From contig NC_092576.1 in assembly GCF_037975245.1 (NCBI RefSeq), positions 4,480,001 to 4,544,000 of the forward strand: DNA of 64,000 nucleotides. The letters run 5' to 3'. The position numbers and the translations under genes are program-made. This document shows positions 1-64,000 of the stretch, piece after piece (positions within the stretch are counted from its first letter, which is position 1; every line of letters begins with the position of its first letter). Below the pieces are notes generated by a model, which did no database searches, had not been told where the DNA came from, and saw only the letters and a list, made by a program, of their open reading frames with translations. The DNA comes from Apostichopus japonicus (taxonomy: Eukaryota > Echinodermata > Holothuroidea > Aspidochirotida > Stichopodidae).

Positions 1-3000
1 CGCACCATCTAGCTGAACATGTGATAAATGATGCCGCCATGTTGGAAGGATTGAACCCATTTGACATACAATACGTATTCCGATTTGCTTGTGGACTTAA
101 TCCTGAAGCGGCCGAAAAGATCATCGCATACGTTAACAATCTCGAAGATGGAGAAAAGTTTACAATTCTTTGTTTCCTGGAACAAACCGGCAGAATAGAA
201 ACAGTTCTCGACACCATACGAAAGATATGCGGTAATGACGTTATCTTTAGTGGAAGTGACAGCAAGCTACTTCAACGATCTACGGTGCAGCTATTGGAGA
301 TGGCTTCCAGTAACGATGTAAGGATAAGCAGAGCACATTCTTGTAATTTGTATCAAATAGCTTATTATAAGTTTCAAAAACTCAAACTTAATTTTGATAC
401 AATGATCGGTGGAATGGATACAAAGTACTGCAGAAATTCCCGGGACCAACCCTCTCCCCTCCTCCCCCCCCCCAAAAAAAAAGCCTAGCCTAAACTTTCC
501 AGTACTATAGAGGGTAGACGCGTGTAAGCCCTTGGCAAGTCGTGGTTCTTCCATCATTTCTATTTATAATGCTACACATTTTGTAAGCCTAGTAATTGTG
601 TATGCAACGTCGATTATATCTCTGGAAGTTCGATTCGTTCATACTAATGTGATATTTGCTTATTTATTATCTTTATTATTGGAATCGGCGACCTTTTTGC
701 GATGCTTTTGTAACCTGGTTGAATCAGGAGTTATGTATCGAACCCAACTAGCATTCATTTGCTTTCTTTTTCAAGATTGAGGTCACAAGGGTTGAACTCT
801 ATGATTGTGTGAAGGCGGTCGATCTAAATCTAGCGAGTCTCGTCCTGAGTTCTGATATCCCGTTTCCTAACCTGAGTTCCATCAATGAATTGGTACTTTA
901 CGAAGATGGAAAAGAAGTGGCCATCCCAAGAGCCCAGGAAATTGTCAATTTTGCAGAACGTTGCGACGGACTTAAGACCCTAGGGTAAGTTATTCCTTCA
1001 ATAAATAGACATTTTCTGGAATCTAGTTAGCAACTAGGGCATGGATAAGACGTGTCATTATAGTATTTCATCGCAAATACTAAGTGTGTTTATATCCTCA
1101 ACGCCTCAGCAAAATACAAAGAGTGGCTTATGAAATTCGACAATTGAGATATTCTTAAATTGGTAACATAAAAGAAGCAAACTATGTCAAACACCTATCA
1201 TTACAATATGACAGTGTTTCCATATCCGAGGCAATGCCATTAATTTTCATAACTCATGAAGTTATTTCGGCTTATGAAGTTCATATCATTTAAAAAATAC
1301 GAATGTCATAATTGGCCCCGTATATTGAAATTTTCTCTAAGGGATTTTAGTTTCATCTAAATATTCTTGAAGTAATAAGCAATTTTGTTTAACAAATATG
1401 TTTATTCGCATGAAATGACTAACTTTCTAATTACAACAATCTGTGCTTTTTTTTTCCAATTTGAATATGTTTCAGTTTTGATCTACTTCAAATGATCTCT
1501 AAATTGTTTCATGGCCGCTGTAAATGTCTAAATCACAACTAGCAATTTTCCCACACAGAGCTCCTCTGACACAGAAGGAAACTCGAGATTATGTGACCAG
1601 AAAGCATGCCAAGTTATGCTATGGCCAATTTTTTAACCAAAGTTTTAGAAAGATTGTCATAGCATTAAGATGAAACAAGACTCTATTTTAATTTCTATAT
1701 TAGGTTCTACCGATGCATTCTGCCACAGTATGTGGGGAAAATTCAGCAAAAGTCTACAGGTATTTTATAACTTTACCATATGTAATAGATAAAAATCGAC
1801 TGATTGTCTTAACCTGTAAAACAACTGGCGTTTTTTTTTTTTTTGCATTAATGAACATCATGCATTTTACTACGAGGTCAAACAATGTATATTAAAGTTG
1901 TTATAACGTGAAAGAGGTCGTGAGAGATACCGTAGTTCTAATATTTTATATTTTTATCCTAAAAATAAATGTTACCGCGTTAATGTACACATTTTCCAAA
2001 CATGTTTCTTTTATGGAAATTAATCTCAATATTCCTAACTAGATCTTACCATTTGGTGGTCTCCTTCAACCGGCTCGCGTTACCGTCTCGGTCAATCTGG
2101 TAAATGGGAGGTCAGTATTACTAATAATTTCACCAAGTGGATACCGTAAAACGGGGTAACTTTGGCACCCGGGGGAATATTGGCAGTTAAGGGGTTTTAT
2201 TAAATCGACCGACTGCCCTCTACTTTCGACAGTGTTTCAATATTGTGATATATTCGTGTGGTGTTTGGGGGGTATAAAGGGTAGAACATTTTTCCAACAT
2301 GATTATTATGATAGATACTATTTGAAATAATTTGTAAACAATTGAAATTAGGAAATAATGTGCTAATTTGCATAAATATTGTGCAAGCTCCCATTGCCGC
2401 TCTAAATATTATTTTTGGTTTTGAGAGTTTTTCTTCGAATCCCAGCCCCTCAATGTCCAAAAAATAAACTTTTGCAAAAAATTGATTGAATATTTTTTTC
2501 CTTCTTTTTTTATACAATTGTTTAAGTATATACCTGCCAAAGTTGCCCCAAATGTAAAAATCATTTTTTTTTGGGGGGGGGGGGGGTTACTTATCACATA
2601 AGTTTTAAGAACACCACATATTTACATCAAATTTGATCCATATAAATATCTAAGAATGCCAATGTTCATTTTAAACATAAGAAACGTGTTTTTTTTTATT
2701 ATTATACTCTTTATTTATTCGACAAATAAGCCTAAAACCTGCCAAAGTTACCCCTTTTCACGGTAGTTAAATTACGTTAAAATAACATCTTCAAAATCAA
2801 TTGGCATGCACGAAGTTTTACAGTCGTATACATAACTTACCGTTTTTATTTTCAATTGATCAAATCAGATTAGATTTATCAGAGGTGTAGGGGGTATTTC
2901 GTACTAGGGTCTATTCCTACTAGCTGGTTATATGGAGAGGGGAGGCTCCAAGTGGAAAGAGCTCTTTGCTGGGGGGGGGGGAGGGGGGGTCCAGGGACGA

Positions 3001-4078
3001 GGCCCCGGAAGCTGCAGCCTTTTCCAGATATATGTTGTACTTTGGTTCGTACCTGTTCAAGCATGAAATACATACCAGATTTTCCCACTTCTCCCAATAA
3101 TATATCCTATACGACAGTTCTCATCATATCATTTCGATCATATCCATTTCAGACAAACGATGGAAGAAAACTATCCGATGACGACTACCAACGAGAGGTA
3201 ATAATTATATCGCTAAAAGAATTTACCTTTAGAATCAGTTTATTAGAAAAAGTCTACAAGAATAAGAAATAAACTCTTAATGAAATGGCAAGTGATTGAT
3301 ATGTGACTATTTTCGATACTGAGGGAATCCTGAAACAATTGTTCTGCATTGCAGTTCTTGATAGAAATCTTCTTTTAATTTTTAGTGGGTCAATCTTTCT
3401 ATTTTTGAACACCTACCGTATGTATCCATACGATTGGTCAGCCGATACTCATAGTTGGTACAGCAACTACTGTTCAAGTCCCACAACCGTGCATCAGTAA
3501 TTAATACTTTGTGTTCATAACACGGTAACATTTGTTACAGGACATGAACAGTAGTTACTGTACTAACTATGAGTTTCGGGAGGATTGGTATCGTACTTTT
3601 CGTCATCAATTTAGGCACTAATGAAAGTTTAACTCTAGAAGGGAACTGCTTTTACAGTAGGATATCTTCCGAAAGACAATTATAGTATAATACAAAGACA
3701 ATTACAGGCGATACTTTGTAGAAATGTCTATTTCAGCTAGTACATTGTTCTTTTGATAATGTATGTACACATGAATGGAATGGCACAAAGTGATGTCATA
3801 TAAATAGCCAATGGACAGAATCAGAGGGATAGGGAAATCAGAAAACTTGATCTACTAATAAACCAGCAAATGTTATTATTTTTCTCTTTTCACAGATCCA
3901 TCACTTCAATGAGCGCCAAAACAGGTAAATGTGGCCATGTGGAGAACAGCCAGTGATTTCAGATTTTCGTGCTCTGTATCTTTCTGTGCATATTTTTAAT
4001 TACTATTATTTTGTTCATCATTTCAGATTGAAAAGTCACAATGTCAGAAATAACGAAGAAGAGGTCACAGAGTTGTAA
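1..4078 (+). CDS. NACHT-family receptor gene, copy A, 3' part (5' cut by window edge)
   Basis: This is the 3' half of a gene paralogous to the one at 16422-25315. Exons read from splice sites and phase: 1-317 (end of the NACHT exon, open to the window start), 776-984, 1704-1759, 2043-2110, 3153-3197, 3896-3924 and 4027-4078 (TAA). The first exon carries the winged-helix/helical end of the NACHT module; LNPFDIQYVFRFACGL aligns with INPFDSQYVYRFACGL in copy B. Exons 2, 3 and 5 are 209, 56 and 45 nt, exactly as in copy B, and all phases agree. The 776-984 exon has leucine-rich spacing (VELYDCV, LSSINELVLY). The tail exons encode WSPSTGSRY, KLSDDDYQRE and a charged end, NNEEEVTEL. No frameshift or premature stop is seen, so the copy looks intact over the visible part. 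Whether it has an Ig ectodomain cannot be seen here. Function is inferred from the NACHT family only. Confidence 0.75.
2142..2765. mobile_element. MITE-like element with 26-bp terminal inverted repeats
   Basis: It lies in the copy A intron right after the 2043-2110 exon. The left end (2142-2167) and the reverse complement of the right end (2740-2765) match at 24 of 26 positions; both carry the core ggggtaactttggca. The ends begin and finish with TA, consistent with TA target-site duplication of a mariner-like or related DNA transposon. A third partial copy of the terminal motif sits inside at 2535-2550. No transposase is readable, so it is non-autonomous. Confidence 0.7.
3441..3580. repeat. 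Inverted repeat (hairpin) in copy A intron
   Basis: Arms 3441-3481 and 3540-3580 are about 41 bp each and pair at roughly 36 positions, around a 58-nt loop. The shared core is tgaacagtagt / actactgttca plus actatgag / ctcatagt. It lies between the copy A exons 3153-3197 and 3896-3924. A folded MITE remnant is the simplest reading. Confidence 0.65.
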
Positions 4079-6650
4079 CGACCTTTTATGTAAATACCAA
4101 AATAGATCACTTTCCATGTACCGCTCGCCATATATATGGAGCTCAATTAAGTAATACAAATCAGTAAATCTTATAAATGAGAAATGTATTTATCAAGCCT
4201 AATCAGTTCGACGAAACATTCATCGAGTTACTGAAGTTTCATTGTGAATTATCTTTATTTCTTCTTTGTTTTGTTTCTTACCAATATTCTCTAGCCTTTT
4301 TAATTGTGCGACTTGGGATTCTATGATTCGAAAGTTAATAATTAACAATAGGAGAGTAACGTTATGTATCTAACAGAACCAAATGTATGATAAAAAAAAG
4401 CCCAGGGACCACATGTTCCGAACTCTTTCTTCTGTCTCATGGATGTGTAATCAACTGTGTCCATTTACTCTCTAACTTCTGTTTCAGTCTGAGCGTGTCA
4501 ATATGTTATCCACTTATATTTGCCTTTTATTCTATAACAATGAATCTTATTTTTGGTTTATGTCATGCCTTATAATAGCATCACTTACATTTCTCTTGAC
4601 ACAGTTATCAAATGCACAATTTGATAAATGAAAACGAGAAATGGTATTATCTGAGGAATATGCACCCATGCGTCTATGTGTTTGTCAACTTCTTTATCCA
4701 TACTTCAGAATTAAATATACACTGCTCCCATTTTGGTCAAAAACACATTCTTCTTCGTGTTCTATTATTATTTTTGTAATTTATTTCTCTCTTTATTAAA
4801 AACTTCATGTATTACGGTGTAAAGGTTTCAGATATGAATGAGTCCAAATAAATTGATATATATATACATACTAAAATTAAAACAAAATACGAATATTGTT
4901 ACATGTCATCTACTGTCATCAATTCACTCTACAACTGCCTCTTGTGTATATTACTATCATCATGAATATAAACGTTTCCGCAATATTTTAATAATAATAC
5001 ATTACAGTCAAACTAACGACTTTGACCATGAATCTTTCAAAAAAACATTTTAAAGTTAGAGACAGAATTGTTTTGTCATGGATTTGAATAATTGAGAACA
5101 ATACTAACAAGTTAATAATTGCACGCACTGAAATGATATTCATTGGAACTGAAAAGAACCCGTTTTAATTCACCTCTATACGTACATACCATGTTATGTT
5201 CTTTGTTTCATAGTAAACGCCTAATAAGACGTATCAAGGGCCAACGTGACCCACAAAACATAACTCAATTGATAGTTAGCGAACATTTTACAAACTGTTT
5301 TCATATATTTTGGATAAAGAACACAATCTCTTTGTTAGTCATCATTGCTCCTTCGACCTCAGCCTATTGTAATTCCTATTGTAATAAAATATCTCTTACA
5401 CAAATACATAAGCGTTAACTTACCTTTATACATGTGGGTTATGAAGCAGTACTTTTATGTTTGCAAGACATTTCTGTAACCACCTTATGTAGTTAACATA
5501 AATATTAAGGTCCCTCTTAACTCCTTCTGCACTCTTGCAATATTCGTATATACACTACACGATGTCGTTACATAGTTATACTTGTTTTCAAAAAAATACC
5601 ACAAATTTGGGCACCTTGAAAACAATTTGAATATATTAATTTTCAAGTTGCCTCATCTAAGGGAGACACCTTTCTTCATTTTCAACAAATAGCTGATTTT
5701 GAATAAAATAAAACCAGCCGCGAAACTTTTCCACAAGTTGGGCTCAACTCCGACCAGCTACTTGCTTGATGTTTTATAATGAAGTATGTTCTTTCACTTT
5801 AATTTAATCCGTCATTATTGGGAATTGACAAACATCATGAAATCGCAGAACTATAAAATGTTGCTGAATTACTAATATGCAAATGAAATGAAAGAATGCT
5901 TCAGTTGAAAAATGCAACATTTTTTTTTCTTTCGGAAATTAATGAATATTTTTAGCAACAGTGTATTATGACTCACGACGTTATTTACGTAATTTCGTGT
6001 ACTGATTTAAAAATCAAGTCATATGATATTTGATTAAGACATTTGCAAGACATTTCTGTAACCACATTATCTAGTTTACTTTATTTAAAGGTCCCTCGTA
6101 ACTGCTGCTCCCTGGCAATATTCGTATATAGGCCGATACTACACGGTATCGTTACATGATTATACTTGTGATCAAACAATACCAAACGTTGTCCGTCTTA
6201 AAATCAATTTGAATATATTAATGTCAATTTGCTTCATCTAGGGAGGCACCTTCCTTCACTTTCAACAAATAGTTGTTTTTGAATGACATCAAATTACTTC
6301 AGCTGAACATTTTCCAACAGTGGAGCTAAACTCCGACCAACCACTTGCTTGATGTTTTATAATGGAGTATGTTCTTTTAAGTTTATTTTAGTCGGTCGGT
6401 ATTGGGAATTGACAAAAACGTATGAAACCTAAGAACTGCAAACTGTTGCTGGATTACTAATATGCCCATGTAATGAAAGAATACTTGAAGGAAATTCTTG
6501 GAAGACATTAAACGCAATTTAGCTACACCAACTTTACTAACCAAAGTAAAAATTACTAACTAATTATTTGATAAAACATTCGTTCTTTTACTAATAAGAC
6601 TAACATATCAGACATTGTAATAGTATATTTATTTTAAATTATAAACACAC
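4079..6650. other. Intergenic, AT-rich, no gene seen
   Basis: This lies between the copy A stop codon and the orphan Ig exon. Open frames here are short, AT-rich and lack splice-supported homology. The only structure recognised is the 440-bp direct duplication listed separately. Confidence 0.6.
5461..6490. repeat. Diverged direct duplication, about 440 bp, two copies
   Basis: Copy 1 is about 5461-5900 and copy 2 about 6043-6490, offset 582 bp. Shared landmarks run in the same order: ttgcaagacatttctgtaac, aaggtccctc, caatattcgtatata, cttgcttgatgttttataat and attactaatatgc. Small indels and substitutions separate the copies. The pair lies directly 3' of the minus-strand Ig exon at 6651-6981. 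Confidence 0.75.
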
Positions 6651-6981
6651 CTTTAATTTTCAATTCATATTCCGTCCAGTTAATCTCTTGGCATGCGCAG
6701 GCATATCTTCCTTCGAAAGAAAAGTTAAGTAACCTCAAAGTCAAATCAAAGTTGTCGGACAACAAAATTCCATTCTCGAGGACATCTGGTACAAAAGAAA
6801 ACTTATTCACAAAAATAACTTTATCGTTAAATTTCCAAATATGCTTTCCCACTGATTCGTTACAACAGTTGTTTAGATGAACAGTATCCCATAAACTAGA
6901 ATCAACTTTAAATGTTTTGTTTTCTGCAAAGCTAAGTTTCACAATGTAAGCAGACAGTAAAGACAAGATTATTTGATTCAT
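6651..6981 (-). CDS. Orphan signal peptide plus single V-like Ig domain exon
   Basis: An ATG at 6981 opens a hydrophobic signal peptide (MNQIILSLLSAYIVKLSFA), followed by one Ig domain. Key residues are two Cys after HLNN, Trp in KHIWKF, and FEGRYACAC, the usual G-x-Y-x-C around the second Cys. The frame reaches a phase-1 donor at 6650/6649 (AAAG then GTGTGT), the same phase used by the Ig exons of the receptor at 16422-25315. No convincing 3' exon was found on the minus strand before 4079; the duplicated segment at 5461-6490 lies there. It may be the first exon of a small secreted or membrane Ig protein with an unseen exon, or a fragment of an inverted receptor gene. Confidence 0.5.
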
Positions 6982-9474
6982 TTTGTTCCCTATTTCCGTA
7001 CTGATAGAAATCGAATTGCTTGAGAGAGATAAAATGTACAGAGTTAATACCTAAGTGTAATCTAACAGTAAGCTTTAACTGTTTAGCAATGAATCGTACG
7101 ATTAGCCACGATAAGTATTTTTAAGTGTAAGAGAGTTTAGTTCACTATCACGTAGGTTCACATAATAAGGCTTTATGCGATGCGTGACAGAAAGTATGAA
7201 ACACGCTCCATCAAAACATTTCCTTTATAGCAATTAGATACTGAAAGTAGTGCGGAGTAGGCTTGTTAACAATACTTCGTTAACTAAAAATATATCTGTT
7301 GTTGAATTGGAAGACAAATGAAAATGAAATACAAACGGATGGGTGGTGTGTTTACCCATTTATTTTCGTTTTTACATAGACTTTGGGACAGACTTGTAGT
7401 TAAAATAAGCAGCATGAGGAAAAGCACTGTTAGAATGATAGTTGGATATGAGTATCAGTTAAAGGAACTATATATAGATGCGATTTCGAGTTCATAGGTT
7501 GGTAAATATATTACAAAATGCATCTAGTACAAGCACGAGTACAAATCCACGAGGCTGAGAACCGTACTAGGACAATTAGTATTCCCGTTGATATTAGTTA
7601 ACATACGATTAAAATGTGCTAAGGGCGAGTATATGAGTAGGCTACTTCATTTTGTAATATAGTTTAAAATAGATTCCAAGATGCCCCGAGTACAAGCACA
7701 AATCCATAGGTGGTGTGGGTATGGGGTGGGGTACAAATAGAGGCAACTTTACTATTTTCAGCACTTGTCATTAAACGATAGAACCCAAAGTTGTCTCTCC
7801 ACGGCGGACTTGTATTACGAGTACAACAACATACATACGAGTACAAATAAAATTCCTGTTGATATGAGAACACATAAGAGTGCAAAGTGCTAAGTACGAG
7901 TATATGAACTTAAGTTTGCAATATAGTGTATATTAGATGACGGAACACCTCGAGCACGAGTATTAATCCATCAGGATGAGTACAAGTAAAAAACCCACAC
8001 AAGTCTGATTTCGAGTACAAGCAACTATACCAAAATGCGAGTACGGTTATGGACTAACTAAAAGGCTGATTACAGAGATATGGGACCTTGAAGTAAGTTC
8101 AACATTTATTCCCACTTATGATCTGTCCATTCACACACTATCTCAACAGAGCTATGAACGAGTGTATACAAGCTGTGGCATTATTAGCAAATAAATCCTA
8201 GCAACTGTAAGGTCGATTCAAGATACTGCTAAGTTGAGGTAGGGTTCTCATCCAGGAGAAATTTAAAAGGTCTTCCAAATTGTTCATATCCCAGAATGAG
8301 CTCAGACTGTCAATTGGGATAGCCCCTTCTATAGTCATGACCAGGAAATTCCAGTTCATGTCTTTTACTCCGAAGGAATATGTCGCATTCCATTATGTTA
8401 CAATGCCTTTTAACACATGAGCAATTATTACACACTAACCAATAGCAAACAGAACAATAACATCAATGCGTTAGTGTTAATATTTCTCAGAGAAGTCTTT
8501 ACTTGAAAAAACATGACATTTGTTCAATGTTATTAAACTTGCTTAAAAAGGAGTTATTTTTCTCATTTTGACAGTATTGTACAAACACCAAGTCCCAAAA
8601 AGGAATTGTTTCAAAATGCGAACCGCAGCTCAAAATGATCAAACTTTGTAAACAACAAAAAGTTGTTACCTCCTGAAAGATTACATTAAAAATCACTGGA
8701 CTGTGAGAAGCAGTGTTTCATCTGTCTGTATGTATTTAGTAAGCATTAACTTAAATATGGTAACTATTGTACTGCTTGATCAAATAGGGAGATGCCGTGT
8801 TTTATGATATCTGCTGTGTTGTCTGCATTTCCAGTCACTCATGTTTTACAAGATGGCATCATGCCATAACACGATGTAATTAAACAGAGGGAATAATCTA
8901 TTGAAGTCAAAGTAATCGGTTCAACAACCAATTGAAGTCATTTTATTCATATCGTAGTTAGAAAGCTCCCCTTTCATATGAATGAAAACAAAACATAACG
9001 AAAGTGAATTGTACTGAACTGAACTGCACTGAACAAAGGGGATTGATATATTTTTCTTGGAATTTCAGCAACAATACATTTCTGAAATGGAGTTATAGAA
9101 CAGTCGCCCCAAAACGTTGCTTTTGTGCTCATCACAAATTATAATACTGTTACGCGATTATCAGTCTCCATAGCAACACGGTCAAGTTTTGGGTGCTGTA
9201 TTAGTATTGTGATTGACCTAGACAAAACACTCAGTTTCATTAATGTCTTAGTGTTACATTCCCTGAGGAATAAAACCAGTTACAATCCATAATAATACAG
9301 TTCTTACATGTATTTGTTAACTGTTAACTACCCCGAGAATAAACCTAATAACAATTCATAACAATTCAGTTGTTAACTGTTAACTCTCCCAAAGATTAAA
9401 CGTAATACTATAGTTACACAACAATTGACATTCAAGCGACTTTAATTTAAGTCTAAGTTATAAGAAGTACAAAC
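6982..9474. other. Intergenic between the two orphan Ig exons
   Basis: Apart from the 7.5-8.0 kb repeat, nothing is firmly assigned. A minus-strand open stretch at 8503-8672 has a fair acceptor and donor and a Cys-to-Trp spacing like an Ig strand pair. It is in phase 0 rather than phase 1 and lacks the second-Cys motif, so it is not called. Confidence 0.5.
7513..7990. repeat. Diverged tandem repeat, unit about 270 bp
   Basis: Two long copies (about 7580-7712 and 7850-7975) and a partial one near 7513-7560 share an ordered set of motifs: gttgatat, gtgctaag, cgagtatatga, aatatagt, gagtacaagcac and aatccat. The segment is rich in the short word gagtacaa. No coding potential was recognised. It lies between the two orphan Ig exons. 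Confidence 0.6.
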
Positions 9475-9808
9475 CTTTGACTAAAAGGAAATGCCTGTCC
9501 TTGATAGTTGCATCACATGAACATTCATACATCCCAGCGTGCTTTATCAAGACATGATTGAAGAATAATGAAAAGTTACTGTAGACGTGTAGGCTTCCTA
9601 CAAAGCGTTCATTAATACGCGAGTCTTCCAGAAAGAGATCAACTCCTTCATAATTCCAGAAACTCTGTTCATGAGTTTCACAACAGCAACAATCAAACAT
9701 CACTGAATCGAATAATGCAACATGGTGAAAAGACACTCCTCCGATAGCAACGTGTAACATAGTCAATAATAATGTACTAATATGAAAAACAGCACCAGGT
9801 GATGACAT
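9475..9808 (-). CDS. Orphan signal peptide plus single V-like Ig domain exon
   Basis: The start is taken at the ATG ending at 9808, which opens a typical signal peptide (MSSPGAVFHISTLLLTMLHV). The frame extends further upstream, but that part has no signal-peptide character. The Ig domain has a Cys-rich first strand (FDCCCCETHE), Trp in QSFWNYEG and the second-Cys motif HAGMYECSC. The exon ends at a phase-1 donor (CAAAG then GTTTGT at 9474/9473). It is similar in build to the exon at 6651-6981, same strand, about 2.8 kb away. The next exon was not identified. The extra cysteines beside the canonical one are unusual. Confidence 0.5.
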
Positions 9809-12800
9809 TTTAAAACTATTTTCACCTCTACAAGTTAAAAGAAAATTACAGTAGATGTCCGACATAAGCCACGATGAATTAATTGAACAAATTAATAACA
9901 TGCTATCTGGCAATGTTTATGGTCCTACTCGTTCATGTTAAGATTTTAAGGTACAATATATTGTACATTGTATTTCGTAGACATTTCACCCTCTCTGTTT
10001 GTTACATGAAGATGTAGATTGTGCTAGTAGAAAAACTGCTTTGTTATTCACTTTCGCTTTTCTACATTGCTGAATTTTTATGGTGAGAGAAAATAAATAG
10101 TTTTGGAAACTCAATACGTGTGAGGAGGAGACTCAATGTGGTCCTTATTATATAAAAGAGCAATTGTTCAACCCCTTCAACCTACTTTAAAGGGATATGT
10201 CAGACAATTTACACGGTTTATTGATCAAAAGAATAGTTCACAGTGTTATTTGAAAACCCATCTCAATTTGTTTTCCCTACCTTGGGATAAATGTGTTTGA
10301 GATGTAATCCATTTTGACAGGCTAAGCGTCACCTTGCTCCAGAAATGTGTATCACATTGATTGGCCGGTGATGTAACCATGTGACAGATGTTGTATAGAA
10401 GGCTTTACTTTTAGACTGATAATCTTGTAATTGGTGTCTCCTAGAATAATAGTACATTTAAAATGTTTGCTTTGATATTAATATTCTTTGTTGTTTGGAA
10501 TTCACAAAATAAAACTCTATTTTCCTAAAACATGTTCAGTTCCGGTGGCCTAACTTTTTGACCTGATAAACCGCTGGATGCTTTACACGAATTATCAGAA
10601 CATTTAATTAACAATTCACATATTTACAACACAATATCCTATGAGGTAGTTCTCTTGACCTATAAGGATGCAAAAAAATGTTCAGTAATTCTGCCAATCA
10701 ATCAGTCTGTCACACCAGACGATTCCTTTAAGTATTAAGAACAAGGAAATGTCAAGAGACAATACTAAGAGCTAAGTCTTTATTGGATAAGCAATTAACT
10801 ATTGAAACGAAACTTATCATACAGATATGATGTAAAGAAAAAAAAGTCATGTTTGGATGGCTCCTGTGATGTTCTGAAAGATATGTGTATAGTGAAAAGA
10901 TATTACGGTTATTATAAAACAAAAAACTGTTACCATGCTACTATACAACATTTCAGTGTTTTCATGAATGTATGCATGATGTTCATTGTGAGTATTTGTA
11001 CAAAATTACGAATAACTTCATAGGAACTTCATGTCTAGTAAGGTTTAAGGGCACTTTTAGAACATTCAAAGACTGATACATTTTTACAATTTTCTGAAAG
11101 ATACACATACTATTGGCCTATAGTGTTCACTGAAATACTCAATATATTTAACGTTGCCGTGTTTATGTCAACAACAACAATAGCACATGTTTATGTATCT
11201 TCACATATGTATTTACATTACATATATTTCGTATGCAGATTTCAGATATACTTCTGAATATTATTATCATGCTTATTTACCCCTTTGGCGTTCCATATTT
11301 TAAGCCTTTTCTGAATTGACCATGTGGGTGGTATTAAGGCCTTGAATAGTTTCATCTTATCGTTCATGAAGAAGACTAATCTACTGAAGATTCAAAGTTA
11401 AATTTTATTTTTATTGGTGATTTGGGAAAGGGTTCCACTGAACAGATTCATGCAAAAAAAGCAAGATGTTATACACACATGTAACATAGAAAGGATACTT
11501 AATACATACTACTGTACCATGCAGTATATTTAAGAATTTGTGAATCAGTCCTTTCATCTCAGTAGTACTTATGTCGTAGCACCGTATCTTGTTCAAAGGT
11601 CAACCTTACATATATAAATGCAAAAGCACCTTCACTCGATTGAAGAGTACCGTGTCCCTGAGGGAAGTTATAAGGTTGACTTTGGAAAAGTTTCCTTTCC
11701 GTATTTAAATGCTGCAAATGCCACTTTCAAAATTAGTTATAAGTAGGTATTGTATTTGTTGTTGGGAAAATGTAATCATAATATAATATTTCACTTCCTT
11801 ATGGGGCAAAGATACACTTAACAAATCACTTAAATCACATGATATAATATTTCAGTTTCATATGGGCAGAGATTAACTTAACAACTCACTATAAACATCC
11901 AAGTTATATAGATAATAAGTTTCGTTTTACCGAATTTGAGATACACATTTACATCGCTTAGTTTATTTCGATGTTTACAATAATTCTTAAGCACATTATA
12001 CAGAAGCTTAAGTATAACAATTTCGTGAATTCAGTTGTTGTCACTTTAGCTGAATGCTTGAAAAACAACGAAAACATAATGTATAGGCTAACCGCTTCCG
12101 TATATCCCCAGTGTGTGTTTTACAGTAAATAGGCTCATTATGCTATTACTCTGCACTTTACAACGATTTGCAATGGTGTTTTATATTCTTCACATACATC
12201 ACACATAAGCTAATCGGGACTGTACAAAATGCACATAGACACCAAAAGCAGACGAGACGGGGTTCCTTCGCAGTCTCTTTGCCGTTTTTGCACGTAACAA
12301 GCGCGTGACATGATAGGAGCTTAAGAGGGACCGCCGTAAGCAATCCATAAGACTCTAACAGTAGATCTTCGAATATTAGTCAGGGTTCATGCATTTCTGG
12401 TACATCAAAAATAAATATTTACGACATTACCACCCAAACATAAGCAATTATTCAAAAATGTTACTGTAAAGGCCCGTTATAATGCCGTTCCTTTGCGTAC
12501 GAAACTCTATCTGTTTGAACTGACAAAGGGATAAGTAATATGTTAGTAGTACCTTGCAGCACATCACATGACGCCCCTATGATTGTTATGTTTAACCACT
12601 GTGGAACGAGACCTCCAGACAATATATAAGTCGATGTTTTCATGTGTGCATTACACTGAATGAAATATTACTCTACTGCGCAATCATGAACTTTGGCATG
12701 TAATAATGACGGTGGTGTACGTGTGTTTATCTATATACGGTTCATGGCGTGTTGTTCGACGTGCATGATGGGAATGGTCGATTTCCTACAGAGCCTATGT

Positions 12801-13801
12801 ACGTTGTCTAGTCGAGTCTGTGTAGGCCTCCACTGTATAACACATACAAGCAGACAGCACAATACACTTCATCGTTCAGTACAATAAAGTAAACCATACA
12901 TTATAATACAAAACAATACAGTATAACACACTTAATCATAAAAATAGTTATGATAGCCTACGCTGTTTACTGTGTTCATCTGTAGGTCTGCTGCATCTGT
13001 AGGTCTTGACGATATATTAAGTTCTAACAGGAACGAAATGGTTGATCGGCTTAACTAGACGGAAAAATCTTCCAGGAAAAAGGAAGTTAAGGTAAGATTT
13101 TATATACTACAGGCTGAATACTAAGGCGACTGGCGACCTACTGTTTAGAAAATAATAATCGTTCGATGTTTCATAGATTTGAGATCATATAGTTATACAA
13201 CCTTAGTTAGAAAACACAAAACGTTTCATGGCTGATATAATCGATGGAAAATAAGTAGAATACCAACTGACTTTAAAATCTTACAAAGTATCAACATAGC
13301 ACGTGATATTAGTATCACGCATATCATAGGTTTCGCTGTGATTGAGTATGCCTGTAATCTTATAGAGCCTATATGAAGCTGAAGGAAATCACTGAAATTT
13401 GATGAAATATAATAACTAGAATAATAAGCGCAACCAGATGTGGTTTATGTTTGAGGAACAATTAAATTCTTCTGAATTCTCCTCCGATTATGTGACAGGC
13501 CTACTAAAAGGTGAAACTAGCACTTACATTCAAATGTCATTTTTGGGAATTCTTACCATACAAGCTCTGGGAATTATTTATAATTATTTATAACACTTTT
13601 ATTTAAAGAGGAACAGCCTTGAAAGTGGATGTATAATTCCTGTTGAAGGTTGCGGATGATTTGCCAGTAGTAATGTCTGTCTTTGTAGTATCATATTTGG
13701 GTACAACGCTGATGAACCAGTAAAGGAAACTACACTTAGGTTTAGCCACCATTTTAGTAAGGAAAGGTCTAGCTAGGGTCAGAGCACAGTACTGTGATCT
13801 T

Positions 13802-13970
13802 TTCCTCACACAGAGACTAATGTGGCCACCCCCCCCCCCATCTGTGCCAGTGGGCTCTTGCCCTCACAGAGAGACTAATTGTGGCCATTCCTCCCCCTTA
13901 TCTGTGTCATTGCGGGATCGTGTCCTCATACAGTGACTACTGTGGACACCCTTCCCACTCATCTGTGCAA
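13802..13970. repeat. Three-copy tandem repeat, unit about 60 bp
   Basis: Units begin near 13802, 13860 and 13922. Each carries cctca-cagagactaa or a close variant, then tgtgg, a C-rich tract and atctgtg. The copies are clearly diverged. Confidence 0.65.
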
Positions 13971-14237
13971 CAATCATATGTACAGAAACTTCAATAGTCA
14001 AAGGACAAAGATATTCCTCGTAGGTAACTTGTAAATGCCAAACATAGGTAAATAACCAAGTGTCACTTTTCAATGATTTTTTTCTTGAATAAGATTATAT
14101 TTAATACACTATCTTTGTCGAATACGTCCTTTCATTCATTGAAATGCACATGTGATACAGCTTTGACATCAGTATCATTGAGATCAACAAGGAAAGAGCA
14201 CACACTTTAGTTTAACTCGATCAGTTATACAAGTTTC

Positions 14238-14989
14238 TAGTGATGGGAACGGTTCAGTAATTTACATCCCGGGTACCCGTTGCAAATTTCGGTCGGTATC
14301 CGGGTATCTGTTAATTACGAATTCAACCTAAAACCGAACTCGGCCTATACTCTAGGGTCATACATAAGCCTAATGTTACTAACACTTGCATACGCTATGC
14401 CGACCTCTAGTCACATAAGACTATAAAACAACATATATATCACACTTGAGCTTAGTAGGCCTATCCAACATCATGTTTCATTACTGTGCACTAAGGCTAG
14501 CGCTAAAGGAAGTCCCGTCTATTTATAGGTTCGTTGGAAATTCCGTGCAATCTACCGTTAATGTTAAATGGCAATGTCTGATGTCTATTAGCTGTCAACG
14601 AGTACAAAGGTCAAATTTTGCTGAACTGAAAGCGTGCAAGTATGCAATGCGTAGAGATTGCCTAGGTTATACAGCACAGTGTGCACATGTAAAATTGTTG
14701 ATCAAAACTTTCTCGGGAGGAAGTATTGTAAGAACTCTTCACTAAATATTACATTTGAATACAAAACGATCAAAGGGAATATCACCAAAAGATGAAAATA
14801 AGGAAGAATACACACGAGTTTTTTTCGTTACATTTATTAATATCAATAAAGTGTAATTCAAAAATGCAGAACGATATTAGTAATTTTTACGAATTCCCAA
14901 ACCGGGTAGTAACTGCTAGGGTCGGGTGGTATTTTCGGTTTCATTTTTTTCTTTTGCGGTTGGTTCCCGAGTAACCGTTACTATCACTA
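14238..14989. mobile_element. hAT-like non-autonomous element (tentative)
   Basis: The left end (tagtgatgggaacggtt from 14238) and the reverse complement of the right end (tagtgatagtaacggtt, ending 14989) match at 14 of 17 positions. Subterminal copies of a cgggtacc-type motif near both ends are typical of hAT-type MITEs. No clear 8-bp target duplication was found, and the 752-bp interior encodes no recognisable transposase. Confidence 0.4.
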
Positions 14990-15011
14990 TATAATATAGT
15001 GATAGTAACGG
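14975..15011. repeat. Perfect 37-bp palindrome
   Basis: Two 18-nt arms (ccgttactatcactatat and its exact complement) flank a single A. It straddles the right end of the hAT-like element, as if two terminal repeats had been joined head to head or a nested insertion had occurred. Confidence 0.85.
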
Positions 15012-15341
15012 GTAAAAACATTCCTACTGACGTCACAGAAAAAAGGAAGGCATTTTCAGTAACGACATTGTGACATTCCATTAATGATATCATCATAATA
15101 TATAATCATTCATGATATGAGATGTACACGTTTATACAACACCTAATAATATTCCGGCCATTAAATTGCTCAATTGCTCGTCGATTGCATGCAAAATCCG
15201 CTATATTGCACTGTATGAAATAGAACCATGTGTTATACTTTTTTCAATGGTAAGAGAGCAGAGAAACCTGTCTGTTCAAAACAGTCTGTTGCATGAGTGC
15301 ATTTTACATCCAATTATATCCAAGTTTGAAGGTGTTGTATA

Positions 15342-15502
15342 AAACAAATAAAGAATGGTTCCCATTCGTGCAATAGTGCAAATATTTCATTCGTTGAAAG
15401 AAAAACAGAAAAACTCGGCTGAACCTCGTTGAATGGAACATTCCATCTTTCAACTTAAGAAATATTTGCACTACTGCACTCATAACCATTTATTATTTGT
15501 AT
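15342..15502. repeat. Long imperfect hairpin, arms about 57 nt
   Basis: Arms 15342-15400 and 15447-15502 are inverted copies. The longest uninterrupted match is agtgcaaatatttc, flanked by further pairing (gttgaaag, acaaata, atggtt). The loop is about 46 nt. A foldback MITE or small-RNA precursor could produce this. Confidence 0.65.
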
Positions 15503-15565
15503 AATAGCAACCGTTTAACACGCATACACTATTTGTTTCAAATAAGATAGAAGTCCACGTCAAAA

Positions 15566-15815
15566 CCTTGGTAGTATGTATGTATGTATTTTAAATCCTC
15601 CTGCAAGCAGGAACTCGCGAAGAAGCCTCATTGGCTTATCAAAGCTGCAAGCTGACCGAAGTCAGCCTCTTACATTAATATTTAACGTCAATTATTATGA
15701 ATTGTCAATTGTCAACAACTCTGTAACTGGAAGACAAACATTAATCTTGGAGTGACTCGAACTCGGGACCTTAGGATTGAAAGGCACCCGTGTTAACCAC
15801 TGAGCTAACACTCCT
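15566..15815 (-). mobile_element. tRNA-derived SINE
   Basis: Read on the minus strand, the element starts with a tRNA-like head: an A-box-like ttagctcagtgg (within 15797-15814) and a B-box-like gagttcgagtc (around 15755-15766). The first and last bases of the head pair (ggagtg with cactcc). An unrelated body follows, ending in a cata-rich tail at 15566-15585. The anticodon arm does not fold as a functional tRNA, so a SINE rather than a tRNA gene is called. Confidence 0.7.
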
Positions 15816-16421
15816 TAAAATGCTATGATTACATTAAAATGTAAATACGGAGTAACTATAGGAACATATCACAGTTGGCTTCGGATTGTCTTCATTGACT
15901 TATAATGCAATCCGATTTGTAGAAATATGCATTTGGTAGTGAATAGATTGGAAATATCCGGTCTTACTACATTCAGATAAGGCAAGTTTACAAGTTTCAA
16001 GTTTATAAAAATCCAGTAAAAATACCTGAAAGTACATATTTATAAATAGTATACATACTACTCTAATGGGGGGGGGGGGGTAGGAAATACATTTAACACC
16101 ACACCAACTCTTGTAGTCTCTTTTATTTGTTAAGTATTTATGTAAAAGTGATTGCATTATTATTTATCCCATATTTCAAAGAAAGCCTTCAAAACAGACC
16201 TTTAGTCATCAAATGTACTTAATTACATGTAACATTGACGGTTGCAGCGTGTTTCTGTCTTTTTCATACAACTTGTCCAAAGGAGTTAAAGTCATCACTT
16301 GTAAGGTGAAAGACCATATACTGTGACGTCATAGTTGACGCATGTGTGACTCATACATCATTTTATTTGCTTTTCTGTGCTTCAGAAGCAAGGTAAACAA
16401 GACACTTCTGTACCTCAGAGA

Positions 16422-19400
16422 ATGGAGCTTATCCGGAGCCTACTTTATTCGGCAGTAGCCCTGGTGACTGCTACTTATTTTACACAAGGTAAGTGATATT
16501 GCTCACTCTGCAAAATATCCTACAGGGCCTAACCATCACTGATGGGTATGCATAATGATGATAACGATGATGACGATGGTGGCCACGACGACGACAATGG
16601 TGATGACGATGACAAAGACGATAATGGAGCGTGTTATGGCTCACTTCTTCTATCCGATCTATCGTATTACTCTCCCAAGCCCTCACTCTTACTCTGCAAT
16701 GGCTATGCGAAACATTTCTAAATAAACCAAGGATCTAACGACAGAACCATCCTACTCCTCTTTTTTTTCTAAACCTGAATCATTTTTACTATAGATGGTA
16801 ATGTTATTGGTTAAAAGTGTTATTCGTCTCACTGCTAGTTGGAGTACATACACCAACATTTATAAGCATTATCCATCATCACTAGATACTGCATTTTTTA
16901 AATATTAAGTTATATATTAAGTCTAGCGTCTGATATCTGATGCAGTGACTATTATCTGAGGGAAGGGGGGGGGGGGTGATTCACCCCATTGTCACTTTAG
17001 TGTGAATATTGATGCAGTGCGCTTGTAGGTTTCGAAGATAGAATCAGCCGTGATACAAACAGCTTTCTATTTATAGTCTATGGCTACAATGGCTCGTTAT
17101 ATAGGATACATGGGATTTCCTTTCTTAAATACTGGAGGCTGTCGTTGGGTACATTGCCACTTTGGTTCCAAATGTTATATTTCTGAGCGTATATCGTTGC
17201 ATAGGTTTTACTGGGTGGTGAAGGCTGTGATGTACCACGTATAATTGTAAACTCAATTGTTTCTGTACACCATTGTGTAGGTTTATTGGATGGGGAGGGT
17301 TGTGGGACGCCACAATACCTCGAGCTTGGAGAGACTGGGATAATCAACTGCGCCTTCCCGAATGATTTCGTTGCTATATTTTGGGTGAACTCTTCTTATA
17401 ATGGATTTGAAGAAGCGTTGGTGAGACTGAATCAAGATGGCACTACCGAAGACGGATACGCTCCGGGAGAGTTCAATATCCACGACAACGGTTCCTTGAT
17501 AATAAATAACGTCAGATTGGAACATGAACATTTGTTTACGGCAGTCTTGTTTCGAGATTCGAGTGGAAATTATGATAATTTTATTGTTCGAGTTATAACA
17601 ACAGGTAAGGAATTTAAATCACATTCATTTCCCCCAAGTTTAGAGATATCGTCCTTCGCATTACATGTATATATGACGTTGAGCAGTCTTCGTACACATC
17701 TAAGCCAAGACATTATATTTACCAAATATAAAGTATAACTAAACACGTGTAAGTTGACATTATTACTGCTAATGATCGAATGTTAATTTAACAAAGCAAC
17801 TGACTGTAACTTTTGTTTCCTCATTTATTTCATGCAAGTGTTTGATGAAGTAATTTTTCACAAATCATACTTCTCTACTTAATTCCTTCCTCAGTTCAAC
17901 CATCACAGACGCGTCCTTGCATCAACAATTGTGATTCTGAGGCGGAAGTACGTTTCACGCAATTGAATGAAGATGCAATGATTGTTTGCTCCGTGGTTAA
18001 CTCCAGACCAGCAGTGGAGTTAAAACTGTCATTGAGAACCGACAGCGGAGACAGGAATATTTCTTTTGTAACCAACGTGACTAGTTACGATGTCACATAT
18101 TCTACATTTGTCTCCACTGTTGATGTATTTCGACACTCGTCCATGCTTGCTTTACTAGTCTGCTCGGAAGTAAGCACACCAAAGAAGTTAGAGAATAGTG
18201 AATATTCGTTGTTGGTTCAAAACATTGATTTCAATCTGCAATCGGAATCACACGAAGAAATGAATATTAAAAAAGGCAATGATGTTGTACTTCATTGCTC
18301 AGGTGAGAACCAAAAACAAGACAAATACATAGTTTGGAATCACAAAGCCAATCTCGAAGAACAGGGTACCGCTATTGTGTATGCTGTGTATGGTGACGAC
18401 TCTTTCATCAGTGAACCTTCAAATGGATATGAGTTGGGTGCTAATGGTCTATTGAATATTCATCATGTCGACATCGATCACGAGGGTATTTACAGCTGTT
18501 TATCTGGAAATGGTGTTGACGGCGACTTTCGTAACTACAACGTGAGGGTGTACGGTGAATAATTGACATATTTCTACTGTTTCGATAACAACAACTTTAA
18601 AAATCTACAACTGAAAACCGAATGACGTCAGTAGCAATCAAACTATATTTGAAGTTAAAGCACGTCATAATGAAAAGAAACGAAAATATGTTTGCAATTT
18701 AATAGATTGTGATATTATATAGTTTGTAACAAGCGAAAACATGTGCTCTGGCAAGCAATGGCAAGCATTGGTAAATGCAGCATATTTTTGTTGTTGTAAT
18801 GCAGCATATTATTAATTTTTAATTGATGGTAGTTTGCCGCCTTAGTAGGGATACACAGTTTCTGCATAGACTGGTAAAGCAATGCTAAGAACAAACTTAG
18901 CCACATTGGGTCATATACACCGCGGCTCACCATTCATGGGAAGATTTTATAAGGTTATCCTCAACACCATACAAGATTGTGGAAATTTGGATATGGTTTG
19001 TTGTTGTTGTATAATTTTGTTTATTGACTCGTTTCATTAAATAAAAATAATTCATCGTGACGTTTCAATATTTCTTTTTTCTTTTCTAACAAATTCAACT
19101 AATGAATTACAGCGACTGCGTCTCCAGTTGTCAGTGGTTGCAGTCCAATGCAGTACTGTGTGCTGAGTACAAGTAGAGGAACTGGTACTTTGACATGCAA
19201 GATAGAAGGAGTTCGTCCGAAAGTTCAACTTGAATTTCGTGAAGTTAGAGAGAGTCAGTCTAGAAAAGTCAATTTCAAACCGCCAGAGACAACAATCACT
19301 GTCAAGGGAAACTTGTTCGACGTATCTGTGACGTCAGAATACGAAGTGTTAGAATCAGTCTCGGACTCACAAATCACCATAGAATGTGCAGTTGTTGGCG

Positions 19401-22400
19401 CCAGTATTGACTTAGATTACTTCGGCTTACCAGCATTATTCGATCTCCTTATTACCTCACGTAAGACTATCGTCAATTTGCGTATGAAACTATTGTATAT
19501 TCTTCATTTTGTCATTTAAAAATATTGATGAAATCATCAATCACCACAGACATCACCATCATTTATAATCATAATCATTACCACCGTAACACTTCTCCAA
19601 TCTCCGTGCAAACACCGTTTTTATTGTCAACGTCACCTTCATCTTGTCTAAAATTTATGCGTAATGTTTTAACTAATTTGATTCTGAAATCTACATGTCC
19701 AATTATACTTTATTTTCTTATAATATTTGCTCACACAGCAAATGATGTCCCAGTAGTAACACCCGAAGGCGGAGGATTACAGTTTTTGTGGTTACTTATC
19801 CTTCTTCCTAGCTTGGTTTTACTGGTGGGATTATTATATTTTTGTAAAGGTAAGTAAAGAAAGTACTGTTAAAAAGACAATGAAAATGTTGTTGCATGGT
19901 ACATTGTTATGAGAAATCGCGAAAAAAAAAGGATATGAATTTATTGTAATTTAAATTATGGCGTAGGATACTGTCAACACATTACTAAGTATGCATGAAC
20001 ACACGAAAATATGTTATTGATTGGTTGATTGACTGATTTATCGATTGATTTATTCATGAACACATTCTTATATCTAACACCAGGAAGTAATGATAATTAA
20101 AGCAGTTAGTGCAAGTTACTAACTAATCTTAAATGTCGTTTTTCTTCTTAGATAGCCGTTACAATATTTACGTTGTTGTCTGACAACCGTTTCGCCCGGA
20201 AATTAGCTTTATGAACTGGTACAAGCATTGATGATACTATTAAAGTAGCATTTGCTTCTTTTCAATTTCAGTATTTGTTTGCAATGAGAACGAAGTTTTT
20301 TTAGAGATTAATATAATTATTTTACTTTATAATTACTTGCAGAGAAAATCAAGACCAGGATCCCACCAATAGGTGGACGTGATCCAGAGGTAGTAACTAT
20401 AATATTCACTTCGTTTATATGATTATTTTCTTGCCGATCAAGTGTTCTTTAAACAGTGTCTCCTTAATTAGTTATTTGAGTTCATAAATGATTCGATTTC
20501 GATTGATTTATGTCAAATAATACTTTTTAATTTATAAAAATGAATAACAAGAAAATCAAAGTTAAAAAACATTTTGTGTACATTTTCAACTTTTTTCAAC
20601 ATTTATTATTTTTAACAAAATATCCTGCTCTAAGATGTCCTTTTATTCAAAAAGGTAAATATGAATTAACTATAAAACTATGTTTATTTTTTGGTATTTC
20701 CAGGGATTCCCGATGTTACCAAATGTTTCACCAGGTACGAACATCTTTGTTAAAGTCTCGTATTAACCCTACTGTCACAAAAAATATGCAAAATATGATT
20801 TAAAACGTTTCATAACGCAGTCAATGTGAAAACGAAATACCTATCAGTCATCAAAGTAACATGTTAGCATAACATAGGTTGTGGTCGATTGGTATTACCA
20901 TGTTGATATCCCAATTATACCACGCATGGTGTATGTTTAGAGAATAATATGAATTTTCAGTGCTTTACGTCAGAGAAATATTCAGGGAAGAATCAAGCGA
21001 ATCTTGAAACATCTGTACGTTTTACAGAAAATGGGCCAGTCGAAAAATGTACTAAAAGTTGTTGGAAAAATCCCCGATAATAATGCAATCATGTCGGGTA
21101 TGTTTAACAATCACGATACTCTTCTAAAAACGAACAACAATGGTATATACCCAATCATCGGCATTCGAAGTGACACAAAAGATGTTAACTTTCTTTTGTT
21201 ATATGTAATGTTACCATGCTTTTCACCCCTTTTCATTGTTCATCTCAGATGTGATTCAGAAGTTCATTCAACAACTTAAAACCAAATATGAAGGTTTTTA
21301 CAACGCCGTGTACCCGGTGCCCTATATCAGAGACAGAATGTATTGCGTCAACACAATATTTGTTGAAAGTGGCATACAAGTAATGAAGTCACATGACAGG
21401 TGGGCATATTTGACGTCATATCAAGACATCTTGAAGAATGCTGTTAATCGATCTGCAAGGATAATTCTTGAAGGAGAACCTGGATTTGGCAAATCTACTC
21501 TTTCCCTACAATTAGTGTATGATTGGTGTAAAGGAATATCTTCTTCGCCTCTAGCAAATGTACAGATTGTGATTTTCCTTCGATTGCGACAAGTAGGGGG
21601 TGTGACGTCAATCGCACAAGCTGTCAAACAATTCATTTTGCCAAGAGATTCATCTATCAAAGAAAACGATATTCAAACTATACTTCAGAATTGTTCTTCA
21701 ATAGTCATTATATTAGATGGATTTGATGAGTATCCTGATAAGGATAATGACGTCGTCATCTCTGAATTTAAGAATATCATTAAAGGCGATATATTTCAAG
21801 ATGTCTGTCTTCTTGTGACCACGAGAGCAAAATGCATGCCAAAAGAATACGCTCCTCAATCGAAGCGTATGCGATTGGTTGGGTTTAATAGCGATGCCCA
21901 ACGTTCATATATCAGAAAGGCAGTGGTCGTTGATAACCCCTCGAAAGGAAAAGCCATTTTACGCCGTTTAAATGAAAACACGATTTTGAGTGATTTGTGT
22001 CAGATTCCACTATTTTTTGTGTTGTTTGCGCATATCACTTTTGAGGATGAACAATTTGAAAATTTTACTTCAGTTTCTACTTGTTTTGGTTACGTAATCG
22101 GATGTTTTCATGAACATTTAAGACTTAAGTCAGATGACAAAAATGTTAAGCCTTACCAGAAAGATCACAAAAGTCTTGACAAAGTCGCTTTCGATGCCCT
22201 TCATGGGGAACTCCAACAATTATCGTGGAGTAAGGATAATTTGTTGGAGCATCTTGGAAAGGAATTTTATTCTTACTACGTGAAACTTGGTATGTTAATT
22301 GAAGAAGAGGTGCAAAATAGAGACCCTCTCAATTCAACAAGCTTAAGTCACTATCAAACAGAGGTTAGATTTTGTCATAAAGTCTTTTGTGAGTGGTTTG

Positions 22401-25315
22401 CAGCACATAACTTTGCTGACATTGTATCTGAAGATGACACGGTTCTGAGCAAAAAGGGAATCAACCCATTCGATTCGCAATACGTATATCGTTTTGCTTG
22501 TGGGTTAAAACCTGAAGCTGCTGAAAAAATCATCTCTTACGTCAGAGATCTCGAGGATGGTGACAAGTTTTCAATTCTCTGTTTTCTGGAGCAAACAGGA
22601 AAGACAGACACGGTTCTGGAGACAATCAAAACTATTTGTCAGTCTGAAGTGATCTTCGATGGTAGTGATAGCAAGTTACTACAGCGATCAACGGTTCAGC
22701 TATTAGAGATGGCTTCCACTAATGGAGTAAGTTGTATATCACTGCAACAGGCAATACAATATAATGCATATTTATCCGGAAGTTTAGATGTTCTTACGTA
22801 AAAGAGAGGCATCTTGAGAATGTGTTTGCCTTTTCTCTCTCTTTTTTTCTTTCTTAATTTATTGGAATTGCATTATGCATGAAATATCGTCATGATCACT
22901 TGGATATAATCCCGTTTTACATCCCATTCACCTCACCTGACCATATCTATGATCTGCTATAAGTCTCTGCATATATTTGTGGATATTTCTCGCATCATAT
23001 TAAGCTTGTTCCTTAACAGATCGAGATATCCAGGGTGGAACTCTATGATTGTGTGAGGTCGGCTGACTTGGACCGTGGCCATCTGGTACTAAGCTCTGGC
23101 ATTCACTTCCATAAACTCAGCTCCATCAACCAATTGGTGATATATGACGAGGGAAAGCACGTGATATACGAGAAAGCGCGGGGAATTATCAACTTCGGAA
23201 TGCTTTGCCACGATCTTCGGACGTTAGCGTAAGTGATGTAGCCACACCTCACCGCTGATCATGACGTCATCTGAACGTATTGTTTGTACTCGTTGTAAAT
23301 CATCTATGTAAACGTTGCACATACTGTTGATTATGAAGGCCTATTAATAGTGCTAATTACTCGATTTGTTCAATTGGTTATGTTTGTTACAAATTTATGT
23401 GTTTTATTTTCATGATAACAATAAGCTCTTGCATTATATCGTCTTACACAAACAAAATTCATACTTAGGACTCTCAATTTCCCTCCAACCCCTCGTAAAT
23501 CCCTGGTATTTAAACTTTGTAAGATTTACAAATGAGAATGCCATGTTTCTTCTACAGGTTCTATCGTTGCATTATGCCTCAGACTCTTGGAAGACTTCAA
23601 CATAATTTCAGCGGTACAGTATCAACAGCATTATATATGGCCTATCCATCCGTAATAAATTTAAAACTAAGTGACAACGTTCAGACCAAAGTAACCATTA
23701 GACTTTTCAAAGAAATATTATTTTTTTTTCGTTTTCTTTTGTCTGTTTTTGTTATCGCGATTACAAATACACTTGCCAAGGTTTCTTCCTTAAAACAAGA
23801 CGCCTTCTTTATCCAAACAACATCAGTAGACTCCTTGTTCAGGGAAGTAGGAGCCAAGGTAAATTAAAAATCGCCCCTCACTCCTACCCTCAATGAATTG
23901 TTAAAGAAAGAAACATCAAACAAATTCCTTAAGTCTTTGTACATAAAATGACAAACATGAGACGGGGAAACAAGGGTTAAGACCCACTTCATACCCACAG
24001 ACATTTCAATTTTAATTCATGATCTCGACTATCGTTGGTCTATTTCAATGGATTGTTTGTAATTCATATTTTACATTATTTTGTATCTATTTAACAGTTG
24101 TGTGGTCGCCTTCTACCGATACCCGTTACAACCTTACGCAATCAGGAAAATGGGAGGTCAGTACAGCTTGTGGTTTCTAATCATTTATTTTGATCTACTA
24201 ACATATAGTACCCACTATCTTAAATCGACATTATATGTTATGCGTTTAATTACTTCTTTTACTCTTCTAGACAACAGAAGGGAAGAAATTATCAGATGAG
24301 CAGTACCAACTCGAAGTACGTATCATAACTATTATTTTTTTCTTCGTAACATTTAATGTAACCAATACATATTTATATGTGTATTCCATATAAAACACAA
24401 AAAGGTAGTAACCTAGAGAAGTACGGAAGTCAAATACCCGTTTTAAACACTACACCCTTAAAGATATTTACATTTGCACTGCTATGGAAACGGGATGCGC
24501 AGACAATAGAAAGAGTTCATCATAAGTCCGGGTGAACCTACGTGATTTTAATCTGATGAGAATGGGGTCGGGGAGAGGGAGGGGCTGCAGGCCCGAAGGA
24601 TGTCGTGAATTATGGGATCGATAATTCTCTCCAATTAAGGCGAGCACTTCGATACCTGTTGTATTTAATATGTATCGAAAATTAATTGCTGTCTTTTTTT
24701 TGACGGAGGTTAAACATGTTTAATGCAAAGATAAATACACAACCCCTCCCTTCTTCTCCCATCTCCAGCGTCCAGGCTTTCATAGTAATTACCGTCTTGT
24801 TCTTTCTTTCAGGTGCGTAAAATTACACAACAGTCTCAGTAAGTATTATAATCAATCATTGACTATAAGTACTTCATCAATTCATGTTACAAATCCGCAG
24901 GTGCATGGGTCGTCTTTTTCGAGAATTGATAGATATAGAGTGATTTTGATATTAGCTCTAGGCATTCAGGCCTGACGAAAGAGACCAGGTGTGAATTAGG
25001 AGGACCCGCAAAAATATGGGATGAAGAATAACTTGTAACCTTTTTCTCGTTCGCATATATACAATATAGAAAAGTTAATACCACAAAGAAGGCTCACGAA
25101 GACACAACTTTATGCCCACTTGCATAGGCTAGCTTGAAACTTCTTTTGGTTCAAACTATCACCCCGTCAACCCACCCACTACGACTAGTTACCAATACTA
25201 TGGTGTGAACTTGAACGAACATGTTTTATTTATAATCACTTTGCTTTAATGTCCTATTAGATCTAGAGATACGAATGGCCATAAACCAGGAACTGAAGCT
25301 GATACTGCATGCTGA
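16422..25315 (+). CDS. Transmembrane Ig-NACHT receptor gene, copy B (full gene model)
   Basis: Exons by phase: 16422-16488 (signal peptide MELIRSLLYSAVALVTATYF), 17281-17604, 17895-18554, 19113-19460 (four Ig domains), 19739-19849 (transmembrane), 20343-20389, 20704-20734, a tentative 20821-20855, about 20986-21097, 21249-22726 (NACHT), 23020-23228, 23558-23613, 24098-24156, 24271-24315, 24813-24838 and 25261-25315 (TGA). The chain stays in frame, about 1,220 aa. Predicted topology: extracellular Ig stack, one membrane pass, cytoplasmic NACHT. NACHT proteins are signalling ATPases, usually soluble; an immune receptor role is inferred. The weakest links are the exons 20704-21097: omitting 20821-20855 breaks the phase unless 20704-20734 is also skipped. 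Copy A at 1-4078 repeats the 3' exon structure. Two separate genes (an Ig membrane protein and an NLR) remain possible without transcripts. Confidence 0.7.
16545..16625. repeat. GAT/GAC-rich microsatellite
   Basis: Interrupted gatgac repeats in the first intron of the Ig-NACHT gene. They produce an artificial His/Arg-rich open frame on the other strand. Confidence 0.8.
17281..19460 (+). CDS. Ig ectodomain exons of copy B (four Ig-like domains)
   Basis: Three phase-1 coding segments encode four Ig-like domains. Ig1 (17281-17604): first Cys in INCAF, Trp in IFWVN, but the usual second Cys is replaced in HEHLFTAV. Ig2 and Ig3 share one exon (17895-18554): Ig2 has MIVCSVV and LLVCSEV; Ig3 has VLHCSG, YIVWNH and the classic HEGIYSCLS. 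Ig4 (19113-19460) has TLTCKIEG and ITIECAVV. Ig1 resembles Ig3 (V-like, with a ...NGSL / NGLL... strand), and Ig2 resembles Ig4 (RPAVELKL against RPKVQLEF), so the ectodomain is two repeats of a V-like/C-like pair. Several N-x-S/T sites suit an extracellular location. Binding partner unknown. Confidence 0.75.
19739..19849 (+). CDS. Transmembrane exon of copy B
   Basis: A 111-nt exon, phase 1 at both ends, encodes a short juxtamembrane stretch (VTPEGGG) followed by a hydrophobic helix of about 22 residues (FLWLLILLPSLVLLVGLLYF) that ends in Cys-Lys. The positive residue at the end and the Arg/Lys-rich next exon (EKIKTRIPP) suit a stop-transfer with the following part in the cytoplasm. Confidence 0.75.
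21249..22726 (+). CDS. NACHT ATPase exon of copy B
   Basis: One 1,478-nt exon encodes a whole NACHT module. Walker A is GEPGFGKST (codons 21473-21499), Walker B is ILDGFDE (near 21713), and sensor-like VTTRAKC follows. The winged-helix region has CQIPLFF, then CHKVFCEWFAAHNFAD, a pattern common in animal NLR proteins, and a helical end (QYVYRFACGL). The segment before Walker A (YEGFYNAVYPVP, CVNTIFVESG) resembles the pre-NACHT linker of invertebrate NLRs. All catalytic motifs are intact, so ATP binding is expected. The exon begins in phase 1 and ends at a strong donor, GGAGTAAGT, in phase 0. By family knowledge, NACHT modules oligomerise on activation. Confidence 0.9.
23020..25315 (+). CDS. 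LRR-like and short C-terminal exons of copy B
   Basis: Six exons follow the NACHT exon. The 209-nt exon (23020-23228) has leucine-rich spacing (VELYDCV, LDRGHLVLSS, LSSINQLVIY, CHDLRTLA) and may be a degenerate LRR unit. The next five are 56, 59, 45, 26 and 55 nt and encode FYRCIMPQTLGRL, WSPSTDTRYNLTQSGKWE, TTEGKKLSDEQYQLE, VRKITQQ and a short end (TEADTAC then TGA). Copy A has the same exons at 776-4078 with the same phases, and most lengths are identical. That conservation is the main evidence that these tiny exons are real. Their function is unknown. Confidence 0.7.
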
Positions 25316-28225
25316 TGGATTACAGAAGACTGGAATACTTCTTGTATACGTGTGAGAAGTTACACACCAGGACAAAGGGCATACAATTGGCGACAGTCCG
25401 CCGGGATGGGGTGGGGGGGGTCGACGGGTTCAGGACGGACGCCGCCATTTGCATACATTTCTTTCCCCCTCCCCGTAGCCATTTGCAAGGGCAAAAATAT
25501 GTGCCGGAGGACGGGATTAGACCTGAACTAAATTATTGGGGAAGCACAATCTTATTCTCCATTTGCATCCTGTTGCCATGGATTCGGGAGGAGACTCGGG
25601 ACACAGACATTTATTGTACACGGGGCATATTGATCCGAACTAAGTCGAGAGATTGAGTTAAAACTTGCAGACGTTCGTATGCTGGCTGGCTATACGGGGA
25701 TCGACTAAACCTATATTGATCCTAGAAGATATTTAAAGTGCGCACGTTCGGATGCTGGCTTGCTATTCGGGGATCGAGTTAGCTCGTAGTGATTTACCCT
25801 TCACGAGTCTTCAGGAGTTGTATTTTAATTTATTTCTCGGTGTTCCATACTTAATTCAGCTTGAAATGTACTTCAATATATAGATAAGACTGCTTGCTGA
25901 TGTTTTTCGTCCAAATATTGTCATAGAAGTTTTCTAAGGTTTGCTCTCTTACCTGTGATGAACACTGAGGGTTGATTTGACAAATGGTAACAATTTGATT
26001 GCATTTTGGTGAAAAGATTTCTATAGAAGTTAAGGTTGAATTAAAAGTCTGGGTAATTGACAATGCTATTTGAGTAACGTTCATTAGGATCATGTGCAGA
26101 CCACAAGGTAAACAACATTGCTTTTCAATCATTCATAAATAACAATTTATTGTAAAAAGAAATAATAAACTTTGTATTAATACGACTGGTAGCACAAAAG
26201 ACAATACAAACAAATCACTGTTTTACAGTTTTATTTAACAAATTACGAAAGAAAATCAACGTTCAAAATAAAATTTTCTACACAAATAAATTAAAATCGG
26301 TTAATGTGACCGTGAATAAACACTAGCAATTGTATATTACATTCAAAACTGGAATGCAGTGAGGTGGTTGTTATCATTACCAAATTGCATGAAATTCTAC
26401 TGGAAAGTATATAATTTAATATTGCTGGTACCACGGTGACAGGATAGTCAGCACTATCATAACAACTTTATATTCAAATAGCTTCAGCTCTGCATATTAC
26501 TTTGTGTGGAATTGTTGATCAGGTCGCAATGAAATCAAGAAACCAAACAGATTCTACATATTACCATGTAAGCACACATTGGGCGTCTTGGGTATAATGT
26601 GTATTGTTAGGCCTGTAATTCCACAACTAAAGGCCAGTGTAACATTCTTATTGTAATGAACCATTGGTTAAATAACATAACTTGTTGCACAGTAAAGTTG
26701 CTTTTGTTTTGTCTTTTCTTCATCCTGGTACCCTGCTTCATTAATTAACAGAAAAAAATAAATATATAAAATGAAACCATAATTTGTTTGTGTATTTCAA
26801 AACAATTAACACCGGGGATCAAGATATAGTAGATCAAAGTAGATAATTCTACTTCAATAAAATCATAAATCATTACATTTACTTCCTGATACACTGATGA
26901 TTCTACTGAAGTTAAACATACAAAATACAGTAATCCCTTGGTAGGTGGGTAATAAAATTAATAAGTGAACATACCCTGATTTGGCGAGAATTATACAGTG
27001 TAATGAATGGTTCAGCTCAACTCTGGGTTTAGGCAAGGTTGACTAAATGAAGCCACACTGACTAAAAGTACCAATTTACATTACTTGATTTCATTTTTAG
27101 GAACACAGTGATTATAAATCGAAACAGTACTTTTACTTCAAGCATATCATTGCAGAGTTTTCCAGTGCACTTTATTTCACTTACATTTTCCAGTACACTT
27201 CTTCGTTCTTCCCAAGTTTATTTTCACTAAACATTGTGAAGAAATGACCAACTTATATTAATTTATTGCCATTACAGGTCACTTCAATTCAACATTAGAA
27301 ATGTATTAATTACATACTTTAGACGAATCAATTGGTGACTTACTGGCATATTAGATTAATAACATAGGACTTTCTTGATGGTTGAAAGTTATTTCAGTCC
27401 AAGAAGCTACTGCATATAACCAATGTCTGTGTGTTTAAAAATTCAAGAATAGAACCCCCTTCCGACTGGGATCCAAATGAAGCATTTGACACTTTAATGA
27501 CCAATATACACTTGATAGTGATGAATTAAAACAGTCATATAACTAGAACTATATACGTTGAATTCTGAAGAACTTAATTTGTTACATGGCTGTTGTGGTG
27601 CTAAGATAAAGTGAGCGGCCATGCATGGTTGACGTAGATGTATAAGTTGGTATCATGTTGCTGAAAAGTGTGAGAATACATTTAAATTGGCATAACTTGC
27701 TAGTGTTTATTGATTATATTATGATTCACTTGAGGTATAGCTGCCAGGGGATTAACAGTTTCCACGGATTCTATAGAACAGTAGTTCTTTATACCAGTTA
27801 CACGTCATGAATGTAAGCAGATATAATTACAGTTTCAACTAGAAATAACAGAACAAATGGTCATATGAATATTAACATCACCATATGATAATACACATGT
27901 GTTAACAGCACAATAAGCTAGTGCATGCCATTAAATAAAAAGTTTCACTGTGCAGTATAAACAAGTAGCCTATTTGCAAAATTTGATGCAGTATTCTGTT
28001 CTATACAAGCATTGTTCATCGTACGTACCTAATTAGCAATGTGACAATACCTGCTTTTAGTACATTCAGTCATCGAGTAATCATTCTTTCACTGAGTAAC
28101 TTTCACTGAGTATATATCAACATGATTGGAAAGATATGTTATCTACAAAACTCAGACATAAATCACTAGAACATCGATTGGTATGATTGTGTATGGTTCT
28201 GAATGCTATTTTACTTCCTTTTTAG
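25316..28225. other. Intergenic, 3' flank of copy B, no gene supported
   Basis: AT-rich sequence. It contains a small direct duplication (about 25668-25707 and 25739-25778, sharing atgctggct and cggggatcga). A minus-strand open stretch (25953-26132) ends at a perfect donor (CAG then GTAAGAG) but has no recognised homology and no partner exon, so it is not called. The rest shows no structure. Confidence 0.5.
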
Positions 28226-29984
28226 GAAAGTGTGGATATGATTGGACTCCTTCCAGAGCCCATAAATGGAAATAGGTACATCATAACCCTATGTGACTAT
28301 TTTTTCAAAATGGCCAGAGGCTGCTGTAAGAGACAAAACAGCAAAAACTGTTGCAAACTTTCTGTTTGAAACAATGGCCAGGTAATATCCGTTTACTTTT
28401 GTTTTTCTTTACATAGCGTATTTTTTAAATTAGTACATAGACCTGCATTTGCACTGTTCAACCTGTGACCCAGAAAGCGGCCAAATGGTTACAGGTATTT
28501 CTTAAACTCATCTTTAGAGTTGTTTGTAAGTTTATGCCAATTAAATGTAAGTGGGATACCAGTCAGTGCGTCCAAGACCAGAAGTTAGGCAGTGCTCTAC
28601 TTGCACTCTTTTTACACTGCCCAAGGTCCAGTATTATTAATTCAGTGCTGAAATAATCTCCTGATTAAACCATGCAGCCAATCTGAACAGTACTCGTAAT
28701 CAGTACCTTAACAACTTATTTAGAGTTTTCCATTTATTTAGATTTGGGTGCATGAGAATTGTCATTTCAGACCAAGGACGAGAATTGTTAAACAAGTCCC
28801 TGTTTGACATGACAGGGGTGGGCCACAGAGTATCCTACAGCTACCACCCACAGACCAATGGGCTGGATGAAAGATTCAACCAAACTCTGCAAAGATCACT
28901 CATCAAAGTTGTCAACAAAAACCAAGATCAATGGCATGAAATGTTATCTTCTTTTCTCATGGGGTACCGTAGAGCAACACAGGGTTCAACAGGTCTTTCT
29001 GCTTTTGTTGTGATGCTTGAAAGGTAATCTCTCAATTTGATTGGACCCCTTCAAGAGACCATATATGGAAAAAGGTACATCATGACCCTAAGTGACTATT
29101 TTCAAAATGGCCAGAGGATGCTGCTGTAAGAGACAAAACAGCAAAAACTGTTGCAAACTTTCTGTTTGAAACCATGGCCAGGTAATAATTCAAACCTACC
29201 ATTGCTGGATAGAGATTTACATTTGTTAAGGCCATATACGGAGAAAAAGCAATCAGGGACAAGAGAGTTTGGATAAATCCTGCATAGCTACACCAGTCCT
29301 CTATAGGATAAAATCTCATTTGACACATCCCAGGTCCTGGGAAAGACTGCTAAATAGAGGACCATCAACAACTCTAGTCACAATACCTAACAAACAGATT
29401 AACTTTGTATATGGTACACTCTTCAGCAAGTACAAAAGATGAACATTCATGAAACTATAAAAGCATGCCAATGAATTTTTTGGTTGCATGGCCTTAATAG
29501 TGGAAATAAAATACATATACAAAAATTAATATTCAGTCAACAAAGTGTTTTGAATACTTGATTAATTTATCTTCATATATCCAGAAAGCCATTGTTACTA
29601 GGTGGGCATGGAAGACTCAATTGTCCAACCAGAATCTCCTACCGCTGCGATGCACAGCGGGAGAGGGTTTTTCAATTCGTGTCACAGTCGCGGGTCATAA
29701 TCAAAGGTGTTGTGAAGGAAAATATTGGCAAAGCCCAAGAACGGCCAAAAAAGAAAGAAAAAATCGATAAAAGGCACCAATCAAAAAAGGTAATTACATA
29801 ATACTATGCTGTGCATTGAAAACTGCACTGTAATGAAATGAATGGCATTATATGCATTGTATTATGATGTTTACGTATATATGCTGGATTTTGTTTTATT
29901 CAGAGCTTCAAAGTTGGTTCCATTGTTCTTGTACGGAATGCTAGAAAGGATGCCCGAAGAGGAGGGAAGCTCGATTTGTGTTAA
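28226..29984 (+). pseudogene. Decayed, intron-split integrase (Ginger/Ty3-type family)
   Basis: Four segments read as exons with splice signals. 28226-28381 is the first integrase strand region (VDMIGLLPE), with one extra base that shifts the frame. 28742-29023 has ISDQGRELLN, then YHPQTNGLDERFNQTLQ, carrying the second catalytic Asp and the Glu; they are 32 residues apart, shorter than the usual 35. A segment ending 29789 reads KENIGKAQERPKKKEKIDKR. 29904-29984 has FKVGSIVLVRNARKDARRGG (C-terminal DNA-binding part), then a stop. Introns sit at AG-GT boundaries that rejoin the family pattern. HPQTNGLDER rather than HPQTNGQxER resembles Ginger DNA transposons and GIN/KRBA2-like host genes, which can contain introns. 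With a frameshift and no reverse transcriptase nearby, it is a relic. Confidence 0.7.
29041..29181 (+). pseudogene. Second copy of the first integrase exon, frameshifted
   Basis: This repeats most of 28240-28381 with a few substitutions and ends at the same donor (GCCAG then GTAATA). It lacks one base in the T-run where the first copy has an extra base nearby, so both copies are out of frame, but differently. The duplication placed an exon 1 copy downstream of exon 2. Confidence 0.75.
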
Positions 29985-32496
29985 GTTCAGAAGGAATCTC
30001 ACCTACTGTACTCCTTCCCAAGTCATAGCTATTTTGAAAGCATCTAGCCCACGAAATTAAGTTCAGTACAGAAAGTGCTCTACTCGTTAAGCCATAACTG
30101 TTTATTAAAACACTTTCTGTCACAACTCTTTGTATTTTTGTTACTTGATATGTGCTTATCATTATCACATGAATGTTGTGATAAAAGAAATAAATGAAAT
30201 GAAATACTCAAGAACTAAATTCCCTGTGTGAACTGATAATGAATTTACTATCGTCAATTCATTCCAAAATGATCTACCATAATGTCCTTTAATGAACTAA
30301 AGGATAGGAAAGATTTATGGTCAGATAAAAGTGAACAGGCGCTAAAAAGGTGAAAGGTTTTCTCAGCTCCTCATAAGTTTTAGTGCACTATGACCCCAAC
30401 TAATAACCGGTATCAGCTGTCGATGCTTCTCGTACTGGCATTGGAGCAGCGATATCGCACAAACATTGATTGCCCTGAGAGACCCATTGCATATATGCAT
30501 CTACGTCATTATTGAGTGCAGAGAAGAATTACACTCAGATAGAAAGCACTTTCTGCTTTCGGAAAATAGCATTTTGTCATTTTTTGTTTGCAATTTTCTG
30601 TAGAATGAAACTCATTTCTCCGTAAAGCTTTCTATTGTTGACTGTCATCTAAAACCAAGTGCAAAACAGATAACAGAGGCAGTGCAACCAATAGGCATGT
30701 CACTTTTCCCGTTGACAGGATCGAATTTTGGTGTCCCTGTTATGTTGGCTTTTACATCATATTGATTTGCATTACTAGTAACTTGTAGGTGCATGTTCTC
30801 TTTTTTCTTCTTCACTGTTATTTTTAAAACCCACATACCTGTTATTACTCTATCAAAAAGTAAAATTTCATCTTAATGGAAGGAAATTGAAATTTTGGAT
30901 CGTCGTCTCACTATTGGAACCCAGGTTTATAGAAATACCCACCTCCATAACATCTCTCATATCAGTTGAATATTACACCCTGTATACTGTATGAAATCCA
31001 AAAACTCTTCCAATGATTTATGCAGGGATGTTTTGCAGAGATTCACTTTGAATCTCTTTTAAATTTTTCTCCCACATCACTGTGTTTTTAACCAACCAGC
31101 TAGATACTCACCTCAAATGACTTGATCATCTCTGCTAACATGGTCTTAATGTTCAACCATCAAACTACCATTTACTATATACAATAGTTATCAATGTAAT
31201 CTGCCAGTACACATAAACATTATCGACAGCTTAACTCATTACTTCTGTCCCCCAGGCAAGTAGCACACTCTCCTTTTTCCCAATTGTCTGAAATACCACG
31301 TTCATTTTACGTGAGGGTTTGTACACCTTAAGTTGAGCTGAGACATCACTAATTACAGTTAATTACAGTAATTATAGTATATTCATGACTTTGTGTACAT
31401 ACACTATTTCATACCTTGAGCATTTCAAGTCATGTATTTTTGCAACCCTGCTGGACATACGTACATCTCACCGTTCATTGAAATTCCTCATCTATCTTAA
31501 AGATACCAAATTCATATATGCAGATGATAAGAACATTGGTAAATAAAAGCAACAAGTGTGGTAAGTTATATTCAAAGAACCACTGTAGCTATGACTTTAA
31601 CTTGTATGAAATACAAAGAATGACTGGAAACTTACTGTAAGATTAACCATGAGATCACCTTGTGTTTGCTATGCAAAGCAGTTCCGCATTTTGTTCCCTT
31701 CAAATAGATTGTTGAAAAGAGAAGTCCAACTCATTTCATCGTTTCTCAAGCAAAGATTGCAGTTGTAACAACATGTGCTGTCGATTTAGTTTGATTATAC
31801 TCAAGAAGTAAGAGCAGCATGATTAGATTCCAAGCTATAATTACAAGAATGATGGTGTAGCTGGTTGTGATTAACTTGTAGAGCACTAGTGCACAAAAGC
31901 CAAGTCACCTTCAATCATGCAAAATATTCATGTGGTTGAATTTTCGTTGGTCCTCAAAAAGTCTCACGTCCCCCTGCCCCACTATCCCACCTTCAACAAA
32001 CATTCAATCAGCTGGAAGTTATACAACTTTACAGTAATTACTTGAACAAAATAGCAGCCAGGAAGGACAGGTCACTTTAAATATACTGCCCTCTACTTTG
32101 AACCTAAATTCACTTTAATCATATGGTAAACCCTAGTTTACCACATATGCATGGGTGTTGCCTACGTGTCATTGTGAATCCTCTATCTGTTATATACACT
32201 TATTACATCGATATGAATATGCATAGTTCTCACAGTCACAATGTACTGAATATTCAAAGAACAAACCACTACAGTACTGTACATGCATTGGAATGAATGG
32301 ACTCATTTCAACGCTGGTCACATCAACTCTCAGATTGTCTATCAAAGTTCAAGTCTTCGATACGCAAACATACACTGCAATTCTGCAAGCCTCTATTTGT
32401 TTGCACACTTCTATATGTATACTCACTCTCCACTTCACACAAAGAATATGAGACTGTCATTGGTCAAAGGCTACAGATGATGCAGTACTTACAGTC
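29985..32496. other. Intergenic, no gene seen
   Basis: Between the integrase relic and the PIGV stop codon. No frame has splice-supported homology, and no long repeats were recognised. The 3' UTR of PIGV should occupy the right end, since PIGV runs right to left. Confidence 0.5.
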
Positions 32497-35370
32497 TCAG
32501 GTCCATGGTAAAAAATTGCAATGGATAATCAAACCACTCACAAAGTAAATAGAAAAGTACATCAAAATGAAGACCGACCAAGGACCATTTCGAAACCAAC
32601 TGCAGATTTTTCTCATAATGCCAATCACACTCTGAGGGCCTTGGGTATTGAAAAAGTTTCCATCTGGACCTTTGGTTACAAGATGGGCCGCAAATACAAG
32701 AAGAACTGGGCACGATGAGAACAGGAAACGTGTGAGCACCTTCAGAGGAGGAAGCAAAGTTGAAAAGATTTTAATCTTAAATGAAGAGGTAACAGAGCAG
32801 AGAAACATGAGAATCACTTTACTTTGCCCCCAAAAAATAATTCATGGTACAGAGACTGCTAGAGTTTTCAAGACTATTAAGTAATTCAATTAATCAAACA
32901 TACATATAAGTCAGTAGTGACCTGTACACTGCTAGTGTCTCCTTTCATACTGCTTGCTAAAGTGATTCGAGCACACTTGTGAAAATATCCATCATCAGTA
33001 TATTATTCCCTGTAACTATTGCAAAGTCACAGTTTAACATTCAAACTATTTCTTCAATTCTGTACAAACTTACCTCAATATGCATGAAGAAGATGCCAAA
33101 CAACAGCAAGAAAGACAGATGAGCAAGATGTAAAAAGTTCTCTTCGTTAAAAAATCCCTGACTCTTGGCATATTTGTCCCAAGTTTTCCGGGGAGGTAAT
33201 AAACCCACCCATCGTACATACTCCCAGTTCTGTTTGCAGTACGTTGTTATCGCTCTTACTGACAGGACGATTATTGGAAGTGCTAGGAAAAAATTTGGAA
33301 TCTTTCGAAGTTGAAAGTAATTGAAGAAACCAACTTCCCAAACTTCAGCTTGTATGTTAGAGTAAGGAAGTGGGAGTGACTTTTGACACCAGGCAGGCGG
33401 TGTGGAAGACGGAATGTAATTAACTTGGCTGTTCACTGGAAGAATGTACTCAAAAATTGTTGCTGGAAATATAAACCTCTGAGAATGACAGACTTGGCTA
33501 TAGGAGTACATTTGAAAGAGCAGAAATGGACCAAAGTTTAGGGCTGCCAGGCCAGTCAGGAAGATTGCAATCTCTAGTGAAAGCAAGGCAATGTATAGAC
33601 AAACATTGGTCTTTCCTGCGCTCACTGCTATAAGAGTATCCCGAGTGAGCTGTTGGATCCAATGATAGATTAAGAAACCAAACGAGACGATCCCATTGGA
33701 CCTAGTAGCCGAAGATAATCCGAACAGAACCGCACCAGTTATCAACCGTTTGTCTTGATACGCTAGCATGCCGAGAAAGGTTAGGAAGCTAAACAGGCTC
33801 TCTGAGTAAGTTGCAGACATGAAAACGCTGGCTGGGTTGAAGCAGAACAAAACAGCAGCGGCTGTAGCCATGTTGGCATCCTTTAAGAGACGTTCTGCAA
33901 GCTTCTGAAGGAGACTTGCAGATAAAACAAAAAGGAACGTGTTTGTGACAAATGACGAGATCATTAAACATGACCGGAATGATATCACCGTACTAAAGGG
34001 GAAGTGAATCACCAAGGCAACAGTCCTAACGATTGCTGGAAACAATGGAAAGAAAACAAACATCTGGGGTTGGGTGTAGCCATCTTCTGATATTGTGAGG
34101 AAGTAAGAGCCATCCCACTTACTGAAGCCTTCAAAGAGATGATGAATCACTCTGTCTCCTTCGGTCGGATTCTTAAGAGGCTTCAGTCGAAAAGCTGCAG
34201 CATTATGGTCTGTGATCAGCCCATTGAAGATAACCTGTAATGTAAAGGGAAACAATGTATCTCAATGGTGTACAACATTACTATCCAAGCAGGGAATATC
34301 TTATCCAGTATCGTAGTATAATATGTTTGCAAAATGGTAGTTAACATTGCATCTATAAAACTGACATTATAAGTGCAAAAGATGTATAGTATTAGTATTG
34401 CCATACAAAATGCTCTGCAAAGTGGTAGTTAACATCACATCTATACAACTAACATTAAACACTGCAAATGATAGCACTTTTTGTACAGTATAATATGTAC
34501 AGAAGAGGAATGGTATTACTATTGGTAAATTTGCTATTTATACGAGACAAAACTCAGAGCCACCAAAACTGATATTTAACAAAGTTTGAACACAAATTCT
34601 TTTCCTGGAGAAGACCTGTAACTCTGTCTTCCATTTTTATTTTGACTTTCAACATGTTACTAACAACAAAGATGTTGTAGGCCTACATAGCATCAAGGCT
34701 TTTCAACACTTTGTATAATGGGAGCTAATCTTGAATAGGAATTTATCAGGAGGGACATTCTATTTCATCCTCAATTAATCATTGTTCAACATACTCCTGA
34801 TCTCGTGTTCCTCTCCATGGCAGGGGTTGAAACATTTCCCTAATATTGGATGATCCCATTTAGACCTACTTAAAAATTAGGGTATTATAAAGCAACAAAG
34901 TCGTTTGTCCCTTGATAGAACACCTTACCACTATAATTATGTAGAAATACCTTATAGCCTAAGGCCTAACATTAATTTTAATTCATTAAAAATAAGGGGT
35001 GTGAATAGTACTATAGTAGTTCTCCAAATCATTTGAGGATGACAAAGAACTTTTGGCCTAGCTCTAAACAATAAATGGAATAATCAAAGAGGTGAAATAT
35101 AAATTTCGATCCGATATTTCTCTAGTTGATAAGGAGGGCACCGTATTAGCACTAGACTAGACTAGTTTGTTTTATCATCTTATTTTCGATCATGCAGTAT
35201 TCTTTCGTGTAACTGGTGCCAGTACATTCTGAAATGTATGCCTAGGTCTATGGATGTTGAAAATAAAAACATTTTACTTTCTAGAATATAATTATAATCA
35301 ACAGGCTTACCTGTATAATCCACGCAAAGGCCCTCGAAATAATTGCTACTTTCACCACGACCGAAACCAT
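32497..35370 (-). CDS. PIGV: GPI mannosyltransferase 2
   Basis: The enzyme adds the second mannose, from dolichol-phosphate-mannose, to the GPI anchor precursor in the ER lumen; it is a multi-pass ER membrane protein. Three exons: 35311-35370 (20 codons from ATG), 33074-34234 and 32497-32739, all joined in phase 0, giving about 487 aa (human about 493). Family marks in order: DHNAAAFRL near the N terminus, FSKWDGSYFLTISEDGY, the conserved WD-x-x-x-F segment facing the lumen, NPASVFMSATYSESLF, ATRSNGIVSFGFL, PPAWC, VGFFNYFQLRKIPNF, and the ending IIHCNFLPWT. Both splice junctions rebuild conserved text (IQ-VIFN and MHIE-VLTRF). No damage is seen. It is followed downstream by repeats and has FICD upstream on the same strand, 3.6 kb away. 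Confidence 0.95.
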
Positions 35371-38300
35371 TGTAAACTAGCGGTAAATGGGAAAATCGGA
35401 CAGGTTCACAGTGTTCGACTTGACTAACAACCAAAAGCCATAGAACTCGGCTTCACTGAATGATAAAGGTTGACCCATCATTTACGCATTGTGCAACATA
35501 GACATAAGACTGAATTACGTACTACTATGCTAATGTTGTGCTATGAGCTGCAGTATTTAAATTATTTCCCCGTATCTCTCCCATACATAGAAACCTGTAG
35601 GCTGTCGCCGATCCTCTAATCTTAAGATATACAGTCCACTATCCCTCTTGTTGTCTCCACAGTCATGAACTACGAAAAGACACTCAGTATCAACTTTTAT
35701 TGAAGTCAAATGTGCTTATCTGATTCTTACATTGTGCTTTGAAACCTTTACACAGCGTCTAAATGCCCGATCTGTTATCACTACACATGTACCTCAATGG
35801 TAGCGTTAACCATGACTACAACCTTCTTCCCGCGCTTTTAATGAAGTTAGTTTAACATTCAACCATACATTCGACCTGAGTAATAAAATGTTCGTTACCA
35901 ACGCTGCAATAGGGTTGGAGTGTATCAGATAATAGGATTAACAGTAAACAGTCACCACGCAGCGTTGTAGTAGGGCCAGGCTAATAGAAAATTGTTCAGT
36001 TCTCGAATAGTACTTGAGTTCCATTTTTGTATTCACTCTTCATTCAGTACTCGGACGCTAAAGTACCCAGTACGTGTACTCGATTTAAAGTACTTGGTAC
36101 TCGCCAATGATGAGTACTTTATCAAATTTGCTACATTAAAAACTTATATATCATGTTAAATATTCAGCACATACTTCCATTCTATAGCACTATTAATATC
36201 GAGTAATGAACCTTTAAGGAATTGAGGTACTTGTGCATAGGCGTAGGAGCCTTGGGGGGGGGGGGGGCTGGTAACGGCTTGCCCGAAAAATATAACCACA
36301 ATGTTTCGCGAGTTTAACATGTTAATGAGCATATCATGTAGGCATTCCTCGGTTATTACATCACATGCCAATAACATACAATCATTTTCCATGTTGTTAC
36401 CCTTCCATATTGGTTAGAATTATTGGGGAAGTCGTTACAATAATAATAATATAAGTTTAACCATTGAAAAACACATTGCAAATTATTTTTCTTTCAGTAG
36501 GTGCCCGAAAAATTCTCAGCATATTGCCCGAATTTTCACAATTTTTTTTTTGGGGGGGGGAGGGGGGCTGCAGCCCCCGCCTCCTACACCTATGTATTTA
36601 GATCAATACACACGTCCCATTAGGTCTCTTCCTGTGGTGCAAAAGGAAAGTCGATAAGAAAAGAGACTTTTTATGGCACTTAAATGATATAGTTTAAACT
36701 TAACAATGTGTAACAAATATATCAATGACAAATGTTTTATTTGAATGTTGTTTATGACCTTAAAAGAAATGTTTTGGTTAAACTTAGTAGAATTGATCAA
36801 AAATATTTAATACATTAAGCAAAGGCCTGGACTGAGGAGTAAACATTATCATAATCGAAACTATAATTATGTAGTTTCTACTGGCACTGTTTAAGTGTTA
36901 GTTTCTTTCTTCTTGGACTGAGACATGTCAAGACTTAAACATCTGGATAAAGTCATCGTCATCTAACAATTCAGGAATACCCATCAACTGTTTCATTAAA
37001 TTCATTTGTAGCTTTGATAGCGATTTGAACACACAAAGCAAAAAAGCACAACAATTCAATGTTAAAATACATGGTTTATTTAAATAGCTTTATTCATGAT
37101 AAATATAACTTAACAGAAATTGCACAGAATAGTAACATAGTAATTAAAACAAATTTGCTGACGGACTGAAAAACTACAGTGTATTGATTAATGAGGATTT
37201 TTAGAGACAACCTGAGCCACCTCAGAATTGAGTTATTCTGAGTAGCTGCCTAACAAAATATTTTTTTATTCAGCATTTAAAAATAGCTGTTACAAGTCAG
37301 TATATGTCTTTCTTTCCAAATAGATACTGTATTCTAACCAAGTGCAACAGGCATATGCTTCCAGCCTCAATTTTCTACATTTGCATATTTTACAGTCAAC
37401 TGGCCCCACCTTTTACTTTCCCAACAATAATACTCTGAAAATGAAAACTGATTCCAAGGAACTGAAAACTGGAAGGTTAAATACTATCTTTATTAAGTAC
37501 AAATATATAAATACCTCTATTGTTAGTTGCACCATCTCAATTATTATTATTAACATCATTATTTCATTTCTTTGTTGGAAGAATTATCGGCTTGCCATTT
37601 ATATACGACGCATCATTATGAAATAGTTGTGGGAAAATGGCTCAAAATAGAATTAACATAAATCACAGTTTATAGTTAGACACAATTTTCAGCTTGTCGC
37701 CTTTGTTAGCTAAACTTAGACACACAGTAGTAACAAAGAAACAAGAATAGAATTGATTGGCACTGGCATATTGGGAGTTCTACCATATTTATATAGAGGT
37801 ATGGAGGAAAGCTGCAAATGTAGAAATAACTTACGCCCAAGCGTTCAACTAATTTATTATTACTGTCACAGGAATATGTATGTTGGATGTAGACGCATTG
37901 GTGTCATTTAGTGATTATTAAGTTTATGTTTAACTGTACTTTGGGAGATGTTTGTATCATTTGCAGATGGAACATATTGAACGGTACAATTCTTACGGGT
38001 GGTGGTCAAAAAATTAAAGTTATGAAACAAATAATAAAAAAATTAAAAAATGCCAAAAGCAAAAGTACTAGCAGATGAAAAGATCCATAAGTGGTCTGAG
38101 ACTTGAGAGGTACGATCTGTCGTAACACAGAAGGAACATAAATGAGAGGAACTCTCGATTACTTTGGTAAACTATTCACAACATTCATACTGTATAAGTC
38201 TTGTATTTCCAGCCCTAAAGAAAAATAAACAGATGTAGCTTTTGATAAAAGTATTGATACTACTTTAATATTCTGTGTCAGCCCTGTTCTGTGTATCCTG

Positions 38301-38853
38301 GACAGATTGTTGAGACATGCTGTACTGCACTAAGGGAGGGAGGGGGATCAAATTTCCCATTGTAGATGCTTAAAGTTACATGAACATAAAGTAAATGAAT
38401 AACAGTGCTGTGTATAAATGAAAACATATCTTAACAATAACTAATAATTAGCTGCCTACGAAGCTGGTCCAAGCTTCCACAAGTACAATTTAAGAGTAGT
38501 ACATTATATATCTTAAAATTAGTAAGGCAAGATAATACTCTCAAACCCTCAATCATTTTAATAGTAATTTTGAGCTGTTAGCAGATTGTTGTGACCTCAT
38601 TCCTTATGTACACACCTCTTGTTACCTGGTGAGCATCTGGTATAACGCATGCCCCATTCATGTACCCATCCGCCTCTCACACAAACATCTAATTACCCAA
38701 CCCTAATACCATCATGTCCAGTAACATACTATGTAAACCATCATGATCTCTTCTTAAGTCAAGAATTAAGGCAACGTTTTGAAACTGATGCTGCCGTCTT
38801 CAAATCTATTGCCACGTCCCCAAAGATGACTGATCCTAACACAGAGATAGGGA
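35371..38853. other. Intergenic between PIGV and FICD
   Basis: Holds the 5' flank of PIGV, including a degenerate tactcg-rich patch near 36040-36110, and a MITE-like element (36236-36594). No open frame is supported. 36600-38853 is AT-rich with no pattern beyond short A and T runs. Confidence 0.55.
36236..36594. mobile_element. MITE-like element with poly-G subterminal runs
   Basis: The left end cataggcgtaggagcc (36236) matches the reverse complement of the right end, cataggtgtaggaggc (ending 36594). Inside each end is a long G run followed by a ctg motif, and tgcccgaaaaat occurs near both ends. About 359 bp, no coding capacity. No target duplication was recognised. Confidence 0.55.
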
Positions 38854-39048
38854 GAAGGTGACCCTATCCCTGGTCCCCTCATCCCCCATCTATAACTGTC
38901 ACATCTTTCTTGTCCTTAGAAGGTGACCCTATCCCTGGCCCCCTCAACCCCCATCTATAACTGTCACATCTTTCTTGTCCTTGGAAGGTGACCCTATCCC
39001 TGGTCCCCTCAACCCCCATCTATAACTGTCACATCTTTCTTGTCCTTT
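38854..39048. repeat. Three-copy 65-bp minisatellite over the FICD stop codon
   Basis: Units begin at 38854, 38919 and 38984 and are nearly identical (gaaggtgaccctatccctgg at the start, ttcttgtcctt at the end). The third unit contains the last 13 codons and the TGA of FICD on the minus strand, so coding sequence was copied into the 3' UTR. The unit is not a multiple of 3. Confidence 0.9.
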
Positions 39049-41168
39049 ACCTCTGCAATAGAATGGTCCCTGTCTTCATCCAGATAGATGTAAGCGTGCA
39101 GCATTGCATCCAAATTCTGACTGATGAAACGTATAAAAGGCCTGATGTCACCCATATTACCCTTCTTGATGACTTCATAGTACGTGTGCCTCTCAGATAA
39201 CTTGAGAATGACCGGTGGGTAACCTGACCTCATGAGGATCAAGTTCATCAGGAGACGAGCTGTCCTCCCGTTACCATCTGCGAACGGATGGATATAGACA
39301 AACTTGTAATGTGCTAGAGCAGCAAACTCTACTGGATGGAGGAGAAGAGCCTCTTCACTGTTCAACCACTCCACAAACTCATCCATGAGTTCCTCCACTT
39401 CGGTGGACGGGGGAGGTACATGTCCCCCAATGAAGACCTGAGTGGTCCTGACATGGCCTGCGTCGATCGGGTCCACGTAACCCATGACCCTTTGATGGAT
39501 GGCGAGGATGTCCCTGACCGTAATTGCACCGATCCTCTGCATGAGGGTGTTATTGATAAACTGTAATGCTGCGTCCAATCCCAGAACTTCATTGTGCTCC
39601 AGGATGCTCTTACCCCCGATGGCTAACCCCGTCTCCATGATGCTTCTCATCTGCTCAAGGGTGAGGGTGTTGCCTTCGATCGCAGTTGTGTGATAGATCT
39701 GAAGATAATAAAACTCCTGTCTGGCACGCTCAAAGACACGGCTGCTCTCGGATATCTCAAAGAATTGGGCAAGCTTCCTGTCGATCTTGTCAAACATTTC
39801 TTTGTCGATCTCAGCGACTTTGTTTGAAGTTCTTCTGAGGTTGCTCAGAGCTCTAGGATGCGAGTCATTCAATAAGACTGCGCAGGTGTAAAGATGATCT
39901 GCTTTCACTATGTCGTCCTCCTCTAGAAATTCACCATACTCGTTTAAGACATCCGAGTGACTGGGATCCAACGCTAAGGCATGTTGAAATAACTTCAATG
40001 CTTTCTCCTTTTTACCTCTCTCCTTTGCATCTATGGCCTGATGAAGAGCAGCAAGGGTTTCACCTTTTAGCACTGTGAAAGGGATATAGAAAACATCTCA
40101 GGCAACATTATTAATAAACAGTTTACTTGAAGGGTTAATGAAAGGATACAAAGTTACCACAAACCTGTTTACTATTGTAGTTCATTAATGCCCTTGAAGA
40201 GAAAAGCAAGAAAGGATTTTTCAATACATGGGATCTTTAATGTTGTTATGCCTCTACACTGATGTAGTTTTCCTCACAAACAACATCAAGATACAACAAA
40301 CCACGCCCACTTCAACAAGGTCCCGTCATGATACTTCCTAACAACCATCCAACCGTCCACACTTGCATACACAGAACAACTGAGGTCAATTATTAGTATC
40401 AATAAGACAAATGTTTGAAGACTGTTGTTGTTTCTTAATTACTTATTATAACTTAATTACTTTAATAACTAATGGAAGAAAGTAAGAAACGCTTCAATTA
40501 GATTTACAACACCAGCAAGTAAAAGAGTAACACTTTTACTTTGATACCAACAAAATCTTTAGTGATTTCATTACAACATTTCTTGGTTACATTTATAAAT
40601 TGTCTTGTCTAGCATTTGTGAATCATCAGTTAAAATATTGTGATGGTTATGGACTTTGTTCCAGAAGACCAGTTTGGCAAACAATTTAGGAGTAAAAACT
40701 GAAATCAATTAAATGCTGCCAATAAATTGTAAAATAACAAAACAACACTAACAGCAATTGTCCTTGGAGGATCTTGGAAAGAAAATTTCCTAAATGCATG
40801 ATAAAGTTACAAAACTTTTTCTACACTGTGTGATCAGAATTTATTCCTTAAACTTAATAGCTCCAACCTTGCATAGTAATATACAAAACAGGCTACAAAC
40901 CTTTTGGTTCGGAAGTCAACTTTGGACCAGTAAGAGCCCATTCCATCAATGGATTACTAACTGGAATCATTGCACTAGACCCAATACCTGGCACCAGGAG
41001 GGCCCGCTCTACCACATGCTTCCTCAGTCGGGACCATCCTCCAGGAAACGAGAGAAGATAATTAGTGTTGAATGCTGAGAGAAGAACAGCTGTCATGATT
41101 CCACCAAAGAGGAAACAGACCAAGGAAGACCTGTTGACAGTTATATGAATCTCTGATGTCCTACACAT
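39009..41168 (-). CDS. FICD: Protein adenylyltransferase FICD (Fic-domain AMPylase)
   Basis: An ER-membrane enzyme that AMPylates the chaperone BiP on Thr when ER load is low and removes AMP when load rises. Two exons: 40901-41168 and 39009-40072, joined in phase 1, giving 443 aa (human 458). A signal anchor spans about residues 15-33 (SLVCFLFGGIMTAVLLSAF). A TPR region follows (GKKEKALKLFQHALALDP). The auto-inhibitory helix has TTAIEGN, with Glu at about 222. The Fic core motif is HPFADGNGR, with the catalytic His at about 351. The Glu-to-His spacing of 129 equals that of the human protein, so both activities should be possible. The start ATG at 41168 is chosen because it precedes the anchor; an upstream non-coding exon is possible, since an AG lies just before it. 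The C-terminal codons lie in a minisatellite. Confidence 0.95.
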
Positions 41169-44100
41169 CCTGAAATTCTGCTGGTGATAAATGGAACAGT
41201 AAATTACATCAATTTTTTAGTGAATGGAGGTAGAAAGCTAAGGCTAGTTTGAGGCCTAGACCAATATATTGCTACTGTACTGGTCATCATATGTGTACAT
41301 ATGATGACTGGTAAAGCTGCTTTACAGCTGTGAAGCATATCTAGACATTACTACATTGCCTTTAAAATTATCATCCTGAGGATATTGGTGGTTTTAAAAT
41401 ACCAAATTGAGACAACTTTCATACAATTAAAAGAAATTGCAGGGACAGTATGAACAGCATGGATATGGTTTTTATTAAGTAAAGACTGTCTTAACTGTTC
41501 ACAAAACATGTCCCTAAGAAGGGTTTACCAGATTAACTTCCCAGCTGATGATTGTATTTCCTATTGGTGGGTCTGTGTTAGGTTACAGCCACAGGTTAGC
41601 ATATATGGAAAGCACTCACATTTGAGTCTCTGGGATTCTTAGAAACCTCTCCTAACCTGAAAGTTCAATACAAACACACCATTGTACTACTAGTACTACT
41701 AGTCTGTACTAGGCTATGTAGATCAATCTAAAATTGCTGGTGACTTTTCCCCTTACACAGTTAGTAAACTAATACTAGTAATAGACCTAAGCTGAACCTA
41801 CCTATAAAATGGGCTTGATCTGATTTAGGATAGGCCTCCTGATAAACAATGTGTCATCCATGATCAATCTAAAATTGCTAGTGATTTCACTTTTCCCCTT
41901 ACACAGTTAGTAAACTAATAGACCTAAGCTGAATAGTGAACACCTATTGCTGTATTTTAGGAACATGTTACATTGAAAAGCGTTCAATGATAATACATAA
42001 TACCAATTCCGCGACACACCTCCAAACAACACGTCACTCTAATTTATCTAAATTACAAGTGTCACCGAAAGTGACACTTCCAAACATCTGTGCCTATATG
42101 GAGTGAACCAGAACTGAAGAAAATCAATTACCTTTCCAGTTAACTCGTTTCATCACACAATCACTTATTTGATCGTAATACTGGCGATGACAAATTTCTG
42201 TACCTTCCGCCTTGAAGTGACTTTATAATACGCCTACGAACACCGGTAACTTTGATTTGATGTTACGAAACCAAGTTTATAATAATATCATAAAATAAAT
42301 ATATCATACATAACAGAAAAAAAACGTATTTTAAAAAATCTGTCATTCATGTTTCACCCAATGTATGGTCATTTCATTTTTCTGTTCATATTTTAGTCGA
42401 TATAAAAGTAGTCTTAAAACACTGGGAAATGCAATTTTTACTAGTTAATACCTAAATGTGGGGTAATTACTTCCGTTTATTTCGCAATGCGTGACAGTGA
42501 TGATGCAATAACATTTGTAAGAGCAGGGAGTTGCTATGAAACGACTTCCTGATGAGAGAGGCATAAGCAAACACTGTTGAATGATGTTGATTCTTATAGA
42601 AATATGTCTGCTACGGCATATTTTCACGCGCTGGAAACCGCTACGTACTGAAATGTATTGGTTAACGGACGGGCTATTGGTACATTTGTCATCGCCGGGT
42701 CACTCTTCTGCACTTTTACTCCTGTATTTTGACGGCCACCTGCATCAAAATTTTCTCGAGCCTACAAATCGACCCAGGGCCACAGGGTTCAGTGTATTCT
42801 CCTGACACCCTCCCACTCTCATTAGGTCTTTTTTATGCACCCCTCATGGGGGGGGGGTGGGGTTGCTGGAGGGTTGGCTAAGATATTCAGTAGTCCAGTA
42901 AAGGGGATAAGAGCAGGTTCCCCCTCTTGAGAAATTATGCTAAAATGGAGGTTGCTTCATTTTAAAATGGTACTTTATTTACAATTCTGAAACGATATTG
43001 TACTGAATTTTTAGGTGCCGTTGTCAAGGAAGTTTTATATATTGTCTTTTTCCCAGTGAGGAGTGGGACCAAGTCCCCAGATTTTATTCTGGGGGGGGGG
43101 GGGCAACAGGTGTACACTTGGTTGCTGTGATATTCTGGTCAGCACTAAGACCATTGGGAGATTAAGACAATCTAGTTTGCCAGGATGGAAATATCTTTTT
43201 GTTGAGAAGAGGAGTCAATGAGTGACTCAGGTCATATGGCAAACCAGGCTTCAATGCATTATCATACAAGATTATTAGCTAATTGTACACGTACTTCTAC
43301 GTATTTACACATAACTACCTAAAGGCCAGGAAATCACTGCTTTGAAGTTGAACACATTGCAAAAGAGTTTAAATTTCAAGGTAACTCCTATCTTTCAAAA
43401 GCTTCCTTTACGAAAAGAAAAAGAAAAAAATAAATACAACAAAACTACTGTTGTTTTGCCCTTTTTATTTTAGTTTCTTGAAATCACTGTCAAATTGATA
43501 TTTCTTGCAAATCCTGCAATGACAGATGCAATAATTTATCCAAAAAATGGAGCAAGCTTATATTCGACTTTCATACAGACTGTTATCTCCTTTCCATTAA
43601 ACTGACTCATATCACAGATTAGAAACTGTGTATATCATCCATGCTACTAAATAAAGACATCCCCTAATGTAAATAAAACTTTGCCCCGAATAAATATAGA
43701 CTCCACCCATCCATCCTACCATTGACTTATCGGACTAACTTGCACATCTCAGCAGTCAACTGTGCATTCTTCTGCTAAAGACGTTTCCACCCGACCAGTT
43801 ACTCCGCCTATTTTTTTTTTAAATTTATTCTGTGACATCCAATCAGATCTACATATATCATATAATGAATATTCAAATAGCAAGTATACCACTCGCTGTC
43901 CAACTTCAGCAGAGACATAAAATTGTTACCAGGAAGTATCATCTTTAAAGAGCCATTGTGCTCATTTTACTACAATTTTATCACATTATGTGAAATTCTG
44001 TTATCATGCATTGACAATAAAAATTATGATTGATACAACTTGACACATGACAGCCACTTAAGCTTAGTGTTGGACAAATGATACAACTTTAGCATTTGGG

Positions 44101-44753
44101 AAACTAGAGTCGGCCTTTGAAAAAAATGCAAAATATTTTGTCTTCCCACAAGACAGAGTTTCTCCCCCATTTATCCACTCTATAATTCAACAGTTTTATG
44201 AACTGATCTGACTTCCTACAAGAACATCTATGAAGAAAGGAATAAATATGATTAGAAAAAACACAAGGCCATTTGTTCTTTTGGGGTTCAGTACAACCAA
44301 ACTCTTGGCATTTGTGATATGGCTGTTCTCTGATTAAGTCTGGGATATAAGTAAACTTACTTTTTACTTGCAAGTTTGTTTGAAAGCAATAAAATGACTC
44401 TCTGTTCAAAGGTTCATCTGACCACTGAATAAATGAAAAGTCAAATGCCAATGATTTAATCTCCTATTTAATACTCCAAATGTCGCAACCTCTTTACAGC
44501 CTTTACGGGTTGCGAGTATTAAAAGCATTTCTCACTGTGTGGCTTTTAACAACCGCTGTCTTACCCTCTTGGGTCAAAATCTAGCTACCCATTGTACACC
44601 TAAAACATAGTGCTATTACATACCGTACAGCTGTCAGTTTGGGCTAATTATATTATCAGGAAACACCTGAATCTATCTGAATACAAGAGAACCCAGGACA
44701 TGTGGATACTTCTGTGGTTTAAAATTCTGAAATGCGATAAAGACTATCATAAT

Positions 44754-44771
44754 TGGCGCCCAACGTGGGAC
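44754..44771 (+). other. Retroelement primer-binding-site-like motif (tRNA-Lys type)
   Basis: The 18-nt tggcgcccaacgtgggac differs by one base from the complement of the 3' end of tRNA-Lys(1,2), the primer site used by several LTR elements. It is preceded by atca-taat, which fits an LTR ending in CA plus a short spacer. No gag or pol frame follows, so at most a remnant LTR is present. Confidence 0.45.
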
Positions 44772-45979
44772 ATGCTAAAATGTCCAAAAGTAGTCGTCTT
44801 AGTGTTTCTGCTCTGAAGTGTTTGGTAGTCGTGTTTCGTAGAAGTGTTTCGTAGTCGTGCTTCTGATCTTCAGAAGTTATTGATTTTTACATTCAGACAT
44901 TCAGAAATGTTAACTTAGACCACGGCATAATTAATATGGAAGAAAACGATCAAATATAGCAGTATAAAGCTTGTTGCAGCCCTAGTCTTACTAGCAATAT
45001 ATTTCATTTCCTGACATCGTATTCTGGGGGCCGTAACCCAACTATCGACCTTCACACATACATATATTTCTCTTCTGTATATAATGAGTGTCGTATCAAG
45101 CTCTGCTGCGGTCTTAAACATATTGTTTCCTGTTTTGGTTCCTTTTGAATGTTTCATCAATACAGACTTGTCACTCCCGAAGTCGATAAATTAATTCTTG
45201 GAGTAATAATCTGGGTTGATTTAAGGCTTTATTCTGTTCTTGTTGTTGGGATACCAAAGCAACAACACTACACCACAGTTAGCCCTGTGTAACACATATT
45301 GACATTTCAGCCTTTCATTGGTTTCTTGCTATTGATGACTCTCTTCAAATTGGAAGTCATCATAAGTGGAGAGAAGAGCTCCTGTTCTAAGGTTATTACC
45401 AGATAACATCATAGGGATCGAGAGGGTTGTGTGGGGCGCCAAAATCAGGGGAGGGTTCCATATGCACCCCTATGGCAATGTTGCATCTCATGCTGCATAA
45501 ACCTTCTCATGAAAGATGAAAAGGGAAAAAATGAAAAAGATTGAGACGCAGAATTTTCAGCAATGTCACATTCATGTCAGTTCAGCAAACCTTTAAAACC
45601 CATTCATCAACTATTGTAATAGACGTTAACCTCTAGGAGACAAAACAATTTTGAATAAAGCCATGATTGTAAACTTGAAGAGTTTACCCATGTTATTAAT
45701 TGACAATTTCAACTTTGAGCATTGTTCACTAAGGGACATTCAGGAGACAAGTAATTTGCCGTCAAATGCAATTTCAATTTGTAAACATTAGTCAATAAAT
45801 AAGTTTGCACTTCAAATAGAATTCCCTGAAAACAAATATATATAAGACTCAACTCAAATTGACATAAAAGTGACCCTGTTGGCACAGTGAACAGGGATAA
45901 GTGGAGTGGAAAGGTGTAAGGAGGTGATACACACATTGGCAGGTATGTACTGCTCTATCATATATAAGACTGTAAGCAT

Positions 45980-46415
45980 TCCTTGCAAACATAAAACCCT
46001 AACAAACAAAGCCTTAGTTTGAATATTCATAAGGCCAGTTACCAGTCCTGGTCAGTGTAGTTTATACTTGCAAACATAGAAACCCTACCAAACAAAGCCT
46101 CAGTATGAATATTCATAAGTATGAATATTTATAAGTCCTGGTCAGTGAAGTTTTTCCTCACAAACATAAAACCCTAACAAACAAAACCTTAATATGAATA
46201 TTTATAAGGCCGGTTGCCAGTCATGGTCAGTGTAGTTTATCGTGCAAACATAGAAACCCTACCAAACAAAGCCTCAGTATGAATATTCATTAGGCAGGTT
46301 ACCAGTCCTGGTCAGTGTAGTTTATCCTTGCAAACATAGAAACCCTACCAATCAAAGCCTTAGTATGAATATTCTTAAGGCTGGTTGCCAACCTTGGTAA
46401 GTTTAGTTTATCCAA
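45980..46415. repeat. Tandem repeat, unit about 86 bp, five copies
   Basis: Units begin near 45985, 46070, 46160, 46244 and 46330. Common blocks are gcaaacata-aaaccct, aacaaagcct-agtatgaata, ttcataaggc and ggtcagtgtagttta. Copies are diverged, with small indels. Confidence 0.85.
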
Positions 46416-47169
46416 ATCCTTGTGCAGGAAATTGTCCCAAACTGGCTGACTTGCCAAATGAATATTCAATAGGATTGTCAGTCATTTCAAAACAATTACC
46501 AACATCTTCGCTTGCAAATATCCGGAAGAAATGTTCTTGTTTGTGAAGGATATATGCAAAGGTATTGTCACTGAAATGCATATTCATAAGGATATATCCA
46601 TACATATATTGTCAGCTGTGATAACACACTGGGTTCCTAATCAGATGTGCTAGGCTGGTTCAGTACACAACTTACCATCACCCTATAGTCATTATGACTA
46701 ATACAATTTAACATGAATTTTCAACGAGTATTCATACCATCTGTTGAGTATTCACTAGGTTGGCAGCAGGTTGAGAACAGTTTGGATAAGTCTAGTAGTT
46801 GCATTTAGGTAAATATGTATTTTATGCTAACCTGCAATTGAACATCCATAAGTCTTGCTGCCTGTTTTTAACTAATAATCCATGACAATGCAAATAAATA
46901 GAAGACATACACAAGAAAAGACACTGCTCTAAAGTTAGTCGCTGTTCTTGCAACCGTTTTTTTTGTTTTTTTTCTCTTGATCTACACGAAGAGATCATTG
47001 ACTGCTGGAAAAGTGACGTAATGCCCTTAGTTCCCGACCCACGTAACTGACTAGAAATAGCGATCCAAGAATGAAACATCTAAAAGCTGAATGAAGGAGA
47101 CATGTTTCTTCTTCGAGGGTAAGTCCAATCTACACGTAGATATAAAGATGATCGTACAGCATCAAGGTA

Positions 47170-47620
47170 GTGTGGAGCGACAAATTATCAAGAAAAAATA
47201 TCTGTGGAGGAAGAAGAGGAAGAGAAGTTAAGGAAGAGGATGAAAGAGAATGGGAGGATTCTATAAGATCATATGAGGAGGAGGAGGAGGAGGAGGGGGA
47301 AGGGGAGGGGGAGGGGGAAGGGGAGGGGGGAGGAGGAGTAGGAGGAGGAGTAAGAGTAGGAGGAGGAGGAGGAGGAGGAGGAAGGGGGAGGAGGAGGAGG
47401 AGGGGGAGGAGGGGGAGTAGGAGGAGAGGGAGGAGGGGGAGGGGGAGGAGGAGGAGGAGGAGGAGGAGGAGGAGGAGGAGGAGGAGGAGGAGGAGGAGGA
47501 GGAGGAGGAGGAGGAGGAGGAGGAGGAGGAGTTAAGGAGGAGGAGTTAAGGAGGAGGAGTTAAGGAAGAGGAGTTAAGGAAGAGGAGTTAAGGAAGAGGA
47601 GTTAAGGAAGAGGATGGGAG
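47170..47620. repeat. Polypurine GGA/GAA tract with gttaagga subrepeats
   Basis: About 450 nt of almost pure purine on the plus strand, mainly (gga)n. It ends in tandem gaagaggagttaag units (about 47530-47615). Open frames across it give Arg- or Glu-rich products and are not genes. Long mirror-symmetric purine tracts can form triplex (H-DNA) structures. Confidence 0.9.
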
Positions 47621-47999
47621 GATTCCATAAGATCATGTCAGAAGGAGGAGCTATGTAGATCTGATGCCCTGGGTGGTATTTGTTCACCACTGTGTAACCA
47701 AGTCATGTTGTGTTCAAAGACAAGGAGGTTACCCCTAAATCTGACTAAGTGATTAACACTTATATGTAATATGCTAGTTATTAAGCCTACGGCAAATAAA
47801 TAACATTTTGTCAACCACAATTAACAGCTACACACAATGCAACCAGGACATTCTCAGTGTTGGTGAGGCATAAACATGTATAAAGTGATTTACACATTAA
47901 TGAAATGACTTCCCAAAGTTTATAACCAGAGAATTCCGGTGTGAGTGAGGCATTTACATGTGTTAGGTCCTTCATCCATGAATCACTTCCAAACAAAGG

Positions 48000-49045
48000 C
48001 AGGGAATTCTAATATAACTGCGGTATGAACATGTGTATATGGCTACAGAGCAATCTGAAGTAACTGTGGTAAGAACATGTGTATATAGGCTACAGGGCAT
48101 TCTAAAGTAACTGCGGTATGAATATTTTTATATGGCTATATTTAAAATAAACCATTTCCTATATAACCAGGGCATTCCAAAGTAACTGTGGTATGAACAT
48201 TTCTATAAGGCTATATTTAAATTAAACCATTTCCTGATATAACCAGGGCATTCCAAAGTAACTGTGGTATGAACATTTCTATATGGCTATATTTAAATTA
48301 AACCATTTCCTATAAACCAGGGCATTCCAAAGTAACTGTGGTATGAACATTTCTATAAGGCTATATTTAAATTAAACCATTTCCTGATATAACCAGGGCA
48401 TTCCAAAGTAACTGTGGTATGAACATTTCTATATGGCTAAATTTAAAATAAAACATTTCCTATAACCAGGGCATTCCAAAGTAACTGTGGTATGAACATT
48501 TCTATATGGCTATATTTAAATTAAACCATTTCCTATAAACCAGGGCATTCCAAAGTAACTGTGGTATGAACATTTCTATAAGGCTATATTTAAATTAAAC
48601 CATTTCCTGATATAACCAGGGCATTCCAAAGTAACTTCGGTATGAACATTTCTATATGGTTATATTTAAATTAAACCATTTCCTGATATAACCAGGGCAT
48701 TCTAAAGTAACTGCTGTATGAACATTTCTATATGGCCATATTTAAATTAAACCATTTCCTGATATAACCAGGGCATTCTAAAGTAACTGTGGTACGAACA
48801 TTTATATATAGCTTACATTTAAAATAAACCATTTTCTGATATAACCAGGGCATTCTAAAGTATTTGTGGTATGAACATTTCTAATTTTCTATATGGCTAA
48901 CATTTAAAATAAACCATTTTCTGATATAACCAGGGCATTCTATAGTAACTGTGGTATGAACATTTCTAATTTTTCTATGCGGCTATATTTGAAATAAATA
49001 TTTTTCCGATATAACCAGGGCATTCTAAGGTAAGTGTAGTATGAA
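48000..49045. repeat. Tandem repeat, unit about 72-85 bp, about 13 copies
   Basis: The unit contains accagggcattccaaagtaa, ctgtggtatgaacatttcta, tatggctatatttaa and attaaaccatttcc. Boundaries measured at 48171, 48247, 48321, 48397 and 48469 give 76, 74, 76 and 72 bp. Central units are the most alike; outer ones are diverged. Confidence 0.9.
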
Positions 49046-49896
49046 TTGTACATGGGGCTACATCCATGAATCAGTTACAAAAAAACACATTTAAAAGCAT
49101 AGTTTTGCATAATTTAACTCGTGAAATTGACTGTTCAATACTCTCACCTCCTTGTGGCATCTGTTTTGGTGGGAAGAGACTGTTGGTGTGTGTCTGTGTT
49201 GGGGATTCCCCTTCTGTCAATTTGTGGAGGGACTGCATCCAATGTGGTTGTTCCTCTGGCAGACCATCTAGCGATTATAAATGATATGATAAAGCAATCG
49301 GTGAGTGAGTAGATGTTGTGATTGTCTCTATAGGTTTCCCAAATGGCGTTTGTAGCTCGCACTTAATAGAGACGGCTCTTCGGACAAAGGAAGGAGTTGG
49401 ACGGGAGAGGAAGGGGGGGGGGAGGGAGGAGGGTGGGTGAGGGACACTATATGCACTGATGGCAACCAACTTCATACTTTAGGTACTGAGTACATTTTTT
49501 CTTTTCCCCTTTTAAAACTTGATTTTAATGATGAATTTTGAACAGAGGGAATTAATCTAGATATTGATGAAAAAAACAGAAAATTCACAAGGTAGACTCT
49601 CATTCCAAAAACATTTTTCATGCATCTCTCTCTATCATATGCCGCTACTACCCATACGTGTTTGCCTAATTTGTTCTGTATAACACACTGCATCCAGTGT
49701 GTTATGCTTGAATTTGTATATAACCAATTTCACACTTTGCTCTATATATACAATATTGTAGATTCAGACTACCAATATCAGAGGGATTACCAGTTTTTTT
49801 TTTTGGTTCCCCTACCCACTCCCCCCCTCCTGCTCCTATTTCCACCGTCCTATCGTCATGCACCTGGGCCTAATACTTCATAGGGTCGGCATTTTT

Positions 49897-52800
49897 TTAA
49901 ATCTGCCTGCTGGTTAGATGATGATGCAGCAGGGAAGGGAGGGATGAAGACTCACTTTCTAATTTATCTGTGGGTTTTAAGGTTGACTGTGACGACGTTG
50001 ACGTTGTACTGCCGGCTGCCGCGGCGGCTGCTGCGTTGATGCTGATTATTGCGGGGTCTATATGCAGCGATGCCATTGGATGATGACTATTCCACATACT
50101 CTGATTCGCTGTCAAATCGAAGCCGAAAAACAGGAACGTTAACGACAAAACAAAGAGTACAACGTCTGGTGCCAAATCAGACTAAGACGCAGAATCAAAT
50201 CGCATGCTGTGATATCACACAGTAAATCACACCTTGGTGCCAAATCAGACTAAGATGCAGAATCAAATCGCATGCTGTGATATCACACAGTAAATCACAC
50301 CTTATTTTATTCTCTCTACTCTACTCTCTCTCTCTCTCTCTCTGGGGCTCGGGTAATCGCAAAATGCTGTTCAAAATTGCTGTCACGGACTTTTATATAC
50401 GAGTGCAGAGCATGCAGATATGAGTGGAGAGGGGCCAGAGTATATTATAAGAGACAACGGCAAGGACCTTCAACACTGCTGCACGTATATTTGAATGCTG
50501 AATTTTTTCCCCCCTGTATCAGATTCAATCTCCAAAATTGTGTCTTACAGATATTCTCATGTATCAGGAGTAATCACACATCACATGGAATAGTAAAAGC
50601 AAAAGACATTCTTCATGACTTAACCGAACTTCCTTAAGTGATATGACACCCTACCTAGTCAACCTAATGACTTGAAAAGGAAAAAATGTCCAACATCCCA
50701 CCAAAGGTATCCATTTTTCTCCACACCTTTCTGTCTTTGTCCCTCTCCAGTTTATTCCCTACCCTGTTCCTTTAATCCTCTCTTTGTCCCTCAACTGTTT
50801 ATCTCCTACCTCTCCTCTTCCCCTTTTGCTTTCTTCTCTCCATCCCTTGTCTACTTATAATCCCCTTACATCTATCTCATTGTGTTCATTGTGCTCATTA
50901 ACCTGTCTGTTTTCTGTGCGTGTTTTTGTCCCTTCTGTTACTGTTACTTGTCATTTAGCCTCTGAAGAAGATCATACTAGGATCGAAACGTCAGGCCAAC
51001 TTACTTTTACACAAAGGTATCCATTGACAGACTAACCTCTCTCTTGACATATGTGGTTCTTTCCTAACTGTCTTTTCTGTGAAATGGTTGTTGCTACAGC
51101 AGTCATGCCAGTCCAATTTGAGTCTGTTTTATTTGCTACCCTCTCTGCAATGAATCTTCCACCCATTTAACTTTCAACTAACAACTCCCCCTCCCTGTGG
51201 TATTGAAGTCAACTTTGCAAAGAAAACTCACACTTAGGGTTTTATCTTTGATATCTACAAAACTTAAAATACTCCCCCCATCCCCCTCCCCTCCCCACCC
51301 CTTTTTAGAGGGTGACATATACATTCACTGTGCATTCCTTTACAAACAATTCAAACACAAAGGGTGTGTCTAATCCTCTTATAAACACAACTCAAGGGAC
51401 CTACCTGTACCATTTGTGGTGGAGGAGTGTGGAGGTTTCCTTGGGTACAGACCAGAAAAGTCTGTGGATGAATCAAAGTGGATTTTGACCGTGTTCGGTA
51501 GTAACTCTCGTAATGAATCCTGTTGTGCTTTGATGCTCTGTCTGTCATTAACTGTCGGATTTTGTTGCATTGGCTGAAGAGCAAATTAAAAAAGAGAGAA
51601 TAAAAAGGAATGAAATTAAAAATACCAGGTTGGGGGGGGAGGGGGAAATAGAACAAATAGGACATGAAATTATGAGATAAAGAACAATTCATATGAATGA
51701 TCTTGGGGGGAAAATGGATGGCACTATGGGTCAAAACTCTGCTCTACAAGGTATGATATATGAAAGACAGGTTCGTGTAGACTGCTGTCGTCTTTCACAA
51801 ATCAAGCCTTTTCATTCTGTAGTAATTGCTGTCTCGTCACTCTGTGTGTGTGTGTACAAACTCTGATGAAGTGTCCTTTGTGTTTAACTAATCCCATGCC
51901 TAATTCTTTACTGCCTATGTTAAATCCATCTCATGTACTGTAGGGAATGGCTGATTAATCCCTTCATTCAAGACTCCTCACACCCACCTACCACCCCCTG
52001 CCCTCAGCCAGAATTACGTTGATCATTTGTATGCCATTTAATCCGACTCCGACTATTTTCACCAAAGCTGTAATTTTCTTCTCTTTTTCACTCCGACGAT
52101 CAATGTCATTTCTGGTGTTTTTGTTGTCTTACCTGAAATGAAGGGATCGACTTTTGTGAATTCGTCTGTGACATCATGGGGGGCGGAGGATACCTCAAAT
52201 GGTGATGTTCGTGAACCGGGGGGATCTGCGTGGGTGGCAATCCAGGGAATAGAGGATGCTGTACGGAGCCAGCTGGGTGGTTCAGACGCATCCATGTGAA
52301 CATTTTACTGCCACCGCCACCACCAATGCCATCTGGCCTGGACGGTTGCCTGCCACTGCCGTTGCCATGGATGGGCAGGAGATGGTTTGGGGGTATGACA
52401 AAGCCCGGGGGCGGCTGTGTCATCATTGCACTGAACGAAGAGCTGGCTTTGTTTAAAGAGTTATTATATGGCGGTGGTTGAGCTGGATGGTCAGTCTCTG
52501 TGGAATTCAACTGTAATTCCTTCTCTAGTAGAGCTGCTAGACCCTTGCTGGATTCATTCCACGGATCAAACCCTGAAATGAGACCCAAAGTCACCATAAC
52601 ATGAGACAAATTCTATGAGTTGGCGGGGAAAGAATTATCAACAGAAATAGCTCTCTGCCTGACCAATTGTCTAGGGTACAGAGCTGCTAGAACTTCACTG
52701 GTATTACAATTACAGGAACGGAATCACTTGGGTAACCTCCGCCCCTAAGGCCAAGACGTTTGCTCCCTCTAATGTGGCAAAGAGGATAGATGAACAGAGG

Positions 52801-55800
52801 ACAGATGAACAGAGGAGAGCACAGAGTTGTAGCAAGGCTGTGACAGATCACAGAGTTGTGACAAAGCACAGAGTTTTTGAAGTAGCTTTAATTAATTTGT
52901 TCGGAAATGTTTCCAAACCTAACGGATAGATTACAGTACGACACCATAGATCATCGCCAATAATTTAAATGAGAAAGGAATTAATGAATAGAGAAAGGAA
53001 TTAATGAATACATATAAAGGCAATGCAATCATGTAGCATGATTCAATACGTAGGTATTACTTAGTCTGTTGATGGGGGTGAGAGGATAAAACATCCTCAC
53101 CACTAACTAATTGCTCTTTCAACACCCCCACCCCTTCCTCCATCTGCCTCTTCCTCCACAGATAAACCACTTTATCACCCACTTGGCCTACCTAGTTCAT
53201 CATCCTCAGTTATGATATGTTGTTAGCGACTTGTCCAAACGCTAGCATATTTTGTACATGGCGATCTGATCAAGTGAAGGTTACCCTCTCAGACGTCATG
53301 AATCAATGAAGACTTCTAAGCTAACGGCTCATAAATACTCGCATTAAAGCAAAGTCAAGAAAGCTCAAGTGCTCATATTTGAATTCTGAAAGATGAAGGC
53401 AAGAAGGAAATTAGTTTCACGTCGCTTCGCCTTTTTAACGTTTCTTACCGAGGTCATCGTCCTTAGGATCTTTCTCCTCTGAATCAAAACCAAAAGCTGC
53501 CTGCCAGTCCGTCTGGCTATCAACCGGAAGAATATCATTGCTGAGACTACCGAGGCTCTCACCCCAACCTGACAAAGAGACAGTAAGAAAGACAATTAAT
53601 AATAATCATAATTAATCATAATAATTATCAGTTCTTATATAGCGCAACTTAAAATAAAGTCTCGCCACGCTGTACTACACCCTGGTCATTGGTAACTTGT
53701 CACACCTACACACCAAAGTGTGCACAATTCAAACAATCTCTCCTGGGGCACCACAGTGCACCAAATCCACGTGTCCCCCAGGGGACTTCCCATAGGGTGC
53801 AGCCACAAACCGACGTACGCAACTACATTTACAAGTCACCTCCCAAGTCCCCATTTATAAACCAGGGTGAAGAGAGGCAATGGAGATAAAGTGCCTTGCC
53901 CAAGGACACAACGCAATGATCTGGCCAGGGCTCGAACCTGTAATCCTTAGGACACAAGTCCACTGCCTTAACCACAATACCCTCTCTTAGTACATGTTAC
54001 CGTTACGGGATGAGGATGCAAACACCACCGGTTGTCTGGAGAAGTCTCCTTGTTCTGGTGGGAGTTCAGTCATGTGATGCAGACAAGATGTCTTACATAA
54101 CATGGACTTCTGGCTTTCCACTTGTTCAATTTTATTAAAATATCAGAATCTTTTCAAAATGTCTTTTGATACTGCACTGTGTTTCATCAAACAAACATTA
54201 TTTCTATTGCACCAGTTCATGAAGTTTACATGTTTCTCATCTTTATCATGACTCACGCCGCCACTGTATGCCAACTATACACCTGTTGACAAATTTTTCT
54301 ACTCATTTTACTTCACGTATCAAGCACCACATACCAAGACGCTGAGAACCGGTCAATTATGACGCACAGTGTAAATAGTACCGTTAATTAATGTCATCAT
54401 CAACACATTAAAACAATAGCCTGATCGTTGTAACAGACACCTGGACGTTAAAACAGACACCTGAACGTTATGACAGCGGAACCTTATAACAGACACCTGG
54501 ACGTTAAAACAGACACCTGAACGTTATAACAGACACCTGGACGTTATAACAGACACCTGGACGTTATAACAGACACCTGGACGTTATAACAGACACCTGA
54601 ACCTTATAACAGACACCTGAACCTTATAACAGACACCTGAACCTTATAACAGACACCTGAACCTTATAACAGACACCTGGACGCTAAAACAGACACCTGG
54701 ACGCTAAAACAGACACCTGGACGCTAAAACAGACACCTGGACGCTGAAACAGACACCTGGACGCTGAAACAGACACCTGGACGCTGAAACAGACACCTGG
54801 ACCTTATAACAGACACCTGGACCTTATAACAGACACCTGGACCATATAACAGACACCTGGACCTTATAACAGACACCTGAACCTTATAACAGACACCTGA
54901 CCCTTATAACAGACACCTGACCCTAATAACAGACACCTGACCCTTATAACAGACACCTGACCCTTACAACAGACACCTGACCCTTACAACAGACACCTGA
55001 ACCTTACAACAGACACCTGAACCTTACAACAGACACCTGAACCTTACAACAGACACCTGAACCTTACAACAGACACCTGAACCTTACAACAGACACCTGA
55101 ACCTTACAACAGACACCTGAACCTTACAACAGACACCTGAACCTTACAACAGACACCTGAACCTTACAACAGACACCTGAACCTTACAACAGACACCTGA
55201 ACCTTACAACAGACACCTGAACCTTACAACAGACACCTGAACCTTACAACAGACACCTGAACCTTACAACAGACACCTGAACCTTACAACAGACCATCTA
55301 TAAGTAAGGTTTAATAATACAACAGACTGTCGATTGTGTAATGTTGTCGTTGAACAAGACTTTACGCTACTTTACTTAATCATACTTAAGCACTAGATAT
55401 GGTTGAGCTGTAATATCAAGTCCAGCAAGTTACAGTATTCCCAATACTCACCATTAAATACGGAGGGTAATATATTTGTACTGCTTAGCCCGGGGGGAGG
55501 AGGAGCTGCACTCATAGTGCTCCCTGGAGGCAGGAACTCTCTTCCACTGAAAAATGAGGAAGATGATGCATCTTTCTCAGACTGCAAGAGCGTTGTCATT
55601 GTGTGCTGAGGGGGAGGGCCGTTCTGCTCCCCTACGGGGGAGAGGGAGTTTTCACGGCTAGACAACAGTGGACTATTCGATATGAGGGGTACATCAGGGG
55701 TGTGTGGGGGAGTCTGTTTGGGGAGGTCTGTCGTCGACTGCCTTATTGGTATTGCCTCTGACTCTGTTGCTGGTTCTCTGTTGTCAAAAAAAAAAAGAAA

Positions 55801-58800
55801 AAAAAGGAAAGGAGAGGACCAGAAAAATTACAATCAAAAGTATAAGAGTCATCAATTATGCTAATCAGGTCGTTCTAAAATAATTGTGTAAAGGTCACCA
55901 ATCCTGGCCCAATAATCTAAATCCGGGGTAAAGTTTTGACATGATCTTTTAAGTTTGACAAAATTGCCAGTTTATTACGACCGAGTACGATTACTCTGTG
56001 TTACCTCCCAAATATATGGATACTGTTTTTCTTTTTTTAGTGGATGCTGTTGATGACCAGATGGTTGTAGTCATGTATCCATTACCAGTGTCCATACATA
56101 CTGTCTGTGTACAATCATAGGATGTCCTATCAAGGCTAGTTTCACTTCAAAATCCAGAAGAATATGTTTTAACATCCTTGTTAGATGTGATCTGGAATTT
56201 CCTATTGCATCATAGCAGTCCTTTTCCAAACCAATTTCCCCTTTCACAACAGAAGCCTCTAATAGTGACTGTAAAATTAGGGTAGGATATCGCAATGTCA
56301 TAGTGAGTTAATATACAACTCTAACGGAAACTGCCATTTTCCATAATGAAAAGACTAGAAAAAGATTTTTTTTAAAACCACTGGGAAGTAGTAAACTACA
56401 AAACTAAGCAAAACTATTTTACAAAACCAGCAAAGTTCCGATAGGACTGACTTCTTACTCTTTCAGACAAATGTTTGTTATTTGATTTAGCTAAATGTCT
56501 CTTTACCTTAATGACGGAGGAAGGTCTGTGACAGTGTTTGAATGGTGTACTCCGTTTGTCTGTTCTTTGAGCAGTACAGGCCAGGGATCTGGCGAGTTGC
56601 TTTGAGGAGACTGAGCCAGTAAGGGTGGCGATGACGTCTGCTTTTTACGACTGCAGGAACGAGAAATGATTTAACGATGAGAATGCTTCAACAATGTTCT
56701 ACCAAGTTCTACCAATGTTCTACCAAGACAAAATTCACATTACCTGCAAGTTGGTAACAAAAGCAGCATGGATTGATTGCATTTTTTTTCGCCAACAAAT
56801 GTATGAATCAACACTGTTTTAAGCCTTGTTATGCATCATTCCCATTAATTGATACAGCCTAACCGATTCCTAACTCTATCATCTGATTTAGTATCGACTT
56901 CTGTAGTTAATAATCATAACAATCATAACAACATACTTCTCTTTGCCAAGATTTTGGCCAATATTGCAAACTTGAACTGTAAATGATTTGCTGAATAAAA
57001 TCATTTTCATTTTGAAGTGAAGAAGATAATGAAAGTCTGTGAAATCCTATGTCGATGCCAATTGTGAAGAGAACATAGTTTGGCCTTCGAAAGGTCACCC
57101 GCATTGGGGGACTCGACAATAGTCGGAGACGAAAATCAAATTAGCTACTTTAAGGCTATCTAGAAGTTGCTTTCTGTAAAGCAGGCATCCTACCTTAATA
57201 TATTCTCTGGTCTACTGGACTCTGCGGCCGTCTCTGTTGTTGCTGTTGTTGTTGTTGTCGTTGAGTTCGTATGTACCTGTGTCTGAGAGGTTGTTCCTCC
57301 TGACGACCCTGACGAAGATTGAGACGGGCCTTTGAAGACGTCCTGCAGCAGTTTCTGTTCGTACTCTTGATGTTTCCTAATTTTAAAAAAAATTATAAAA
57401 TTTGAAGGAATTTGAAAGTTGTGGCTGACTGATTTTATGAATTCCCTAGGCTAGTGTTTATATAATTGAAATAAATGGTATGGCTCTGTTGCAAAGTGAC
57501 AACACTGAAAGCTATTGGTTCAATCCAAGGCTGGCTGAAGCAAAGCTGTGGTTTTCCTAACCAAAAGGAATGCGCAGTTTCATCAACAGACATGGTGTTC
57601 AAATTGCAAACATTGAACAGGAGGCAAACTCATTGTGGGTGGTTTGGTACACTACCAAGAAGTGGTTACACAGTATGCCTGCCTGAGATAAAGAATTACT
57701 GGCTCGATAGTTACTACCCATTGCCACAATGGATCCTCTTAGGTCAAATGTTGGTCCTACCTGATGTGGAGAGAATAATATCTTACCCCTGTTGCATATC
57801 CTCCTTTGTAAAACTAGCAGCTTCATCGCCAAGCTCATGTAAATACATACAGTCCTGTAGAGGGATACAAAGAATACACCATGTTACAGTGACATGATAC
57901 AGTTTACAGAGGTACACTGTACATATATATGCAGACTCTAAAACAGGAAGAAAAATACAGTTATGAAACCTTTAAACAAAGCAGTCGACATGACATGTGT
58001 TGCACGCAGATCGCGGTGAATTAAAATAATCTGCAGACATAGCCGGCAAGGGGTACCAATATAAACGGTACCAGAACATCCACTTGGTCCCTACAACAGT
58101 CCACAGCGAACACAACTGCATGAGTCCATTCGGCCGAAACTCTGCCTTTACTGTGGCGGGTATTGGCTTAAGTGTGGGTCCAAAGGGTCACAATGAGTTG
58201 GAAATGTTAATCTGGCTACCTCGATGAGAGGGACAAGCGAGCAGATCGACACTGGGCAAGGCACATATTCATTTACAGATACATGTACAATGCCTACAAT
58301 AGATTTGGCACGAGAGCATCCGTTCCTACTGCCATCAACCGCAAACGAGTGTTGCATGCAGATTACTAACGAATGAAAATAATCTACAAACATACAGCAA
58401 CAATTGTTTTATTTTCTAAATTGAGCAGTTTTTTCTTTACTCTTGGCACAGCAGAAATTAATATATGGACGATACATAGGTTATAGCTTTAACCTTTTGA
58501 AATTTTTCTATGTTTGTAGAATTCAGCAAAATGGCTCACTTATTGTGATGACCGTCACATACACCCATCTTGTTTCAACCTGTGGTCTAAGATCCCCTAT
58601 GGGATCTGTAAAAGACTCCTTCAGAGTCTGTAAGGGCTCCACAGGTGGGGTGGGGGGAGGGGGCTAAAAATGTGGTGCAGAAAGGTTGATTGACTCCAAC
58701 AGCATTTTACTGGCATAAACACAGTGTGAATGCCCTCAGTACATGTTTAAAGGTGCAATCTGGGAACCCAGGAAACTCAATGTGCTTCTGACCTAGGGTC

Positions 58801-61011
58801 CCAACCATAGTGTGGCTGGGTTTATTGGTGATACTCAACATGTGGGGTTCTGTCAACATTTGTTCATTGTCCCTAGAGGTTGTTTGTGGACCAACAAATA
58901 GGTTAAAAGCAATGTTGCACCATGGGATGGAACATTCAGTTCAGTGAACCAGTGTGCATACAGCATACAATCAAACTGCAGTGCAGAGAAGACGAAACTC
59001 ATTCTAAGAGGATAAAACTGACCTGTTTCGGACACTGCGAGTTCTTTAAGAAGTGACTACAGTACTTTGTTGTACCTAAGGATGCCTTTAACGTCCTCCC
59101 ATCCACGTGAACATTGTTGACAGCTTGTATCGCTCGCAGTGCCTCTTCTTGCTTCTGATACGTGACGTACGCACTAGCGCTGGGGCCTTGGGCTCCAGCG
59201 TACGATGTATTTGGATTTATCACCACTTTCACTATTTTGCCAAACTTTCCAAAGTATTCTTGCTTCTTTAAAATCTGAAGATTACAGAACAGAACAAAAT
59301 GAAAACTGTCTTACTTGGAAATGGACGGCAATTGTAGTAGCAGTACTATGACCAAGAAGATGTCAAATGCACACTGGTGGATTTATTTGGCCCTATCACA
59401 ATTGAGAACAGATAGAGAACATGTTAAGCAACAGCCACAGAAGGAAGGCAAGATTTCATCAACTATGCACAACCAGAAGAAGCTGATCATAAAATATGCA
59501 GAAACATTTGATGACAACTTTACCAACAGCACTCACACCTCACCATCAAGACAACCAACCACTTCACTGCAGTTCAACTAAACAATATACAATAACAGTA
59601 AATGGTTACCTCCAATTTGCACTCCTCTAAGCAAGTGTTACTGGACTTACTATAAGTTACTGACCTTACTATGAGTGATTAAAAGTTGCTGGACATAAAA
59701 TAAGCTACTATAAGTTAGCACACTTACCATAAGTTACTGGCCTTACTGCAAGTTACTATAAGTTACTGGCCTGCTGTAAGCTACTGGACTTTCTATTCAA
59801 GTTACTATAACTCCATACTTAAAATCAGCTAGTATAAGTTTCTAGACTTACCATAAGTTACTGGACTTACTGTAAGTTACTTAGTTACTGGCCTTATTGT
59901 AAGTTACTATACAGTACTGACAGTTACTATAAGTTACTCAACTCACTGTGAGTCACTATCAGCTACTGGCCTTATTATAAGTTACTATAAGTTACTGGCC
60001 TTACTATAAGTAATGGCCTTATAATAAGTTACTGGCATAACTATAAGTTACTGGCCTTACTGTAAGTTCCTGGCCTTACTAAGTTAATGGCCTTACTATA
60101 AGTTACTATAGGTTATTGGCTTTACTATAAGTTATTGACCTTACTATAAGTTACTGTAAGTTACTGGCCTAACTGTAAGTTACTGGCCTTACTATAAGTT
60201 TCTATAAGTTCCTGGCCTTACTATAAGTCACTGGCCTTACTTTAAGTTACTGGCCTTACTATAAGTTACTGGCATTACTACAAGTTACTGGCCTTACTAC
60301 ACGTTACTGGCCTTACTAGAAGTTACTGTACTTATTATAAATGACAATGCATTACTATAATTACCTCTGTGTCCGCCAGCCTCTGTGACAGTCCCACGAC
60401 AAATACAAGATTCTTTTGAACAACTCTGTCAAAAGTAAAGACAATGGAAACTCATCAATAAGGAATGGAGATAGAGAACATTATAAAGGATGGAACAGCT
60501 TCAACCCACTTCTTAATCCACTAAATCTTAATCCACTAATCTAATTTATATTTCTTGCAAACAGCACCTATCAATGTCCATTCTGGTCTAGAAACAGTTA
60601 TAGTCTATTTGGCAACATGTCATTGATACCGAAAGAGTTTTTTTTTCTGATTAAAGCAGGTGACCAAATGGTTCGTCAGCTAGACTATGTCATTCAGCCA
60701 CTTTGACTGATGAGCCTCTGCTCTTTAAAGATTCATTCCTGAGACAATTATGTTTCAAAGAATAATAACCATCACTCATATTCTTACTTTAATTTAACAA
60801 ATGCATTTTGACCAAGTTTACACCTACAGATGGAAATAACTAGGGGACACTGAATGTACAGATTGATAACATTAAATTGGTTGTATTATATATGTTAGAT
60901 GAAGACAGCACTCTTACTAACCTGACACTCGCTAAGTGTTTTCTGTTCTCTGTTATTTTCTGTTTCCTCTGAATATCCTTTTGCCGCTTAGCTGACTTTA
61001 TCCGTTGCAAC
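49897..61011 (-). CDS. CNOT4: CCR4-NOT transcription complex subunit 4, E3 ubiquitin ligase (N-terminal RING exon not in view)
   Basis: Exons on the minus strand, all phases matching: 60922-61011 (LQRIKSAKRQ, TENRKHLASVR), 60365-60425 (QKNLVFVVGLSQRLAD, RRM start), 59023-59274 (rest of RRM; GPSASAYVTY, VDGRTLKASLGTTKYC), 57787-57854, 57194-57376, 56507-56650, 55452-55777, 53449-53568, 52133-52572, 51405-51573 and 49897-50108 (stop). A C3H1 zinc finger spans the third and fourth exons (C-x8-C-x4-C-x3-H). The tail is disordered and Pro/Ser/Thr-rich, with conserved islands TDWQAAFGF, DDDLGFDPW and QQDSLRELLP. In other animals the N terminus is a C4C4 RING; it should precede the 61011 acceptor (incoming phase 2) but was not found up to 64000. 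CNOT4 works with CCR4-NOT in mRNA and ribosome quality control. Introns hold a SINE and two arrays. Confidence 0.93.
50167..50303. repeat. Two-copy 68-bp direct repeat
   Basis: Units 50167-50234 and 50235-50302 differ by one visible base (gacgcag against gatgcag). They lie 60 bp upstream (in gene sense) of the last CNOT4 exon acceptor. Each contains the perfect palindrome tgtgatatcaca. A (TC)n run follows at about 50318-50342. Confidence 0.9.
50948..50999 (+). other. Retroelement-like tail motif
   Basis: The stretch ctctgaagaagatcatacta followed by ggatcgaaacgtcaggcc resembles the ctgaagaag...cgaaacgtc motif often seen in repeat tails of animal retroelements. Nothing around it shows a reverse transcriptase. 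It lies in the last CNOT4 intron. Confidence 0.3.
53595..53987 (-). mobile_element. Full-length tRNA-headed SINE
   Basis: On the minus strand it starts with a tRNA-like head: an A-box-like gtggttaaggcagtgg (around 53958-53975) and a B-box-like ggttcgagccc (around 53929-53940). A central segment contains gtgtccttgggcaaggcac. The tail has gcgctatataag followed by an ATT-rich run at 53595-53640. About 390 bp, apparently complete. Head, conserved centre and attatt tail match the general build of long deuterostome SINEs. It is inserted in the CNOT4 intron between the exons at 53449-53568 and 55452-55777. Confidence 0.85.
54430..55293. repeat. 20-bp minisatellite, about 43 copies
   Basis: The unit is acagacacctgaaccttata with ordered variants: gacgtta, gacgcta, gacgctg, gacctta, accctta and finally aacctta-caac. 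The last 15 or so units are identical, while the left end is mixed, so recent expansion happened at the right end. There are no spacers, so it is not a CRISPR array. It sits in the same CNOT4 intron as the SINE. Confidence 0.95.
59640..60360. repeat. Degenerate ttactataagttactggcc array
   Basis: Some 700 bp made of irregular repeats of about 18-22 nt (ttactataagttactggcct) with many one- and two-base changes and partial units. It fills the CNOT4 intron between the exons 59023-59274 and 60365-60425, which together encode the RRM. Confidence 0.9.
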
Positions 61012-61204
61012 CTGAAAAAGAAATGGCACGAAAAGGAAACATTAAAACAGAGCGGCTGTTTTGCAAACTGCTCATTTTGAAGTAGGATATGTAGGTACAG
61101 AAACAGGACAGGATAGGATGGACTAACAAGTTAACCAAGGTCTGAGGAACGCACAATCTAAACACTGTAAGACTTTGAGTTATTTCAAGTTCAGACATGA
61201 AGAT

Positions 61205-61475
61205 CACTGTTTTGTATGTATGTACAGTACCGCCCACATTAAATCGGCCGTGGCATCGTGTATCGTGACAAAATATGAGGAGACTCGAGGAGTCTATCGT
61301 GATATCGTTTCCATTACGCCTATAGCAAGTACCTAACGTGATATCGTGCGTCGCATCGTGGTCGTAATATCGTGATAGTGTGTGCATCATTTCACTGGCA
61401 CTGTATACTATCGTAATGTTATCGTTATAGCGTGAATCACGTTGCAGAACGATCGATCGTTTCATCGTGATTTGA
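61205..61475. repeat. Patch rich in cgtgatatcgt words
   Basis: Many close variants of atcgtgatatcgt occur in both orientations within 270 bp, with gcatcgtg and aacgatcgatcgt. This looks like the terminal and subterminal repeats of a DNA transposon remnant, but no element ends could be fixed. Confidence 0.4.
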
Positions 61476-62429
61476 AAGAATTGGGGTAGGCTTCTTCCCG
61501 CAGTAGATGAAATCATCAATTCAACGCAATGTGCAATAGATTTATTGCAAATTCTGATCAAAAAGTTCGGTGTGTCACCAAAATTAAGTGTCAATCGACA
61601 TACAAGTTTCATAATCGCAAAACTAGTACGATAGGCCTAATGAACACACTGTAGGCCTACTCATCCAAACTCCTTCATACAAACCCCTTCTTTAAAAAAA
61701 AATAGCGGGCGCAAAATATTTTCAGTTCGAACAAAACATTCGTTCTGAACTTCTTGTATGCAAGAATATCAGCCTAGGCTTTAATTGTACTAGCAAATCG
61801 TCCCAAATGTTACGATAGGGTTAATATGCATTGTAACGCTGAATATAGGCCTACAGTAGCTTTTTCACCGTCCGGGATGCATAGGGTGGCATACTTTAGT
61901 ATGTTTGAACATTGTTTTCACGATCGAATTTTGCAAGATTTTCGAGAAAATTGTTTGCTTGAAGAATGTTTTTCCGCACCATATGATATGCTCAAATAAG
62001 CAGTTTCTTTTGCATAGCATCAGTAATCGATATGATCCTGATGGCAACCCGTATTGACGCGTACATTAAAAATTATACAAAATTGGTCATAACTTCTGTT
62101 AGAAGCTTTTTTTTATTTAAATGTCATAAAGTCATTTAATTGCTTTTGGCCGGACAGTTTTGTATGGTAGCAACCTTACTTTCTGAAAATACTAGACGGT
62201 CAAGTTGATCACGAACCGCGTAGAATTTTCAAACCAGTCCAGACATGTTTGGTTTCACCAAATCCTTCATACCATGCAACAAAAGTATATTTTTTGAATA
62301 TTTATGTGGTAATACTTGAATTTTTCATTTTGTTCAAACATGTGTTTAAGCATCATGTAACGTAGTTAAATACACATTCGCCCAAAATGCAATGATTAGG
62401 GGTAGTCCCAGTATATTTTATGGGTTCCG

Positions 62430-63160
62430 GCGTGTCTACGTTCCGACAATTGTTTTTGACTCTGAAGTTCTTTTGACCAATATTTTTGACCAATATGTTT
62501 TCGAAGTTTGGACCAATTTTTTTTAAGACCCATAATTTTTTGGACCAAAATATTTGATGACACAAATTGTTTTTACTCTAAAATTTTTTATGACCAATTT
62601 CTTTTCGGACAAGCACTATTTAGGTCATAAAAAACTTTGGGCCCTTTTATTTTTTGTTTCGTAAATAAAAATTGGCGCGTCCGAAAAAAATTAGTCCCCC
62701 CAAACAAATCAGGTCAGAAAAATTGTGGGTCCAAAAAGTTGATTCCACAAAAAAAAATTGGGTCCAAATAAAATTGAGTCCCCCACCTAAAAAAAATAGG
62801 CCGGAAAAAATTTGGGTCCAAAAAGGATGAGTCCCCCCAAAAAAATCGGGTCCGAAAAAATTGAGTCCCCCCCTAATAAATAGTTAGTGAGACAAAATTT
62901 GGGTCTAACAAAATTGATTCCACAAAGAAAATTTGGGTCCAAAAAAATTGAGTCCCCCCCAAAAAAAATAACTTAAGCCAGACAAAATTTGGGTAAAAAA
63001 AAAAATGAGTCCCCAAAAAAATTGGGTCTGAAAAAATTGAATCCCCCAAAAAATTAGTCAGACAGAATTTGGGTCTAACAAAAAAATTGGGTTCAAAAAA
63101 TTGTCGGAACTTAAAGAGACGTCGGAACATAGAGACGTCGGAACATAGGGTATGTCACCC
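62430..63160. repeat. Low-complexity inverted array (gggtccaaaaaaattg units)
   Basis: Right half: repeated gggtccaaaaaaattgagtc with C runs. Left half: the complementary words gaccaatattttt and ggaccaattttttt. The two ends mirror each other (acgttccgacaattg at 62438 against aattgtcggaac near 63098). The whole is a degenerate palindrome of about 720 bp, built of short units, with a foldback look. Minus-strand frames here encode only Phe/Asn-rich repeats. Confidence 0.75.
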
Positions 63161-64000
63161 TTTTTAATACATTGAGAAATTACTAGTCAAAAATATTTTG
63201 TGAAGCAAAACCGTACGATATATTTTACAAATATTGATGCTTAGATAAGTGCTTCCTCACAATCAACGAGCCGCCCCGAAATTCACTCCGCTTACGTAAA
63301 ACTTCTATATATATATAACACGTGGAAAAACACAAGTTTTTACACACATAATTCCCATTGACATTGTTTACGGAACATAAGTAGGTCAACGACATTCGAA
63401 CTTGGCAACTTGCCCAAGTTCATTGCACCGTGGGAACGACACAACAAATTGTACATGATTGTACATTTTCCCGCCATTTGGACGCCCGAGTGTAACTTTT
63501 GATGTAATATGCAAATTATTAATGGTACTGTGCGGTTAAAACTTAACCTATTGTGACACATACAAATTTTGGGAAGTTGTTGTAGATGTTACTTTTGTAT
63601 CAAATGTAAAGTACTGTATGGTACTATAATTAATAAAAGACGCTTTTCCTCAGGTGGTAGGGAAAAGGGGTATTTCGGTGAACTCGATCTCTTTGTATAG
63701 TATTTGGATACTTAAAATGACCATGTACTGTACATGCAGTTTCAATTCTATTTAGTAAGCTGTTCTTCGCATTTTTATCCTCTGTGGATCTTTATTGGAA
63801 TAAATACGAAATGTATTTTTTGACGCCAGTATTTAAAGGTAAGCATTTTTTAAATTGTTGACTGAGCTTCAAAATCCATTTTCTAAAAAGTCGGTTTTAA
63901 TGAAGGTTTTATCAAATATAGCTAGGGTAGGAAAATATTAATTAACCACATTAAAGAAAGTTTTTCTATTATCCAAATAAAATACATGTTTCTCGTACTG

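Follow-up and report, generated by a model that had tools for sequence, protein, structure and literature searches.

A gene of Apostichopus japonicus, very probably AjNLRC4, predicted to encode a single-pass Ig receptor with a cytoplasmic NACHT module

We analyzed a stretch of 64,000 nucleotides of the Apostichopus japonicus assembly (C16:4480001-4544000, here called the window) and conclude with high confidence that a gene within it is AjNLRC4 or an allele of it, predicted to encode a single-pass surface receptor in which an Ig ectodomain is joined through a linker of two mini-exons to a cytoplasmic NACHT module without a CARD or recognizable LRR. A preliminary description of this DNA knew of no characterized protein of this build; however, AjNLRC4, which is essentially the window protein, was already published in 2021 (PLoS Pathog; PMC8699970), and its accession is given as MN607598 in a later report (PMC11932488, 2025). 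The Ig-transmembrane (TM)-NACHT architecture is thus known, and the departure of a surface Ig receptor with an anchored NACHT from the usual cytosolic NLR has already been reported for AjNLRC4. Added here are the genomic context, i.e., the placement of related Ig exons ahead of NACHT exons at dozens of loci, which makes the idea of a receptor repertoire testable, and a discrepancy in printed primers that touches the published actin mechanism.

Gene model and predicted domains

The gene model consists of 14 plus-strand exons (16422-25315) with AG/GT borders, which join in one frame from the ATG at 16422 to the TGA at 25315 and encode 1,171 amino acids. This spliced translation bears out the earlier account of a plus-strand chain that stays in frame from ATG to stop, while the length of about 1,220 codons given there was too high. 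A 70-nt candidate exon at 21028-21097 was left out of the model because it disrupts the frame. The signal peptide was called from hydrophobicity only, with exon 1 supplying the hydrophobic leader that had been described before, and exons 13 and 14 were placed by splice signals alone. A tandem paralog lies upstream of the window gene (L010 4677-9999 plus window 3-3200, first exon not included), its NACHT starting about 22 kb upstream of that of the window gene. The features of both genes within the window are as follows.

3..3200, plus strand: 3' exons of the tandem paralog, i.e., the NACHT end at 3-332, then 776-982, 1699-1746, 2042-2116 and 3135-3200; 5' part in L010
16422..16488, plus strand: exon 1, start codon ATG followed by a hydrophobic leader, taken as signal peptide from its hydropathy
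17281..17604, plus strand: exon 2, Ig1, V-like, weak in the window gene; site of published primer EX-F at 17304
17895..18554, plus strand: exon 3, Ig2 and Ig3 (Ig3 a V-set); qPCR primer sites at 18344 and 18513; LRTD at aa 177-180
19113..19460, plus strand: exon 4, Ig4, C2-like, weak in the window gene; EX-R primer site at 19117
19739..19849, plus strand: exon 5, transmembrane helix, phase 1-1; siRNA site spans the exon 4/5 junction
20343..20389, plus strand: exon 6, cytoplasmic linker mini-exon of 47 nt; the tandem paralog has 56 nt here, with the phase unchanged
20704..20734, plus strand: exon 7, cytoplasmic linker mini-exon of 31 nt in the window gene and tandem paralog alike
21249..22726, plus strand: exon 8, NACHT ATPase plus adjoining C-terminal region
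23020..23228, plus strand: exon 9, post-NACHT region; no Pfam match; counterpart in the tandem paralog
23558..23613, plus strand: exon 10, paralog counterpart at E 0.028
24098..24156, plus strand: exon 11, paralog counterpart at E 4e-05
24271..24315, plus strand: exon 12, weak paralog counterpart, E 0.036
24813..24838, plus strand: exon 13, 26 nt, model only
25261..25315, plus strand: exon 14, final coding exon, ending in TGA; model only

The conceptual protein was searched with Ig and NACHT profiles, a check that the preliminary description had proposed, and returned one clear match of each kind in Pfam: a NACHT at aa 600-753 (E 1.3e-17, 64.6 bits vs a cut-off of 26.7) and a V-set at aa 250-349, corresponding to Ig3 (E 1.3e-10, 41.8 bits vs a cut-off of 26). 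The NACHT had been called intact, and its Walker A and B residues are indeed kept, the P-loop residues G75, G78, G80 and K81 and the Walker B residue D156 being invariant in all seven aligned NACHT exons. At E up to 1, Pfam searches of the whole protein detected neither the N-terminal CARD of the NLRC subfamily nor any LRR family, such as the C-terminal LRRs of bona fide NLRs (NACHT plus LRR), so that by these two marks the protein belongs to neither group; exon 9 searched alone gave no match at E up to 0.1. By these profile matches, the predicted protein is a member of the STAND/NACHT ATPases and of the Ig superfamily. Kyte-Doolittle hydropathy gave one strong TM helix at approximately aa 480-502 (peak of 2.56 at 482-501), in keeping with the single membrane helix claimed earlier, and a weaker second hydrophobic stretch (1.70 at approximately 774-793).

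Of the four Ig-like domains described before, Ig3 stood, with its V-set above cut-off, while in the window gene Ig1 and Ig4 fell below cut-off and Ig2 was not seen. When Pfam was searched exon by exon, the Ig1 exon gave a weak V-set match (E 0.016, about aa 37-112) that ranked below two unrelated weak families, the Ig4 exon matched C2-set_2 at E 0.099, and Ig2 had no match of its own. Across the family, counted at E up to 0.01 with the window exon as a member, V-set was found in 14 of 21 Ig1 exons and C2-set_2 in 8 of 21 Ig4 exons, so that both domains are somewhat better supported; the window's own exons were not among these, its Ig1 exon matching solely a calicivirus coat model at chance level. 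At the same threshold, 24 of 25 Ig2-Ig3 exons matched V-set and 9 matched C2-set_2, the latter counted anywhere in the exon. The Ig4 exons used as a PDB profile query gave no match up to E 0.1, and the weak Pfam matches together with conserved cysteines hint at an Ig fold for this domain.

Identity with AjNLRC4 and membrane topology

Published AjNLRC4 has an Ig-like domain at 31-132, an Ig domain at 251-353, TMs at 483-503 and 776-795, and a NACHT at 600-757 (PMC8699970). Compared to the window protein, the positions of the second Ig domain, the TM and the NACHT agree within 4 residues, whereas the first Ig-like boundary corresponds only to the weak Ig1 match noted above. Because the TM-to-NACHT spacing is equal, published AjNLRC4 should have the linker length given by exons 6 and 7. 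The LRTD site, reported at aa 177-180, is found at aa 177 of the conceptual protein, i.e., at the published position.

The published oligonucleotides point to the same gene. Both qPCR primers, qF and qR, match the window gene exactly, EX-F and EX-R each differ from it at one base, and the siRNA has 2 mismatches on the spliced exon 4/5 junction vs at least 4 on unspliced window DNA, for a total of 4 mismatches over the 111 bases of these five oligonucleotides. The mismatches suggest either that the published allele differs or that it derives from a copy absent from the A. japonicus assembly used here. They also speak for the window gene being a very close paralog rather than the published gene itself, which we consider unlikely, since in this assembly EX-F matches a single site with up to 3 mismatches allowed and qF a single site with up to 1, both at the window gene (genome-wide uniqueness covering these two primers), and since the nearest paralog found shares 42-48% identity with it across the Ig exons. 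From the landmark coordinates and primer matches, the window gene is very probably AjNLRC4.

A third published primer pair, IN-F and IN-R for the NACHT fragment, had no match in the window gene, and this printed pair, foreign to it, was not used to decide AjNLRC4 membership. Each primer has one genome match within 2 mismatches, an exact one, on contig C14 (C14:1474164-1474188 in L050 and C14:1477150-1477174 in L053), the two sites facing inward about 3 kb apart and, we infer, lying in one gene. IN-R falls in an exon encoding a p62/SQSTM1-type UBA domain (PF16577, E 8.2e-18; sequestosome-1 structures, E 2.7e-13), and IN-F in a Pro/Gly-rich frame with no Pfam match. The main text of PMC8699970 does not mention p62 or SQSTM1, and the discrepancy may be an error in the printed table. 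The discrepancy matters because the published interaction of the AjNLRC4 NACHT with actin (PMC8699970) rests on the IN fragment; if the printed primers were actually used, this link needs re-testing.

Vertebrate NLRC4 is a cytosolic protein with a CARD and LRR. Its NACHT region (8fvu and others) is homologous to that of the window protein (E 7.7e-19 with the family profile), the two proteins differing in that Ig domains and a TM are present in the latter, in which CARD and LRR were not found. This homology bears on the number of membrane passes. The AjNLRC4 paper states two TMs, the second at 776-795 (PMC8699970), and the moderate hydrophobic peak at 774-793 is in line with that statement; however, this stretch is part of the conserved NACHT exon and, with the family profile, aligns to a segment of NLRC4. 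As NLRC4 itself is cytosolic, our analysis favors one TM, and we regard a two-pass protein as quite improbable. A second A. japonicus protein, AjNLR-new (PIK48001.1; PMC13133943), resembles the window protein in having Ig domains, a TM and a NACHT in about 1,200 aa; by its description, with which the window protein was compared, it has 1,197 aa and a reversed topology, with the NACHT outside.

Linkage of Ig and NACHT exons across the genome

The joining of the Ig and NACHT halves had been inferred in the preliminary description, and it is now supported by the published AjNLRC4 positions, the frame of the tandem paralog and the linkage seen among paralogs. Genome-wide searches covered 671,581,487 bases in 35 contigs. 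With aa 1-529 as the query, 84 matches were obtained, Ig2-Ig3 exons accounting for 54 of them; searches for NACHT scored 106 and 87 matches, with a union of 162. Linkage was counted to the nearest scored NACHT within 20 kb, and because only the best candidates were scored, the counts are lower bounds. For 36 of the 54 Ig2-Ig3 exons, the nearest NACHT within this distance lies downstream in the same orientation; none has it upstream or on the opposite strand, and the remaining 18 have no scored NACHT. Reading the DNA 3' of two of these 18 revealed a 37th linked exon (L051). In 1,000 random placements, the mean number of linked pairs was 0.65 and the maximum 4, compared to the 36 observed. Random placement does not model the co-clustering of Ig and NACHT families on shared scaffolds, and for this reason the absence of opposite or upstream arrangements among the 36 is the better control.

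The exons between the two halves were examined as well. For the tandem paralog, a single frame runs from the TM exon (132 nt) through linker exons of 56 and 31 nt into the start of the NACHT. All seven loci of the TM test (the window, L010, L011, L013, L014, L015 and L019) allow a phase-1 TM exon between Ig4 and NACHT; they were chosen for Ig4 and NACHT matches, L013 and L019 being without Ig1-Ig3 in the stretch examined. The test initially omitted L012, L016, L017 and L018 of ten regions; when L017 and L051 were checked later, a phase-1 TM exon was also possible in both, L017 (weak Ig4 match, E 1.8e-4) having nine phase-1 candidates over 6.9 kb vs four on the reverse strand. The scan is permissive, as L011, L013, L014, L015 and L019, five of the seven, also showed phase-0 or phase-2 candidates, often over the same helix. 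On the reverse strand, which served as its control, six loci had no candidate and L019 had two. Of ten loci for which no NACHT was scored, four had a phase-1 TM candidate in the 113-925 bases past Ig4 and six did not; two of these six, L026 and L032, gained one when more DNA was included (L051 and L052).

These data bear on the possibility of two neighboring genes, in which the TM exon would be the end of an Ig membrane protein and a soluble NACHT gene would start near 21249. The gene model is built on genomic DNA, and at L052 (C11:3738400-3743400) a related Ig ectodomain and TM exon have no NACHT within 5 kb downstream, so the halves can exist apart. Nevertheless, published AjNLRC4 is one protein with the same spacing (PMC8699970), every one of the 36 Ig2-Ig3 exons with a scored NACHT within 20 kb has it downstream on the same strand, and the tandem paralog has conserved the linker mini-exons, which stay in frame there. 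Given the paralog linkage and the in-frame TM and linker exons, we attach very little probability to separate genes. Altogether, the analysis confirms, at the level of genomic sequence, one predicted receptor that combines, in a single reading frame, an Ig ectodomain with one membrane helix and a NACHT.

With at least 37 of the 54 Ig2-Ig3 exons followed by a NACHT exon, at dozens of loci on several scaffolds, we lean modestly toward AjNLRC4 being one of dozens, and probably more, Ig-TM-NACHT genes that would form a germline repertoire of single-pass surface receptors with the NACHT inside. If so, published accounts with two TMs or with the NACHT outside need re-testing. A. japonicus genes with Ig, TM and NACHT are mentioned in the plural in PMC13133943, and the 2017 A. 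japonicus genome paper describes the NLR family as expanded and clustered; a count or map of the Ig-TM-NACHT family was not found in the literature searched, which included few subscription papers. In another sea cucumber, Chiridota heheva, NLRs with V-set domains have been reported (PMC8913654), and a TM helix is not mentioned in the available text of that report.

Divergence among paralogs and possible function

The tandem paralog is 66% identical to the window gene in the NACHT and 42-48% in the Ig exons. It is one of five paralogs, out of six compared with the window gene, in which the Ig exons were less alike than the NACHT exon, the exception being L011 (Ig exons 24-31% vs NACHT 25% identity). 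The recent pair L014/L035 is reversed, with the Ig2-Ig3 exon 84.8% and the NACHT frame 75.7% alike. Faster evolution of the ectodomain than of the NACHT is therefore likely, though not uniform across the family, and since the L014/L035 pair contradicts a receptor that is more variable outside, it lowered the probability that we give to the repertoire.

For L014, dN/dS was 0.36 in Ig2-Ig3 (vs L035), 0.52 in Ig4 (vs L036, a sister copy nearly identical to L035) and 0.32 in the NACHT frame (vs L035, the genes being measured stop to stop with some intron included). Among Ig2-Ig3 pairs with more than 90% DNA identity, dN/dS was below 1 in all eight with synonymous change; L040/L041 had non-synonymous change alone (dN 0.006, dS 0), L035/L036 had no change in this exon, and the NACHT frames of L007/L008 gave dN = dS = 0.006. 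Between the window gene and its tandem paralog, dN/dS was 0.24 for Ig4, 0.09 for NACHT and 0.12 for exon 9, with high dS, and Ig1 and Ig2-Ig3 were saturated. As these values are mostly below 1, both halves appear to be mostly maintained as protein.

In a separate observation, contig C16 carries two Ig-NACHT copies about 0.4 Mb apart, at 14.83 Mb and 15.23 Mb (L007/L008 and L035/L036), that are identical in Ig2-Ig3 over 217 codons and 99.4% identical in NACHT frame DNA over 530 codons. This near-identity could stem from duplication in the very recent past, from gene conversion or from an effect of the assembly.

The ectodomain of AjNLRC4 has been reported to bind LPS, peptidoglycan, mannan and bacteria, and the protein to dimerize and be internalized, with knockdown lowering phagocytosis (PMC8699970). 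In the mechanism that we propose, the Ig ectodomain would bind bacterial surface polysaccharides, the ligand would gather receptors into clusters, and the clustered NACHT modules would exchange nucleotide, oligomerize and recruit uptake or death machinery. The nucleotide step is suggested by the intact P-loop and Walker B residues, and the NACHT is most likely a cytoplasmic module that is clustered in this way, as judged from the predicted protein. A complex of the AjNLRC4 Ig domains with caspase-1 has also been reported (PMC11932488); it is hard to reconcile with the predicted topology, because after endocytosis of the receptor its Ig domains would be expected to face the vesicle lumen.

The window holds several other features. 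A minus-strand open frame at 9461-9916 looks Ig-like by eye and has no Pfam match at E up to 0.01, and a fragment of a transposable-element integrase core lies on the plus strand at 28665-29024 (rve_3, E 8.5e-05, below cut-off). Further downstream, two neighboring genes lie on the minus strand: the one at 33044-34261 is, by Pfam, of the PIG-V mannosyltransferase type, and the one at 39012-40097 encodes, again by Pfam, a TPR-Fic protein that resembles FICD.
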